The notes beneath the pieces are model-generated. The model had not been told where the DNA came from, searched no databases, and worked only from the letters and a program-made list of their open reading frames with translations. From Alphaproteobacteria bacterium (GTDB lineage Bacteria > Pseudomonadota > Alphaproteobacteria > Rhodobacterales > Rhodobacteraceae): a DNA stretch of 55,710 bases. A program made the translations under genes and the position numbers. Shown in pieces: positions 1 to 55,710 of this stretch (position 1 is its first letter; every line of letters begins with the position of its first letter). The DNA lies in contig JAUHWT010000024.1 in the NCBI GenBank assembly GCA_030427145.1, positions 1 through 55,710 of the forward strand, given 5' to 3'.

Positions 1-84
1 CAGGCGCTCGGAGACATCTGCGATCTGTTCGACCCGCAGGAGTGCTGGAATTTCCTCAAAGCTGCAGGGTATGCCTCAGATTAA
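1..84 (+). CDS. IS630-type transposase, C-terminal end (cut by window edge)
   Basis: Reading frame 1 is open from the first base and stops at TAA 82-84. The 27 visible residues contain DICDLFDPQECWNFLKAAGY, which matches the usual C-terminus of IS630-family DDE transposases (an ICDLF..(E)C.NFF..AGY pattern). The rest of the element lies outside the window, so I cannot say whether it is intact. No terminal inverted repeat is evident just after the stop, but the partner end is not visible. It marks a mobile-element boundary upstream of the FliM-like gene. Confidence 0.7.
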   Translation, partial: QALGDICDLFDPQECWNFLKAAGYASD

Positions 85-149
85 ACGCAAAACGCTTTAG
101 AATCGGTTCGGTCCATCCACAAACGAACGACCCACCACCACCCATTTTC

Positions 150-184
150 GGCGGCAGGATTAAATGTCCTGCCGCCTTTTTCTT
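150..184 (+). terminator. Rho-independent terminator
   Basis: A GC-rich stem pairs GGCGGCAGGA (150-159) with TCCTGCCGCC (167-176), with a short A/T loop, and is followed by a T-rich run (177-182). It reads as an intrinsic terminator on the + strand. It lies 66 bases after the transposase stop and ahead of the FliM-like gene, so it may be the terminator of whatever gene stood there before the insertion. Confidence 0.75.
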
Positions 185-292
185 ACCGTATGCCGGATTC
201 CCGGGGTGATTGTCACCGCGCGGTGCAGACCGTTCAGGTTTCAGTAACCATTAACTTCTTTAATACAATTGGACTCAAATGGAGATGGATCA

Positions 293-1246
293 ATGGCTGC
301 TGGTGAAACCCTGCTGGAGCGGAAGCTGAATCAGACCGGTGTCGCACGCTCACCGCTGCCCGATCCCGATCTGCTGGGCCAGACCTTTGCCCGCCAGATT
401 GAGGAGAAACTGCGCCCGCTGATCAAGACGACGGTCAGTGCGATGGTTCTGGAAAACAAGATCATCAAGGTAGCGGAAGCCAATCAGGACATATCCGTTC
501 CGTCCATGCTGGGTTTCATCGACGTGGAGCACGCGACCATCAATGGTTTGATGGTTCTCGATACGGACTTCACCTACCACCTCGTCGACCTCATGCTCGG
601 GGGCGATCCCTCCACGGCACCAATGGCGATTACACGGTCCTTTACCGAAATCGACACCTCCATGTGCCGGCTTCCGATGGATGCAATGATGCAGGGATTT
701 GTCGCGGCCCTGACCGCCGCGTTTGGCAAACCAATGACAAAGAAGATCTCCATTACGGAGATCCGTCAGGACATTACGCAAACGCGGTATGCGGCAGACT
801 ATGTCGACCTGTTGGCCTTCAATATTGCCATGGACATGGGCGACGCCGCGCGATCGGGCATGATGCAGGTATTGCTGCCGCTTGCGACGCTCGATGTTAT
901 TTATGCCTCGATGCAGGAAAATGTTGTAGCCGAGGACAGCCGCCCCCGGGATCTGTGGAAGAAACAGATGCGCCGCGCGGCATCTCTTGCGCCTGTGGGC
1001 ATTGATGCCGTTATCCACAAACAAAAAATGAGCATTGGCCAGATCCAGGATCTCGCCAAAGGCGATTATCTGCTGCTGCCGGATGATGCGACCAACAATG
1101 TCGAACTGACAATGTCCCATCCGGGCTCCAAAAAATCGGTCATCGCGACAGGACGTCTTGGTGCGTACAAGGACAAGAAGGTCGTCAAGCTTAAGGAAGA
1201 CCTGGATGATCGTGTCACCGATCAGATCAGCCGCAGTCTGACCTGA
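293..1246 (+). CDS. FliM-like flagellar motor switch protein without the usual CheY-binding N-terminus
   Basis: The protein has 317 residues from ATG 293, which is preceded by GGAG at 281-284; an in-frame TTG at 269 has no comparable ribosome site. The middle region (INGLMVLDTDFTYHLVDLML, then GGDPS) and the stretch SFTEIDTSMCRLPMDAMMQG resemble the CheC-like domain of FliM. The last third (VGIDAVIHKQKMSIGQIQDL, then KGDYLLLP) fits a SpoA/FliN-type surface-presentation domain. FliM forms the rotor switch and normally captures phospho-CheY through an N-terminal LSQxEIDALL peptide. No such peptide is visible here; the N-terminus begins MAAGETLLERKLNQ. No other flagellar structural gene is in the window. 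It could be a divergent FliM or a FliM/FliN-like chemotaxis accessory protein. Confidence 0.72.
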   Translation: MAAGETLLERKLNQTGVARSPLPDPDLLGQTFARQIEEKLRPLIKTTVSAMVLENKIIKVAEANQDISVPSMLGFIDVEHATINGLMVLDTDFTYHLVDLMLGGDPSTAPMAITRSFTEIDTSMCRLPMDAMMQGFVAALTAAFGKPMTKKISITEIRQDITQTRYAADYVDLLAFNIAMDMGDAARSGMMQVLLPLATLDVIYASMQENVVAEDSRPRDLWKKQMRRAASLAPVGIDAVIHKQKMSIGQIQDLAKGDYLLLPDDATNNVELTMSHPGSKKSVIATGRLGAYKDKKVVKLKEDLDDRVTDQISRSLT

Positions 1247-1296
1247 TCCATGGGCATCCTTGAGATGCCCATACCCTCTCCCAACACCGCATAAAA

Positions 1297-1320
1297 AAAC
1301 CGCCCCCCTGGGGGCGGTTT
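1297..1320. terminator. Bidirectional terminator between the fliM-like gene and cheY
   Basis: AAACCGCCCCC at 1297-1307 pairs with GGGGGCGGTTT at 1310-1320 around a two-base loop. The A-tract to the left (1293-1299) is a T-tract on the minus strand, so the structure is a strong intrinsic terminator for the minus-strand response regulator. It can also end + strand transcription from the FliM-like gene. Confidence 0.8.
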
Positions 1321-1421
1321 GAACAGTTCCGTATTCTTTTTTCAGTCCGATTTTCGCTAAAAGTTTCGAAACCGGCTGGAATTCGATTAAAGAGCGACGA
1401 TGATTTATCCGCGGTTGCGGC

Positions 1422-1799
1422 TCAGGTCAGCGTTCCGAGATGTGTCTCAATGGCTTCCTTCAGATCGGGCACCATGAACGGCTTGGCGACGAAGTGATCC
1501 ACGTTTTCGCCGGCCTGATCCTGGTAGGCCTTGGACGTGGCCAGGAAAAACGGGATGCCGTTGGTGGAGGGGTCGGCCTTGAGCTTTTCGGCCAGCTCAA
1601 CACCGGACATGCCCGGCATGTTGAGGTCGGAGATAACGACGTCAAATTTCTTGCCACCGATCTGTTCAATCGCGGCTTCGGCGCTCGCGGCGACCGCAAC
1701 GTCCAACACGCCAATCTGTTTGAGAACCAGGCGGGCCATGGCACGCATGGTCTGCTGGTCATCAACTACTAATGCTGTCAGGCTTTTTGCTTCAGGCAT
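1422..1799 (-). CDS. Single-domain response regulator, CheY-like
   Basis: The 125-residue receiver domain is read from ATG 1799 (MPEAKSLTALVVDDQQ); a longer open frame reaches 1844 but has no clear ribosome site. The acidic pair is in VVDD, the phosphoacceptor is the Asp in VVISDLNMPG (about residue 58), and the conserved Lys is in VAKPF. There is no output domain, so it should act by protein-protein contact, as CheY does on the flagellar switch or as a phosphate sink for CheA. It is transcribed away from the STAS-cheYAWR operon and ends at the terminator at 1297-1320. It is the second of two stand-alone CheY-like proteins here, a common arrangement in alphaproteobacteria. Which one contacts the motor cannot be told from sequence. 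Confidence 0.9.
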   Translation of the reverse strand: MPEAKSLTALVVDDQQTMRAMARLVLKQIGVLDVAVAASAEAAIEQIGGKKFDVVISDLNMPGMSGVELAEKLKADPSTNGIPFFLATSKAYQDQAGENVDHFVAKPFMVPDLKEAIETHLGTLT

Positions 1800-2258
1800 G
1801 TTTCTCACTCTTTTTGAAGTTGGTGCCCTGTTTTCTGATACCAACCGTTAAAAAGTCACAAACCTGTGGGGCAAACAAACGCCTTCATTCAGTAAAAATC
1901 TAGGCACCGGCAGGTTCGCAGGCATTTTCACGTGAACGGACAACTGGGCCCGTCATGCCCACATGCAGGCCGGAAAACTGTTTCGGCAGAGTAATCGTTT
2001 CTTAAGCAAGCCCTGCGAACAACACGTCTATGGAAATGGACCAGTACCAGTAGTTACCGGGATTGGCGCAGTTCATTCAGTCCAGACAGACAGAACGAGA
2101 CGGAAAACAGGCCAATATGACACTCCACCGTGCATTTATTGAAACTGTTTCACCCGCTTTTGGCGCGGGTGCTTCCTGTCCATCCGTGTCCGGACCCCGA
2201 CCCTGCCACAATCGATTCCCCGTGACGAACGACGCAAGCAAAAACGGATGGATGGCGA
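1800..2258. promoter_or_regulatory. Divergent intergenic region between cheY and the STAS-che operon
   Basis: This 459-base stretch carries no convincing gene; a 68-codon open frame at 2063-2269 has no ribosome site and runs into the STAS gene. It must hold the divergent promoters of the minus-strand regulator and of the chemotaxis operon. A stem-loop with arms CACCCGC (2151-2157) and GCGGGTG (2165-2171) lies about 90 bases before the STAS start and would sit in the operon leader. I could not recognise a sigma-28 or sigma-54 promoter with confidence. Confidence 0.4.
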
Positions 2259-2579
2259 ATGCCCAATGACGAAACTTCTGTTGAAGCCGATAGCGGTGGA
2301 ACCGTGCTGATCGAACTGGAACCCAAACTTTCGATGCCGCAGGCGGATGCCCTGTCGCAGCAGCTACAGTCCCATATGGGCCGCGATGTTGATGTCGATG
2401 CCAGCCGGGTCGAATCGCTTTCGACCGCCGCCGTGCAGGTCCTGTTGGCCGCTGCGAAAAGCTGGACCGTGGACCAGTGCAAACTTAACCTGGTTAATCC
2501 TTCAGAGGCGTTTTTGACAACACTGGAACGAATTGGCCTCAGCCCCGAGTCTTTCAAGTCCAATGAGGCGACATCATGA
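2259..2579 (+). CDS. STAS-domain protein, first gene of the chemotaxis operon
   Basis: This 106-residue protein has the STAS/anti-anti-sigma fold pattern: an N-terminal strand (GTVLIELEPKLSM), the segment DVDVDASRVESLSTAAVQVL containing the switch-loop serine position, and a closing stretch (QCKLNLVNPSEAFLTTLERI) followed by GL. It overlaps the next gene (cheY) by four bases, so the two are translationally coupled. STAS proteins in alphaproteobacterial che operons are thought to modulate signalling, but their partner is often unknown. No anti-sigma kinase or PP2C phosphatase gene is nearby, so a classical partner-switching role is not supported by context. Confidence 0.8.
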   Translation: MPNDETSVEADSGGTVLIELEPKLSMPQADALSQQLQSHMGRDVDVDASRVESLSTAAVQVLLAAAKSWTVDQCKLNLVNPSEAFLTTLERIGLSPESFKSNEATS

Positions 2580-2944
2580 GTTTGAATATCCTTGCCGTTG
2601 ATGATTCCAAAACGATGCGGGATCTTCTGCACGCCGCTCTTGCTCCGCAGGGTTTTGATGTGTCGCTGGCGGAGGATGGTGTCCACGGCCTTGAGACGCT
2701 CAAGGAAATGACGCCGCCGGACGTGATCATTACCGACATTAACATGCCCAAACTGGATGGATTCGGGTTCATCGAGGGTGTGCGTGAACAGCAGAATTAC
2801 CGTGGGACGCCGATTCTTGTCCTGACAACGGAAAGCGCGCCAGAGCTTAAGATGCGGGCACGCGATGCCGGCGCGACCGGCTGGATCGTAAAGCCGTTCG
2901 ACAAGGACAAACTGATTGCCGCCATCCGGCGTGTCGCGAACTGA
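2576..2944 (+). CDS. cheY: Chemotaxis response regulator CheY
   Basis: A 122-residue stand-alone receiver domain starts with the ATG that overlaps the STAS stop. It has Asp9-Asp10 in AVDDSKTMRD, the phosphoacceptor Asp54 in IITDINMPKLDG, the conserved Thr in LVLTTES and the Lys in IVKPFDKD, so all receiver active-site residues are present. The TMRD..H motif near the first helix is typical of CheY proteins encoded beside cheA. It is expected to be phosphorylated by the CheA encoded 24 bases downstream and then to bind the flagellar switch. The position between STAS and cheA supports membership in one transcription unit. Confidence 0.93.
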   Translation: MSLNILAVDDSKTMRDLLHAALAPQGFDVSLAEDGVHGLETLKEMTPPDVIITDINMPKLDGFGFIEGVREQQNYRGTPILVLTTESAPELKMRARDAGATGWIVKPFDKDKLIAAIRRVAN

Positions 2945-2967
2945 TTGCGCAAGGAGGCGCTGATCAC

Positions 2968-5160
2968 ATGGATCCGATGGAGGAAATCAAACAGATGTTC
3001 TTCGTGGAATGCGAAGAACTTCTGGAAGCCCTGCAGGATGGTCTCGAACAGCTTTTGGAGGATCCCACCGAAGCTGAAACCGTAGCCACAATTTTCCGCG
3101 CGGTTCACTCCATGAAAGGTGGCGCGGGAGCGTTCGGCCTTGAGGATCTTGTCGGGTTTGCCCACAACTTTGAAACCGTTCTGGATGCCCTGCGCTCGAA
3201 CCGACTGGAACCCACCGACGAGGTTCTGACCGAGCTCCAGCGGTCGGCGGACATCCTGAACGATCTGGTTTACGCCTGTAAGGACGGTACCGACTTTGAC
3301 CAGTCCCGCTCGGATGCCCAGATTGTCAAACTTCAGGCACTCCTGGCGAACGAAGGTCCAGCCGAGGCCAGCGCTGATGAACCGGCGCCTGTAGCAGAAC
3401 CTGCTGAAGTAGAAGAGGCAGGTGAAGGCTCATCCTTCACAAATTACCTTGTTAAATTCAAACCGCATTCAGGACTCTACGAACGCGGAAGCGACCCCGC
3501 GCTTCTTATTCGTGACCTTTGCGAACTGGCCGTGGAAGGTCAGCCCGCAGACATTGAATGCGACATCTCGGCCATACCGGAAATCGAGGACATTGATCCT
3601 GGTCAGTCGTTCCTGAGCTGGGAAATTCGCATCAAGTCGGAAGCGACGGAAGCCGGTCTGGCGGAAGTCTTCGAATTTGTGGAAGGCGACTGTGATCTTG
3701 TGATCAGCGCCGCGAATGTACTAGCGGAGCCTGAAACTGCTGAGACGGAAGCCGAATTGGAGGTCGACGTCCCCGCCCCAAAGCCGCAGGCGCAGGCCGA
3801 TAGCACGCCTGCGCAGGTTTCCGATGCTCCCGCCGATGCACCTACAGCGTTAGCGGACCCCGAAAAACCAGCTTCAGCTACACCGGCCCCTGCCGCAGCC
3901 AAGAAGCCTGCTCCGAAAACGGAGAAGGCCAGGGAACCCGCTAAGGGCGGTGGCAACGCCACCGTTCGCGTGGATCTTGACCGTGTTGATCGTCTGATCA
4001 ACCTGGTCGGCGAGCTTGTAATCAATCAGGCAATGCTCTCGCAGTCGGTTGTGGAGTCGGGTCTCGCGAATTCTACCTCAATCGCTGTCGGTCTTGAGGA
4101 ATTCAAGCACCTGACCCGCGAGGTTCAGGAGAGCGTTCTGGCCATTCGTGCGCAACCGGTGAAATCGCTGTTCCAGCGCATGTCCCGGATTGTGCGCGAG
4201 GCTGCTGACGCGACCGGCAAGAAGGTAAACATTGTCTCCGATGGTGAGATGACCGAGGTCGACAAAACGGTCATCGAACGACTTGCCGATCCGCTGACTC
4301 ACATGATCCGCAATGCGGTAGACCATGGCCTCGAGTCACCGGAAAAACGCACGGCGGCGGGCAAGGATGAGGTCGGCACAGTCAGCCTGATCGCGGAACA
4401 CCGTTCAGGCCGGGTTCTGATTGAGGTTTCAGACGACGGCGCCGGGATCAACCGCGAAAGGGTTTTCCAGATTGCCGTCGACAAAGGTCTGATTTCGCCG
4501 GATGCACAACTGAGCAACTCCGAAATCGACAACCTTCTTTTCCTACCGGGATTCTCCACAGCGGAGAAGGTCTCCGACCTGTCCGGACGCGGCGTCGGCA
4601 TGGATGTTGTTAAACGCTCCATTGCGAGCCTTGGCGGACGGATCAACATTTCCTCCAATCCGGGCAAGGGTACGATCTTCAGCATCTCGCTGCCCCTGAC
4701 ACTGGCAATTCTGGATGGAATGATCGTCAGCGTCGGATCGGAAACGGTAGTCGTCCCGCTCTCGGCCATCCTCGAAATGCTGAAACCCGAAGAGGCGCAG
4801 ATCCATCCACTTGGAAGCGGTGAATCCGTTCTTCAGGTGCGCGGAGAGTTCGTACCGACCATCGACGTGGCCTATCAGCTCGGGTTCGGGCCGAAACTTG
4901 AGAACTATAATGACCGTGTGATCCTTCTGATCGAGACCAGTGACGGAGGCCAGCGCGCGCTCGTCGTCGACTCGATCCAGGATCAGCGACAGGTTGTGAT
5001 CAAGGGCCTTGAGGAAAACTACGGCGAGGTTTCCGGAATAGCCGCGGCCACAATCCTTGGGGATGGAAGGATCGCTCTGATCCTCGACCCGGACGCCATC
5101 GTCAACGACGCGCAAGGCGGCGGCCCCACCCACAACAGTTCATTCGCCCTAGCAGGATAG
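2968..5160 (+). CDS. cheA: Chemotaxis histidine kinase CheA
   Basis: The 730-residue protein has the full CheA layout. The HPt domain carries the phosphorylated His47 in RAVHSMKGGAGA. A P2-like domain lies at roughly residues 150-245. An Ala/Pro-rich linker follows (about 255-325). The P3 dimerisation helices begin at VDRLINLVGELV (about 335). The ATPase domain has the N box (HMIRNAVDHGLE, about 443) and the G box (GRGVGMDVV, about 540). A C-terminal CheW-like P5 domain starts near 577. The start ATG follows AAGGAGG at 2950-2956. It autophosphorylates in complex with receptor and CheW and passes phosphate to CheY and CheB. No key residue is missing. Confidence 0.97.
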   Translation: MDPMEEIKQMFFVECEELLEALQDGLEQLLEDPTEAETVATIFRAVHSMKGGAGAFGLEDLVGFAHNFETVLDALRSNRLEPTDEVLTELQRSADILNDLVYACKDGTDFDQSRSDAQIVKLQALLANEGPAEASADEPAPVAEPAEVEEAGEGSSFTNYLVKFKPHSGLYERGSDPALLIRDLCELAVEGQPADIECDISAIPEIEDIDPGQSFLSWEIRIKSEATEAGLAEVFEFVEGDCDLVISAANVLAEPETAETEAELEVDVPAPKPQAQADSTPAQVSDAPADAPTALADPEKPASATPAPAAAKKPAPKTEKAREPAKGGGNATVRVDLDRVDRLINLVGELVINQAMLSQSVVESGLANSTSIAVGLEEFKHLTREVQESVLAIRAQPVKSLFQRMSRIVREAADATGKKVNIVSDGEMTEVDKTVIERLADPLTHMIRNAVDHGLESPEKRTAAGKDEVGTVSLIAEHRSGRVLIEVSDDGAGINRERVFQIAVDKGLISPDAQLSNSEIDNLLFLPGFSTAEKVSDLSGRGVGMDVVKRSIASLGGRINISSNPGKGTIFSISLPLTLAILDGMIVSVGSETVVVPLSAILEMLKPEEAQIHPLGSGESVLQVRGEFVPTIDVAYQLGFGPKLENYNDRVILLIETSDGGQRALVVDSIQDQRQVVIKGLEENYGEVSGIAAATILGDGRIALILDPDAIVNDAQGGGPTHNSSFALAG

Positions 5161-5164
5161 TACC

Positions 5165-5635
5165 ATGAGTGACCAGGAACAGGAATTTGACGTGTCCCAA
5201 TCCCGGGAGATCGTGACATTTCGACTGTCGGAACAGGATTTCTGTATCGACATCATGAACATTCGTGAAATCCGTGGCTGGACCCAGCCGACGCCCCTGC
5301 CCCATTCTCCGCACTATGTTCGGGGTCTCATCAACCTGCGGGGCGCGGTTCTGCCAATAATGGATCTGGCTGAACGCCTTGGTCTTCCCGCACGCGAGGC
5401 CACGGCGCGCGATGTCATTATAGTAGCCATGGTCGAATCCCAGTTGATTGGACTCGTTGTCGATGGCGTGTCGGACATTTTGACCGTTTCACAGAATGAT
5501 ATCCAACCCACGCCCACCATGGGTGCGGAGAGCTCCCAGGGCTATGTCGAGGGTATCATGTCAATTGATGACCGCATGATCCGTATCCTTGACCTTGCAC
5601 GCATCTTTCCCAAAGCGCTCGGAGAAGCCGCGTGA
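5165..5635 (+). CDS. cheW: Chemotaxis coupling protein CheW
   Basis: This 156-residue protein is a single CheW domain: EIVTFRLSEQDFCIDIMNIR, then the RGLINLRGAVLPIMDLAERL core that contacts receptor and CheA P5, then LIGLVVDGVSDIL near the C-terminus. The start is four bases after the cheA stop and the stop overlaps cheR by four bases, so it is in the middle of a tightly packed operon. It links the chemoreceptor tip to CheA. Length and motif order are normal for the family. Confidence 0.96.
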   Translation: MSDQEQEFDVSQSREIVTFRLSEQDFCIDIMNIREIRGWTQPTPLPHSPHYVRGLINLRGAVLPIMDLAERLGLPAREATARDVIIVAMVESQLIGLVVDGVSDILTVSQNDIQPTPTMGAESSQGYVEGIMSIDDRMIRILDLARIFPKALGEAA

Positions 5636-6510
5636 ACATCACAAGCAGTCCGTCGGAGTTCGCCCCGACGGACGTAGTTGAGGACGTCCTCTCAGAAGCA
5701 GACTTCAACGAGCTTGCCGCTCTCGTACAGGGTATGACCGGCATCTCCCTGCCACCGAGCAAAAAAACCCTGGTTCAGGCAAGGCTGGCCAAGCGGCTTC
5801 GCATTCTTCGAATGCACTCGTTTTCGGCTTACTGCAAACTCGTCAGCGGGACCGATGCCGCCGCACTGGACGAGCGTCCCAACCTGATTTCTGCCATCAC
5901 TACGAATGTGACGCGGTTTTACCGCGAACCGCATCATTTTGAGGACCTCAAGACGCGCGTACTTCCACCGCTGATCGAGCGCGCCCGCGCCGGCGGCCGG
6001 GTGCGAATTTGGTCCGCTGGCTGTTCCACCGGCCAGGAACCCTACTGCATCGCCATGACGATTCTTGAAATGATGCCCGACGCGCTGCGCCACGACATCA
6101 AGATTCTCGCTACGGATCTTGACCACATCGTGCTCTCGACCGCTGAGAAGGGCAAATACGGGATCAACCTCATGGAAGGGGTGACCGACGCCCAGAAAAA
6201 CTCATTTTTTGAAGTCAGCGGAAATGGCGAGGACCGGATGTATACGGTTCTTCCAGAACCCAGGAAACTGATTTCCTTTAAGCAACTGAACCTTACCGGT
6301 CCCTGGCCGATGAAGGGCAGGTTTGACTTCATCTTCTGCCGTAACGTGGTCATCTATTTTGAGCACGAACTGGAGATCAACATATTCGATGGCTTTGCCG
6401 AGAAACTGATGCCCGGAGGATATTTGTTCGTGGGTCATTCAGAACGTATCAACACTCTTGAGGTACCACTGTTTGAAACCGCTGGTGTGACAACCTACCG
6501 CAAGGTCTGA
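5632..6510 (+). CDS. cheR: Chemotaxis protein methyltransferase CheR
   Basis: The 292-residue protein starts with a GTG that overlaps the cheW stop. The N-terminal helical domain (about residues 20-90) is followed by the SAM-dependent methyltransferase core, with ITTNVTRFYREPHHF, the SAM-binding loop RIWSAGCSTGQEPYCIAM, and FIFCRNVVIYF, all typical CheR signatures. CheR methylates receptor glutamates during adaptation. A tethering site for CheR is suggested by the C-terminus of the receptor at 7332-9227, which ends DDWEDF. Domain order and length are standard. Confidence 0.96.
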   Translation: MNITSSPSEFAPTDVVEDVLSEADFNELAALVQGMTGISLPPSKKTLVQARLAKRLRILRMHSFSAYCKLVSGTDAAALDERPNLISAITTNVTRFYREPHHFEDLKTRVLPPLIERARAGGRVRIWSAGCSTGQEPYCIAMTILEMMPDALRHDIKILATDLDHIVLSTAEKGKYGINLMEGVTDAQKNSFFEVSGNGEDRMYTVLPEPRKLISFKQLNLTGPWPMKGRFDFIFCRNVVIYFEHELEINIFDGFAEKLMPGGYLFVGHSERINTLEVPLFETAGVTTYRKV

Positions 6511-6591
6511 TTGCCGGCGATCTGACATCCCGTGTGGGGCGGGGTGGGTTTCGCGACGAAGGCGCGGAGCCCAGGTTTTTGGGGGCTACAA

Positions 6592-6978
6592 ATGACTGAA
6601 CTTTCGTGGCAGCCGGACCCGGCGGGTTCGAACTTACACATCAATGACGCACTGCGCGCGCTTTCTGAGGAACTGGCTCAGGCACAGCAGGCGGCCCTTG
6701 GCGTCCAGGATACGATCCATGAGGTGGTTGAGGCCCTGGGCGACAAACCCTGCGACGCGATTTTCAAGCTTCAGCGTATGGATTACCTTGCCCAGATCCT
6801 TGGCGACCTGTCAGCTTTTGCCGACAAACTTAGTGCCAGTGTTCCCGGAAATCTGGGCATGTCGAAAAACGACGCGACCGGCGACCTGCATTTGAAAGAT
6901 CTCGCGCATCGTCTGGCTGGCGATCCGGCGCCGGCAGAAAACGGTGAGGATGGAGAATATTTCTTCGATCCTCTCTAA
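6592..6978 (+). CDS. Unknown small helical protein inside the chemotaxis operon
   Basis: From ATG 6592 the product has 128 residues (MTELSWQPDPAGS...); the frame is open from 6532 but has no better start. I do not recognise the family. Residues about 15-85 are predicted by eye to form long amphipathic helices (NDALRALSEELAQAQQAALG; FKLQRMDYLAQILGDL). The C-terminal tail is acidic and aromatic (EDGEYFFDPL). It follows cheR by 81 bases and is followed by a terminator, so it is the last gene of the first che transcription unit. The helical body with a short acidic tail is loosely reminiscent of CheZ, whose C-terminal peptide binds CheY, but the CheZ catalytic motif is not evident. Function is unassigned. 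Confidence 0.7.
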   Translation: MTELSWQPDPAGSNLHINDALRALSEELAQAQQAALGVQDTIHEVVEALGDKPCDAIFKLQRMDYLAQILGDLSAFADKLSASVPGNLGMSKNDATGDLHLKDLAHRLAGDPAPAENGEDGEYFFDPL

Positions 6979-7331
6979 GGCCTCTGGATTTTAAAACAAA
7001 TCACGGACTGTCGGGTCGATCATTATCATGATCGGCCCTTTTTCGTGATCGGCCGGGGCAAAATGCCAAAGGCGTCCGAAAGCCTGTCATGATTAATGGG
7101 CCTTTTACCTTACTGCCCTTACATGGCGCGGACGACCGAGTCCTCCCTCACGGGTTTTTACGGGGCCCGGTCCATGTAGCGTAAACCGGCGTCGCAGGGA
7201 CAGATCATCGTGTCTATCAGAATTTCAGAAACTGAATGCACGCGTGACACTGCCCGGACACTCCTCCCCGGCTTCCAAGAGTTCAGTAACTTTGCCAATG
7301 CCTTCGCAGGTATTGAGTGAAAGGCGTACCC
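6979..7331 (+). promoter_or_regulatory. Intergenic region with terminator and putative receptor promoter
   Basis: This 353-base gap separates two parts of the chemotaxis cluster. Its first part holds the intrinsic terminator listed at 7013-7043. The rest should include the promoter of the receptor-cheB-cheD unit. I could not identify convincing -35/-10 or sigma-28 elements. The small inverted repeat GGCAAAATGCC occurs near 7058-7068. No gene is supported in either strand. Confidence 0.35.
7013..7043 (+). terminator. Rho-independent terminator after the first che unit
   Basis: GGGTCGATCAT (7013-7023) pairs with ATGATCGGCCC (7028-7038) with one G-U pair and a four-base loop. Five T residues follow (7039-7043). 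It ends the STAS-to-unknown-gene transcript on the + strand and implies a separate promoter for the receptor gene downstream. Confidence 0.8.
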
Positions 7332-9227
7332 ATGAAATTCGTCCGCGATCTCCCCGTGTTTCCCAAGGTCTTCTCGGTTTCAGCAGCCGCTGGACTGGTT
7401 GCCATCGGCCTGATGCTGTTGGAGCGGAACGCTGCCGTTGGCAAAGCTGCCTCAGCTTCAGCGGAATCGGCATCCGTTGGATTCCCTTTCGTCGATGTAA
7501 TTGTGGCCGTACTGATAGTTCTTGCCGCCGCCGCAGGACTTGGTCTGTTGTTGTCGGGTAGCGCCAAACGACTGAAATCGCGGGTGGATGACCTCGAAAA
7601 CAACAAACTCGACACACTCTCGGACACCTATGACGCTGACGAGTTTGGTCAGATCAGCAAGGGTCTTGCGAAAGTGCAAAAGGCACTTTGGGAAAAAGGC
7701 TCAACTACGACCAACCAGATGGAATTCTACGAGGCCCTCCACGCTGCGCAATGCGTATTCTCCGTTAATCCGGACGGGAGCATTCGCTACGCCAACCAGA
7801 ATTTCCTGAAATGCCTCGGCATTGAGGATTCGGAGATTGCAGGCACCGCATTGGCGGCCCGGCTGGACGAACGTTTTGCGGATAGCAATGCGTTCCAAAA
7901 CATGTGGGCCGCCGCCGCATCCGGCAAGGCCGCTTCGGGAACGCTTGTATTCGCTGATGGACACGGGGCAACCAGAACCCTTCGGGGTGGCTTCAGCGGC
8001 TTGAATGACGCCAAAGGCCGTTTCCATCAGACCGTATTTGTGGGCGCGGAACAGGTGGAAGCCGCTCCCCTGCCATCGTCCAAACCGGCCGCAGATGAGC
8101 AGACAACCGCTCTGGTCGGAGAAGTTGATCAGGCCCTGAAGTCTCTCGCGTCCGGCGATCTCACGGTCCGCATGAAATCCAAATCCGACTGCGAGTACGA
8201 CTATCTCCGCAAGAACTTCAACTTCGTGGCAAAAAAGCTGGATGACGCAATTGCGGCGGTCGTGAACTCCTCCAACAGCATTCTGTGGGAATCCGACCAG
8301 CTGGCCTCCGCATCTTCCGACCTTTCGCACCGCACGGAGAACCAGGCGGCCGCGCTTGAGGAAACGGCGGCTTCGCTTGAACAGTTGACCGCGAGCGTGA
8401 AAACGGCGGCCGAGGGTGCCGAAAAGGCGAATTCCGATGCGGAGACGACCAAACGCAACGCCGAGGAAAGCGGCCGGATCGTTGACACCGCCATAGATGC
8501 AATGAACGAGATTGAAAAATCTTCGGACCACATTTCGCAGATTATCGGGGTAATCGACGACATTGCTTTCCAGACGAACCTCCTCGCCCTGAATGCCGGG
8601 GTTGAAGCCGCCAGAGCCGGGGATGCCGGTCGTGGCTTTGCCGTTGTGGCGTCCGAGGTTCGCGCCCTCGCCCAACGGTCATCCAACGCTGCGAAGGAAA
8701 TCAAAACCCTGATCACAACCAGCAGCGAACAGGTTGGCCGCGGTGTCGAACTCGTTCAGGAAACCGGCAAGGCGCTCAAGACAATCGTGGAATCCGTGAA
8801 GGGCGTAAGCGCACTTGTGGATGAGATCGCCGTCTCGGCAAAGGAACAGGCCGTTGGACTGACCGAAATCAACACCGCCGTGAACCAGCTTGATCAGGTT
8901 ACCCAGCAGAACGCGGCCATGGTTGAGGAATCTACGGCCGCAAGCCGGGCGCTCAAGAGCGATGCAGATGATCTGGCGAAACTCGTGAGTGACTTCAAAA
9001 CGAAATACGTCGAAACCGTCAAAAAAGCGCAGAGGGACGCCGCAGCGGCAAAACCAGCGGCAGCACCAGCAAAACCGGTGACGGTGACACCGCCTGCTGC
9101 TCCGAAAGCCGCCGCGCCGGTGCCACCCAAACCGAAGCCGGCCCCAATGCCCACTCCAGCAACCAATGGGTCTTCGGCCCTGGCACTGGAACCACGTCAT
9201 CCGGTCGATGACTGGGAAGACTTCTAA
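7332..9227 (+). CDS. Methyl-accepting chemotaxis protein with PAS domain and CheR-tether C-terminus
   Basis: From ATG 7332 the receptor has 631 residues; an in-frame GTG at 7317 would add five. Two hydrophobic segments (about residues 10-27 and 50-70) flank a very short loop of about 25 residues, too small for a periplasmic ligand domain. A PAS-like domain follows (about 130-240, FSVNPDGSIRYANQNFLKCL), then a HAMP-like stretch (SLASGDLTVRMKSKSDCEYD). The methyl-accepting and hairpin-tip region includes FQTNLLALNAGVEAARAGDA and GRGFAVVASEVRALAQRS. An Ala/Pro/Lys-rich linker ends in VDDWEDF, close to the NWETF pentapeptide that tethers CheR and CheB in enteric receptors. It probably senses a cytoplasmic or redox cue. 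Confidence 0.93.
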   Translation: MKFVRDLPVFPKVFSVSAAAGLVAIGLMLLERNAAVGKAASASAESASVGFPFVDVIVAVLIVLAAAAGLGLLLSGSAKRLKSRVDDLENNKLDTLSDTYDADEFGQISKGLAKVQKALWEKGSTTTNQMEFYEALHAAQCVFSVNPDGSIRYANQNFLKCLGIEDSEIAGTALAARLDERFADSNAFQNMWAAAASGKAASGTLVFADGHGATRTLRGGFSGLNDAKGRFHQTVFVGAEQVEAAPLPSSKPAADEQTTALVGEVDQALKSLASGDLTVRMKSKSDCEYDYLRKNFNFVAKKLDDAIAAVVNSSNSILWESDQLASASSDLSHRTENQAAALEETAASLEQLTASVKTAAEGAEKANSDAETTKRNAEESGRIVDTAIDAMNEIEKSSDHISQIIGVIDDIAFQTNLLALNAGVEAARAGDAGRGFAVVASEVRALAQRSSNAAKEIKTLITTSSEQVGRGVELVQETGKALKTIVESVKGVSALVDEIAVSAKEQAVGLTEINTAVNQLDQVTQQNAAMVEESTAASRALKSDADDLAKLVSDFKTKYVETVKKAQRDAAAAKPAAAPAKPVTVTPPAAPKAAAPVPPKPKPAPMPTPATNGSSALALEPRHPVDDWEDF

Positions 9228-9270
9228 GTTCTTAAAAATGCCAATCAAACTCCAGTCATAGAGGAAACAG

Positions 9271-10308
9271 ATGGGTCGGGTCAGGGTAGTAATTGTCGAT
9301 GACTCCGCGACCATGCGGACGATCATCAGAGGTTGCCTGAGCCGCGACAGCGAGATTGAGGTCGTTGGTGAGGCTGCCGACCCCTATGAGGCCCGCGAGG
9401 TCATCAAGGCGCAGTCTCCTGACGTCATAACGCTCGACGTCAATATGCCGAGAATGAACGGGCTGGAGTTTCTCGAAAAGATCATGCGGCTGCGCCCTAC
9501 TCCCGTAATCATGGTTTCAGCGGAAGTGGCCGAAGGCGCGGCGGCATCCATTGAGGCTTTGTCGACGGGCGCGTTCGACTGTGTTCCAAAACCCGCAGAG
9601 GGTCACCCGCTCGATGCCTTCAGGGAACTCAGTGAGAAGATTAAGGCCGCGGCACAAACGACACCGCGAACCCTCGCAAACCGCGTCCAGCACAAACCCG
9701 GCAGTAGCGACTTCAGTCCCAACGGAAGAATCATCGCGGTCGGCGCGTCCACGGGTGGCGTGGACGCCCTGAGCTCGCTGCTCTCCGCCTTCCCAGCCAA
9801 CTGCCCACCCACAGTCATCACCCAGCACATGCCGGCAAGCTTCACGGGCAGTTTTGCGCAACGCCTTGCCAACCAGTGTGCGCCCCGTGTGGCAGAAGCC
9901 TGGAATGGCGCGCCGCTGGAAAACGGACAGGTTTACATCGCCCCAGGTGGCAGCGCACATCTCGAGATCGGTGGATCGGGCAAACTCGTCTGCCAATTGC
10001 GGGAAGGTGACCCCATCACGGGACACCGGCCATCGGTGGATGCACTTTTCAGCTCGCTTGCAAGACAGGGACCAAATGTGGTCGGCATCATCCTCACCGG
10101 AATGGGCCGGGACGGTGCCGCCGGACTGCTTGAACTTCGAAACAGGGGAGCGTCAACCATCGGCCAAAACCAGGCGAGCAGCCTCGTTTACGGAATGCCG
10201 CGTGCCGCCCACGAACTCGGCGCAGTGGAGATACAGCTTCCACTGGGCGAGATACCCGCGGCTGCCCTGTCACTCTGTACTGCCGGTAACAGAAGGAAAG
10301 CTACATGA
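9271..10308 (+). CDS. cheB: Chemotaxis methylesterase/deamidase CheB
   Basis: The 345-residue protein joins an N-terminal receiver domain ([11 protein letters not shown]; phosphoacceptor Asp56 in [12 protein letters not shown]) to a C-terminal esterase domain. The esterase has the catalytic serine in [12 protein letters not shown], the histidine in [17 protein letters not shown] and the aspartate in [12 protein letters not shown], so the catalytic triad is complete. It removes methyl groups from receptors when phosphorylated by CheA. ATG 9271 is preceded by GAGGAAA. The stop overlaps cheD by four bases, so the two are coupled. Confidence 0.96.
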
Positions 10309-10853
10309 GCACTGCCGTCAGAATGGACGACCCCCCACTAAAACTCATCCATGTGATTCAGGGTGAGTTTGCAGTAGCCGATGATGATGACGCGGTGCTC
10401 ACCACCGTACTGGGATCATGCGTTGCGGCGTGTTTGCGCGACCCGGTGACCGGCGTTGGAGGCATGAACCATTTTCTCCTGCCCGATTCAAAATCCAACA
10501 GTTCCGACCAGGTCATCTATGGCGCCCAGTCAATGGAGCTCCTGATCAACGCGCTGCTTCGGGCCGGAGCCAGCAAGGAACGCCTCGAGGCGAAAATCTT
10601 CGGCGGCGCACGCATGGTCGCCGGTCTGTCCGACATCGGCCAGAATAACGGCGAGTTTGCACGGCGGTTTCTGCGGAACGAAGGCATCAAGTGCGTGGGT
10701 GAAAGCATCGGAGGCAACAAGGCCCGTCGCATCCGGTTCTGGCCCCGCTCGGGCCTTGCCAGACAGATGCTGCTCGGCGCCGCAGCCGATGTGGCACCGG
10801 TTGTGCCGCCCAAACCGAAACCCGCACTCGGCAACGACGTGGAACTCTTCTAG
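10305..10853 (+). CDS. cheD: Chemoreceptor glutamine deamidase CheD
   Basis: This 182-residue protein carries the CheD catalytic cysteine in [20 protein letters not shown] and the histidine in MNHFLLPD, followed by [14 protein letters not shown] and KIFGGARMV, all family signatures. CheD deamidates receptor glutamines and in some bacteria interacts with CheC. No cheC gene is present here. The start overlaps the cheB stop. It is the last gene of the chemotaxis cluster and is convergent with the aldo/keto reductase, 39 bases away, with no obvious hairpin between them. Confidence 0.94.
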
Positions 10854-10892
10854 GCAGGGGGATCAGACGATCACCGAGCCCCCAAGCCGGTG

Positions 10893-11921
10893 TCAGGATA
10901 CAGGCGCGTCCTGGTGCATCAGGTTTTTGGCCTTGAGATCCTGCCAAAGTTCCGTGGGAACTTTCTGTCCCGCAACCTGGATGTTGCTGTGCATCTGCTC
11001 AACGCTCTGACCACCCGGAATCACGGAAACGACCGATGGGTGTTGCAGCGGAAACTGGAAGGCCGCGGAAATTAGCGGAGTATTGTACGCGCGGCAGACA
11101 GCCTCAATTTTCCCAACCTTCGTGAGTATATCATCCGGCGCCGGATCGTAATTATACATCGCGCCTGGCACGGGTCCGGTCGCAAGAACCCCGGAATTGT
11201 ACGGCCCACCCAGCACAATTCCGATGCCCCTCTCCTCGCAAAGTGGCAAAAAGCTCTCAAGTGCTTCCTGCTCGAGCAGGGTATAGCGCCCTGCAAGGAG
11301 GAAAAGGTCGAAGTCTCCACGCTCCGCCATCGCCTGGCAGGGCTGCCACTCATTGACCCCTGCCCCGAACGCCTTGATGGTTCCCTCGTCACGCAACCTG
11401 GTCAGTGCCCTGTAGCCACTGTTCATCAACTCATCGAGCGTGGCGTCCACCACCTCCTGGCTGCCACGGCTGAAAATATCGATGTCATGGGCAAAGAGAA
11501 TATCGATCCGGTCCACGCCCATCCGCTCGAGCGAAAACTCCACGGAGCGCATGATGCCGTCATGGGTATAGTCAAAGACTTCCCGGCGGTTTGGAACCTC
11601 AAACCACTTGCCATGCCCCTCGCGCTGCTCCGGCGGGCACACCTCCAACAGGCGTCCGATTTTGGTGGAGAGAACATACTCATCGCGCGGTTTACCCCGG
11701 AGGAAGCGGTTCAGGCGCGTCTCCGACAAACCGAGCCCATATAGAGGTGCCGTATCATAATAGCGAACACCACCTTCCCATGCGGCTTTCAAAATTGCAT
11801 TTGCGTCATCGTCACTGATGGCACGGTAAAGGTTTCCCAGCGGGGCCGTGCCGAACCCCAGTTCGGTGAAAGTCAGACCACCGTTGCCAAGCCTGTCCCA
11901 GTGTCGCGTTCCAAACCCCAT
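10893..11921 (-). CDS. Aldo/keto reductase, D-threo-aldose/L-fucose dehydrogenase type
   Basis: The 342-residue protein belongs to the AKR superfamily. It has the N-terminal GFGTAPLGNLYRAISDDDA motif and the catalytic Asp and Tyr in YYDTAPLYGLGLSE, with Lys in VLSTKIGRLL and His in ILFAHDID. Members with FGTAPLGNLY and DTAPLYGLG are usually annotated as D-threo-aldose 1-dehydrogenase, L-fucose dehydrogenase or pyridoxal 4-dehydrogenase; sequence alone does not decide. It is divergent from a FucU-type mutarotase at 12093, which favours an aldose such as L-fucose as substrate. It is convergent with cheD. Confidence 0.85.
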   Translation of the reverse strand: MGFGTRHWDRLGNGGLTFTELGFGTAPLGNLYRAISDDDANAILKAAWEGGVRYYDTAPLYGLGLSETRLNRFLRGKPRDEYVLSTKIGRLLEVCPPEQREGHGKWFEVPNRREVFDYTHDGIMRSVEFSLERMGVDRIDILFAHDIDIFSRGSQEVVDATLDELMNSGYRALTRLRDEGTIKAFGAGVNEWQPCQAMAERGDFDLFLLAGRYTLLEQEALESFLPLCEERGIGIVLGGPYNSGVLATGPVPGAMYNYDPAPDDILTKVGKIEAVCRAYNTPLISAAFQFPLQHPSVVSVIPGGQSVEQMHSNIQVAGQKVPTELWQDLKAKNLMHQDAPVS

Positions 11922-11950
11922 GAGTTCCTCCAGTTCCGGATATCGTTGCT

Positions 11951-11966
11951 TATTGCTGCGGCAATA
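11951..11966. promoter_or_regulatory. Inverted repeat in the divergent AKR/fucU promoter region
   Basis: TATTGC (11951-11956) and GCAATA (11961-11966) form a perfect six-base inverted repeat with a four-base centre. It lies 30 bases before the minus-strand aldo/keto reductase start, between two divergent sugar genes. A regulator site is plausible, but no regulator gene is adjacent, so this is weak. Confidence 0.3.
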
Positions 11967-12092
11967 TTCACTGAATCACCGGAGGTTCCAACCCGTATTC
12001 CGTGCTGACAGCCGGCCCACACACCGGCCGAAAGCTTCAATTGCCTTCCTGTCTGACCGGGCATAACATTCGCAAAAACAGGGAGGTACGAT

Positions 12093-12536
12093 TTGCTCAA
12101 GGGAATTGATCCGCTGCTGAACGCGGAAGTGCTGCATGCTCTTCGGTCGATGGGACATGGGGACGATCTGGTGATCGTAGACACGAACTTTCCGGCATCG
12201 AGTGTGGCGAAACTGACCTCATGGGGAAAGCTCCTGCGCATTGATGCGCCGGCCGCGCGGGTGGCGGAGGCAATTCTTTCGGTGTATCCGCTGGACACAT
12301 TCGTTGACGATACCGTCGCACGCATGGAGGTGGTCGGTGATCCGGACCGACTGGAGCCTGTTCAGCAGGAGGTGAAGGAGAAGATCGACGCGGTCGGGGA
12401 TTTCACACTGAACTCGATTGAGCGCTACGCTTTCTACGAGCGGGCCAAAAATGCTTTTGCCGTCATCCAGACCGGAGAGCGCCGCTTCTACGGCTGTTTC
12501 GCCCTGCGGATGGGAGTTGTCGCTCCGGACGAGTGA
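12093..12536 (+). CDS. RbsD/FucU family mutarotase, most like L-fucose mutarotase
   Basis: The 147-residue protein starts at TTG 12093, which has GGGAGG at 12081-12086 ideally spaced; no ATG is near. LKGIDPLLNAEVLHALRSMG with HGDDLVIVDTNFPA matches the start of FucU, where the His of the MGHGD motif is catalytic, and IERYAFYERAKNAFAVIQTG with ERRFYG is the conserved C-terminal block. These enzymes interconvert alpha and beta anomers of sugars. The divergent aldo/keto reductase is a plausible partner that oxidises the sugar. A role in supplying the correct anomer of methylthioribose to the salvage module about 6 kb away is only a thought. Confidence 0.9.
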   Translation: MLKGIDPLLNAEVLHALRSMGHGDDLVIVDTNFPASSVAKLTSWGKLLRIDAPAARVAEAILSVYPLDTFVDDTVARMEVVGDPDRLEPVQQEVKEKIDAVGDFTLNSIERYAFYERAKNAFAVIQTGERRFYGCFALRMGVVAPDE

Positions 12537-12577
12537 CACGAGCACTACTTCGCCTCTAAAGGAAGCCTTGCCGCCAT

Positions 12578-13423
12578 ATGACCACCACGGTTTTTCTTGT
12601 CGTTCTTTTCGCTGCGGGGCTTCATGCGGTGTGGAACGCGCTGGTCAAAAGTGGCGAGGACAAATTCCTTGGCATGGCCGCAATCGTGTTGGGTCAGGGT
12701 ATTCCGGGCCTGCTCCTGGCACCCCTGCTCCCCCTGCCCGCAGCCGAAAGCTGGCCCTATATAGGGGCCAGCATTTTTCTCCATATCGGCTACCAGCTGT
12801 TTCTGCTCTATTCCTACCGGATCGGTGATCTGACCCAGGTTTATCCTCTCGCACGGGGCAGTGCGCCACTCCTGGTAACACTGTTCTCGGTTCTGGTTCT
12901 GGGCGTTCATTTCGATGGTGTCCAACTTTTCGCCGTCGCATTGATCGTTGCGGGTATCGCCAGCCTCGGGCTGGTTCGCAGCGGCGCGGGACAGAAAAAC
13001 GGAACCGCAACACTGCTCGCATTGATGACCGGCGCGTTTATAGCCTCATATTCGATCATCGACGGATCTGGCGCCCGCCTGGCCGGTACAGCGCTTGGGT
13101 TCTACTGCTGGGCGGCCATGGGCAACCTGATTGTCTATTTTATATTCATGGGGCTCACCAAACCTGAAACGCTCGCGCAATTACCAAAAGTGGGCAAAAA
13201 ACTGACCGTCATTGGCGGCGGCGCATCATTCGCGGCCTACGCCCTTGTGGTCTGGGCTTTTACCCAGGCTCCGATTGCACTGGTCACGGCTTTGCGCGAG
13301 ACCAGTATTGTCTTCGCGCTGCTCATTGGGGTTTTCGTACTGCGCGAACCGTTAAACCTGCTGAAGGTTGCCTCTACAATGGCAACACTCTGCGGCGCCG
13401 CCCTGCTTCGCTTCGCGCGATGA
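12578..13423 (+). CDS. EamA/DMT-family inner-membrane transporter
   Basis: This 281-residue protein consists of about ten hydrophobic helices in two homologous halves, as in the drug/metabolite transporter superfamily. The EamA pattern shows at LHAVWNALVKSGEDKF near the start and again at ALVTALRETSIVFALLIGVF and LREPLNLLKV near the end. ATG 12578 is preceded by AAAGGAAG. Such proteins export amino acids, drugs or other small molecules; the substrate cannot be read from sequence. It lies 41 bases after the fucU-like gene and may be co-transcribed with it and with the membrane protein that follows. Confidence 0.88.
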   Translation: MTTTVFLVVLFAAGLHAVWNALVKSGEDKFLGMAAIVLGQGIPGLLLAPLLPLPAAESWPYIGASIFLHIGYQLFLLYSYRIGDLTQVYPLARGSAPLLVTLFSVLVLGVHFDGVQLFAVALIVAGIASLGLVRSGAGQKNGTATLLALMTGAFIASYSIIDGSGARLAGTALGFYCWAAMGNLIVYFIFMGLTKPETLAQLPKVGKKLTVIGGGASFAAYALVVWAFTQAPIALVTALRETSIVFALLIGVFVLREPLNLLKVASTMATLCGAALLRFAR

Positions 13424-13484
13424 AAAGCCCATCGAGAGCAACCTAAAGAGAGCAGGAGGATTTCGTATCGAAAACCGCACGTGG

Positions 13485-14426
13485 ATGATCTGGACCGTGT
13501 TGCCGGTCGCACCACTGATCCTGTCCTTCGTGGCACTAGACATGCTGTATGCGGACGGCTTTCGTGAACTTTTCCAATCACTCGGAATCGAAAGGTATTT
13601 CCCCTCTCACGGCGACGTGCGTTTTTTCAACAGCCTGATCGTCTACGTTTCCATCGGCTTGTTTCATCTCATGGCATGCCTCGTGGTGATGGCGATGATG
13701 GCAAGGTTCATTCAACGGATGGACGAAACCATCCGTCGACGCACATGGGTGGTACTTGCGGTATCCATTTTAATCCTCGGGCTGTTAAACATCATGGCAC
13801 GGCAGGCCGCCTTCGACGGCCCCCTGAATCTGACCTATCGCAGCATCTGCTCCATCATACAGCCCTCGAATGTAGCGGAGCACATATTACCGGGAGGATG
13901 CACGGAACCCGGCCTGAGCATGTTTGCCTGGTTCGCGGTCCTGCCTTACGTTTTCGGTCTCGTTGCAGCCGCATTTGCCTCAGCAGCGATCAGCACGGTA
14001 GGCGATCCGCTGAAGGAAGAAGTTACGGACTCGTCTGACGAAATCCACAACCGTATGCATCTCATTGAGACGGCATTTCAGGCAACCGTCTTCGTCCTCG
14101 TGACAAGCACACTGAGCCTGATGCTGTTCTACCAGTTACCCCTGTCAGTCGTTGAGGACGACACGTCCCGCACACTGATCTCGGGGTTCGCGCAGGGTAT
14201 GACGATGTTTTGGGGTATGGTGTTCACTCTAACGCTGATCGCAATTTTCGGTCCAGCGCATCTTCTACTTCGCCACAGAGTACACTCGGGCGGTCAAGCG
14301 GAAGTCCCGCAGACCCTGGGCGGCGAAAGTTTGCGCAAACGACTGTCGCGCATCCTCGCAGTACTGGCACCGCTGCTGTTGGGGTCATCGGCTTCGCTGG
14401 TCGACCTCATCTCGTCTGCATTATAG
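13485..14426 (+). CDS. Unknown multi-pass membrane protein, start uncertain
   Basis: Read from ATG 13485 the product has 313 residues and about seven hydrophobic segments (first: MIWTVLPVAPLILSFVAL). I do not recognise a family. The open frame extends upstream to TTG 13368 inside the transporter gene. A perfect AGGAGG at 13454-13459 lies seven bases before an in-frame ATC (13467), while ATG 13485 is 25 bases away from it and has no site of its own. Either a rare ATC start is used or translation begins elsewhere. A loop after helix 3 has two Cys (SICS...PGGCTEPG), possibly an exported disulfide. It ends at a convergent hairpin. Confidence 0.65.
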   Translation: MIWTVLPVAPLILSFVALDMLYADGFRELFQSLGIERYFPSHGDVRFFNSLIVYVSIGLFHLMACLVVMAMMARFIQRMDETIRRRTWVVLAVSILILGLLNIMARQAAFDGPLNLTYRSICSIIQPSNVAEHILPGGCTEPGLSMFAWFAVLPYVFGLVAAAFASAAISTVGDPLKEEVTDSSDEIHNRMHLIETAFQATVFVLVTSTLSLMLFYQLPLSVVEDDTSRTLISGFAQGMTMFWGMVFTLTLIAIFGPAHLLLRHRVHSGGQAEVPQTLGGESLRKRLSRILAVLAPLLLGSSASLVDLISSAL

Positions 14427-14449
14427 ACGGGCCTCGGCTAAGGCCCGTC
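14426..14449. terminator. Convergent hairpin terminator
   Basis: GACGGGCCT (14426-14434) pairs perfectly with AGGCCCGTC (14441-14449) around a six-base loop. It lies between the + strand membrane protein and the minus-strand sugar transporter operon, so it probably serves both. No long T-run follows on either strand. Confidence 0.6.
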
Positions 14450-14470
14450 CAAATCAGCGTTCCCGGATTA

Positions 14471-15523
14471 TCAGCGCGCGGGTAGCGGCATCCATTCCGG
14501 TACGGCCACATCGGCATGGGCAAACTGCGGCATTTTTGCTCCCAGTTCCTCCATGTTCTTGATGTCCAGCTCATTGAGCATGTCCTGGGAAATCAGTGTC
14601 GGCGGAACAACCACCTGGGCTCCAGGATCCTCACCGGCCAGCAGCATGGCAAGCGCCCGCACGCTCACCTCACCCACCACGGCTGGATTGGTCGCGGCCG
14701 TTGCGGCCCAGGCACTGCCCTCCTCCCGCATCGCGGAAATGTCGGCGGTCGAAACATCAGCCGAGTAGATTTTGATCTGATCGGAAAGACCGGCCTCGTC
14801 CACGGCAATCTTCACGCCTTTGGCAAACTCGTCATAGGGCGCGAACATCACGGTGATATCCGGGTTGGCCTGCAATACCGAGCGGGCCTGGTTGGCGTTG
14901 GAGTTGGCGATCGGATTGTCCAGCGTACCAAAAACCGCCGCCTCCTTGATGCCCTCGTAACGGTCCTTGAAATCCCGCCAGGTTTCGTCACGACGATCCA
15001 GCGGCGCAATGCCAGGCACGTAAACGTAGCCTGCCTTGAATTCCTCTCCGTTGTCCGCAATCGCCTGCTCCAGCGCGAGGCGGGCAAGATCGCGGTCGGA
15101 CTGTTCGATCTGCGGCACCGCCGGGTTTTCGACATTCACGTCAAAAGCCACGACCTTTATGTCGGCGTCCACAGCGCGCTGAACCGCCTCCTGCATGGAT
15201 TCCGTCAACCCGTGCTGCACAATAATACCGTCCACGCCGAGCGCGATGGCCTGGTCCACCATATCGGCCTGAAGCGCCGCATCCTGGCGACTGTCGAACA
15301 CCCGCAGGTCAACACCAAGCGCCGCGGCCTGAGCCTCAACACCCGACAGGTACGCCTGAAAGAAGTCTCCGGTTGACAGGTACCGAACCAGAGCGATTTT
15401 CACGTCGCCTGCAATGTCGAACGGTGCGGGCATGTCCTGCGCCAGACCGCCGGTCGCGAATGCCGTCAGTCCGAAAACCAGGCCGCTGGCGGATGCCAGA
15501 AAACCGCGTATTTTGAATTCCAT
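14471..15523 (-). CDS. Periplasmic sugar-binding protein of an RbsB-type ABC importer
   Basis: From ATG 15523, with GGAGG upstream on the minus strand, the product has 350 residues. A signal peptide is clear (MEFKIRGFLASASGLVFGLT with AFATGGLAQ, cleavage probably near residue 30). The mature part has the RbsB/type I periplasmic-binding pattern: VKIALVRYLSTGDFFQAYLS, DMVDQAIALGVDGIIVQHGL, KVVAFDVNVENPAV, ITVMFAPYDEFAKG and IYSADVSTADISAMREEG. It is the last gene of the minus-strand operon with permease and ATPase. Divergent mtnK-mtnA suggests 5-methylthioribose or a related 5-deoxypentose as ligand; that is inference. Confidence 0.9.
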   Translation of the reverse strand: MEFKIRGFLASASGLVFGLTAFATGGLAQDMPAPFDIAGDVKIALVRYLSTGDFFQAYLSGVEAQAAALGVDLRVFDSRQDAALQADMVDQAIALGVDGIIVQHGLTESMQEAVQRAVDADIKVVAFDVNVENPAVPQIEQSDRDLARLALEQAIADNGEEFKAGYVYVPGIAPLDRRDETWRDFKDRYEGIKEAAVFGTLDNPIANSNANQARSVLQANPDITVMFAPYDEFAKGVKIAVDEAGLSDQIKIYSADVSTADISAMREEGSAWAATAATNPAVVGEVSVRALAMLLAGEDPGAQVVVPPTLISQDMLNELDIKNMEELGAKMPQFAHADVAVPEWMPLPAR

Positions 15524-15545
15524 GAGTGTTTCCTCCGTTGGATTG

Positions 15546-16601
15546 TTATTTGTTTTCTCCGGCCCGGTTGGCCGAAAGGTAGAATGTAAAGACCAGCGCC
15601 ACCACCAGGACCGCACCTTTCACAAAATCCTGCGTGTAATAAGGGGCGTTCATCATGGTCAGACCCTGAAGCAAAATCCCCACAAACAGGGCTCCCATGG
15701 CCGTGCCAAACGCATTCGGTTTGGCCTTGCCCAATACGGCAAATCCGATCAGCGCCGCCGCCACGGAATCCAGCAGCAGGTTGTTGCCCGACGCAATGTC
15801 CCCCCTCCCCAGACGCGCGGCCATGAGGATGCCGCCAATGGAGGCAAGAACCCCGGAAATCATGTACGCCAAGACTTTGTACCGGTTCACATTGATCCCG
15901 GCGAGCGCAGCCGCCTTCTCGTTCGATCCGATTGCGTACATCAGCCGCCCATGACGGGTCAGTTCAAGGAACACCCACACAAGCACTCCGATAGCCAAAA
16001 GGAATACAACGGACACGGGCAAAAGGTTGTCGAGGAAGAAATCAAACCGGTGTCGCCCCAGAAACAGAAATCCTTTGGAAAACGACCCCTCGGCCACCGT
16101 CCCGTCGGGAAGCGTCATCCCCGTGGCAATGGATCGGCCCTCCGTCGGAATACGTTGCAGACCAACCAGCAGGAACATCATGCCGAGCGTCGCCAGCAGA
16201 TCGGGAACCTTCATCCGCACGATCAGTATGCCGTTCACAAAACCAACAAACGCACCCATCACCAGACAGGCCGCAACGGCTACAGCCGCATTCTGCTCCC
16301 AGACAACCATCACATAGGCGGACAGCATAAGCGCCGACGTCGCCACCGACCCGATGGACAGGTCAAACCCGCCAACCACCAGTGTGCAGGTCACCCCGAG
16401 AGCAAGAATGCCCGTGATCGCCACCGACTGGAAAATAAAAATCGCGCTGATCGGGCTGAAAAACCCATCTGCCGCCAGAGCAAAAAACACCACCAGACCG
16501 AACAGCAAAGCCAAAAAGCCATAGCGGATCGCTAGGTCGAGCACGACCGCCCTTGAGAGACCTCCCCCGGACTGATTTGCGGTTTCAGATTTTATTGCCA
16601 T
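15546..16601 (-). CDS. RbsC-type ABC transporter permease
   Basis: This 351-residue protein has about nine to ten hydrophobic segments and the signature loops of ribose-class permeases: VGGFDLSIGSVATSALMLSA near the middle and GINVNRYKVLAYMISGVLAS with GGILMAARLG towards the end. The latter includes the EAA-like loop that contacts the ATPase. Its start overlaps the 3' end of the ATPase gene by ten bases, so translation is coupled. Only one permease gene is present, as expected if it works as a homodimer with the double-ATPase protein. It imports a monosaccharide across the inner membrane. Confidence 0.92.
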   Translation of the reverse strand: MAIKSETANQSGGGLSRAVVLDLAIRYGFLALLFGLVVFFALAADGFFSPISAIFIFQSVAITGILALGVTCTLVVGGFDLSIGSVATSALMLSAYVMVVWEQNAAVAVAACLVMGAFVGFVNGILIVRMKVPDLLATLGMMFLLVGLQRIPTEGRSIATGMTLPDGTVAEGSFSKGFLFLGRHRFDFFLDNLLPVSVVFLLAIGVLVWVFLELTRHGRLMYAIGSNEKAAALAGINVNRYKVLAYMISGVLASIGGILMAARLGRGDIASGNNLLLDSVAAALIGFAVLGKAKPNAFGTAMGALFVGILLQGLTMMNAPYYTQDFVKGAVLVVALVFTFYLSANRAGENK

Positions 16602-18118
16602 TGTTCCCCAACCGTAGTCTGCGGGCGGGACCGCCCGGCGACCTCTGCCAAAATACTGCTGATATCGAGGCTGCCCGCCATGTGCTCCCCAACGATCGTG
16701 TGATCGCTCATCACAAGGATACGGTCGGCAATCTCGATTGCCTCATCGAGTTCAGCCACCAGAACGATCGTTGCCCTGTCACCGGATGTTTCGCGGATCT
16801 TCCGTCCAATGTCGCGCCGCGCACTAATATCCACTCCCTGAAATGGTTCGTCGAGAACCAGAACCCGGCTTGGCTCCGAAAGCCAGCGCGCCACCATGAC
16901 CTTTTGCTGGTTGCCACCGGAGAGGTTGCCGATGGCATCCTGCTCTGACTGACAAACGATGCCAAGGTCGTTGATCAGTCCACGGCTGCGGGTCTGCTGC
17001 GAAACACGGTTCAAAAATCCAAGACTGGAATAGTTTTTAAGGAACGGGAGCGTAATGTTGCCGCTAATGTCAAAATCCGGAACCACGCCGCTTGTGCTTC
17101 GGTCGCGCGCGCAGAGGAAAACCCCGTGCCGTTTCGCGTCCGGGACCGAGCGCGGCGCGTAGGTCCTTCCATCAATTGTCATACTGCCCTGCGCCGGCGG
17201 CCTGAGGCCGTAAAGAACGCTCGCAAGATCGCTCTTGCCACTTCCGATTAGACCCGTAACAGCAACGACCTCGCCCACGCAGAACCGCGCATCTATCGGG
17301 CTCGACGTTTCGCGCAGGCGCAGACCCTCCAGCTCCAGAACCGGCATTCCAGCCTTACCCGCGCGAATATCGACGTCCGTCATGCCATGCCCCAGCATCG
17401 CCTCGACGGCCCCCTCGTAATCAAGTGGCTGCCGCTCAAACCGGCCGGTAATGATCCCGTCCCGCATGGTTACGATCCGGTCAGCGATCCTGCGAATGTC
17501 CGACATGCGGTGGGAAATATAAAGGATGCATACCCCCTGCCCGCGCAACCGGTCGATCAGATCAAACAAACGCTCGGCCTCTGCCGCGGAGAGCGACGAT
17601 GTGGGCTCATCCAGGATCAGGACCTTGGGGTCATGGTTCATCGCACGGGCAATCGCGACAAGCTGCCGGTCCGCGAGGCTAAGACGGGACACCATCCGCC
17701 CCATATCCACCTCCAGCCCGATGGACGCCGCGACTTTGCCCGCCTCCTGACGCAGCTTCCGGGTATTCACGAAAAAGCCCGACCCATGCTTCGCAAGCCG
17801 GTCCAGCATCAGGTTCGACGCCACATCCAGATCGGCTACAACCCCGTCATTGATACTTTGATGGACAGTCACCACACCAGCCGCCATCGCCTCCGAGGGC
17901 GAACCCGGTTCAAAGCGTTCGCTGCCCAAACGAATAATCCCGCCATCGGCCCGGTGAACGCCGCTCAGGATCTTCACCAATGTGGATTTGCCAGCCCCGT
18001 TCGCCCCCATGAGCGCGGTGACCTCACCCTCACGCAGCGACAGATTAATCCCCCGCAGGACGTGATTGGCCCCAAAAGACTTCTCGACCGCTTCCGCCGT
18101 TATGACAGCTTCGCTCAT
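16592..18118 (-). CDS. RbsA-type sugar ABC transporter ATPase (two nucleotide-binding domains)
   Basis: The 508-residue protein contains two ABC domains. The first has Walker A GANGAGKSTLVKIL (about residue 37), a signature-like SRLSLADRQ and Walker B VLILDEPTSS. The second has the degenerate Walker A GLIGSGKSDLASVL, the signature LSGGNQQKVMVARWL and Walker B VLVLDEPFQG. This two-domain layout is typical of ribose/xylose/galactose importers. It is first in the minus-strand transporter operon and starts 37 bases before a large palindrome shared with divergent mtnK. The second Walker A is less canonical, as is usual in this family. Confidence 0.94.
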   Translation of the reverse strand: MSEAVITAEAVEKSFGANHVLRGINLSLREGEVTALMGANGAGKSTLVKILSGVHRADGGIIRLGSERFEPGSPSEAMAAGVVTVHQSINDGVVADLDVASNLMLDRLAKHGSGFFVNTRKLRQEAGKVAASIGLEVDMGRMVSRLSLADRQLVAIARAMNHDPKVLILDEPTSSLSAAEAERLFDLIDRLRGQGVCILYISHRMSDIRRIADRIVTMRDGIITGRFERQPLDYEGAVEAMLGHGMTDVDIRAGKAGMPVLELEGLRLRETSSPIDARFCVGEVVAVTGLIGSGKSDLASVLYGLRPPAQGSMTIDGRTYAPRSVPDAKRHGVFLCARDRSTSGVVPDFDISGNITLPFLKNYSSLGFLNRVSQQTRSRGLINDLGIVCQSEQDAIGNLSGGNQQKVMVARWLSEPSRVLVLDEPFQGVDISARRDIGRKIRETSGDRATIVLVAELDEAIEIADRILVMSDHTIVGEHMAGSLDISSILAEVAGRSRPQTTVGEQWQ

Positions 18119-18154
18119 TTATTCCTCCCGTCGCGGCAATTATTGGAAGGGGTA

Positions 18155-18188
18155 TCGTCAAAAGTCAATCGACATTGACTTTTGACGA
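18155..18188. promoter_or_regulatory. 34-bp palindromic operator between the sugar importer and mtnK
   Basis: TCGTCAAAAGTCAAT (18155-18169) and ATTGACTTTTGACGA (18174-18188) are perfect 15-base inverted repeats around CGAC. It sits between the divergent ABC operon (start 18118) and mtnK (start 18248), where one bound protein could control both. The SorC-type regulator encoded after mtnA is the natural candidate. SorC-family regulators bind as tetramers to long palindromes, which fits the size. Confidence 0.8.
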
Positions 18189-18247
18189 AAAGTCCACAAC
18201 CATGCCCGGTGATCAATCAAAATAACTGGGCAACCGGGGGGACCATC

Positions 18248-19519
18248 TTGAGCAACCACGGATATTCTCCGCTGACTACGGAAACAATCGCGGAACGGCT
18301 TGGCAACGTTGATATACTTCAGGAAAAACTGGGGTCTGACGGATCCCAATGGACGTCCAGGGAGGTCGGTGACGGCAACCTGAACCTCGTTTTCATTGTG
18401 GACGGCCCGAATGGCTCCGTCATCGTTAAACAGGCCCTGCCCTATGTCCGCCTCGTCGGTGACAGCTGGCCCCTGCCCCTCAGCCGTTCCTTTTTTGAGT
18501 ACCACGCCCTGACCCGTCAGGCCGCAAGAGACCCAGGCCGCGTCCCGGAAGTCTACCATTTCGACGAGGAGCAGGCGCTCATCGTAATGGAGTATCTCTC
18601 GCCGCATATCATCCTGCGACAGTCACTGATTGAAGGTAAAAAAACCGAAGGCCTTGGCACCGCGCTCGGCAATTTCTGTGCACGCACGCTGTTTCGTGGC
18701 TCCGACCTCCATATGGAAACGTCCCGGAAAAAGGCCGATGTAGCGCTGTTCGCGGACAATGTAGCGCTCTGTGATATCACCGAAAACCTCGTATTCACCG
18801 ACCCCTATTTCGAAGCGGAAATGAACCGGCACACCTCGCCGTGGCTTGACGACCTCGTTGCGGAGCTTCGCGCCGACACGGAAATGAAACTGATCGTGCA
18901 GGAGATGAAAACCGCTTTCTGCAACCGTGCCGAGACCATGCTTCACGGCGATCTGCATACCGGCTCGATTATGGTGACGGACAGCGACACCAAAGTCATC
19001 GACCCCGAATTCGCACTCTATGGCCCGATGGGCTTCGACATGGGAATGCTGACGTCCAACATGCTGATGGCCTGGTTCGCGCAGCCAGGACATGAGGCGT
19101 CGCCTGGGTCGCGCACCAGCTTTCAGGACTGGATCGCCAATGCCACCAGTGAGATATGGCAGGTGTTCACAGATGAGTTCACCCGCCTCTGGGAAACGGA
19201 GCGCACCGGTATCCTTTACCCGTCCGCAGTCCTCGAGGATCAGGGCCATACCGCCGCTTCCCGCAAGGCTCTCGAGCAATGGTTGAACACGGTCTGGCAG
19301 GACTCGCTGAAGATCTGCGGTATAGAGATTCACCGACGTATTCTGGGTCTCGCCCACAATGCGGACTTTGAGACTATTACGGATGAGGAGCGTCGCGCCA
19401 CGCTCGAGGCCCAGGCCCTGCGGTTCGGCCGGGAACTCATTCTCAATGGGAACGACCGCTGCGCCACTGTCGCGGACATTTTTGATGTGGCCGGCTCATT
19501 TGTACTGGAGGACGCCTGA
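18248..19519 (+). CDS. mtnK: S-methyl-5-thioribose kinase
   Basis: From TTG 18248, preceded by a run of six G at 18236-18241, the protein has 423 residues, the usual size of MtnK; an upstream TTG at 18182 would start inside the operator. The kinase is of the aminoglycoside-phosphotransferase/ChoK fold: [16 protein letters not shown] is the nucleotide-loop region, [17 protein letters not shown] and [16 protein letters not shown] follow, and the catalytic [10 protein letters not shown] loop and the metal-binding [16 protein letters not shown] are intact. MtnK phosphorylates methylthioribose at C1. It overlaps mtnA by one base, and the pair performs the first two salvage steps. Confidence 0.95.
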
Positions 19520-20631
19520 TGCGGGTTGGGGATACACACTACCGGTCGATCTGGTTTGACGAAGCGACCAGTGAGGTTAAAATCATTGACCAGCGCTGGC
19601 TCCCACACGAATTCCGCGTCGTATCCCTGAAGACCCGCGAGGAATACGCCGCCGCCATCCGCGACATGTGGGTGCGCGGCGCGCCGTTAATTGGTGCGAC
19701 AGCCGCCTACGGTGTCGCGGATCAGATGAAGCGCGACCCGTCGGACACCTCTCTGGATGAAACGTGGAAAGTCCTGCACGAGACGCGGCCCACGGCGGTG
19801 AACCTCCGCTGGGCACTGGACGACATGCGCTCGGTTCTCAGCCAGCTCCCGCCGGAGAAACGGGCGGAGGCCGCATTCAGGCGTGCAGCCGAAATCTGCG
19901 ACGAGGATGTCGAGAACAATCGCATGATCGGCGTCCACGGCCTCGAAATCGTCCGTGAGATCGCCAAAAACAAGGCTCCAGGGGAACCCGTGCGCATCCT
20001 CACACACTGCAACGCCGGATGGCTTGCGACGGTCGACTGGGGCACCGCCACCTCGCCCATGTACCACGCCATGGAAGCCGGTATCCCGATTCACGTTTGG
20101 GTGGACGAAACACGGCCCCGCAACCAGGGCGCCCTTCTCACCTCCTGGGAAATGGCCGGCCATGGGGTGCCGCACAGTCTGATCGTCGACAATGCCGGCG
20201 GCCACCTGATGCAGCATGGCCAGGTCGACGTGGTCATCGTTGGGACCGACCGCACCACCGCCGCCGGCGACGTCTGCAACAAAATCGGCACCTACCTGAA
20301 AGCACTTGCCGCAAAAGACAACGGAGTTCCATTCTACGTCGCCCTGCCCTCCCCTACCGTCGATTGGACCGTCACCGACGGATTACGGGACATTCCCATC
20401 GAGGAACGTGACGGCTCTGAGGTCACCCACGTCCAGGGGAAGCTGGAGGACGGCACAATAACCCAGGTCCAGATCTCGCCTGATGCCACACCCGGCCACA
20501 ACCCTGCCTTCGACGTCACACCCGCACGTCTTGTCACCGGGCTGATCACCGAACGCGGCATCTGTGAGGCCTCCATGGAAGGCTTGGCCGGCCTCTTCCC
20601 AAAACAGGGCGTTGCCGAACCGGCGGAGTAA
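19519..20631 (+). CDS. mtnA: S-methyl-5-thioribose-1-phosphate isomerase
   Basis: The 370-residue protein starts with the ATG that overlaps the mtnK stop. It belongs to the eIF2B-like MtnA family: [33 protein letters not shown] with the catalytic cysteine, [19 protein letters not shown], and [19 protein letters not shown] with the catalytic aspartate. It converts methylthioribose-1-phosphate to the ribulose form. No mtnB, mtnC, mtnD or Ald2-type aldolase is present in the window, so the later steps must be encoded elsewhere. The gene ends six bases before the convergent regulator. Confidence 0.95.
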
Positions 20632-20637
20632 CTCGGC

Positions 20638-21612
20638 TCAGCCGTCATCCAGGGCAAGAATGGCGGCCGCCGTACTTTCCGACGTCACGACATGGGTAAC
20701 ATACCCGCCCCGAATGGCTGACAGCATGGGCCGGACCTTGTCCTCACCCACGGAAACCAGAATACCCATGTCAAGACCGGTCAGCAGGTCGAGTTCGACA
20801 CCCATGATCCGGCCATCCAGCGGTCCCCGCACTTCGCGCCCCGACTGGTCAATGAACCTACCGCACAGCACGCCAGCCGCCCCGTCTTTGACGTAGGTTT
20901 CAAACTCTGGCAGGGTCGAAATCCCGCTTAGAACAACATGGCTGTCGGGCGCGCAGGACCCGGCCGCAAATATCGCCTTGTTGCATTGTGATAGCGCCGC
21001 GAACTGCTGTTGGATGATCGGTTCCTCCCGCAGGCGGTTGGCCAGCTCGGCGGTGCTGATCACTGCGGGCGCATGCAAATTCACGCAGCGCGCGCCCAGC
21101 CGGTCGGCGAGGTGCGCGGAACAGACTTCCGCCGTAAAACCGTAGGGACTCGAGACCGACCCCACCAACTGGTGCACCACCACATCCGTCGTGCGCGTCG
21201 GGTTCATCGCTTCCGCGATTTCGAAGACCGTTTGACCCCACGCCACGCCCAAACGATCCCCCGGCGCAAGAAGGTCAGGCAACCATTCCGCAGCCCCCCG
21301 CGCCACGCGGGTCAGTGACCCCTCGGCAGAGGCGTCATCGGCAACTACATAAACCGCCTCAAGCCCGAAGCGCTGTTTAATCTCCAGTGACAGTTCGTGG
21401 GAGGTAAAAACCCGATTGGCCAGGGTTATCCGAACGAAGCCTTTTTCCCGCGCATCCGAAAGGTAATTTACCACCGTCGCCCGCGACACATCCAGCCGTT
21501 CCGCAATGGCGTTCTGGTTCATGCCCTCGTGATAATAGAGCCACGCGGCCTCAATAATGATCCTGTCACCGCCGAATGCGCCGACCGAGCGGCGCCTGGT
21601 TGATATCGCCAT
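20638..21612 (-). CDS. SorC-family transcriptional regulator
   Basis: This 324-residue protein has an N-terminal helix-turn-helix (YYHEGMNQNAIAERLDVSRA followed by TVVNYL, about residues 27-53) and a large SorC/DeoR-type sugar-binding domain with LAPGDRLGVAWGQTVFEIAE and the late SVGEDKVRPMLSAIRGGYVT motif. These regulators respond to phosphorylated sugars. It lies convergent to mtnA and beside the only plausible targets, mtnKA and the ABC importer, whose shared promoter contains a 34-bp palindrome. A natural effector would be methylthioribose or its phosphate; that is inference. An inverted repeat lies just ahead of its own start. Confidence 0.9.
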   Translation of the reverse strand: MAISTRRRSVGAFGGDRIIIEAAWLYYHEGMNQNAIAERLDVSRATVVNYLSDAREKGFVRITLANRVFTSHELSLEIKQRFGLEAVYVVADDASAEGSLTRVARGAAEWLPDLLAPGDRLGVAWGQTVFEIAEAMNPTRTTDVVVHQLVGSVSSPYGFTAEVCSAHLADRLGARCVNLHAPAVISTAELANRLREEPIIQQQFAALSQCNKAIFAAGSCAPDSHVVLSGISTLPEFETYVKDGAAGVLCGRFIDQSGREVRGPLDGRIMGVELDLLTGLDMGILVSVGEDKVRPMLSAIRGGYVTHVVTSESTAAAILALDDG

Positions 21613-21634
21613 TGGCTTCCCTGTTTTTCAAACA

Positions 21635-21654
21635 TTGTCAGTAGCATCTGACAA
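21635..21654. promoter_or_regulatory. Inverted repeat ahead of the SorC-type regulator gene
   Basis: TTGTCAG (21635-21641) and CTGACAA (21648-21654) are perfect inverted repeats with a six-base spacer, 23 bases upstream of the minus-strand regulator start (21612). An autoregulatory site is plausible. It is not identical to the 34-bp palindrome at 18155-18188, although both share a TTGAC/GTCAA-like core. The gap to the rep gene is otherwise empty. Confidence 0.45.
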
Positions 21655-21684
21655 ATGTCAACAAGAGCCATTGGTGTTGCGAGG

Positions 21685-22965
21685 TCAAACCTCGTCCCCG
21701 TCAAAAATACCCGGCGCCATCTGTTCCCAGAAATCAAAGATGGCTGGTGCGTTGATCGCCGAGGCCCACCCGTTGCGCTGGAAATCTTCCCGTTCAAGCT
21801 CATCGGTCAGCTTTGCCATGAACAGGCGCCGGTCCGCGTCACGCAGGGTGGGTGACCGCGCATCCGCCACCTCACGCACCCGCGCGAGCTTTTGGGCCCG
21901 TTCCGATTTTTCCCGCGCCAGAGCCGCATTGCGGGCGTCCAGCGCCGCCTGCCGCTCTTCCTCCTTAAGCTTTCTGGCCGTCACTGCACGCAGGCTCTCC
22001 TCATCCTGCACCGTCATCTCGGCCTCACCACCGAAGCGATCGCGCATGGCGGCGCTAAGATAGCGCACCGGACTGTTGACATCCTTCTGCTTGCGCACCC
22101 AGTCCATCTTCTGCGCAACCATATCTTCCCCGTGCTCGGCAATCCACTGGCGCGCCAGGCGATCGCCCACGCCCAGTTTGACGAGGCTCTCATAGACCTT
22201 GCCGGACCGGACCGCCTCACCGTCGTCAATGTCAAACATGGCGAGTTGCGGGTTCTCCTTGATCAGGAAGCGGATATCGCTGACCGCCCTGCCCTGTCGC
22301 CGGACCTCCGGACGCACGACAATATTTGAGCTCTTGTTGATCTCGGCGACCGCCGGTTTGATGATCTTCGCGTTCAGGTGTTTGTAACTCTCATAATACG
22401 CGGACCCGTCGACGCCCATCAGGCGGCGAAACAGATCAATCGGCCACCACCCGGTACTGCCCGTTCTCACAAACCGGTAGCAGTTTTCATAAAGCGCAAG
22501 AGCATGGCCCGATGTGAACCTGCGTTGGATATTCAGGTTGATGAGCGCAAAGACCTTGGGGTCGTGCAGCTTTTCCGCAAGCGCCGACGAATAGGCATAC
22601 TCGCAAACGCCCCCCTTCAGCCGAGCAAAGGAAAGCAGCGCGGAGACACCCCATTCCTGCCGGCCTTTTTCGTCCAGCATGTCCCACTCGGCCACGGTTT
22701 CCGCCAGGGATTTCAGCGACGCCTTGAGCGTATCCATATCATTTGAATTGTAGCCGATCATCAGGCACAGGGTCCGCGCGTCGATCCTATGCGTCGGCTT
22801 GGTGATAAGATCATCATAAGCATTGAGCAGCAAGACATTCGACAACTTCCGCTGAAGCAATGTCAGTTTGCCGGACACATGAATCGCCGCCACATTCTTT
22901 TTCACCGAGCTGCGCCGTAGAGGCCCGGTCAGTTTGTCACGAGGTATATCAACCTGCCCGCTCAT
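21685..22965 (-). CDS. Plasmid/chromid replication initiator, Rep_3 type
   Basis: From ATG 22965, with AAGGTGGG upstream on the minus strand, the protein has 426 residues. The N-terminal part (SSVKKNVAAIHVSGKLTLLQ with RKLSNVLLLNAYDDL) and the region LYENCYRFVRTGSTGWWPID with FRRLMG match the two winged-helix domains of Rep_3 initiators, which bind iterons. The C-terminal third is charged and helical (about residues 320-400), followed by GWASAINAPAIFDFWEQM. The gene faces a 22-bp iteron array and the parA-parB pair, the usual layout of Roseobacter-type RepB replicons. It differs from DnaA-like and RepABC systems. Confidence 0.85.
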   Translation of the reverse strand: MSGQVDIPRDKLTGPLRRSSVKKNVAAIHVSGKLTLLQRKLSNVLLLNAYDDLITKPTHRIDARTLCLMIGYNSNDMDTLKASLKSLAETVAEWDMLDEKGRQEWGVSALLSFARLKGGVCEYAYSSALAEKLHDPKVFALINLNIQRRFTSGHALALYENCYRFVRTGSTGWWPIDLFRRLMGVDGSAYYESYKHLNAKIIKPAVAEINKSSNIVVRPEVRRQGRAVSDIRFLIKENPQLAMFDIDDGEAVRSGKVYESLVKLGVGDRLARQWIAEHGEDMVAQKMDWVRKQKDVNSPVRYLSAAMRDRFGGEAEMTVQDEESLRAVTARKLKEEERQAALDARNAALAREKSERAQKLARVREVADARSPTLRDADRRLFMAKLTDELEREDFQRNGWASAINAPAIFDFWEQMAPGIFDGDEV

Positions 22966-23146
22966 GATTCCCACCTTGTTTGGGGTTTTTATTACTATCA
23001 TACGACAAGGCACCCGTGGACAAGTTTAGATCGGGTACTTTCCACCATTCAGGGTTGTTGAGGGGACCACCAGTCACACCGCGTGCGGACCGGATGTGCC
23101 ACACACGGGAGAAATCAATCGGTTTTCGCGAGCAAGGCCGCCAAAA

Positions 23147-23211
23147 TTGACTCCCGTAACCGGGTACCTTTGGTCTGCATCCGTCTAAAACACATCCCGT
23201 AAACCGGTACC
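23147..23211 (+). repeat. Two outlying iteron copies
   Basis: The copy at 23147-23168 (ending CCCGTAACCGGGTACC) and the copy at 23190-23211 (ending CCCGTAAACCGGTACC) are the closest matches to the consensus of the tandem array about 90-150 bases downstream. They are 43 bases apart, about two iteron lengths, so they stay roughly on the same helical face. They may be additional Rep sites or serve rep autoregulation, being nearer to the rep start. Confidence 0.7.
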
Positions 23212-23300
23212 TTAACCTCAGATGGCCGCCCGTCCCTGCCCGGATACAACAATTTTGGAGAGCTTTTTGCCGAAAAATTCGACCTGCGATCCACCTAATT

Positions 23301-23410
23301 CGCTCCACCGGGAATCGGTACCCGTCTCCCCGTGAATCGGCACCCTTCATCCCGTATCCAGGCACCATCCATCCTGTAACCGGGTACCCGCCATCATGGA
23401 TACGGGCACC
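23301..23410 (+). repeat. Five tandem 22-bp iterons
   Basis: Units run 23301-23322, 23323-23344, 23345-23366, 23367-23388 and 23389-23410. Each ends in GGTACC or GGCACC, and most carry a CCCGTAACCG-like half before it; the GG positions 23317, 23339, 23361, 23383 and 23405 are exactly 22 bases apart. Two more copies with the same 3' half end at 23168 and 23211. A spacing of two helical turns is typical of initiator-binding iterons for Rep_3 proteins. Confidence 0.85.
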
Positions 23411-23527
23411 TGTTCACTCATATCCTCATGATATCGAACGGTTTTTCCGCAACAAAGACTCTAAATTCCTACAAGAATCAATACACTTTGTTGCATCTCT
23501 CGATGTTCCAAAAAGAGTAATCGCGGT

Positions 23528-23544
23528 GGTTTCGCGACGAAACC
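23528..23544. promoter_or_regulatory. parS-like palindrome upstream of parA
   Basis: GGTTTCG (23528-23534) and CGAAACC (23538-23544) are perfect inverted repeats around CGA. The same arms with a different centre recur inside parB at 25102-25118. The shape and the GTTTC/GAAAC core recall ParB-binding parS sites (chromosomal parS is built on TGTTTCACGTGAAACA). It lies 107 bases ahead of the parA start. Confidence 0.6.
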
Positions 23545-23651
23545 CGACAGATCATGCTCAACATTTTTCGACGATTCACAAACCGGTTGAGATGTGCGAT
23601 GTTTTGCATATCGATGCAGAGAATGTGTGACATGAAAAAGGATAATCCTGC

Positions 23652-25064
23652 GTGAACCGTCCCACAGACCCAACACCTCCGCCCTATTTCAACCTGGACC
23701 CAGAACGGGCCGCTGGCAACCTTGGCGATCCGGTTGATACCGCCCGATTCGCGAAAGCCGCAGCCTTTGCTGCGCGAGGTCGTGAAGACCTTGCCAAGCG
23801 TGGTCATGCTCCCGATGGGCGCAAGCGTCTGCGAAAGTTTTCCACATGGGAAATATGCCGATACCTCCTGCCGATCGCTCCGGCCCATTTCAGGCGTGTC
23901 CTGAGACAAAACCCGGAATTGCCTCAGGGCGAAGGATCCGGCGGCACCAAATGGTTTACCCTCGAAGAAATCATGGTTCTCCGCCAGCACCTGGCTCACG
24001 AAGGCCTGTCGTCAAAGGAATATCTGCCCTATCGGCCCGAAGGTCTACCGGCAAAAATCACAGCCGTGGCCAATTTCAAGGGCGGTGTTGGCAAGACCTC
24101 GACGGCGGCGCATCTGGCCATGTCCGCAGCTCTCGACGGCTATCGTGTCCTTGTCATCGACCTCGACAGTCAGGGGTCCATGACCTCCATCATGGGCGGT
24201 TCCGTGCCAGACGAATGGTCCACGGTCTTCCCGCTGATCGCGAAGGACTATGCCAGCCATTTGTCGGAGGAAAACCGGGTCCGTGAAGCCAAGGGCGTCC
24301 AGCCTCTTCCATTCGATGAGACTCTCATTGAAGCCCAAAAAACCACGGCCAGCGACGTCATCCAAAAAACTCACTGGCCCAATATTGACCTGATCGGCGC
24401 CCAGTTGAACCTCTATTGGTCGGAGTTCCAGATCCCCGTCTGGCGGATGCAGGCGCGCGCCTGGCCGCTGTGGGATGGGTTGACGAACGCCCTCGAAAAC
24501 GACGGTGTGTTCGATAATTACGATGTGGTCATTCTCGATACGCCACCGGCGCTCGGCTACCTGACAATCAACGCGCTTGCGGCGGCCGATATTCTGCTCG
24601 TGCCACTCGGGGCATCCTTCCTCGAATTCGACAGCACCGGTCGGTTCTTTGACATGCTCTACTCTACATTTGCTTCGATCGAGACCGGAGAAAACGCCGC
24701 GCGCCGAGCCGCAGGTTTACCGGAGTCCATGTTTGAATGGGATGTGGTCCGGACACTCATCACCCGGTTCGACGCCAATCAACAGGGGGATCTCGCTAAC
24801 GCCATTCAGGCCTATTTTGGTGACTTCATGAACAATACGCGGCAGGAGTTCACGGCGTTGGTGGGTCAGGCTGGCGAACAGGTCAACGGGATCTACGAGG
24901 CCGATTACCGTGATTTCAACCGCGAGACCTATGCGCGCGGCCGGGAGGCGTTCGACCGGACCTATGCCGAGTTTAAGGAAATCCTGATTGGCTGCTGGTG
25001 GCGGGACAAACAATTGATGGACGCGGAACAGGGAGGTGACAATGGCACGAAGGAAACGCGTTGA
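23652..25064 (+). CDS. parA: ParA-family partition ATPase
   Basis: The 470-residue protein starts at GTG 23652, with AAAGGAT upstream. An N-terminal region of about 130 residues contains a MerR/HTH-like segment (RKFSTWEICRYLLPIAPAHF; KWFTLEEIMVLRQHL), as in type Ia ParA/SopA proteins that autoregulate. The deviant Walker A follows at about residue 140 (VANFKGGVGKTSTAAHLAMS), then VLVIDLDSQGSMT (Walker A') and VVILDTPPALGYLTINAL (Walker B). It drives segregation of the replicon with ParB. It overlaps parB by 23 bases. Confidence 0.95.
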   Translation: MNRPTDPTPPPYFNLDPERAAGNLGDPVDTARFAKAAAFAARGREDLAKRGHAPDGRKRLRKFSTWEICRYLLPIAPAHFRRVLRQNPELPQGEGSGGTKWFTLEEIMVLRQHLAHEGLSSKEYLPYRPEGLPAKITAVANFKGGVGKTSTAAHLAMSAALDGYRVLVIDLDSQGSMTSIMGGSVPDEWSTVFPLIAKDYASHLSEENRVREAKGVQPLPFDETLIEAQKTTASDVIQKTHWPNIDLIGAQLNLYWSEFQIPVWRMQARAWPLWDGLTNALENDGVFDNYDVVILDTPPALGYLTINALAAADILLVPLGASFLEFDSTGRFFDMLYSTFASIETGENAARRAAGLPESMFEWDVVRTLITRFDANQQGDLANAIQAYFGDFMNNTRQEFTALVGQAGEQVNGIYEADYRDFNRETYARGREAFDRTYAEFKEILIGCWWRDKQLMDAEQGGDNGTKETR

Positions 25065-26118
25065 AGGCCCAAGCGCCGAAGAATTGCGCGAACTCGAGGC
25101 AGGTTTCGCCGCGAAACCTTCAGGGAACCCGTTTGCGGTTCCACCCATAGCCCAGGTAGCCCGGGACGCGGCATCTGCGGTTGATCCCGAGACGACAGAA
25201 CGGCGAATGGAAACGGCCCGGAACGAAGCCGATGCTAAAAAGTACCGCGAAGCGGAGCGGGGCGGTCTGCTCCTCCAGGAAATCCCGATCGCGTCGATTG
25301 CGGCTAACGATCTGACCCGCGACCGCATGGATGTGGACCGCGAGGAATTGGAAGAACTCAAGGCGTCAATCGCCAGCAGCGGGCTGCGCATGCCCATCGA
25401 GGTCTTCAAAATTTCCGACGATGAGGCCGGTCAGCGCTACGGGCTGATATCCGGTCTGCGCCGTCTGACCGCGGTTCGGGAGATAAATGGCCCATCGGCC
25501 TCCATCCGCGCCATCATCCGAAGCCCGCGGGACGTCCAGGAAAAGCTGGTCTCCATGGTCGAGGAAAACGAAATCCGTAGCGACCTGAGTCATTACGAAA
25601 GGGGTCGTATCGCGGCTTTGGCTGTCGCTCAGGGAACGTTCCCGAACATCGACCAGGCCGTGGCCGGGCTTTTCCACGCCGCATCCAAGGCGAAGCGATC
25701 AAAGGTTCGTTCTTTCGCTCTGATACATGAGGAATTGGGCGACATGCTTAACCATGCCACGGTCTTGACGGAAAAGGACGGCCTCCGGCTGGCCAACGCA
25801 CTGCGCCTGGGTTTCGACGCGAAACTCCGGTCAGAACTCGCGCTGGGGCAGGGTACGGATCCGGCGTCTGAGTGGGCGCTTCTCGAACCCGTCATCCGCG
25901 AAGCCGAAGGTTCGGGTCGTAAGGCGGGCAGGGGCGGCAGACCTAAAACACAGACCCCGGATCTCAACGGACTTGAGCCGGTCAGTCTTCCGAATGGCAT
26001 TACCCTCACGCCCGCATCCGACAGGAAAGGATATCTGCTGCGTTTGAGCGGTGACAACGTGGACAGGGACGCCGTTTCGACCGTTCTGGCCGTACTCCGT
26101 GATAATTTACATAATTAA
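25042..26118 (+). CDS. parB: ParB-family centromere-binding protein
   Basis: From ATG 25042, with GGAGG at 25032-25036, the product has 358 residues; GTG 25036 is an alternative. The ParB/Spo0J N-domain is visible: IPIASIAANDLTRDRMDVDR, LKASIASSGLRMPIEVFKI, YGLISGLRRLTAVREI (the box II GxRR-like motif) and VSMVEENEIRSDLSHYERGR. A helix-turn-helix region and a basic linker (GSGRKAGRGGRPKTQ) follow, then a C-terminal domain. It binds parS and activates ParA. Its own coding sequence contains a second copy of the palindrome seen upstream of parA. Confidence 0.95.
   Translation: MARRKRVEGPSAEELRELEAGFAAKPSGNPFAVPPIAQVARDAASAVDPETTERRMETARNEADAKKYREAERGGLLLQEIPIASIAANDLTRDRMDVDREELEELKASIASSGLRMPIEVFKISDDEAGQRYGLISGLRRLTAVREINGPSASIRAIIRSPRDVQEKLVSMVEENEIRSDLSHYERGRIAALAVAQGTFPNIDQAVAGLFHAASKAKRSKVRSFALIHEELGDMLNHATVLTEKDGLRLANALRLGFDAKLRSELALGQGTDPASEWALLEPVIREAEGSGRKAGRGGRPKTQTPDLNGLEPVSLPNGITLTPASDRKGYLLRLSGDNVDRDAVSTVLAVLRDNLHN
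25102..25118. promoter_or_regulatory. Second parS-like palindrome, inside parB
   Basis: GGTTTCG (25102-25108) and CGAAACC (25112-25118) flank CCG. The arms are identical to those of the site at 23528-23544, and here the palindrome extends one base further on each side (A...T). The two copies bracket parA. Intragenic centromere sites near the start of parB occur in some partition systems. Confidence 0.55.
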
Positions 26119-26166
26119 ATTAATTAGTTGTATCAATTTTGGTGTCCGCTATGCAGAGTTCGTCCC

Positions 26167-27042
26167 ATGATTGACCTCCGCGACATGAGGCTCATCACCG
26201 CTCTGGCACGCCACAGGCATTTTGCCAGGGCGGCAGAGGAGTGTGGCATTTCGCAACCGGCATTTTCGATGCGGCTACGCAATCTGGAGGCTGATCTGGG
26301 CGTGCCAGTGGTCCGGCGGGGTAACCGGTATGAGGGCTTTACGGAGGAGGGTGAGATGCTCCTCATCTGGGCGCGGAAACTGCTGGATGATGTCAAGGTT
26401 TTGGAGCAGGAAGTCCGATCCGTGCGAGGGTCGGTGTCGGGCAAGCTGTCGATTGGTTGCGTGCCAACGGCCCTCGCCTGGACCTCCCAATTGCCACCCA
26501 GGCTGCGGACGATGCACTCGCAGATTGGAGTACGCATTCATTCCCAGACCTCACTCGAGATCCAACGGGGCATTGAGGACGGAACGCTTGACGTTGGCGT
26601 CACTTACCTGGACGGTACCTCCGCAGACTTCGTAGACATCCATCCGCTCTACGACGAAACCTATGTGCTGCTCGTTTCCACAAAGATGGCCCCGCGCGAA
26701 ACCGGGACGGCCACCTGGCGTGAGGCCGCGGAACTGCCGCTCAGCCTGCTGGTACCGGAGATGCAGAACCGCCGCATCCTCGACCGGACGTTTGCCGATC
26801 TCGGTCTCGTCCCAAACGTTATATCGGAGGCCAACGTATTTTCGGTCTCGCAGCACCAGGTCCGCAGCGGTTTTGCCGCGACCATCGTGCCTGATGCGCT
26901 GGCCATCCCGTTTGCCGACAATCCCGACATCGTGGTGTTGCCACTCGTTGAGCCAAGCGTGCGCAAGGCCATGTGCCTGATCACCGGGAACCGAAATCCG
27001 GTTACACCGGCGGTGCGGGTTTTGCTGGATCTTCTGCGGTAG
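26167..27042 (+). CDS. LysR-type regulator, probable regulator of the formate genes
   Basis: From ATG 26167 the protein has 291 residues. The N-terminal winged helix-turn-helix is typical (MRLITALARHRHFARAAEEC, GISQPAFSMRLRNLEADLGV), followed by a LysR substrate-binding domain (SGKLSIGCVPTALAW; GTLDVGVTYLDGT; FAATIVPDALAIPF). It lies 48 bases after parB and directly before fhs and the formate dehydrogenase genes on the same strand. LysR regulators upstream of fds operons (FdsR) are known in other bacteria, so control of formate metabolism is a reasonable inference. A T-N11-A palindrome that fits a LysR site precedes fdsGB. GTTCGC/GCGAAC at 27042-27060 could form a short hairpin after the stop. 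Confidence 0.88.
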   Translation: MIDLRDMRLITALARHRHFARAAEECGISQPAFSMRLRNLEADLGVPVVRRGNRYEGFTEEGEMLLIWARKLLDDVKVLEQEVRSVRGSVSGKLSIGCVPTALAWTSQLPPRLRTMHSQIGVRIHSQTSLEIQRGIEDGTLDVGVTYLDGTSADFVDIHPLYDETYVLLVSTKMAPRETGTATWREAAELPLSLLVPEMQNRRILDRTFADLGLVPNVISEANVFSVSQHQVRSGFAATIVPDALAIPFADNPDIVVLPLVEPSVRKAMCLITGNRNPVTPAVRVLLDLLR

Positions 27043-27252
27043 TTCGCGGGGCCTGCGAACGCACACCCTGTCCCGACCATCACGGCCAGCCCTGCTTCTC
27101 GAAAACTGATGATAGTCGGTTTTGGCGCACGCCTGTTCGCAGGGCAAAGGGTCGCGGGCAAAGTTTCTGTTAGACCTGAGCCTGTCCGCGATGGGAGGAA
27201 AAATTGCGGGCGGCATAACCGAGACAGAAAATCCCGACAGGAAGAATGTGGA

Positions 27253-28920
27253 ATGTCCGACATAGAAATTGCCCGCAAGGCGAACAAGAAACCGATTCAG
27301 GAAATTGGTGCCACGCTCGGGATCGATGCGGAGCATCTGCTTCCCTTCGGTCATGACAAGGCCAAGATCTCGGAGACGTTCATCCGTTCTCTCGCCGACC
27401 GCAGGAACGGCCATCTGGTCCTCGTCACGGCAATCAACCCGACGCCGGCAGGGGAGGGCAAGACAACTACAACCGTAGGTTTGGGCGATGGTCTCAATGC
27501 GATTGGCAAGAAGACGGCGATCTGCATTCGTGAAGCCTCCCTTGGCCCCTGTTTCGGGATGAAGGGTGGTGCGGCTGGTGGCGGTTACGCCCAGGTCGTA
27601 CCGATGGAGGACATGAACCTCCACTTCACCGGGGACTTCCACGCCATCACCTCTGCGCACAACCTGCTCAGCGCCATGCTCGACAACCACATCTACTGGG
27701 GCAACGAGCAGGACATCGACATCCGCCGCATCGCGTTCCGTCGCGTGATGGACATGAACGACCGCGCCCTGCGCCAGATCGTCTGCAACCTCGGCGGCGT
27801 GGCCAATGGCTTCCCCCGGGAGGCGGGCTTCGACATCACCGTGGCGTCCGAGGTTATGGCGATCCTCTGCCTTGCCACGGATCTTGCTGATCTTGAACGG
27901 CGTCTTGGGGACATCATCGTGGCCTACCGTCGCGACCGTTCGCCGGTCTATGCGCGCGACATCAAGGCCGACGGTGCCATGACCGTGCTCCTGCAACAGG
28001 CCATGCAGCCCAACCTGGTGCAGACGCTGGAGAACAACCCGGCCTTCGTGCATGGCGGACCGTTTGCCAACATCGCTCACGGCTGCAACTCGGTCGTTGC
28101 CACCACCACGGCGCTGAAGCTGGCGGACTATGTGGTGACGGAGGCCGGTTTTGGCGCGGATCTGGGTGCGGAGAAATTTTTCGACATCAAGTGCCGTAAG
28201 GCCGGACTGGCCCCGGAAGCAGTTGTGATCGTCGCGACGGTGCGCGCGATGAAAATGAACGGGGGTGTTTCGAAGGATGATCTTGGGACCGAAAATGTCG
28301 AGGCGGTGCGCAAGGGCTGCGCGAATCTCGGGCGGCATATCGAAAACGTCAAACAGTTCGGCGTCCCGGCCATTGTCGCCATCAACCATTTCGTGACCGA
28401 CACCGACGCCGAAGTCGAGGCGATCAGGAAGTTTGTCAAAAGCCAGGGCTCTGAGGCCGTGCTCTGCAAACACTGGGCTGAAGGCTCGGCCGGGATCACG
28501 GACCTGGCCGAAAGGGTCGTCAAACTTGTTGAGGGCGGGGCCGCGCAATTCGCGCCGCTTTATGGTGACGACATGCCGCTGTTCGAGAAAATTGAAACCG
28601 TTGCCAAGCGGATTTACCGCGCTGATGAGGTGATCGCGGACAAGAAAATCCGGGATCAGCTGCGACAGTGGGAGGCGCAAGGTTACGGTAACCTGCCGGT
28701 CTGCATGGCAAAAACCCAGTATTCCTTCTCCACCGATCCCAATCTCCGCGGCGCGCCGGAGGGTCACAGCGTTCCCATCCGTGAGGTACGCCTTTCCGCC
28801 GGGGCGGGGTTCATCGTGGTGATCTGTGGTGAGATCATGACGATGCCCGGTTTGCCCCGGGTTCCATCTGCGGAAGCCATCCGGATCAATGAGGAAGGTC
28901 TAATCGACGGACTGTTCTAG
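27253..28920 (+). CDS. fhs: Formate-tetrahydrofolate ligase
   Basis: From ATG 27253 the protein has 555 residues, the family norm; the longer open frame to 27109 has no ribosome site. The FTHFS signatures are present: [20 protein letters not shown] is the ATP-binding P-loop, followed by [40 protein letters not shown] and [16 protein letters not shown]. The enzyme joins formate to tetrahydrofolate with ATP, giving 10-formyl-THF. With formate dehydrogenase next to it, the cell can either assimilate formate-level carbon or oxidise it. In Roseobacters this pathway takes C1 units from demethylation of DMSP and methylated amines. Confidence 0.97.
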
Positions 28921-28935
28921 GCGGAAAAGCCGCTG

Positions 28936-28958
28936 CCCGGCCCGCGGATGGGGCCGGG
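28936..28958 (+). terminator. GC-rich hairpin after fhs, possible attenuator
   Basis: CCCGGCCC (28936-28943) pairs with GGGCCGGG (28951-28958) around a seven-base loop, 16 bases after the fhs stop. No T-run follows, so it may only weaken or stabilise the transcript between fhs and fdsGB rather than end it. Confidence 0.45.
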
Positions 28959-28977
28959 TGGTCAACCTTCGGTTAAT

Positions 28978-28994
28978 GATAAGCCCAGCTTATC
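28978..28994. promoter_or_regulatory. LysR-type T-N11-A palindrome upstream of fdsGB
   Basis: GATAAGC (28978-28984) and GCTTATC (28988-28994) are perfect inverted repeats around CCA. The inner T at 28980 and A at 28992 are separated by eleven bases, the classical LysR-type box. It lies 95 bases before the fdsGB start and is the best candidate site for the LysR protein encoded at 26167-27042. Confidence 0.5.
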
Positions 28995-29088
28995 GTATCT
29001 GTTCCTTTTTTGATTTGATGATATGTTTTCCTGATGGCAATGGGTGAACAGTTAAAAACAGCCCGTCCGGGCCGGTGGAGAGAAACGT

Positions 29089-30780
29089 ATGGCGCCGTTG
29101 GATGATCGCCCGGGGGTTTGGAAATCGGGCAAAGGCAAGGGCCGCAGACAGCCCAAGGGCCGTCAGTATGACGATGCGGCACTTGAGGACGTACGCGACC
29201 TGCTCGGTGACCGTCCGCGCCGCCGCGACCTTCTCATCGAGTTTCTGCACCTGATCCAGGATCACCATGGTCACATCTCCGCCCGTCATTTGCGGGCACT
29301 GGCCGAGGAAATGCGTCTGGCCCAGGCGGAGGTCTATGAGGTCGCGACCTTCTACGCCCATTTCGACGTGGTGAAAGAGGACGAGGCGCCGCCGCCCGCG
29401 CTGACCATCCGGGTGTGTGACAGCCTGTCCTGCGAGATGGCAGGCTCACAGGCGCTCAGAGCCGCTCTGGAGAGCGGTATGGACCCCTCCGAGGTCCGGG
29501 TGCTGCGCGCGCCCTGTATGGGCCGCTGTGACACGGCTCCAGTGGCCGAGGTGGGACACAACCATGTGGATCACGCCACCCCGGAGAAAATCGCCTCTGC
29601 AATTGCCGCCGGCGAAACGCATGCCGTCATCCCGGATTACGAGGACCTCGCCGCATACCGCGAAGGTGGCGGTTATAAGGCGCTTGCGGATATCAGGTCA
29701 GGCAAACGCAGTGTGGAGAGTGTAATAGAGGATGTTCTCGCAAGCGGACTCCGCGGTCTGGGCGGGGCCGGGTTCCCGTCCGGCAAGAAATTCGACATCG
29801 TGCGCGCGGCTGAGGGTGAGAAGTATCTGGCCGTAAATGGCGACGAGGGCGAGCCTGGAACATTCAAGGACCGGTACTACCTTGAGCGCACCCCGCATTA
29901 CATGCTTGAGGGTATCCTGTTGGCCAGCTTCGGGGTCGGGGCCACGCGCTGTTACATCTACATGCGGGACGAGTATCCGGCGGTTCTGGAAATCCTGCGC
30001 CGGGAGATTGCGGCGCTGGAAGAGGCCGGGATTGCGGAGCCGGGATATGTCGAACTGCGCCGTGGGGCAGGGGCCTATATCTGCGGCGAGGAAAGCGCGA
30101 TGATCGAGAGCATCGAGGGCAAGCGTGGTCTGCCCCGGCATCGACCGCCTTTTGTGGCGCAGGTCGGTCTGTTTGGCCGTCCGACGCTGGTCCATAACGT
30201 TGAGACGCTGCACTGGATTGCCCGGATTACCCGTGAGGGGCCGGAGGTTTATGGCAGTCACGGGACCAATGACCGCAGGGGTCTGCGCAGTTACTCGATT
30301 TCGGGGCGTGTGGCGAAACCGGGTGTTTATGCGCTCCATGCGGGCTCCACCATCCTTGAACTGATCGAGGCCGCGGGCGGTATGGCGCCGGGACATGTGT
30401 TCAAGGCCTATCAGCCGGGAGGGCCGTCCTCGGGGCTATTGCCCGCGTCGATGGGGGATATTCCGCTCGATTTTGATACCCTGCAACCTCATGGTACATT
30501 CATTGGATCCGCGGCGGTTGTGGTTTTGTCGGATCAGGACCGGGCGCGGGATGCCGCGCTGAACATGCTGCGGTTTTTCGAGGACGAAAGCTGTGGACAG
30601 TGTACGCCGTGCCGGACGGGTTGCGAAAAGGCGGTGAAACTGATGCAGGCCGAAACCTGGGATCAGCCGTTGCTGGAAGACCTCTGTCAGGTGATGGGGG
30701 ACGCGTCCATCTGCGGTCTGGGGCAGGCCGCACCGAACCCCATCCGGCTTGTGATGAAACATTTCGGGGACGAGATATGA
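29089..30780 (+). CDS. NAD-dependent formate dehydrogenase, fused gamma-beta subunit
   Basis: The 563-residue protein fuses two normally separate subunits. Residues about 35-155 are the FdsG/NuoE-like part with [2Fe-2S] cysteines in CDSLSCEM and CMGRCDTAP. Residues about 195-563 are the FdsB/NuoF-like part with the NADH/FMN site ([34 protein letters not shown]), [20 protein letters not shown], and the [4Fe-4S] cysteines in [14 protein letters not shown]. Such fusion is known in the FDH1 type of Methylobacterium (Fdh1B). It takes electrons from the catalytic subunit and reduces NAD+. The stop overlaps the next gene by four bases. Confidence 0.95.
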
Positions 30781-31145
30781 GCGACCTTGGCGCTTTTTCC
30801 ATCAGCCTTGCGGTGAAGGATCTGAAGGCGTCAATCGCGTTCTATGAGAAGCTGGGCTTCGAGGCCGCCGGGGGTGGCGAGGGCTGGATGATGATGCGCA
30901 TGGGCGACAAGGTCATCGGTCTGTTCGAGGGCATGTTTGAAAAAAACATCATCACCTTCAATCCCGGCTGGACCCAAGGGGCTGAAAACCTTGAGGAATT
31001 CGCTGATGTCCGCGAGGTTCAGCAGAAGCTGAAAGCCAAGGGCCTGGAACTGGCATCCGAAGTGGAGGCGGGCACCAGTGGCCCCGCGTCCATTACCCTC
31101 GTCGACCCGGACGGCAACCCGATCCTGATAGATCAACACAGGTAG
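30777..31145 (+). CDS. VOC/glyoxalase-superfamily protein inside the formate dehydrogenase operon
   Basis: This 122-residue protein starts in an ATGA overlap with fdsGB. It has the two beta-alpha-beta-beta-beta halves of the vicinal oxygen chelate fold: [20 protein letters not shown] then GFEAAG, and a C-terminal [18 protein letters not shown]. Members include glyoxalases, dioxygenases and resistance proteins; the substrate cannot be read. Tight coupling to fdsGB suggests co-expression with formate dehydrogenase. The family is common, but its place between dehydrogenase subunit genes is unusual. Confidence 0.88.
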
Positions 31146-31153
31146 AAAAATTT

Positions 31154-31594
31154 ATGCGAGCTTTCATACTTTTGTTCCTAATTGCCGGTGTTCCGGTCCA
31201 TGCAGAAGAGTTGGCGCATTGTTATCTTGGAGACGCGCCGGAAGGTGCGCCCTTATCCTCTGATGACACAACTACAATGGATGGTTTTTACTCCGCATTT
31301 GATGTCGCGGCGGCCCGGTATGCGTGTGGACTATTGAGTGACACCGATCTTCGCGTTTTGGATGCCCAGCTGGAGGCTGGCGGCTGTTCTCCAGAATCTG
31401 AAATTGCTGCGTTTGCTGCTTCAACATGGGAAGAGGACGCGTCGGAATATCGGGCGGCGCTTGAGGAGATCATGGGCGGCGCAGACGTAACCGGGGAATT
31501 TTGTACTTCTCTCGAAATCTGTGAATCGAACGATGGCAAAGACTATTCGCCCGAGTGTTACGAAGTGTTCAATCTTATGATGGAGCAGGAATAG
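31154..31594 (+). CDS. Unknown exported cysteine-containing small protein between fdsGB and fdsA
   Basis: The 146-residue product begins with a likely signal peptide (MRAFILLFLIAGVPVHA, cleavage after about residue 17). The mature part is acidic and helical and has six cysteines (AHCYL, RYACG, GGCSP, EFCTS, EICES, PECYE), which suggests disulfides in the periplasm. I do not recognise a family; the pattern is loosely like small lysozyme-inhibitor-type periplasmic proteins. It starts nine bases after the VOC gene and ends three bases before fdsA. Base use is less GC-rich than in its neighbours, which hints at a separate origin. Confidence 0.7.
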   Translation: MRAFILLFLIAGVPVHAEELAHCYLGDAPEGAPLSSDDTTTMDGFYSAFDVAAARYACGLLSDTDLRVLDAQLEAGGCSPESEIAAFAASTWEEDASEYRAALEEIMGGADVTGEFCTSLEICESNDGKDYSPECYEVFNLMMEQE

Positions 31595-31597
31595 CTG

Positions 31598-34393
31598 ATG
31601 GCAGATGGTGCTCAGGTTCCGACCGTTACCTTCACGTTGAATGGTGAGGAAACCACTGTTCCCGAAGGCTGGACGATCTGGGAGGCGGCTCATGGGCGGG
31701 GGCTTGTTATTCCGCATCTGTGCCATAAACCCGAGCCGGGCTACCGCTCCGATGGCAACTGTCGCGCCTGCATGGTTGAGGTCGAGGGCGAGCGCACGCT
31801 GGTTGCGTCCTGCATCCGGCCGGTGGCCGAGGGCATGGTGGTTGAGACCGAAAGCGACCGGGCGAAAAAGTCGCGGGCTTTGGTGGTGGAACTGCTCGCT
31901 GCGGACCAGCCGGAGCGGGAAGCGGCTCATGACAAATCCTCGCATTTCTGGGACATGGCGGATGCGACGGGCGTGACGGAGAGCCGGTTTCCGAAGGTGG
32001 AGGCCGACCGGGTGCCGCTGCTTGATGACAGTCATGTGGCGATGCAGGTCAATCTGGATGCGTGTATCCAGTGCAACCTGTGTGTTCGGGCCTGTCGGGA
32101 GGTTCAGGTCAATGACGTGATCGGAATGGCCGAGCGCGGGCGGGATGCGAAGATCGTTTTCGACTTCGATGACCCGATGGGCGCGTCGTCCTGTGTGGCC
32201 TGTGGCGAATGCGTTCAGGCCTGTCCGACGGGGGCTCTGATGCCCGCGACGGTGGTGGATGAGAAACAGGTTGGCGACAGTGAGGACCATGACCGCGAGG
32301 TGAAGTCGGTCTGTCCTTTCTGTGGTGTGGGATGCCAGGTTTCGTTCAAAATCAAGGACAACAAGGTCAAATACGTTGACGGGATCAACGGCCCGGCGAA
32401 TGAAAACCGGCTCTGCGTTAAGGGGCGGTTCGGGTTTGACTACATTGACCATGCGCATCGTCTGACCACACCACTGATCCGCCGTGAGGATGCGCCGGCC
32501 AAGGGTTTGAATGTCGATCCCGCCAATCCCTGGACGCATTTCAGGGAAGCGACATGGGAGGAGGCGCTGGACAGGGCCGCGGGCGGTCTGGCCGAATTGC
32601 GGGACGTGCACGGCGGTAAATCGGTGGCCGGGTTTGGGTCGGCCAAGTGTTCCAATGAGGAAGCCTATCTGTTCCAGAAGCTGATCCGGCAGGCGTTCCG
32701 GCACAACAACGTGGACCACTGCACCCGGCTTTGCCATGCGTCATCCGTGGCGGCGCTGATGGAAAATGTCGGGTCCGGAGCAGTGACGGCGACATTCAAT
32801 GAGATTGAAAACGCCGATATTGCCATCGTGATCGGGTCAAACCCGACCGAGAACCATCCGGTGGCCGCGACCTATTTCAAGCAGTTCGCCAAGCGGGGCG
32901 GCAAGCTCGTTGTGATGGACCCGCGGGGGCAGGGGCTTCGGCGGCATGCGACGCATATGCTGCAGTTTCGACCGGGGGCGGATGTTGCAATGTTGAACGC
33001 GATCATGAACGTGATCGTGGAGGAAAACCTCTATGATCGGCAGTATATCGACGGGTTCACGGAGGGTTTTGACGCGTTCCGTGAGCACATAAAGGACTTC
33101 CCGCCCGAGAAGATGGCGGAGCTGTGCGGGATCGATGCCGAGACGCTGCGCACGGTGGCGCGGGAGTTTGCGACGGCGCAGCGCGGCATGATTTTCTGGG
33201 GCATGGGCGTGAGCCAGCACATCCACGGTACGGACAACTCCCGCTGTCTGATTTCGCTTGCGCTGCTCTGTGGACATGTGGGGCGGCCGGGGACTGGGCT
33301 GCATCCGCTGCGCGGGCAGAACAATGTGCAGGGAGCCTCGGATGCGGGGCTTATCCCCATGTTTTTGCCGGATTATCAGTCCGTGAAGGACGGCGGCAAA
33401 CGCGACCTGTTTAAGGAGATCTGGCAGGGGACCGAGATCGAGGCGGAGCCTGGTCTGACCGTGGTTGAGATCGTGGACGCGATGTATCGTGGTGACGTCA
33501 AGGGCATGTATATCCTGGGTGAAAACCCGGCCATGTCGGACCCGGATGTGGAACATGCCCGCGATGCGCTGGGGCGTCTGGAGCATCTGGTGGTACAGGA
33601 CATCTTCCTGACGGAAACCGCGAATTTTGCCGATGTCATTCTGCCCGCGACGGCCTGGCCCGAGAAGACCGGGACGGTGACGAACACCAACCGTCAGGTG
33701 CAGATGGGCCGCAAGGCGGTGGATGCGCCGGGTGAGGCGCGTCCCGATTGGGAGATCACGGTGGAGCTTGCCAAACGGCTGGGGCTCGGCTGGGAGTACG
33801 CTGCGCCGCGTGAGGTGTTTGAGGAGATGAAGCTGTCCATGCGGTCGCTTGAAAACATCACCTGGGACCGGCTGGAGAATGAGGATGCTGTGACCTATCC
33901 GAGCCTGTCGGAGACTGATCCGGGTCAGGCGGTGGTGTTTGGTGATGGCTTCCCGCGAGCGGATGGACGGGCGAAGTTCACGGCTGCGAAGGTGTCGCCG
34001 CCGGCGGAACTGCCGGATGAGGTCTATCCGTTTATCCTGATCACCGGGCGGCAGCTCGAGCACTGGCATACGGGATCGATGACACGGCGGTCGAAAATCC
34101 TCGACGGGATCGAGCCGGAAGCGAGCGCGTCGCTGCATCCGCGTACCCTGCGGGAGATGGGTGTGGAGCCGGGGGACATGATCGAAATTACCACCCGGCG
34201 CGGCACAATTTCCATCATGGCGCGGGCGGACCGGGCGGTGGCGGAGCGCATGGTGTTTGTGCCGTTTGCCTATGTGGAGGCGTCAGCAAATGTCCTGACA
34301 AATCCGCAGCTTGACCCCTATGGCAAGATTCCTGAGTTCAAGTTCTCCGCCTGTCGGGTTGAGGTTCCGGGCGGGGCGATGGCGGCGGAGTAG
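31598..34393 (+). CDS. NAD-dependent formate dehydrogenase, catalytic alpha subunit
   Basis: The 931-residue protein has an N-terminal ferredoxin-like [2Fe-2S] domain (PHLCHKPEPGYRSDGNCRAC), a His/Cys [4Fe-4S] region, two [4Fe-4S] motifs (CIQCNLCVRACREV and CVACGECVQACPTGAL) and the molybdopterin-oxidoreductase part. The latter opens with CPFCGVGCQVSF and carries the putative metal-binding Cys in NNVDHCTRLCHASS, so cysteine rather than selenocysteine is used. It is of FdsA/Fdh1A type and would hold Mo or W bis-MGD. It oxidises formate to CO2. No fdsC/fdhD-like sulfurtransferase or fdsD gene follows, unlike the usual fdsGBACD operons. Confidence 0.95.
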   Translation: MADGAQVPTVTFTLNGEETTVPEGWTIWEAAHGRGLVIPHLCHKPEPGYRSDGNCRACMVEVEGERTLVASCIRPVAEGMVVETESDRAKKSRALVVELLAADQPEREAAHDKSSHFWDMADATGVTESRFPKVEADRVPLLDDSHVAMQVNLDACIQCNLCVRACREVQVNDVIGMAERGRDAKIVFDFDDPMGASSCVACGECVQACPTGALMPATVVDEKQVGDSEDHDREVKSVCPFCGVGCQVSFKIKDNKVKYVDGINGPANENRLCVKGRFGFDYIDHAHRLTTPLIRREDAPAKGLNVDPANPWTHFREATWEEALDRAAGGLAELRDVHGGKSVAGFGSAKCSNEEAYLFQKLIRQAFRHNNVDHCTRLCHASSVAALMENVGSGAVTATFNEIENADIAIVIGSNPTENHPVAATYFKQFAKRGGKLVVMDPRGQGLRRHATHMLQFRPGADVAMLNAIMNVIVEENLYDRQYIDGFTEGFDAFREHIKDFPPEKMAELCGIDAETLRTVAREFATAQRGMIFWGMGVSQHIHGTDNSRCLISLALLCGHVGRPGTGLHPLRGQNNVQGASDAGLIPMFLPDYQSVKDGGKRDLFKEIWQGTEIEAEPGLTVVEIVDAMYRGDVKGMYILGENPAMSDPDVEHARDALGRLEHLVVQDIFLTETANFADVILPATAWPEKTGTVTNTNRQVQMGRKAVDAPGEARPDWEITVELAKRLGLGWEYAAPREVFEEMKLSMRSLENITWDRLENEDAVTYPSLSETDPGQAVVFGDGFPRADGRAKFTAAKVSPPAELPDEVYPFILITGRQLEHWHTGSMTRRSKILDGIEPEASASLHPRTLREMGVEPGDMIEITTRRGTISIMARADRAVAERMVFVPFAYVEASANVLTNPQLDPYGKIPEFKFSACRVEVPGGAMAAE

Positions 34394-34397
34394 GGCT

Positions 34398-34613
34398 CTA
34401 TTCCAGCCGCTCGGCGATCCACATCTTGATGAGTGACTGCCGGGTGACACCGAGGTGACGAGCCTGGCGGTCGAGGCCCTCCACGACCCAGGCGGGGAAA
34501 TCGACATTGACCCGGCGGGTGAGGTCGTTGGGCCGGGTGGCGCGGGACCAGTCGACGGCGTCGGAAACATCCCCGCCCGCGTCGAATTTTTTATCGAAAT
34601 CAGAGGCTTTCAT
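34398..34613 (-). CDS. brnA: BrnA-type antitoxin
   Basis: The 71-residue protein starts at ATG 34613, inside the 3' end of the toxin gene (14-base overlap). The C-terminal part (RRVNVDFPAWVVEGLDRQAR, then HLGVTRQSLIKMWIAERLE) is a ribbon-helix-helix-like DNA-binding domain, as in BrnA. BrnA neutralises BrnT and represses the operon. It ends four bases after the convergent fdsA stop, so the two transcripts must collide or share an end. The order toxin-then-antitoxin is normal for brnTA. Confidence 0.88.
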   Translation of the reverse strand: MKASDFDKKFDAGGDVSDAVDWSRATRPNDLTRRVNVDFPAWVVEGLDRQARHLGVTRQSLIKMWIAERLE

Positions 34614-34863
34614 AGTAGCCGATCTCCTCTTTCCTTGCCCGTCGCACCGAGATGATGCGGACGCGGCCATTACGTGGTGTCCAAATGGCGGTCCAGTGTT
34701 TTCCGTCGATCCGGCCCACCGAGAGGAACCGGGGTTCATCGGTGGTGCGGGCCGGGGCCTCGAGCAGCCAGGGGTCGTCCCAGAGAGCCTGGGCAGCGTC
34801 GAAGCTGATGCCGTGTTTGGCCTCGTTGGCGGCACTCTTGACTGGATCGTATTCGAACTTCAT
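34600..34863 (-). CDS. brnT: BrnT-type toxin (ribonuclease)
   Basis: This 87-residue protein matches BrnT: FEYDPVKSAANEAKHGISFD at the start, with the conserved KHGI(S/D)F motif, then RFLSVGRIDGKHWTAIWTPR and VRIISVRRARKEEIGYYE. BrnT is a RelE-fold ribonuclease that inhibits translation, sequestered by BrnA. All the usual motif residues appear to be present, so it may be functional. The start ATG is at 34863, directly next to a palindrome in the promoter. Toxin-antitoxin pairs are common on large plasmids and chromids and help retain them. Confidence 0.92.
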   Translation of the reverse strand: MKFEYDPVKSAANEAKHGISFDAAQALWDDPWLLEAPARTTDEPRFLSVGRIDGKHWTAIWTPRNGRVRIISVRRARKEEIGYYESL

Positions 34864-34865
34864 AG

Positions 34866-34889
34866 GGTATAATAGTATAATTATTATCC
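34866..34889. promoter_or_regulatory. A/T-rich palindrome at the brnTA promoter
   Basis: ATAATA (34869-34874) and TATTAT (34882-34887) form an inverted repeat that extends to GG/CC on the outside with one bulged base. It lies 3-26 bases upstream of the brnT start, where BrnA-BrnT autoregulation would be expected. The A/T content stands out from the GC-rich surroundings. Confidence 0.5.
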
Positions 34890-35078
34890 ATATTCAATGA
34901 GCGCGCGGTGGGGCGAGGGTTTCTTAATTCGGTGCGGGCATGATGCCGGGTGAATTGTCCGGTTGAATGTTTTGTAAACCGGGCCTACCAAAACCGGTGT
35001 GTTAATCTTTGCTTGGCTTCGGGTTTCCGGATGCCTTCGGGCTGTGGAGTTGTTCCCGGCTCAAATGACGGGATTCGA

Positions 35079-35909
35079 ATGGAAACTCTCTACTCACCGG
35101 GATTTTTGGCGCTGTTGGCGGCCGGGCTTGTACTGACCGGGGCGATTGCCGGGGTATTGGCGGGACTTTTGGGTGTTGGCGGTGGCATTGTCATCGTGCC
35201 CGTGCTGTTTTGGCTGTTCGATTACCTCAATGTGCCGGATGTGGTGGCCATGCATGTGGCCGTGGGCACGTCCCTTGCCACGATCATTCCGACCTCGATC
35301 TCCTCCGCGCGCTCCCATGAGAAAAAGGGCAACATTGACCGGAAGGTCCTGATGACCTGGGCGCCGTGGATTTTTGCCGGTGCGCTGGTGGGTGGAATTT
35401 TGTCGAAATTCCTGTCCTCGGCATATCTGACGGGGATTTTCGGGGTGATTGCGCTTCTGGTTTCCATCAATATGGTTCTGCCGAAAGCCATTGTTATTGC
35501 TAAGGAATTGCCGACGAATCCGGCTGGGCGCAGTGCGTTGCCGTCGTTCATTGGGCTCTTTTCCTCATTGATGGGAATTGGTGGCGGGACGCTGTCGGTG
35601 CCGACGCTGACGGCGTTCTCGTATCCCGTTCACAAGGCGGTTGGCACTGCGGCGGCGTTTGGGCTGGTGATTGCGGTGCCGGCGGCGATCGGGTTTGTCT
35701 GGTCAGGCTGGAGCGTGGATCTGCGGCCGCCGTACTCGCTGGGGTATATCAGCGTTCCGGCGGCGGTTCTGATCTTCTCGGCCAGTGTTTTCACGGCCCC
35801 GGTGGGCGCGCGGATTGCGCATAGTTTGAACCCGGCGCGGCTTCGGTTGGCGTTCGCGGTGTTTCTGTTTTTGAGCAGTTTGAAGATGTTCAATTCGGCG
35901 TTTTTTTAA
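35079..35909 (+). CDS. TauE/SafE-family membrane exporter, candidate sulfite exporter
   Basis: From ATG 35079 the product has 276 residues and about eight hydrophobic segments; an open frame to 34950 has no good start. The two family repeats are clear: GVLAGLLGVGGGIVIVPVLF near the start and SSLMGIGGGTLSVPTLTAFS in the second half. TauE/SafE proteins are thought to export sulfite, sulfoacetate and similar anions. The gene is convergent with the Gfo/Idh/MocA gene of a putative sulfonate-degradation locus, where a sulfite exporter is expected. Assignment of sulfite as substrate rests on that context. Confidence 0.88.
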   Translation: METLYSPGFLALLAAGLVLTGAIAGVLAGLLGVGGGIVIVPVLFWLFDYLNVPDVVAMHVAVGTSLATIIPTSISSARSHEKKGNIDRKVLMTWAPWIFAGALVGGILSKFLSSAYLTGIFGVIALLVSINMVLPKAIVIAKELPTNPAGRSALPSFIGLFSSLMGIGGGTLSVPTLTAFSYPVHKAVGTAAAFGLVIAVPAAIGFVWSGWSVDLRPPYSLGYISVPAAVLIFSASVFTAPVGARIAHSLNPARLRLAFAVFLFLSSLKMFNSAFF

Positions 35910-35934
35910 GGGGCGCGACCGGTTGAACCTTCCC

Positions 35935-35983
35935 GCCCGGCGGCACCGCCGGGCAGCGCCGACCGCCCCCCATGGGCGGCGCT
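35935..35983. terminator. Twin hairpins between convergent genes
   Basis: GCCCGGCGG (35935-35943) pairs with CCGCCGGGC (35946-35954). Immediately after, CCGCCC (35963-35968) pairs with GGGCGG (35974-35979), extended by AGCG/CGCT across a small bulge. The pair lies between the tauE-like gene and the minus-strand Gfo/Idh/MocA gene and probably ends both transcripts. Confidence 0.55.
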
Positions 35984-36032
35984 TTGCTTCCGCCCGCGGC
36001 CGTCGCTGCCCTCCGGGTCAGGGTTTTACGTT

Positions 36033-37142
36033 TCAGCTGAACAACGGGATCTGAACGGCCTGGTGGGTCTGCGCGGAATGCTGCGCGGCGATGCCGAATT
36101 CCACGGCGCGCCAGCCGTCCTCCAGGCTGACCTCCGGCGCGCGGATTTCGCCGCGTACCAGGGCCAGAAAATTCCGGTGCTGGTAGAAGGTCGAGCCGTT
36201 ATGATCGCCCGCGTCGAGCAGTTCGGGGTCCACGGGGATCGCCTCGCTGACCGGACGTTTGGGGTTGCGCGGAGAAATGCGCAGCATGGGCAGGGGCGGT
36301 TCGCCCAGATCGTCGGGCCAGAAGCGGGTGGGGCCGGGGACGAAGGCCTCGATGCGCCCGTCCGGTCCGGTGGCCGACAGTTCCTCCTGGTATTTTGACC
36401 CTTCCGCAAACATGCACAACTCCAGCATGGCGCGTGCGCCGTTCGCGAAATCCGCGATTACATAGCCGTTGTCGAGGACGTCGGGAATGTGACCGTCATG
36501 GACCTCATCGAGATGGTTCACGTCCTGCCCCGCGCTCGCCATGACGCGGACGGGTTCGGATCCGAGGGTCAGGCGCATGAGGTCGAAGAAGTGGCAGCAC
36601 TTCTCCACGAAGGTTCCCCCCGTATTGAGGTTGAAGCGGTTCCAGTTGTCGACCTTGTTGAGGAAGGGGAACCGGTGCTCGCGGATGGTCAGCATTTTGA
36701 TGCCGCCGGTTACGGTTTCGGCCCGTTTGAGGAAGGCGGCAATGGGTGGCATGTAGCGGTATTCCATGCCGACCCAGATATGCGCGGGATAGGTCTGCGC
36801 CAGGGCGCGGATGGCGGAGAGGTTTTCCTCGCCGGTAAAGAGCGGCTTTTCCACCAGCAGGGGCAGGGGGCGGGTCCGTTCGATTTCCAGAAGCTGGTCG
36901 CAGTGGAAATGATTGGGGCTCGCGATCACCAGGCAGTCCAGATCGGGCAGGGCCAACAGCTCGGCCAAGGTGCCTGGGAAGACGGCGTCAGGCGCGAGGG
37001 GTTTGGCCCGGTCGCGCATTTCGGCGTTTGGCTCGAGGATCGCGGCGATTTGGGTATCGGGCAGAAGGTTGATGTTTTTGATGTGCTCCCTGCCCATCAT
37101 GCCACAACCGATCAGGCCGTAGCGGATAGTTTTTTTTGTCAT
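36033..37142 (-). CDS. Gfo/Idh/MocA-family NAD(P)-dependent protein, candidate sulfoquinovosidase or sugar dehydrogenase
   Basis: The 369-residue protein has the N-terminal Rossmann motif (RYGLIGCGMMGREHIKNINL), the dinucleotide-binding VEKP motif (LPLLVEKPLF) and the C-terminal alpha/beta domain. The catalytic-region motif reads GGTFVEKCCHFFDLMRL rather than the common GG...D.GxHxxDL form. Most relatives are sugar or inositol dehydrogenases. Some branches of this fold (GH109, GH188) use bound NAD+ to hydrolyse glycosides, and GH188 enzymes are NAD-dependent sulfoquinovosidases found beside sulfoquinovose genes. It is probably in one operon with the GntR gene, divergent from the SsuD-like trio. 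Which activity it has needs comparison with GH188 sequences. Confidence 0.8.
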   Translation of the reverse strand: MTKKTIRYGLIGCGMMGREHIKNINLLPDTQIAAILEPNAEMRDRAKPLAPDAVFPGTLAELLALPDLDCLVIASPNHFHCDQLLEIERTRPLPLLVEKPLFTGEENLSAIRALAQTYPAHIWVGMEYRYMPPIAAFLKRAETVTGGIKMLTIREHRFPFLNKVDNWNRFNLNTGGTFVEKCCHFFDLMRLTLGSEPVRVMASAGQDVNHLDEVHDGHIPDVLDNGYVIADFANGARAMLELCMFAEGSKYQEELSATGPDGRIEAFVPGPTRFWPDDLGEPPLPMLRISPRNPKRPVSEAIPVDPELLDAGDHNGSTFYQHRNFLALVRGEIRAPEVSLEDGWRAVEFGIAAQHSAQTHQAVQIPLFS

Positions 37143-37152
37143 TGCAGTACCG

Positions 37153-37851
37153 TTATTTGAGACGCTGTACGTAGAGGGCGCGGGCGGTGTCGAACCAGGT
37201 TTGCGAGAACTCGACCGGGTGTTCCGGCTCGGACCAGCTTAACCGCGTGATGTAGCCGCATGTGGTGCCGGGGGGGAGGCTGAAGCCCGGCGGCGCCCAG
37301 GCGGGCACGGTGCCGATGCCGACACGGTCCTCCGCGCGGGCGATCCAGAAACCGAGCCGGCTTTGATAGGTGTGGTAGAGCGAATCCGAGATGGTCTCGC
37401 GGGTGAGTTCGCCCATGTCGGCATCGAGCCAGATCTCCTCGACCGCGATCGGGGTCCGGTCCAGAAACCGCAGGCGCCGGATGCGGGTGCCGCGGTGTGA
37501 GGTGCCGAATGTGGGCAGGTCACCGGGCTTGTCGAGGGTATCGACCGAGAGGATTTCCGCCGTGGGCAGGCCGCCGCCCGCGTGGAGTTCGAGGCGGAAC
37601 ATGGAATAGATGCTGCCGGTGTTTTCGGCATGGCGGATGTAGTTGCCCGATCCCTGCCGCCGTTCCAGGAGGCCGCGTTCGGTGAGCTCGGCAAGCGCCT
37701 TTCGCAGGGTGCCGACCGAGGCGCCAAGCTGTCGGGCGAGGTCCCGTTCGGGGGGCAGGCGTTCCCCGTCCAGCAGCCGTCCCGCCCCGATGTCCCGGAT
37801 GAGACGTTCGCTCAGCTCGATATATTTCGGGAGCGTGTTGGGCGGGTTCAT
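37153..37851 (-). CDS. GntR/HutC-family transcriptional regulator
   Basis: This 232-residue protein has an N-terminal GntR winged helix-turn-helix (IGAGRLLDGERLPPERDLAR; LGASVGTLRKALAELTERGL) and a C-terminal UTRA-type effector domain (RIRRLRFLDRTPIAVEEIWL; VEFSQTWFDTARALYVQRLK). It starts 92 bases from the divergent flavin monooxygenase gene, and an inverted repeat TTGATA/TATCAA lies between. It is ten bases from the Gfo/Idh/MocA gene downstream and probably co-transcribed with it. It likely senses the substrate of the monooxygenase pathway. Confidence 0.92.
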   Translation of the reverse strand: MNPPNTLPKYIELSERLIRDIGAGRLLDGERLPPERDLARQLGASVGTLRKALAELTERGLLERRQGSGNYIRHAENTGSIYSMFRLELHAGGGLPTAEILSVDTLDKPGDLPTFGTSHRGTRIRRLRFLDRTPIAVEEIWLDADMGELTRETISDSLYHTYQSRLGFWIARAEDRVGIGTVPAWAPPGFSLPPGTTCGYITRLSWSEPEHPVEFSQTWFDTARALYVQRLK

Positions 37852-37868
37852 CTGCGCTGCCTAAAAAA

Positions 37869-37893
37869 TTGATACATCATTGATCTATATCAA
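37869..37893. promoter_or_regulatory. Candidate GntR operator in the divergent promoter
   Basis: TTGATA (37869-37874) and TATCAA (37888-37893) form an inverted repeat with a 13-base spacer that itself contains ATCATTGAT. It lies 18 bases before the GntR start and 50 bases before the monooxygenase start, in the only intergenic space that could hold both promoters. The A/T-rich sequence contrasts with the GC-rich surroundings. Confidence 0.5.
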
Positions 37894-37942
37894 GGCGGGT
37901 GTTACGAAAAGGGAAAAGCAACCTTCCGCGGAGAAATTTCCG

Positions 37943-39097
37943 ATGACTGTCGTACCCGTAACATCGCCCGATCTGGACGCGGCCGAGGTGTCCTGGTTCT
38001 CGGCGCTGTGTTCCGATGACTACCGGTATCTTGGCGTTCCCGACGGGGATCTCCGTTCCAGCTGGGCGCACTGTTCGGATATCGTGAAGACCGCCGAGAC
38101 CCAGGGGTTTCGCAATATTCTGTGCCCGTCCTCCTATCAGGTGGGGCAGGACACCCTGAGCTTTGTGGCCGGGTGTGCGCCGATCACCGACAGGATCAAC
38201 CTTCTGGCTGCGGTGCGCTGTGGGGAGATGCAGCCGATCATGCTGGCGCGGACGGTGGCCACGCTCGACCACATGCTGGAGGGTCGGCTGACGGTGAACA
38301 TCATCAGTTCCGATTTCCCCGGCGAGAAGGCGGAGAGCGGATACCGGTATCAGCGCTCGCGCGAGGTTGTGGAGATTTTGAAGCAGGCCTGGACGCGGGA
38401 CGAGTTTGACCACCAGGGCGAGATCTACAACTTCACCGGGCTGACCACCGATCCGGCGCGGCCGTATCAGACGGGCGGTCCGCTGCTCTATTTCGGAGGG
38501 TATTCCCCGGCGGCGCTGGACCTCTGCGGCGAGCACTGTGACGTTTACCTGATGTGGCCGGAGAAGAAAGAGGATCTGGCCGGGCGGATGAAGGCGGTGC
38601 ATGAGCGGGCCGAAGGGTATGGCCGGACGCTGGATTACGGCCTGCGGGTGCATGTGATCGTGCGCGATACCGAGGCCGAGGCGCGGGAATATGCCGATGA
38701 CATCGTCTCGAAACTCGACGACGAGTACGGCCGCAAGATCCGGGAGAGGGCGCTTGATTCCACCTCGCTCGGCGTGTCGCACCAGTCGAAGAACCGCGAT
38801 GTGGCCGATGAGTTTGGCTATATCGAGCCACATCTGTGGACTGGTGTGGGCCGGGCGCGGTCGGGCTGTGGCGCGGCGATTGTCGGATCGGCGGACCAGG
38901 TTCTGTCCGAGATTGAGGAATATCAGAAGATGGGCATTCGCGCGTTCATTTTTTCCGGCTATCCCCATAAGGAGGAGGCGGAGCATTTTGGCCGTCTGGT
39001 CATGCCGCATCTGAAAACATGTTCGCTGCCGGAAGCCTATGGTCGCAAGCCGGCATCGACACCGGCAACACCGCTTGGCGTGGGGGCAAGGGTTTAA
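37943..39097 (+). CDS. SsuD-like FMNH2-dependent sulfonate monooxygenase, candidate SmoC
   Basis: From ATG 37943, preceded by GGAG at 37930, the product has 384 residues. It is a bacterial-luciferase-like (LLM) flavin monooxygenase of the alkanesulfonate class: GLRVHVIVRDTEAEAREYAD corresponds to the Arg/His pair of SsuD (Arg226, His228), EPHLWTGVGRARSGCGAAIV contains the Arg near SsuD Arg297, and FIFSGYPHKEEAEHFGRLVM is the C-terminal family block. The SsuD active-site Cys region differs (ILCPSSYQVGQD). NIISSDFPGEKAES is a distinctive loop. Coupled aldo/keto reductase and flavin reductase genes follow, as in the sulfoquinovose monooxygenase (SmoC) pathway. The exact sulfonate is inferred. 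Confidence 0.85.
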   Translation: MTVVPVTSPDLDAAEVSWFSALCSDDYRYLGVPDGDLRSSWAHCSDIVKTAETQGFRNILCPSSYQVGQDTLSFVAGCAPITDRINLLAAVRCGEMQPIMLARTVATLDHMLEGRLTVNIISSDFPGEKAESGYRYQRSREVVEILKQAWTRDEFDHQGEIYNFTGLTTDPARPYQTGGPLLYFGGYSPAALDLCGEHCDVYLMWPEKKEDLAGRMKAVHERAEGYGRTLDYGLRVHVIVRDTEAEAREYADDIVSKLDDEYGRKIRERALDSTSLGVSHQSKNRDVADEFGYIEPHLWTGVGRARSGCGAAIVGSADQVLSEIEEYQKMGIRAFIFSGYPHKEEAEHFGRLVMPHLKTCSLPEAYGRKPASTPATPLGVGARV

Positions 39098-39991
39098 ATG
39101 GAACGTGTAAGTCTCTCAAAAGACATTGAATTCAGCCGCATTGTTTATGGTCTCTGGCGGCTGGGAGACGATCCGGATCATTCGGTGGGTCATGTTCAGG
39201 CGAAGCTCGAAAGCTGCCTTGAGCAGGGCATTACCACCTTCGATCAGGCTGATATCTATGGAGATTATGCCTCTGAGGAGATCCTGGGCAATACGCTGAA
39301 AGCCGCGCCGGAACTGCGCGACCGGATGGAGATTGTCACCAAATGCGACATCATGCTTCTGTCCGACCGGCGGCCGGGAACGCGGGTGAAGCATTACGAT
39401 ACGTCAGCGGATCATATTCGCACATCCGTCGATAACTCACTGAAAAACATGGGCATTGACGTGATTGACGTTCTGCTGATCCATCGGCCGGATCCGTTGA
39501 TGGACCATGTGGAAACCGGTGGCGTGCTGGATGAGTTGATCGCGGCGGGCAAGATTCGTGGCGCCGGTGTGTCGAATTTCCGGCCATGGGAGTCTGAGCT
39601 GCTTCAGTCGGGGATGAAAAATCTGCTTATTACCAATCAGTTGGAGATCAGTCTTGCGGCGCGGGACAGCCTTTCGAATGGTGATCTCGCATGGTTGCAG
39701 CGTCATGGCATTCGGCCGATGGCGTGGTCACCGCTGGGAGGCGGGTCGCTGATGACTGAAACCGGCACGCCGCTTGCGGGTATTCTCGATACGGTTGCGG
39801 AGCGGAATGGCGTGGACCGCGCGGCGGTGGCGGTTGCGTGGCTTCTGGCGCATCCTTCTGGAATCATTCCGGTTTTGGGAACGAACAACCTTGAGCGCAT
39901 TGGGGTGATGTCGAAGGCGATGGATGTGGACATGGATCGTCAGACCTGGTTTGAAATTCTTGAGGCCGCCTGCGGCCATGAGGTGGCATGA
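39098..39991 (+). CDS. Aldo/keto reductase, candidate SmoB
   Basis: The 297-residue protein starts directly at the base after the monooxygenase stop. The AKR tetrad is visible: Asp and Tyr in TTFDQADIYGDYASEE, Lys in MEIVTKCDIM and His in VLLIHRPDPLMDH. GVSNFRPWE and WSPLGGGSL are the strand and cofactor-loop motifs of the YdhF-like AKR group. In the SMO pathway, SmoB is an NADPH-dependent AKR that reduces 6-oxo-glucose to glucose after desulfonation. The same order and coupling here support that role, but an unrelated aldehyde substrate is possible. Confidence 0.85.
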   Translation: MERVSLSKDIEFSRIVYGLWRLGDDPDHSVGHVQAKLESCLEQGITTFDQADIYGDYASEEILGNTLKAAPELRDRMEIVTKCDIMLLSDRRPGTRVKHYDTSADHIRTSVDNSLKNMGIDVIDVLLIHRPDPLMDHVETGGVLDELIAAGKIRGAGVSNFRPWESELLQSGMKNLLITNQLEISLAARDSLSNGDLAWLQRHGIRPMAWSPLGGGSLMTETGTPLAGILDTVAERNGVDRAAVAVAWLLAHPSGIIPVLGTNNLERIGVMSKAMDVDMDRQTWFEILEAACGHEVA

Positions 39992-40614
39992 TGGCGGATG
40001 GTGGCGAAATGGGTGCGTTTCGGGACATCCGTCCGGGACCGGAGAACACGCGGGAATTCCGGGAAGCGCTGGGGCGATTTTCCACGGGAGTGACTGTGGT
40101 TACGACGCAGACCTCAACCGGTCCCATAGGCATTACGGTCAACAGTTTTTCGAGTGTTTCGCTCGATCCGCCGCTGATCATGTGGTGCGTGGCGAAATCC
40201 TCGGGGCGGTATCCGGCGTTTGAGGCGGCGGAACGGTTCGCAGTGCATGTTCTGGGGCATGAACACCGGGACATTGCGGCGGGTTTTGCGAAGTCCGCGA
40301 CGGCCTTTGAGCACCTCGAACTGGCACAAACCGGTCGCGATTTGGCGCAATCGAGCAGTGATTTGGCACAGTCGTGCAGCGAAGTGGCACAGATTGAGAG
40401 TCAAATGGCACAGATTGCTGGGGAAACGGGTGAAAATGTGTCCGCGCCGGCACTTTTTGATGACTGTCTCGCACGGTTTGAGTGTACGGTTGCACAGAAA
40501 CACGATGCGGGAGATCATCAGATTATCGTGGGTCGTGTGGACCAGGCGGCGTTGCGGGAAGGTGATGCCCTGGTGTTTTGCATGGGTCGGTTCGGACGGT
40601 TTCTCGACGCCTGA
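39988..40614 (+). CDS. NAD(P)H:FMN reductase with an inserted tandem-repeat helix, candidate SmoA
   Basis: This 208-residue protein starts with the ATG that overlaps the aldo/keto reductase stop. The flavin-reductase fold is evident: LGRFSTGVTVVTTQTSTGPI then GITVNSFSSVSLDPPLIMWC, and LARFECTVAQKHDAGDHQII then VGRV near the end. It would supply FMNH2 to the SsuD-like monooxygenase. The usual length is about 165 residues. The extra about 35 residues (roughly 110-147) are five imperfect copies of a seven-residue unit (LAQxxxD), encoded by 21-bp tandem repeats at 40321-40425, inserted where relatives have a short loop. The insertion keeps frame and leaves the conserved blocks on both sides. Confidence 0.88.
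   Translation: MMADGGEMGAFRDIRPGPENTREFREALGRFSTGVTVVTTQTSTGPIGITVNSFSSVSLDPPLIMWCVAKSSGRYPAFEAAERFAVHVLGHEHRDIAAGFAKSATAFEHLELAQTGRDLAQSSSDLAQSCSEVAQIESQMAQIAGETGENVSAPALFDDCLARFECTVAQKHDAGDHQIIVGRVDQAALREGDALVFCMGRFGRFLDA
40321..40425 (+). repeat. Five 21-bp tandem repeats inside the flavin reductase gene
   Basis: Units begin at 40321, 40342, 40363, 40384 and 40405. Each opens with (C/T/G/A)TGGC(A/G)CA and codes for (L/V/M)AQ plus four variable residues. The first two units are followed by GAT, the third by GAA and the fourth by CAA. The seven-residue period is that of a coiled coil or amphipathic helix. Divergence between units shows the array is not brand new. Confidence 0.85.
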
Positions 40615-40673
40615 ACGGATGGCTGAAAAGTGATCCGGGGAAACCGGGCACGGGATTAAGGGGAGGTTCCTGA

Positions 40674-41264
40674 ATGGGGCCATTGTTTGCGGTTGTGAAA
40701 CCGCTTGGTCTGGTGAACGAGACGGTGTTCCGGATTGCGCGGGGCATCGGGGTAGTTGCCGTGGCGCTGATGGTCCTGGTTATCCTGATTCAGGTGTTCT
40801 TTCGCTATGTACTGAACAATGCCCTGCCGTGGCCGGATGAGGCGGCGCGGTTCTGCATGCTGTGGATGACGGGGCTGATGGCGCCGACGGCTTTGCGGCG
40901 GGGCGGGTTCGTGGCGATCGACATGGCGGTGCGGGCGTTGCCGCGGCGGATGGGGGAGGTTCTGTCGCTGCTGCTGCTCATTCTGAGCCTGTCTGTTCTG
41001 GTGATGGCGGTTCAGATCGGCTGGAGCGAGGTCACGGGGTTTGGCGGGAAGTTCAAATCCGGTTCGCTTTTTATTCCCTCCGACCTGACCTTCACGGCCT
41101 GGGAGAAAATGCCCAAGAGCTGGATGATGGCGTCTTTGCTGGTGGGGATCGTGATGATGATCTCGGCCAATGTTGAGCTGATTATCCGCAGCGTGATTTC
41201 GCTGATGGGTGGTGGTGACGGGCTGAAACCCATTCCGGGTGCGGCGTCGATTGGAGCCGAATGA
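40674..41264 (+). CDS. dctQ: TRAP transporter small membrane subunit (DctQ)
   Basis: The 196-residue protein has four hydrophobic helices, and the family signature is in VFFRYVLNNALPWPDEAARF with CMLWMTGLMAPTALRRGGFV. ATG 40674 is preceded by GGGGAGG. It overlaps dctM by four bases. DctQ and DctM form the membrane part of the tripartite ATP-independent periplasmic importer, driven by sodium or proton gradients. It begins 59 bases after the flavin reductase, so it is probably in the same operon. Confidence 0.93.
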   Translation: MGPLFAVVKPLGLVNETVFRIARGIGVVAVALMVLVILIQVFFRYVLNNALPWPDEAARFCMLWMTGLMAPTALRRGGFVAIDMAVRALPRRMGEVLSLLLLILSLSVLVMAVQIGWSEVTGFGGKFKSGSLFIPSDLTFTAWEKMPKSWMMASLLVGIVMMISANVELIIRSVISLMGGGDGLKPIPGAASIGAE

Positions 41265-42553
41265 TGCTGATCTGGTTTCTGCCGCTGTTTCTCGTCTTTC
41301 TCATGGTCGGTCTGCCGGTGTTTTTCGCACTGATCGCGGCGCCGGGGATCCTGCTTTTGCTCAATGGGCAGGAGAAGGACCTGACGCTGCTTTACCGTAA
41401 TGTTTACAACGGTATGGACAGCTTTCCTCTCATGGCGATTCCGTTCTTCATGCTGGCCGGTGAGCTGATGAACCGGGGTGGAATTACCATGCGGCTGGTC
41501 GAGTTCAGCCAGGCGCTGATGGGGCATCTGCGCGGGGGACTGGCGCATGTGAACATCCTGTCCTCCATGCTGTTTGCCGGGCTGTCGGGGTCGGCGGTGG
41601 CGGATACATCGGCCCTGGGCTCCATGCTGATCCCGGCGATGGAGAAGCAGGGCTATACGCGGAGGTTCGCGGCGGCGATTACGGCGGCAAGCTCGGTGAT
41701 CGGGCCGATCATTCCGCCCTCGGGCATCATGATTATTTACGCCTATGTCATGGGCGAGAGTGTCGCCGCTCTGTTCCTGGCGGGGATTGTGCCGGGTGTT
41801 CTGGTTGGTGTCGGCCTGATGCTGATGGTGAAGCTGATGGCGAACCGGTACGATTTTCCGGTGGCCTCGCGGCGCTATACCTGGCCGGAACGGGGGCAGG
41901 CGAGCCTGCGGGCGTTTTTCCCGCTGATGACGCCCGTGATTATTCTGGGCGGTATTTTGGCCGGGGTGTTTACGCCCACGGAGGCCGCATCGGTGGCGGT
42001 GGCCTATGCGCTGATCGTCGGGTTTTTCGTGCTGAGGACGCTGAAGGTCTCGGACCTGCCGGACATTCTGGGCAAGGCGGGGCTGACCTCGGCGGTGGTG
42101 CTGCTGCTCGTGGGGGCGGCGATGGCGTTCAAGACGGTTGTGAGCCTGTCGCACGCGCCGGAGATCATGGCGGAGTTTGTCTTAGGTCTGTCCAGCAACC
42201 CGCTGATTCTGCTGTTTTTGATCAACATGCTGCTGTTCGTGGTGGGCATGTTCCTCGATGCGGGGCCGGCGATTATCATTTTGGGTCCAATCCTCGGTCC
42301 GATCTTTGTTGACCTGGGTGTGGACCCGATCCATTTTGCCATCATCATGAGTGTCAACCTGACGGTTGGTCTGGCGACACCTCCGATGGGGCTGGTGCTG
42401 TTTGTGGCCTCATCGGTGTCGGGAGAGAGGGTGGAATCCATTTCCCGTGCCGTGCTGCCATTCCTGGCCGTGGAGATCCTGGTGATTTTCCTGATCACCT
42501 ATTTTCCGGCCATTTCCATGACGATCCCGCAACTGACCGGGTTTGCGAACTGA
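41261..42553 (+). CDS. dctM: TRAP transporter large permease (DctM)
   Basis: This 430-residue protein has about twelve to thirteen hydrophobic segments. Typical DctM blocks are NVYNGMDSFPLMAIPFFMLA, GLSGSAVADTSALGSMLIPA, and SSVIGPIIPPSGIMIIYAYV, with VNLTVGLATPPMGLVLFVAS late in the sequence. These are the family's substrate and ion path motifs. The start overlaps dctQ, and dctP follows after 27 bases. It carries out sodium- or proton-coupled uptake of an organic anion delivered by DctP. Confidence 0.95.
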   Translation: MMLIWFLPLFLVFLMVGLPVFFALIAAPGILLLLNGQEKDLTLLYRNVYNGMDSFPLMAIPFFMLAGELMNRGGITMRLVEFSQALMGHLRGGLAHVNILSSMLFAGLSGSAVADTSALGSMLIPAMEKQGYTRRFAAAITAASSVIGPIIPPSGIMIIYAYVMGESVAALFLAGIVPGVLVGVGLMLMVKLMANRYDFPVASRRYTWPERGQASLRAFFPLMTPVIILGGILAGVFTPTEAASVAVAYALIVGFFVLRTLKVSDLPDILGKAGLTSAVVLLLVGAAMAFKTVVSLSHAPEIMAEFVLGLSSNPLILLFLINMLLFVVGMFLDAGPAIIILGPILGPIFVDLGVDPIHFAIIMSVNLTVGLATPPMGLVLFVASSVSGERVESISRAVLPFLAVEILVIFLITYFPAISMTIPQLTGFAN

Positions 42554-42580
42554 AACGAGACTGAACCGGGAGGACTTACG

Positions 42581-43645
42581 TTGTTCAGAACCACACTAAA
42601 ATCACTGACGGTGGCGGCCATGCTGGCTGGAACCGCAATTGGCGCCGCCGCGCAGGATTTCACCCTGCGCGCCACGGCGAATTCCAATGAGAATGACGAG
42701 GATTATGACGGCCTCGTCGTGTTCAAAAACTACGTCGAACAGGCGTCGAACGGAGCCATCGAGGTTGAGCTGTTCATCGGGACGCAGCTTTGCTCCAACG
42801 GTGCGGAGTGCCTTCAGGGCGTGGCCGAGAGCCAGATCGACATCTTCATCTCGACCTCCGGTGGCGCTTCGGGGATTTTCCCGTTTGTTCAGGTGCTTGA
42901 CCTGCCATACCTCATGGCGGATGACCGCATTGCCGAAACCGTCATGGCCAATGGCAGCCCGTTTGTGACCACCATGCAGGACATGGTGACGGAGGCCTCC
43001 GGCGGGGCGATCCGGCTGATGACCATTGGCAATACCGGCGGCTGGCGCAACTTTGCCAATACCCAGCGTCGGGTGCAGACCCCGGCCGATCTGGAGGGTC
43101 TGAAGATCCGGACCGTTGTGGCCGATCTGCCGCAGGAACTGGTCAAGGCGCTTGGCGCTTCGCCCACGCCGATCCCGTGGCCGGAGCTGTTCACGTCGTT
43201 CCAGACCGGTGTGGTTGAGGGTTCCAAAAACGGTATCACCGACATCATGGGCATGAAATTCCCCGATGCCGGTCTGCAGTATGTGACGCTTGACGGTCAC
43301 GCCTATATGGGCGCGCTGTGGTTCATGTCGAACGAGACCTTCATGTCCATGCCCGAGGATCTGCGCCGGGTTGTGGTCGACGGGTTCTATCAGCTTCAGC
43401 AGGCCACCTTCGCCTCGCCGAAACGCAAGTCGATCCAGGCCTATGAGGATTTTGTTGAGGGCGGGGGCGATCTCTACGTGCCGACGCCTGAGGAAAAGGA
43501 AGCCTTCAAGGAAGCCGCCGGGCCGGTTTACGACTGGTTCAAGGCCAATGTTGATGGTGGCGAGCAGATCTTCGATGCGCTGAACACGGCTGTTGCCGAG
43601 GCCGAGGAAGAGGTCAACGCGGTCCGCGACCGTGAGGTGAACTGA
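42581..43645 (+). CDS. dctP: TRAP transporter substrate-binding protein (DctP)
   Basis: The 354-residue protein starts at TTG 42581 with GGGAGG upstream. A signal peptide is clear (LKSLTVAAMLAGTAIGAAAQ, cleavage after about residue 24). The TRAP binding-protein pattern follows: a DxxxF-like first strand, GTQLCSNGAECLQGVAESQI, and DLEGLKIRTVVADLPQELVK, where the Arg in KIRT normally forms the salt bridge to the ligand carboxylate. A sulfonate could occupy the same site. It is last in the operon and is followed by a terminator. The described SMO system uses an ABC importer, so a TRAP importer here would be a replacement. Confidence 0.94.
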   Translation: MFRTTLKSLTVAAMLAGTAIGAAAQDFTLRATANSNENDEDYDGLVVFKNYVEQASNGAIEVELFIGTQLCSNGAECLQGVAESQIDIFISTSGGASGIFPFVQVLDLPYLMADDRIAETVMANGSPFVTTMQDMVTEASGGAIRLMTIGNTGGWRNFANTQRRVQTPADLEGLKIRTVVADLPQELVKALGASPTPIPWPELFTSFQTGVVEGSKNGITDIMGMKFPDAGLQYVTLDGHAYMGALWFMSNETFMSMPEDLRRVVVDGFYQLQQATFASPKRKSIQAYEDFVEGGGDLYVPTPEEKEAFKEAAGPVYDWFKANVDGGEQIFDALNTAVAEAEEEVNAVRDREVN

Positions 43646-43691
43646 CCCCTGGCACGGTGCGGGGTTTTGTCGCCCCGCGTTGCGGAAATTG

Positions 43692-43723
43692 GCCCGTCCT
43701 GGAGTGATCCGGGGCGGGCTTTT
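43692..43723 (+). terminator. Terminator after the TRAP operon
   Basis: GCCCGTCC (43692-43699) pairs with GGGGCGGGC (43711-43719), allowing one G-U pair, and is followed by TTTT (43720-43723). A second hairpin, GCGGGG/CCCCGC, lies just before it at about 43661-43679. Together they end the monooxygenase-TRAP transcript. Confidence 0.65.
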
Positions 43724-43967
43724 CATTGGTGTTTGTGGGTGTGGGGACGGGCACTGATTCTGTCTGTTTGGGTTTCGTTTACCGGTTTGGGAACTTTAAC
43801 GGTGGTGTTTAACCCCATCATAACAGGGAATAACCCATGCTCTGGCGTCGCGGGGGCGAACGGTCTATGATGGGATTGGGTGGACTTGTGTCGGTTGCGC
43901 CCCAAATAAGTATGAGTTGCAGGTCGGTCGAGGGAACGGCCTGACGGTTTGACGTGGTGGAGTGGGC
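43724..43967 (+). promoter_or_regulatory. Intergenic region before the membrane-anchored protein
   Basis: This 244-base stretch carries no supported gene. It must contain the promoter for the gene at 43968. It is moderately A/T-richer than its surroundings and repeats the short element TTTAAC/TTTAACC around 43796-43812. I recognise no regulator site in it. Confidence 0.3.
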
Positions 43968-45875
43968 ATGGCTGAGGACGGCCAGACAGGCGGACAAAAC
44001 GACAGTGATGCAACGGTGCCGTTGAGGCCCCTGGAGGGGCGTGCGCTGGAGGAACGGCTTGCGAAGGCCGAGGCCCGGCGTAAGCAGGCTCTGGCGGAAC
44101 GCAAGGCCAAAGGGCCGGGCACGGATGAGCCATCCGCGGAGCGGGTGCTGCCACGGGCGATTGAGGTTGACGCCTCCGGGACGCCGGTGCCGCATTTGGT
44201 CGATGAACGCGAGCCGCGGGCTGCGGCGGTGAAGGACGACACGCCGGCGATACGGCCCGCGCTGGAAGAGGATATGCCGGCGGAGGAAGAGGCGCGCCGG
44301 GTTGAGATTTTGGATGCGGAGGCGTTTGAGCGCCGTCTGGCTGAGGCGCGGGAGCGCAGGCAGGCGGCCCTGGAGGCCCGCAAAAAGCCCAGGCCGAAGC
44401 CGGCGGAGGAAAAGCCGCCGGTGGCGGAGAAGCCCGCGGCGAAGGTGCCGTTCTCGAAAATTCCCGGTGTGCGCCGGGCGGGGGTTAACCCGTCGAATTA
44501 TACGGTGGTGGTTGAGAAGCTGCCCGACCCTGGTCCGCGTCCGGAGCCGGAGGAGCGCCGGGGTGTGCCGCTGGCCGGGGCGCTGGCCGCATCGTTGCTT
44601 GCCGCGGTTTGCGTGGCATCGGCGGCGTATGTTTTCCGCGATCCGATCATGCTGATGTTTGCCCAGGCGCCGGATGTGCCGGGCGGGGTGGATGAGGTTG
44701 CCTCCGTGTCCCCCGGAGCGGGGGATGGCGGTGCGTCGGCCACGTCAATCCGGGTGGTGGACAGTGCGCGGGGCTGGAACCCGCCGCAGCAGTTTGAAAG
44801 CCCGGTCGCGAATGTGGAGCGGCCGTCGGAGTTTCTTCTGAGCGTGCTCGATACGGTGGCGCCGGAGACGACCTCGCCGGTGCGGCTGACCTTCGGGGTG
44901 CCGGGCGAGATGCCGCAGGTGCCGGGCTTTCCGTCCGAGCTGTTCACGGAGGAGGGCGCGCATGGCACGCCCGCCGGGTTTGAAACGACCGCTGTTGAGG
45001 CGGTGCCGACCGGCCTGCCTGGCCCGGTTGACCAGCGGCCGGAGGTTCGGATGGCCGAGCGGTTCACGCTGCCCGTCGATCCCGGCAAGATCAGCGGTCT
45101 TGCCACGGTCACGGCGGATGATCTGAACGTGCCGGATGTAATGACGCTGGCCTCGGTCGGGACGGGGTCGGTGGCGCATCCGGACCGGATCGGGCCGGTT
45201 TATCCGTTCCTGTGGCGGCCGGATGAGCTGGCGGGCCTTGGTGGATCGGTGGTTGATTCGAAGGCTGAACTGGCGCCGCGCAATGCGGCTCTGGTACGGC
45301 ACGGGTCGCCGGAGCCTCTGGTTGGGTATGACGCCATTCAGGAGGATGGTGGCAGCCTCGACGAGCTGGTGACGCCGGGTGAGGCTCTGGCCGCTGAGGA
45401 GGAGGTGACGCCCATGGCATTCACGCAGACGCGGGTGCCGGTGCATTATCCGTCCAATGCGGGGTCGTCGGCCGCGAATGCGGTGGCTCTCCTGCGGGCG
45501 AATGGGGTTGATCAATCGAATGCGGTGCCGGTCGGGTTTTCGATCAGCCGCAGCAATGTGCGCTATTACTTCGACAGTGACCGTGAGGCGGCGCAGAAGG
45601 TCGTGGATGTTCTGAACGCGGGTGGTCAGCCGGGTGGCGTTGAGCTGCGCGATTTCACCGATTTCCGACCGTCGCCGGAGAGGGGGATGATCGAGGTCTG
45701 GCTCTCCGGTGAGCCGCAGCGGAGCGCGGCCGCGCCGCAGCCGGCGGCCCCGGCGGTGCGTCAGCAGCCGGCAGCACAGGCGCCGTCGAGCCGTGAGATG
45801 CAGGAGCTTGAGGCATTGCGGCAGAGACGCCAGGCGATGGTCGAGCAGCTTCTGCGCCAGCAGTTGTCGGAGTGA
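43968..45875 (+). CDS. Unknown single-pass membrane protein with LytR_C-like C-terminal domain
   Basis: From ATG 43968 the product has 635 residues. The first about 200 residues are Ala/Arg/Glu-rich and hold two copies of a charged helix (ERLAKAEARRKQALAERK near 27 and RRLAEARERRQAALEARK near 120). One hydrophobic segment follows (PLAGALAASLLAAVCVASAA, about residues 205-225), then a low-complexity periplasmic region. Residues about 515-575 (VGFSISRSNVRYYFDSDREA then AQKVVDVLNA) resemble LytR_C-type wall/envelope domains, and the C-terminus is a charged helix. It lies before a glycosyltransferase block, which suggests an envelope or polysaccharide role. No enzyme motif is visible. Confidence 0.7.
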   Translation: MAEDGQTGGQNDSDATVPLRPLEGRALEERLAKAEARRKQALAERKAKGPGTDEPSAERVLPRAIEVDASGTPVPHLVDEREPRAAAVKDDTPAIRPALEEDMPAEEEARRVEILDAEAFERRLAEARERRQAALEARKKPRPKPAEEKPPVAEKPAAKVPFSKIPGVRRAGVNPSNYTVVVEKLPDPGPRPEPEERRGVPLAGALAASLLAAVCVASAAYVFRDPIMLMFAQAPDVPGGVDEVASVSPGAGDGGASATSIRVVDSARGWNPPQQFESPVANVERPSEFLLSVLDTVAPETTSPVRLTFGVPGEMPQVPGFPSELFTEEGAHGTPAGFETTAVEAVPTGLPGPVDQRPEVRMAERFTLPVDPGKISGLATVTADDLNVPDVMTLASVGTGSVAHPDRIGPVYPFLWRPDELAGLGGSVVDSKAELAPRNAALVRHGSPEPLVGYDAIQEDGGSLDELVTPGEALAAEEEVTPMAFTQTRVPVHYPSNAGSSAANAVALLRANGVDQSNAVPVGFSISRSNVRYYFDSDREAAQKVVDVLNAGGQPGGVELRDFTDFRPSPERGMIEVWLSGEPQRSAAAPQPAAPAVRQQPAAQAPSSREMQELEALRQRRQAMVEQLLRQQLSE

Positions 45876-45910
45876 CGCGGGTTGTGACGCCGTGTTAACC
45901 AGTTCGTGAA

Positions 45911-45935
45911 AAGGCCGGAAATTCCGACCTTTTTT
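45911..45935 (+). terminator. Rho-independent terminator
   Basis: AAGGCCGGA (45911-45919) pairs with TCCGACCTT (45923-45931) with one mismatch, followed by further T residues to 45935. It ends the transcript of the unknown membrane protein. Confidence 0.7.
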
Positions 45936-46132
45936 AATGTCCTGATTTCAAATGATTTTCGCGGGTTTCTCATGCGGCGGGTTTTTGCCTGCCTGAGAAA
46001 TGGGCATTCAGCGCTTCCAATTTTCATAAAACACCGCTAAAAAACCGTGCTGTCTGTCGGGATTCGGGCTGTTTGCCCCTGCGCGTTTAAGCGGGTCCCG
46101 GCCAGCGTGACTGAGTGGTGGGGACACGTCAA

Positions 46133-46498
46133 TTGGGTAACAAACGCAAGATCGGCATTACGGTTGCCGCGATGATACTGGCGATCCAGATGGGCAACCA
46201 GCTTGATGCGGCTGAACCGACGCTCGATGAGCTGGGCAAGATTGCCGTGTTCCTGGAGAACAACGATGTGGACGCTCTGGCCGCGTTCCTGGAGGTCAAT
46301 CCCGACCTGATGGAAGGCGATACGCAGTTTGCGGTTCTGCTGCGCCAGTTCATGGATGAATCCGAGGACATGAACGCTTTTTTCTCGCTCAAGGACGCGG
46401 GCGATGACCTGAGAAACAGTGCCGGGTCCTGGGATCTGGGGTCGGGCGATTCCCCCGATGCCTCGCGGGGTCTGGGGCTGTCGGCGGCGGCGTACTGA
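46133..46498 (+). CDS. Unknown small exported protein
   Basis: From TTG 46133, with GGTGGGGA upstream at 46117-46124, the product has 121 residues; a GTG at 46115 would add six. A signal peptide is likely (LGNKRKIGITVAAMILAIQM then GNQLDAA). The mature part is acidic and helical (LDELGKIAVFLENNDVDALA with AFLEVNPDLMEGDTQFAVLL). It ends in a Gly/Ser/Ala-rich tail. I do not recognise a family. It sits between the LytR_C-like protein and glycosyltransferases and is set apart by a terminator upstream. Confidence 0.55.
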   Translation: MGNKRKIGITVAAMILAIQMGNQLDAAEPTLDELGKIAVFLENNDVDALAAFLEVNPDLMEGDTQFAVLLRQFMDESEDMNAFFSLKDAGDDLRNSAGSWDLGSGDSPDASRGLGLSAAAY

Positions 46499-46634
46499 CG
46501 GGGCCGGACGCGCAGCGCGACCCTGCGATCAATCACAAAGCGATGTAAATACCGGTTGTCCGGGCTGTGTTTTCAACTATAGCCTGCGGTAACATGGTGA
46601 TTTCAATGACTATCCCATTCCCGCGCGGTGTCCC

Positions 46635-47735
46635 GTGGTGACGCCGGTGCGGATAGCGCGATCCAATGCGCCGCGGCCGCGCAGGCGGGTGACGCTTGTG
46701 GTCGATCCGCGCTTTTCCGGCGGGACCTCGGCCGCCGTGGCGGCGGAGATCGGGACGCTGGCGCCGCATGTGGACCTGTCCGTGGTGGCGGTGGAGACCG
46801 CGATGTTTAGCGGGCGCACGGTCCATGCCGGTCTTCAGCGGGCGATGGAGGAAAACGGAATTGATCTGGTGTGGAACCCGAAGGTCGTCCGTGGCGATGT
46901 GGTGGTCATCCACAATCCGTCCTGTCTCAAGTTCAATTCCGATCTGGCCCTGCGCATCAGCTGCCGGGTGGCGGTGGTTGTGACCCATGAGAATTTCCTG
47001 CGCCCGAACGGGTCGGAAGGCTTTGATGTGGGCCTGTGCCTGGATCTGATTGACCGGGCGCTGGTCTGTGGTGTGCGGGTTCTGGCACCGGTGTCGGATT
47101 ACAACCGGCTGGGCGTGGCGGAGTGGATGGACCGGACCGGCGCGGCCTGGGATCTGGCTGAGTTCAACTGGTTCAACATCTGTGATTTCGAGATCAAGGC
47201 CCCGAACCCTGTGCCGGCGGACCGGCGGGGTCGGCATTCGCGGGCCGGGCTTGAAAAGTTTCCGCCGCTCGGCGTGATGAAGGCCCATTTTCCGAAAACC
47301 GCTGAGAGCTGTACCATTCTGGGCGGGGATTATTTTCTGGAGGATCCCGACAGTGTGCCCGCGCACTGGACCGTGCGAAAATTTGGTGCGATGGATGTGG
47401 GCGAATTTTTGCGAGAACTGGACTTTTTCGTGTATTTTACGCACCCGAACTGGAGGGAAAGCTTTGGCCGCGTGATTGCCGAGGCGATCGCGGCGGGCAA
47501 GCTGGTCATAACGGATGCGGGGACGGCGCGGGTGTTTGGCGACGCGGTGGTGTCCTCCGATGGCAGCGATGTGGATGAGATTGTTTCGGCATATGTGGCC
47601 GATCCGGAGGGGTATGTGCGCTTTGTCGAGGAGGCGCAGCGGGCGCTGGAGCGGTTTCGTCCGGAGCGGTTCGTGAGCGACGTCCTGCGGGGTATTGAGC
47701 GGTTGGAAGAGGCCGGGGTTGATGCTGTTTTGTGA
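46635..47735 (+). CDS. Glycosyltransferase-like protein, GT4 type
   Basis: The 366-residue protein starts at GTG 46635. The N-terminal domain reads RRVTLVVDPRFSGGTSAAVA and the C-terminal domain has ELDFFVYFTHPNWRESFGRV then IAEAIAAGKLVITDAG, the E-x7-E-like donor-site motif of GT4 glycosyltransferases. The Rossmann-like halves are consistent with GT-B. Donor and acceptor cannot be read. The 3' end overlaps the next glycosyltransferase gene by 14 bases, which suggests coupled expression. Confidence 0.75.
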   Translation: MVTPVRIARSNAPRPRRRVTLVVDPRFSGGTSAAVAAEIGTLAPHVDLSVVAVETAMFSGRTVHAGLQRAMEENGIDLVWNPKVVRGDVVVIHNPSCLKFNSDLALRISCRVAVVVTHENFLRPNGSEGFDVGLCLDLIDRALVCGVRVLAPVSDYNRLGVAEWMDRTGAAWDLAEFNWFNICDFEIKAPNPVPADRRGRHSRAGLEKFPPLGVMKAHFPKTAESCTILGGDYFLEDPDSVPAHWTVRKFGAMDVGEFLRELDFFVYFTHPNWRESFGRVIAEAIAAGKLVITDAGTARVFGDAVVSSDGSDVDEIVSAYVADPEGYVRFVEEAQRALERFRPERFVSDVLRGIERLEEAGVDAVL

Positions 47736-49821
47736 GCCGGGCGGCGACGGTCTGAGGGATTTCGAGGAGCTGGCGGTTTTTGTTGACCAGCTGCGCCAGC
47801 TTGGCCATGAGGCGGGCATCCGGGTGGACAGCGTGCCGCGGGAGCTGAACCGGAACTCGCAGTTCGATCTGGCGCGGTTTCTGGTCGACGGGCATGGCGG
47901 GCCGGAGGATATGGTGGTTCTGGGTGGGGCGCACCGGACCATGACTCGCAAACTGGCGCGGCTGCGGCGGCATGCGGAAGCGGACATGACGGACTGCCTG
48001 GCGTTTGGCAGTTTCGAGAACCGGCAGCAGCGGATCGGCGTGGAGACGCGGCTGTCCTATGTGTTTGGGCGGGATCCGAAGATCGTGGATCTGGCCATGA
48101 CGGCGGTGGCGGGGACGGGGAAAACCCGGGGATTTCCGGTCATTGGCGTCAAGTCGGCCTCAGGGCGCGCGGGTCTGCCACGGGTGCTGATCGTCCGGCC
48201 TGACCTGGAGGGCCGGGCGAGTGAGCGGGCGCTGATTTCGCTCTCGCTGTCGAAGCGGTTTAACCTGGCGGTGCTGACGGACGGGAAGTCGAAACACGCC
48301 TGGAAGGAGCGGCACGGCAACGCCATCCCGGTCTATCATTTTGGTGAGATGCTGCCCTCGAGCCTGGCGGAGCGGGTGGATGTCTGCGTGACGTTTACGC
48401 CCCTGGAGCGGAATTACCGTTTGCAGTGTCTGGCGGCAAACCTGGCGCGGTCTTCGAAGGTTCTGATCGACGGGACGCTGGACCACGGGATTGCGGCAAG
48501 GGCTGATGTTTTTGTGCGCGGTCCGGTGGATGTGGCTGGACTTGCGGCGTTTTTGGAAAGCAACATTCTGCCGAACCTGGAGCAGATCGGGCGGCATACG
48601 CTGGCGTCGGCTTTTTCGCGGGGCTGTGATCCGGCGGTGGTTCTGGAGGCGTTGCCCGCACCGGCCGAGGTCGGGACGGCAGCGGAAGGGCCGTCGCGGA
48701 TCGTGTTCATGCCCACCAACGGGGTGGGTCTGGGCCATGCGCAGCGGTGTTCGCTGATCGCGCGGGAGTTTGCGCCGCAGGCGAAGCGCCCGGTTTTTGC
48801 GGTGTTCCCGTCCTGTTTGCGGCTGGTGAAGTCCTTCGGGTTCGACACCATGCCGCTGATCGGGCGGAGCGGGCTGCATGCGCAGAGCCATGAGAATGAC
48901 ATCGTCAATTACCTGCGGCTTGGGGCGCTGGCGGAGCCGGGCGACACGCTGGTGTTTGATGGCGGCTATGTGTTCGACAGTGTCTACCGGACCGTATTGG
49001 AGAAGCGGCTGCGCGGAGTGTGGATCCGGCGGGGGCTGTGGAAGGCGGAGCAGGACAATTCCGTTGCGCTCGACCGGGAGAAGGCCTTTGAGCGGGTGAT
49101 TGTGCCGCGTGAGGCGTTTGACGAGCTGAATTTCGACTATTCCTCCGGGCGGCATCTGGTTCAGGTGGGGCCGGTGGTGCAGCGGATTTCCGTGTCCGAT
49201 CAGGAGCCGGCGTCGTTTCGGGAGGCTTTGGCCGAGCGGTTGGGGCGGCCGTTTGAGCGGCTGGTGGTGTCTTTGCTGGGCGGCGGTGTTGCGGCGGATC
49301 GCGGGGCGCAGTTGCAGGCGCTTTGCGGGATGATGGAACGGCGGGATGATGTTCTGCATCTGATTGTGGTCTGGCCGACGGCGAGCGTGCAGCCAAATCT
49401 CTACAACTGGCGCAACAGCCGCGTGGTGCGGACCTCGCAGGCCGGGGTTTTGATGGCGAATGCGGATCTGTCGGTGAGTGCGGCGGGGTATAACTCGTTC
49501 CACGAGGCGCTTTATAACCGCGCGCCGACGATTTTCATTCCCCAGGGCGGGTCGTTCATGGATGACCAGCCCGCGCGGGCGGAAGCGGCGCGGGAGAGGG
49601 GCGTCGCGGGTTATGTCGAGCCGTTCGATCTGATGCGGCTGGAGCGGGAGATTGGCCGCATGCTGGATGGTGACGGGGCGGCGCGGATGCTGGGTGCGCT
49701 TGGGCGGCTGGACCTGCCGGAGACCGGCAACCGCGCGGCGGCGGGCTGTATTGAGGAGTTGGGCAATGGGTTTGCAGACCTGGACGGAGATACTGTCCAG
49801 AATTACGTCCCAGGACGCTGA
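47722..49821 (+). CDS. Large two-part glycosyltransferase-like protein with MurG/GT28-like C-terminus
   Basis: From ATG 47722 the product has 699 residues; the open frame extends to 47695. The first about 330 residues form one domain of unknown type with GT-B-like strands (LPRVLIVRPDLEGRASERAL; VDVCVTFTPLERNYRLQCLA). The second part has GT28-like features: IVFMPTNGVGLGHAQRCSLI, and SVSAAGYNSFHEALYNRAPT then IFIPQGGSFMDDQPARAE, the nucleotide-sugar site of MurG-like enzymes. This suggests two glycosyltransferase modules in one protein. It overlaps the preceding and following genes. Confidence 0.72.
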   Translation: MLFCEPGGDGLRDFEELAVFVDQLRQLGHEAGIRVDSVPRELNRNSQFDLARFLVDGHGGPEDMVVLGGAHRTMTRKLARLRRHAEADMTDCLAFGSFENRQQRIGVETRLSYVFGRDPKIVDLAMTAVAGTGKTRGFPVIGVKSASGRAGLPRVLIVRPDLEGRASERALISLSLSKRFNLAVLTDGKSKHAWKERHGNAIPVYHFGEMLPSSLAERVDVCVTFTPLERNYRLQCLAANLARSSKVLIDGTLDHGIAARADVFVRGPVDVAGLAAFLESNILPNLEQIGRHTLASAFSRGCDPAVVLEALPAPAEVGTAAEGPSRIVFMPTNGVGLGHAQRCSLIAREFAPQAKRPVFAVFPSCLRLVKSFGFDTMPLIGRSGLHAQSHENDIVNYLRLGALAEPGDTLVFDGGYVFDSVYRTVLEKRLRGVWIRRGLWKAEQDNSVALDREKAFERVIVPREAFDELNFDYSSGRHLVQVGPVVQRISVSDQEPASFREALAERLGRPFERLVVSLLGGGVAADRGAQLQALCGMMERRDDVLHLIVVWPTASVQPNLYNWRNSRVVRTSQAGVLMANADLSVSAAGYNSFHEALYNRAPTIFIPQGGSFMDDQPARAEAARERGVAGYVEPFDLMRLEREIGRMLDGDGAARMLGALGRLDLPETGNRAAAGCIEELGNGFADLDGDTVQNYVPGR

Positions 49822-50176
49822 GGACCTTGAGGATCTGATTGCGGAGCGGTTTCCCCGCAGTGAGGCCCTGGGCGGCGACGTGTTTCCCGAACCCGTGGCT
49901 GTGCTGCGGCGGGAGGCGCAGATGCAGGATCCGGCGACGGTCTGCGTGGGTCTGCGTGTGCTGGAGCAGATGCCGGATGTGGCGGACCGGGCCATGCGGC
50001 TCGCGAGTTTCGCGCTCGAGCGACAGGTGGAGATTGTCATTTTGTCGCACTGTGACCGCAGCGGTTTCGAGCGCTTCGGGTTTCGTGTGGAGCTGGTTAA
50101 GGGCGATACGGAAGCGGCGCGGGCGGCCTGTGAGGAGCAGATCTGCCGGATGTGGAATATTGACCTGGTGCTTTAG
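49766..50176 (+). CDS. Unknown protein coupled to the glycosyltransferase genes
   Basis: From ATG 49766 the product has 136 residues and overlaps the 3' end of the large glycosyltransferase gene by 56 bases in another frame. The sequence (MGLQTWTEILSRITSQDAED then LEDLIAERFP; ALERQVEIVILSHCDRSGFE then RFGFRVELV) suggests an alpha/beta protein. I do not recognise a family. It has no membrane segment. A protein that assists or regulates the glycosyltransferases is possible from context only. Confidence 0.65.
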   Translation: MGLQTWTEILSRITSQDAEDLEDLIAERFPRSEALGGDVFPEPVAVLRREAQMQDPATVCVGLRVLEQMPDVADRAMRLASFALERQVEIVILSHCDRSGFERFGFRVELVKGDTEAARAACEEQICRMWNIDLVL

Positions 50177-50413
50177 GGGTGTGGGGTAAGGCGTTGATTT
50201 TGAGAGGTTGAAACGGATTTGGACTACGCCCTGGGCACGGGACAAGGGGCCCTGGCCCCGCCGTGCCTGCGCCGGACCGTCCCCTGGGACGGCGCATGTC
50301 GACGTTTGCTTCGACGCTTGAGCGAAGAGGTACACGACGCCATAAAACCGCGTGGCTCACCCGTTTTGCGGCGCCATCCCCCGGTCCGACGCAGGCACGG
50401 CTCCGCGTGTGGG
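50177..50413. other. Structured convergent intergenic region
   Basis: This 237-base gap separates the convergent envelope genes and holds the inverted repeat listed at 50260-50401. Inside it are smaller stems: CGTCCC/GGGACG (50278-50291) and CTTCG/CGAAG (50309-50327). Short open frames here have no ribosome site. It could be a bidirectional termination region or a small mobile or RNA element. Confidence 0.5.
50260..50401. repeat. Near-perfect 20-bp inverted repeat with 102-bp spacer
   Basis: GCCGTGCCTGCGCCGGACCG (50260-50279) is the reverse complement of 50382-50401 except for one base. The spacer contains further hairpins. The arms could close one long folded RNA, or they could be the ends of a non-autonomous element; no flanking target duplication was recognised. 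Confidence 0.65.
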
Positions 50414-51436
50414 TTACCGGCTGTAGTACTCCCGATACCATTCCACCAGGTTGCGCACGCCTTCGCTCACGGGTGTGGCGGGGCGGTAGCCCGTAGCGGA
50501 CTCCAGCCTTGAGCTGTCGGCGAAGGTGTCTGGCACGTCGCCGGGTTGCAGGGGCAAAAGCTCCTTTTGGGCTTTTTTGCCGAGCGCGTCCTCAATGGCG
50601 GCGATGAAGTCGCCGAGATGGACCGGATCGTTGTTGCCGATGTTGTAGATGCGGAATGGGGCGTTCGACGTGCCTGGATCGGGATTGGCCGCGTCCCAGG
50701 CGGGGTCGGGGGTGGCCGGCTGGTCGGAGGCGCGGATCACGCCATCCACAATGTCGTCGATATAGGTGAAATCGCGGCTGTGGTTGCCATGATTGAACAC
50801 GCGGATGGTGCGGTCGTTGGCGATGGCGTCGGTGAAGAGAAACGGTGCCATGTCCGGGCGGCCCCAGGGACCATAGACCGTGAAGAAGCGCAGCCCGGTG
50901 CAGGGCAGGCCGTAGAGATGGGCGTAGGAATGGGCCATCAACTCATTGGAGCGTTTGGTGGCGGCGTAGAACTGCAACGGGTGGCCAACGCCATGGGCTT
51001 CGGAAAACGGCATGGTGGTGTTGCCGCCATAGACGCTGGAAGTTGAGGCAAAGGTCAGGTGTTTGATGCCGTGGTGGCGGCAGGCCTCCAGGATGTGGGT
51101 GAAGCCCAGAATGTTGCTGTGGACATAGGCGAGCGGGTTTTCGATGGAATAGCGCACCCCGGCCTGGGCGGCCAAGTTGATGACCCGATCCGGTTTTTCG
51201 TCTGAGAAACAGGTATTTACGGCGTTCTGATCCGCCAGATCCTGACGGTGGAAGCTGTAGGGCGTGCCGGTTTTGCGCGCGACCTCATCAAGTCTGGCGA
51301 GGCGGGCCTCCTTGAGGGCAGGATCGTAATAGTCATTTACCACGTCGAAGCCGATAACCGGGTCACCGCGTTCGAGCAGGGCTTTGGCGACGTGGTATCC
51401 AATAAACCCCGCCGATCCCGTGACCAAAGTTCGCAT
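50414..51436 (-). CDS. UDP-glucuronate 4-epimerase-like NAD-dependent epimerase
   Basis: From ATG 51436 the product has 340 residues. The extended short-chain dehydrogenase pattern is clear: Rossmann [20 protein letters not shown], the [16 protein letters not shown] region, catalytic Ser in [12 protein letters not shown] and Tyr-x3-Lys in [33 protein letters not shown] and [12 protein letters not shown] are typical of LpsL/GAE-type epimerases that make UDP-galacturonate. It is 13 bases from the UDP-glucose dehydrogenase gene on the same strand, so the pair would convert UDP-glucose to UDP-glucuronate to UDP-galacturonate for surface polysaccharide. Confidence 0.92.
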
Positions 51437-51449
51437 TTCGACGGCTCCG

Positions 51450-52808
51450 TTAAGATGCGGTTTCCGGGGATTTGGCCGTGCCTGGTAGACCGCGGCCAAT
51501 GGCATAGTAGTCGAAACCGCGTTTTGCCATGCGCCTCGGGTCAAAGAGGTTGCGGCCGTCGAAAATCACCGGTTTTGACAGACGCTCCATGATGAGGTCG
51601 AAATCGGGTGCGCGGAAGGCCTCCCATTCGGTCATGGTCACGAGCGCGTCGGCACCTTTCAGGCAGCCTTCCTTGGTGCCGCAGAGGGTGAGGTCGTCGC
51701 GGTCGCCGTAGATGCGCTGGGTTTCCTCCATCGCCTCGGGGTCATAGGCCTGAACCTTCGCGCCGGCGGCCCAGAGAGCCTCCATTAGATTTCGGCTTGC
51801 GGCTTCGCGCATGTCGTCGGTCTTGGGTTTGAAGCTGAGGCCCCAGAGAGCAAAGGTTTTGCCGGAAAGATCGCCTTTGAAGTGGTGGAGGATCTTTTCG
51901 AAGATGACGTTTTTCTGGGCGTTGTTGCGGTTTTCCACGGCGTTGAGCACGATGGGATCGAAGCCGTTCTCCTGAGCCGTGTGGATCAATGCCTTGACAT
52001 CCTTGGGGAAACAGGATCCACCATAACCCGCGCCGGGATAGATGAAATGGTAGCCGATGCGCTGGTCGGCGCCAATGCCGACGCGCACGCTCTCAATATC
52101 GGCGCCGAGTTTTTCGGCGAGGTTCGCGATCTCGTTGATGAAGCTGATCTTGGTCGCGAGCATGCAGTTTGCGGCATATTTCGTCAGTTCCGCCGAGCGC
52201 ACGTCCATAACGATGACTTTGTCGCGGGAGCGGTTGAACGGCTCGTAGACCTCGCGCATCAGGTCCTCGGTCTCACGGTTGGTAGTGCCGATGACGATGC
52301 GGTCGGGGCTCATGCAGTCGGCAACGGCGGCGCCCTCCTTGAGGAATTCCGGGTTGGAGACAACGTCGAAATCGAGGGTGCTGCCCCGTGCCGCGAGGGT
52401 TTTGGCGACGCGTTCGCGCACCTTGTCGGCGGTGCCGACCGGCACGGTGGACTTGTTGATGATGACCTTGGGCCGGGTCATGTGTTCCGCAATGGTTTCA
52501 GCCACTTTCAGGACATACTGAAGGTCAGCTGATCCGTCCTCGTCGGGCGGGGTGCCGACGGCAATGAACTGCATGTCGCCGTGTTCAACACCCTGGACGG
52601 CGTCGGTGGTGAAGTTGAGGCGGCCGTCGGCGTGGTTCTTGACCACCATGTCCTCGAGCCCCGGCTCATAGATGGGGATGCGTCCGGCCTTCAGTCCCTC
52701 AACCTTTGCGGCGTCCACGTCGATGCACAGGACGTCATGGCCAACCTGGGCAAGGACCGTGCCCTGTACCAGTCCGACATAGCCGGTTCCAAAGACCGTA
52801 ATCCTCAT
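51450..52808 (-). CDS. ugd: UDP-glucose 6-dehydrogenase
   Basis: From ATG 52808 the product has 452 residues; a TTG at 52811 adds one. It has the N-terminal Rossmann motif [20 protein letters not shown], the [20 protein letters not shown] motif with the catalytic-domain Glu, and the catalytic Cys in [17 protein letters not shown]. The C-terminal domain holds [18 protein letters not shown]. It oxidises UDP-glucose to UDP-glucuronate with two NAD+. It is upstream of the epimerase in one operon. The gene is divergent from the AcuI-like gene. Confidence 0.96.
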
Positions 52809-53052
52809 CAATACACCCCATTTCCCAAATAATCTGACCGTCCGGTGACCGGATCGTCAGGGGTAGTAGCAACATTAATTGATGGGGCCAATAGATTTGG
52901 GTCCTGGGGGACGGGTGGTGTTGCGGTTTAGACATGTGGGCAATCCCTGCCGGAGACAGGAAGATGCTGGCCTTGTGGATTTGAATGATGCACAAAAACC
53001 GTGTGGGCCTGCGCCCGCAAAGGGGATGTATCAAACGGCACAAGGGGGACAC
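52809..53052. promoter_or_regulatory. Divergent intergenic region between ugd and the acuI-like gene
   Basis: This 244-base stretch must contain the divergent promoters of the polysaccharide-precursor operon (minus strand) and of the AcuI-like gene. I recognise no strong operator in it. Open frames crossing it lack ribosome sites. Confidence 0.3.
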
Positions 53053-54042
53053 ATGGTCAGGGCACTGGTGGTTGAGAAGGCGGAGGATGGCAGCACCTCG
53101 GCGGGGGTTCAGGATCTGGAGATGGACCGGTTTCCGCAGGGGGACGTGACCGTTGCGGTTGAGTATTCCACGCTGAACTACAAGGACGGTCTGTGTATTG
53201 GGCCGGGCGGGGGACTGGTGCGGACATATCCGCATGTGCCGGGCATTGATTTCGCCGGAACGGTCGAGAGCTCGAATGACGACCGCTACAGCCCGGGTGA
53301 CAGGGTGATCCTGACCGGCTGGCGCGTGGGTGAGGTGCACTGGGGCGGTTATGCCGAGAAGGCGCGGGTCAGCGGTGACTGGCTGGTGCCGCTGCCGGAA
53401 GGTTTGACGACGCGGCAGGCGATGGCCGTAGGCACGGCGGGGTTTACCGCGATGCTGGCCGTGAATGCCTTGGAGGCGCATGGACTGATTCCGCGGCATG
53501 GCCCGGTCCTGGTGACCGGGGCTGCGGGGGGTGTGGGGTCGGTGGCGACCGCGATCCTGTCCTCGCTCGGGTTTGAGGTGGTGGGCGTATCGGGTCGTCC
53601 GGAAGCCACGGACTACATTACCAGCATGGGCGCGTCGCGGGTGATCGACCGCTCGGAGCTTGCGGAAACGGTGAAACGGCCGCTGGAGGCGGAGACGTGG
53701 GCGGGCTGTGTTGACGCGGTTGGCGGGTCGATGCTGGCGCGGGTGCTGGGGCAGATGAACTATGGCGCGTCCGTTGCGGCCGTGGGCCTGGCGGGGGGTG
53801 CGCAGCTGCCCTGTACGGTTATTCCGTTCCTTCTTCGCGGTGTGAACCTGCTCGGGATCGACAGTGTGATGAAGCCCTATGACGACCGGGTGCGGGCGTG
53901 GAACCGGATTGCCTCGGACCTGCCGATGGAGCGGCTGGAGGAGATGGTTGTTCCTGCGACGCTGGAGGATCTGCCGCAGCTTGGGGCCGATATTCTGCAG
54001 GGTCAGGTGCGGGGCCGCGTGGTTGTTGACGTGAACGCCTGA
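53053..54042 (+). CDS. AcuI-like acrylyl-CoA reductase (YhdH family)
   Basis: From ATG 53053, with AAGGGGG at 53042, the product has 329 residues. It belongs to the zinc-independent medium-chain dehydrogenase/YhdH group: VEYSTLNYKDGLCIGPGG near the start, PHVPGIDFAGTVESSNDDRY, the NADPH-binding GAAGGVGSVATAILSSLGFE and VVGVSGRPEATDYITSMGAS with RVIDR. AcuI reduces acryloyl-CoA to propionyl-CoA with NADPH and detoxifies acrylate from DMSP in marine bacteria. No DMSP lyase gene is in the window. The neighbouring gene is an acetyl-CoA-synthetase-type ligase, on the same strand after 474 bases. Confidence 0.88.
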   Translation: MVRALVVEKAEDGSTSAGVQDLEMDRFPQGDVTVAVEYSTLNYKDGLCIGPGGGLVRTYPHVPGIDFAGTVESSNDDRYSPGDRVILTGWRVGEVHWGGYAEKARVSGDWLVPLPEGLTTRQAMAVGTAGFTAMLAVNALEAHGLIPRHGPVLVTGAAGGVGSVATAILSSLGFEVVGVSGRPEATDYITSMGASRVIDRSELAETVKRPLEAETWAGCVDAVGGSMLARVLGQMNYGASVAAVGLAGGAQLPCTVIPFLLRGVNLLGIDSVMKPYDDRVRAWNRIASDLPMERLEEMVVPATLEDLPQLGADILQGQVRGRVVVDVNA

Positions 54043-54516
54043 GCGGGGGGATTCGCGGAGCCGGTTCCTGATGGGTGGGATTTCCGGCTCCCGTTAGAAA
54101 TGTCAGGCGGCGTCAGATGGTCCGGGGCTGATTGGTCGCGGAGGGCGTGGCCTAATGGTTGATTTTCCGCGTTTGCGCGGCCGCCGGAGCCGTTCGGTGG
54201 AAATACTCATACAAATTTCGCGGCACGGTTGATTTTTTTGCCGCAAGTAACGAAGGTTACATGGTTTTGATGCGCCGGGCGGGTTTGGTGCCCGGAACTG
54301 TTGGCGTACCCGGAAGGAGGTCCGTGAGAGGGTTTCGTCCGGTGAATAGTTAATTTTTGACAGTTTTTCATAACAGGGGAGTTTTTATTTTACAAAATAA
54401 ACCCATTGATAACAGTGGCATATATATTTTTTGACAAAATATGCTATTAAGGGTGCAACAAAGAACACCGACGCCCTGCGGCGTGAATAAAAATATCGTG
54501 ACCTGGGAGTGAGAAA
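54043..54516 (+). promoter_or_regulatory. Long leader/promoter region before the acs-like gene
   Basis: The 474-base gap opens with a hairpin after the acuI-like stop (GGAGCCGG 54057-54064 pairs with CCGGCTCC 54084-54091). Its last 170 bases are strongly A/T-rich, unlike the rest of the window, with an inverted repeat TTTATTTT/AAAATAAA (54384-54401) and a TTGACA hexamer (54431-54436). The promoter of the acs-like gene is probably here. A 64-codon open frame at 54159-54353 has no ribosome site and is unlikely to be a gene. Confidence 0.5.
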
Positions 54517-55710
54517 ATGTCTGACGAGGTAATGGATAATACGGCTGATGCTGGCACGGGTTCGGGCCCGGGTGGTGTCACCCCCCATATCGACCTTGCG
54601 CGTTATGAGGAGATGTACGCGGCGTCGGTTTCGGATCCGGAGGGGTTCTGGCGGGAGCACGGGCAGCGGGTTGACTGGATCCGGCCCTATACGAAGGTGA
54701 AGAACACTTCGTTCGAGCCGGGGAACGTGAGCATCAAATGGTATGAGGACGGCACGCTGAACGTGGCGGCCAACTGCATCGACCGGCACCTGGCGACGCG
54801 GGGTGACCAGACGGCGATCCTGTTTGAGCCGGACGACCCGAAGGACCCGGCGCTGCACATCACCTACCGCCAGCTGCATGACAGCGTCTGCCGCATGGCG
54901 AATGTGCTGAAGGACCTCGGCGTGGGGAAGGGGGACCGGGTGGTTCTGTACCTGCCGATGATCCCGGAAGCGGCCTACGCGATGCTTGCCTGTGCACGGA
55001 TCGGCGCCATTCACTCGATCGTTTTCGCGGGCTTCTCGCCGGACGCGCTGGCAGCAAGAATTAATGGCTCCGAGGCGAAGGTGGTGATCACCGCCGACCA
55101 CGCGCCGCGGGGCGGGCGGATCACGCATCTCAAATCCAATACCGATGAGGCGCTGCTGCACTGCTCCGACAGGGTGAAGTGCCTGGTGGTCAAGCATACC
55201 GGGGCCCAGACCACCTGGATCGCCGACCGGGATGTGGACTGCAACGCGCTGATGGCCGGGGCCTCGAACGAATGCGCGCCGGAGGAGATGAACGCGGAGG
55301 ATCCGCTGTTCATTCTCTACACCTCCGGCTCCACCGGCCAGCCCAAGGGCGTGGTGCACAGCTCCGGCGGCTATCTCGTCTACGCCTCGATGACCCATGA
55401 GATCGTGTTCGACTACCATGAGGGCGACGTGTTCTGGTGCACGGCCGATGTGGGCTGGGTCACGGGGCACAGCTATATCGTCTACGGACCGCTCGCCAAT
55501 GGCGCGACCACCGTGATGTTTGAGGGCGTGCCGACATTCCCCGATGCCTCGCGCTTCTGGCAGGTTTGCGAGAAGCATGGCGTCAATCAGTTCTACACGG
55601 CCCCCACGGCCATTCGCGCTTTGATGGCGCAGGGCACGGAGTTTGTGGAGAAATGTGACCTTTCCGCCCTGCGCACGCTTGGCACGGTGGGCGAGCCGAT
55701 CAACCCGGAG
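54517..55710 (+). CDS. acs: Acetyl-CoA synthetase-type acyl-CoA ligase, 5' part (cut by window edge)
   Basis: From ATG 54517, with GGGAGTGAG at 54505-54513, 398 codons are visible without a stop; the family is about 650 residues, so roughly 60% is present. [20 protein letters not shown] then DWI, and [19 protein letters not shown], are typical of AcsA, as are [31 protein letters not shown], the P-loop [20 protein letters not shown] and [20 protein letters not shown]. It activates acetate (possibly propionate) with ATP and CoA. With the AcuI-like gene upstream it could belong to short-chain acid use. The start has an acidic, Gly-rich lead (about residues 1-24). Confidence 0.93.

Follow-up and report, generated by a model that had tools for sequence, protein, structure and literature searches.

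The smo cluster of Agrobacterium carries an ABC importer and a GH31 sulfoquinovosidase. The locus described here resembles the sulfo-SMO (sulfo-ASMO) systems of Agrobacterium and Novosphingobium in its SmoA/SmoB/SmoC trio and in the same order of chemistry, but its sulfoquinovosidase is of GH188 instead of GH31, its importer is a dctQMP TRAP system where Agrobacterium has an ABC importer, and it has a GntR/UTRA regulator and an adjoining tauE. It thus departs from an Agrobacterium-type smo operon, and its own genome (97.7% complete) contains no match to the GH31 family PF01055. The accessible part of Kaur et al. 2023 (PMC10755693) describes GH188-containing sulfo-SMO clusters from bacteria of the Roseobacter clade, with the same enzymes and apparently from the same clade, and presents GH188 as near-universal in the sulfo-SMO clusters of marine Roseobacter. 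Because these clusters are published, SMO chemistry combined with GH188 is already known; the pathway itself is not new, and the TRAP is the informative part. That part of the published account does not discuss the importer, and what the present analysis adds is the TRAP and the observation that a second pathway shares it. Among the papers listed by our searches, we identified none naming a TRAP importer for sulfoquinovose (SQ), and an earlier report may exist.

The locus lies in a contig of a roseobacter-like Rhodobacteraceae bacterium, and the whole 55,710-nucleotide stretch that was analysed is referred to as the window. Judged from its predicted genes, the segment 36033-43645 is an intact locus for SQ, a sugar of plant sulfolipid, with a complete set of uptake and breakdown genes. 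The gene set and order proposed in the sequence-only reading proved intact throughout, with coordinates that match or very nearly match, and the tight couplings that it described are present: smoC and smoB abut with a gap of 0, smoB and smoA overlap by 4 bp, and 59 bp separate smoA from dctQ. Within the TRAP genes, dctQ and dctM overlap by 4 bp and dctM is followed by dctP after 27 bp. On the divergent side, the gaps are 10 bp between sqgA and gntR and 91 bp between gntR and smoC, while tauE and sqgA converge with 123 bp between them. To place this arrangement in context, we counted genes within 6.5 kb of SmoC in 80 named relatives. GntR and SmoB occur in all 80, SqgA in 78 and SmoA in 76, and the TRAP subunits DctQ, DctM and DctP in 64, 63 and 61, respectively. 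Since the block recurs in 63/80 relatives, as measured by DctM within this distance, it is conserved far beyond chance. Ruegeria sp. TM1040 is another carrier of the locus.

Features of the SQ locus and the adjoining tauE, in window coordinates
Feature	Position	Strand	Evidence
tauE: TauE/SafE-family permease, candidate sulfite exporter	35079..35909	+	Pfam PF01925 9.1e-54
SqgA: predicted GH188 NAD+-dependent sulfoquinovosidase, Gfo/Idh/MocA fold	36033..37142	-	phmmer 8zn9 2.5e-162, 8qc2 1.2e-104, 8qc3 4.1e-102
GntR/HutC-type regulator, GntR HTH + UTRA domain	37153..37851	-	PF00392, PF07702
Candidate operator, direct repeat, 11-bp period, gntR-smoC divergent region	37869..37887	+	Window motif search
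SmoC: predicted FMNH2-dependent sulfoquinovose monooxygenase, LLM class	37943..39097	+	78.6% / 79.1% identity to 7oh2 / 7olf
SmoB: aldo/keto reductase, by analogy acting on 6-oxo-glucose	39098..39991	+	59.9% identity to 7bby; PF00248
SmoA: flavin reductase	39988..40614	+	PF01613 1.5e-37
DctQ: small TRAP permease	40674..41264	+	PF04290 4.9e-24
DctM: large TRAP permease	41261..42553	+	PF06808 2.5e-118; TIGR00786 above cut-off
DctP: TRAP solute-binding protein, inferred ligand SQ or sulfoquinovosyl glycerol	42581..43645	+	PF03480 2e-51; Arg177; fold; co-occurrence

A GntR-controlled SQ utilisation operon, in which TRAP uptake, SqgA, C-S cleavage by the SMO enzymes and sulfite exit through TauE are parts of one explanation, very probably accounts for this locus. 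From the gene identity, order, residues, co-occurrence and repeat conservation that we observed, we infer its activities, cargo, sulfite route and regulation. DctPQM would use an ion gradient for uptake; its cargo would be SQ or, more probably, sulfoquinovosyl glycerol in intact form, from which SqgA would free SQ in the cytoplasm via transient C3 oxidation; its need for NAD+ means that it must work inside the cell. With reduced flavin supplied by SmoA and with O2, SmoC would cleave the C-S bond of SQ to give sulfite and 6-oxo-glucose. The latter would be reduced to glucose by SmoB, and sulfite would probably leave via TauE.

The Gfo/Idh/MocA protein of the locus is, by homology, the GH188 NAD+-dependent sulfoquinovosidase. 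It matches the FlSqgA and ArSqgA structures (1.2e-104 and 4.1e-102) over nearly its full length. Using an alignment with a construct offset of 13, at which Glu163 of the paper cannot be placed, we found that all eight ArSqgA contacts checked are conserved: the SQ contacts K107, Y136, E189, H193 and H321 correspond to K99, Y128, E180, H184 and H314, and the sulfonate contacts R166, L170 and K172 to R157, L161 and K163. The sequence-only reading had recognized the fold and presence of this protein and missed its role. Its suggestion that a different glycosidase might be involved was right, as structure matches and contact residues place that enzyme, a GH188 protein, already inside the locus.

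The direct repeat at 37869-37887 is the probable binding site of the regulator, which would keep the two divergent units repressed as long as no sugar ligand frees it. This repeat has a single match in the window, with 0 mismatches (0.04 expected), and the genome contains one other match, with 3 mismatches. It is found 5' of SmoC in 80/80 named loci, on which the motif was derived, and in 33/38 additional loci distinct from the named set (40 loci, less L156 and L166, left out as duplicates of L049 and L081). In one locus where gntR-sqgA is separated from smoC (L157), the repeat is present at the smoC side only.

The candidate sulfite exporter lacks this conservation. TauE carries the TauE/SafE family domain, and sulfite export by this protein is plausible on that basis. 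It was found within 6.5 kb of SmoC in 0/80 named relatives, which rules it out as part of the conserved module, and anywhere in the fetched flanks in 3/80. There is a sizeable possibility, which we hold tentatively, that TauE is a neighbour by chance and no sulfite exporter, with sulfite being assimilated or oxidised instead. In addition to the absence of TauE near SmoC in relatives, this reading draws on the PF03601-type or annotated putative sulfate exporter found behind dctP in some of them, and on sulfite dehydrogenase detoxification, which was reportedly proposed for Roseobacter by Liu in 2023. Against it, we found no Mo-co_dimer (SorA/SoxC-type) sulfite dehydrogenase in the genome, a search in which the control family was positive in only 2/14 genomes. 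Moreover, the local exporters in other loci fit replacement of one exporter by another rather than a chance neighbourhood, and export through TauE stays plausible. In relatives, a long ORF that follows DctP was considered as antisense noise and this was rejected, as Pfam gives it a MauG-type cytochrome c peroxidase domain; a Sel1 protein is located on the opposite strand.

We interrogated the TRAP importer through its protein class and its genomic company. All three subunits (Q, M and P) are present, together with the binding-site arginine of DctP, Arg177, which is invariant in 37 aligned relatives and presumably acts by analogy to the conserved binding-site arginine R147 of SiaP. The predicted model of DctP (mean pLDDT 82.4) and a fold search, which returned TRAP binding proteins including isethionate IseP and SiaP, define the protein class and not the ligand. 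Solved relatives are distant (19-26% identity among the 50 matches listed), and structure therefore does not reveal the cargo. IseP (PDB 8t9t/8te9) is, like the proposed DctP, a sulfonate TRAP binding protein and is among its nearest folds, but the two share 21-22% identity and the cargo of IseP is a C2 sulfonate, not a hexose sulfonate.

The distribution of DctP is more telling about its cargo. We surveyed 394 genomes of the family (thresholds SmoC 1e-120, SqgA 1e-100, DctP 1e-80) and found SmoC in 164, SqgA in 189 and DctP in 144, with SmoC and SqgA together in 159 and SmoC and DctP together in 109. Among SmoC-negative genomes, SqgA is present in 29/35 with DctP (missing in 6) versus 1/195 without DctP, a difference for which the Fisher value of 8.5e-30 is overstated because the genomes are related. 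Across the class, in a sample of 337 genomes, DctP accompanies SmoC in 8/8 SmoC-positive genomes, four of which are also part of the family sample; in the four outside the family, the two genes share a contig in two and lie on different contigs in two. The association has exceptions: 55/164 SmoC-positive family genomes are without a locus-type DctP. An ABC binding protein of either of two families is present in 19/40 SmoC-positive DctP-negative loci, in 10 of them at most 4 kb behind SmoC, and is absent from 21/40; a Marinovum plasmid shows the ABC arrangement in its annotation. A linked importer is thus not universal. TRAP import, as put forward in the sequence-only reading, is nonetheless backed by this co-occurrence and by transporter swapping.

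DctP also occurs with a second set of genes. We examined 20 of the 35 DctP-positive SmoC-negative neighbourhoods, with gene families identified on one representative (L123), and found an SqgA-like protein in 18, a PfkB kinase family in 15, an SQ-isomerase-like family in 14 and a LacD-type aldolase family in 12. The isomerase match on the representative (252 bits) is under the curated cut-off of 700; from these matches, the SQ-isomerase-like gene in 14/20 loci appears to mark a different, hybrid sulfo-EMP pathway. These clusters from the same family have the same TRAP (DctP 73-82% identical, 13 loci) and a GH188-like protein, but the latter is just 44-53% identical to SqgA. They differ in using C-C rather than C-S bond cleavage and in having a DeoR regulator, and the smoC repeat is missing in 12/13 loci, with a 3-mismatch match in one. 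On the DctP tree, sequences from the two contexts are intermixed, and on the starred branches no fewer than three label changes are needed, in a bootstrap that had not settled. L120 and L121 form the outgroup, with DctP just 48% identical, and are labelled 'relic' on the tree, though both the isomerase family and SqgA occur in L120. We lean towards a portable front end, in which one TRAP, the first for a hexose sulfonate, and an NAD+-dependent sulfoquinovosidase would be common to two chemically unrelated back ends, SMO with oxygen-dependent C-S cleavage and hybrid sulfo-EMP with C-C cleavage; the back end would have been exchanged several times in the family, as the label changes suggest.

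As both pathways share their incoming substrate, SQ or sulfoquinovosyl glycerol is the most likely cargo of the TRAP, a prediction from gene context. It is unlikely that the SMO enzymes act on SQ while the TRAP imports something else, such as a carboxylate or a C2/C3 sulfonate (e.g. DHPS, isethionate), and owes its place beside them to operon history. In favour of that reading, carboxylates are the usual cargo of TRAP binding proteins, the nearest folds include isethionate IseP, and some SMO loci have other importers or none linked. Yet DctP keeps company with the sulfoquinovosidase in genomes without SmoC, it appears in a different SQ pathway, and ABC sugar importers occupy the TRAP position in some SMO loci.

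The SMO enzymes themselves point to SQ. The PDB titles of the matched chains (7oh2/7olf/7bby) read alkanesulfonate monooxygenase, methanesulfonate sulfonatase and aryl-alcohol dehydrogenase; we take these chains to be SMO-type SmoC and SmoB structures. Judged by profile scores and pairwise identities, SmoC shares 79% identity with SMO-type chains and just 36.2% with the MsuD chain 7jv3, and scores 249.3 bits (E 5.3e-74) against the SsuD equivalog TIGR03565, far under its cut-off of 518.2; with SmoB at 60%, SMO-type chemistry is the expected activity, as first proposed. SmoA has a 35-residue heptad-repeat insertion relative to homologues, and a 21-bp repeat is located within smoA at 40339-40391. 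The accessible part of PMC13372026 takes co-located SmoB and SmoC homologues as the sign of a sulfo-SMO cluster; here the two genes are adjacent, and the PF01613 gene of the flavin reductase partner overlaps smoB. That the locus does not serve SQ at all, and its monooxygenase instead scavenges sulfur from other alkanesulfonates as SsuD/MsuD do, fits the LLM fold, the SsuD-type match and the MsuD identity of SmoC, but is so improbable given the profile score, the chain identity and the partner genes (SmoB in 80/80 and GH188 in 78/80 relatives, neither expected for scavenging, and SqgA in 159/164 SmoC genomes) that we rejected it.

SQ is produced at about 10 billion tons a year, according to the accessible part of PMC10755693, and an SQ uptake route in marine bacteria bears on the sulfur cycle. 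In two RefSeq-annotated records, the genes of the locus are named just LLM oxidoreductase, Gfo/Idh/MocA and TRAP, which makes SQ users easy to overlook. Should the TRAP be the importer, a hexose sulfonate would be the predicted ligand of a TRAP binding protein, and DctP would be a gene marker of SQ uptake valid for two pathways.

All nine genes that the sequence-only reading had described are present in the window, intact and in the arrangement it claimed, with smoC abutting smoB and 4-bp overlaps at the smoB/smoA and dctQ/dctM junctions. SmoC, the predicted sulfoquinovose (SQ) monooxygenase, is identical at 301/383 and 303/383 positions to PDB chains 7oh2 and 7olf, versus 122/337 for MsuD (7jv3), and scores 249 bits with the alkanesulfonate monooxygenase equivalog model against a cut-off of 518. 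The aldo/keto reductase SmoB is identical to 7bby at 178/297 positions; we take 7oh2, 7olf and 7bby, whose PDB titles are generic, to be the SmoC and SmoB structures from the Agrobacterium study. SmoA matches PF01613, indicating a flavin reductase. It is 208 aa long here versus 167-175 aa in eight aligned relatives, and has a 35-residue heptad-repeat insertion, absent from the five relatives shown; its gene contains a 21-bp DNA repeat in 2.5 copies. Genes upstream of the locus for a formate-tetrahydrofolate ligase and NuoEF-like and molybdopterin formate-dehydrogenase-like proteins are apparently unrelated to it.

Coordinates of features in the window and in loci of relatives (L numbers)
Feature	Position	Remark
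Candidate operator TTGATACATCATTGATCTA	37869-37887	gntR-smoC gap; two TTGAT half-sites, 11 bp apart
smoC start codon	37943	ATG
21-bp repeat	40339-40391	inside smoA
Formate-related genes	27109-34393	upstream
Second binding-protein type	L156:11980-13329	also L140, L146, L153
Sel1/TPR and MauG-type genes behind dctP	L028:15599-17368	
	L036:15886-17793	
	L117:11627-13444	
	L182:15843-17072	

The Gfo/Idh/MocA protein SqgA matches 8zn9 at 2.5e-162, and also 8qc2 and 8qc3, which PMC10755693 describes as GH188 NAD+-dependent sulfoquinovosidases. All eight ArSqgA contacts checked from that paper (five sugar, three sulfonate) are kept, the check excluding Glu163, which has no placement at the same numbering offset. 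A search of the window's own genome for GH31 domains gave no match. Since GH188 needs NAD+, SqgA must act in the cytoplasm, and the importer should therefore take in the whole glycoside, which we infer to be its expected cargo. The C-S cleaving SMO chemistry and its GH188 partner are already published for the Roseobacter clade, as PMC10755693 reports, and are known rather than new; a literature search that did not extend to the main Roseobacter paper found none naming a TRAP importer for SQ.

The AlphaFold2 model of DctP (mean pLDDT 82.4) resembles TRAP binding proteins, among them IseP (isethionate) and SiaP (sialate); sequence identity across the 50 matches listed is 19-26%. Arg177 and Arg156, presumably equivalent to SiaP Arg147 and Arg127, are invariant across 37 relatives, which would fit an anionic ligand; the arginines do not give its identity.

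SmoC is present in 2/11 genomes of the genus, the window's own counted, and in 164/394 of the family (both at E 1e-120). Co-occurrence counts in these 394, which are not independent events because the genomes are related, are 109 for SmoC with DctP, 55 for SmoC alone, 35 for DctP alone and 195 for neither. SqgA occurs in 29/35 genomes with DctP but without SmoC, versus 1/195 with neither. DctP is likewise found in 8/8 SmoC-positive genomes of a class-wide sample of 337, four of them already in the family sample; in the four outside the family, the two genes lie within ~5 kb in two and on separate contigs in two. A further four of the 337 carry DctP and lack SmoC.

We searched 40 of the 55 SmoC-positive, DctP-negative genomes for two families of ABC binding protein. 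One or the other is present in 19/40 loci, at ≤4 kb behind SmoC in 10, and neither in 21/40. Behind the SMO genes of Marinovum plasmid pMaD9, an ABC sugar importer is annotated. In four loci a second binding-protein type stands behind the SMO genes, where TRAP would be; it has no Pfam match, its PDB matches are ABC sugar-binding proteins, and a conserved ORF of ~517 aa follows it in three of the four.

The best 80 named loci (the best SmoC-bearing relatives, not a random sample) come mostly from Roseobacter, Ruegeria, Tateyamaria, Roseibium and their kin, suggesting that the window belongs to a Roseobacter-type group. Within 6.5 kb of SmoC they contain GntR (80/80), SmoB (80/80), SqgA (78/80), SmoA (76/80), DctQ (64/80), DctM (63/80) and DctP (61/80); one, L080, lacks DctM solely because its contig stops there. 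The full block is on plasmid records of Ruegeria sp. TM1040 and Rhizobium sp. SL42. Among 72,556 plasmid records, a SmoC match at 1e-100 occurs in 28, and in 11 of these the identity is ≥75%. Loci L128 and L129 retain SmoB, SmoA, SqgA and TRAP without SmoC, which has no match at 1e-20 in either genome (G050, 100% complete; G368, 77%); they may be relics or use a different C-S cleaving enzyme. In L134 (G225), SmoC is matched in two separate pieces and the rest of the locus is complete.

The candidate operator motif, derived from the best 80 named loci, lies upstream of SmoC in all 80 (70 exact, six with one mismatch, four with two), and at ≤3 mismatches has three further matches elsewhere in their 1.55 Mb. 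After removal of two copies of named loci from 40 unnamed ones, it is found in 33/38 (≤3 mismatches). The window's own genome has the exact site and one 3-mismatch match. Where gntR-sqgA is separate from smoCB, L139 has one site at each unit and L157, also split, a site on the smoC side only. The GntR protein probably binds this sequence.

A search for Mo-co_dimer proteins in the window's own genome gave none, and TauE export, as the sequence-only reading had proposed, is the likelier candidate route for sulfite. TauE is within 6.5 kb of SmoC in 0/80 best named relatives; a putative sulfate exporter follows dctP in TM1040 and SL42. In many relatives the genes after dctP encode a Sel1/TPR protein and also a cytochrome c peroxidase of the MauG type; neither was seen immediately behind dctP in the window. 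The peroxidase ORF family occurs in 51/80 best named loci and also in sulfo-EMP loci (L117).

Twenty hand-picked neighbourhoods of the 35 that are DctP-positive and SmoC-negative contain SqgA-like (18/20), PfkB kinase (15/20), SQ-isomerase-like (14/20) and LacD-type aldolase (12/20) families. The representative L123 matches the NF048012 sulfoquinovose isomerase model at 8.8e-75 and 252 bits, under the cut-off of 700, together with PF00294, PF01791, an aldose epimerase and an aldehyde dehydrogenase. By gene content, these loci read as the C-C cleaving hybrid sulfo-EMP pathway. SMO and sulfo-EMP contexts are intermixed in the DctP tree, where the starred branches require three label changes or more and the bootstrap is unsettled. 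In L130 (G152), gntR-sqgA is directly divergent from dctQMP without SMO enzymes, and a 3-mismatch copy of the repeat lies in between. Co-occurrence, SqgA retention, sulfo-EMP neighbourhoods and the ABC swap agree on the TRAP cargo, and a TRAP front end common to two pathways is a point worth testing.
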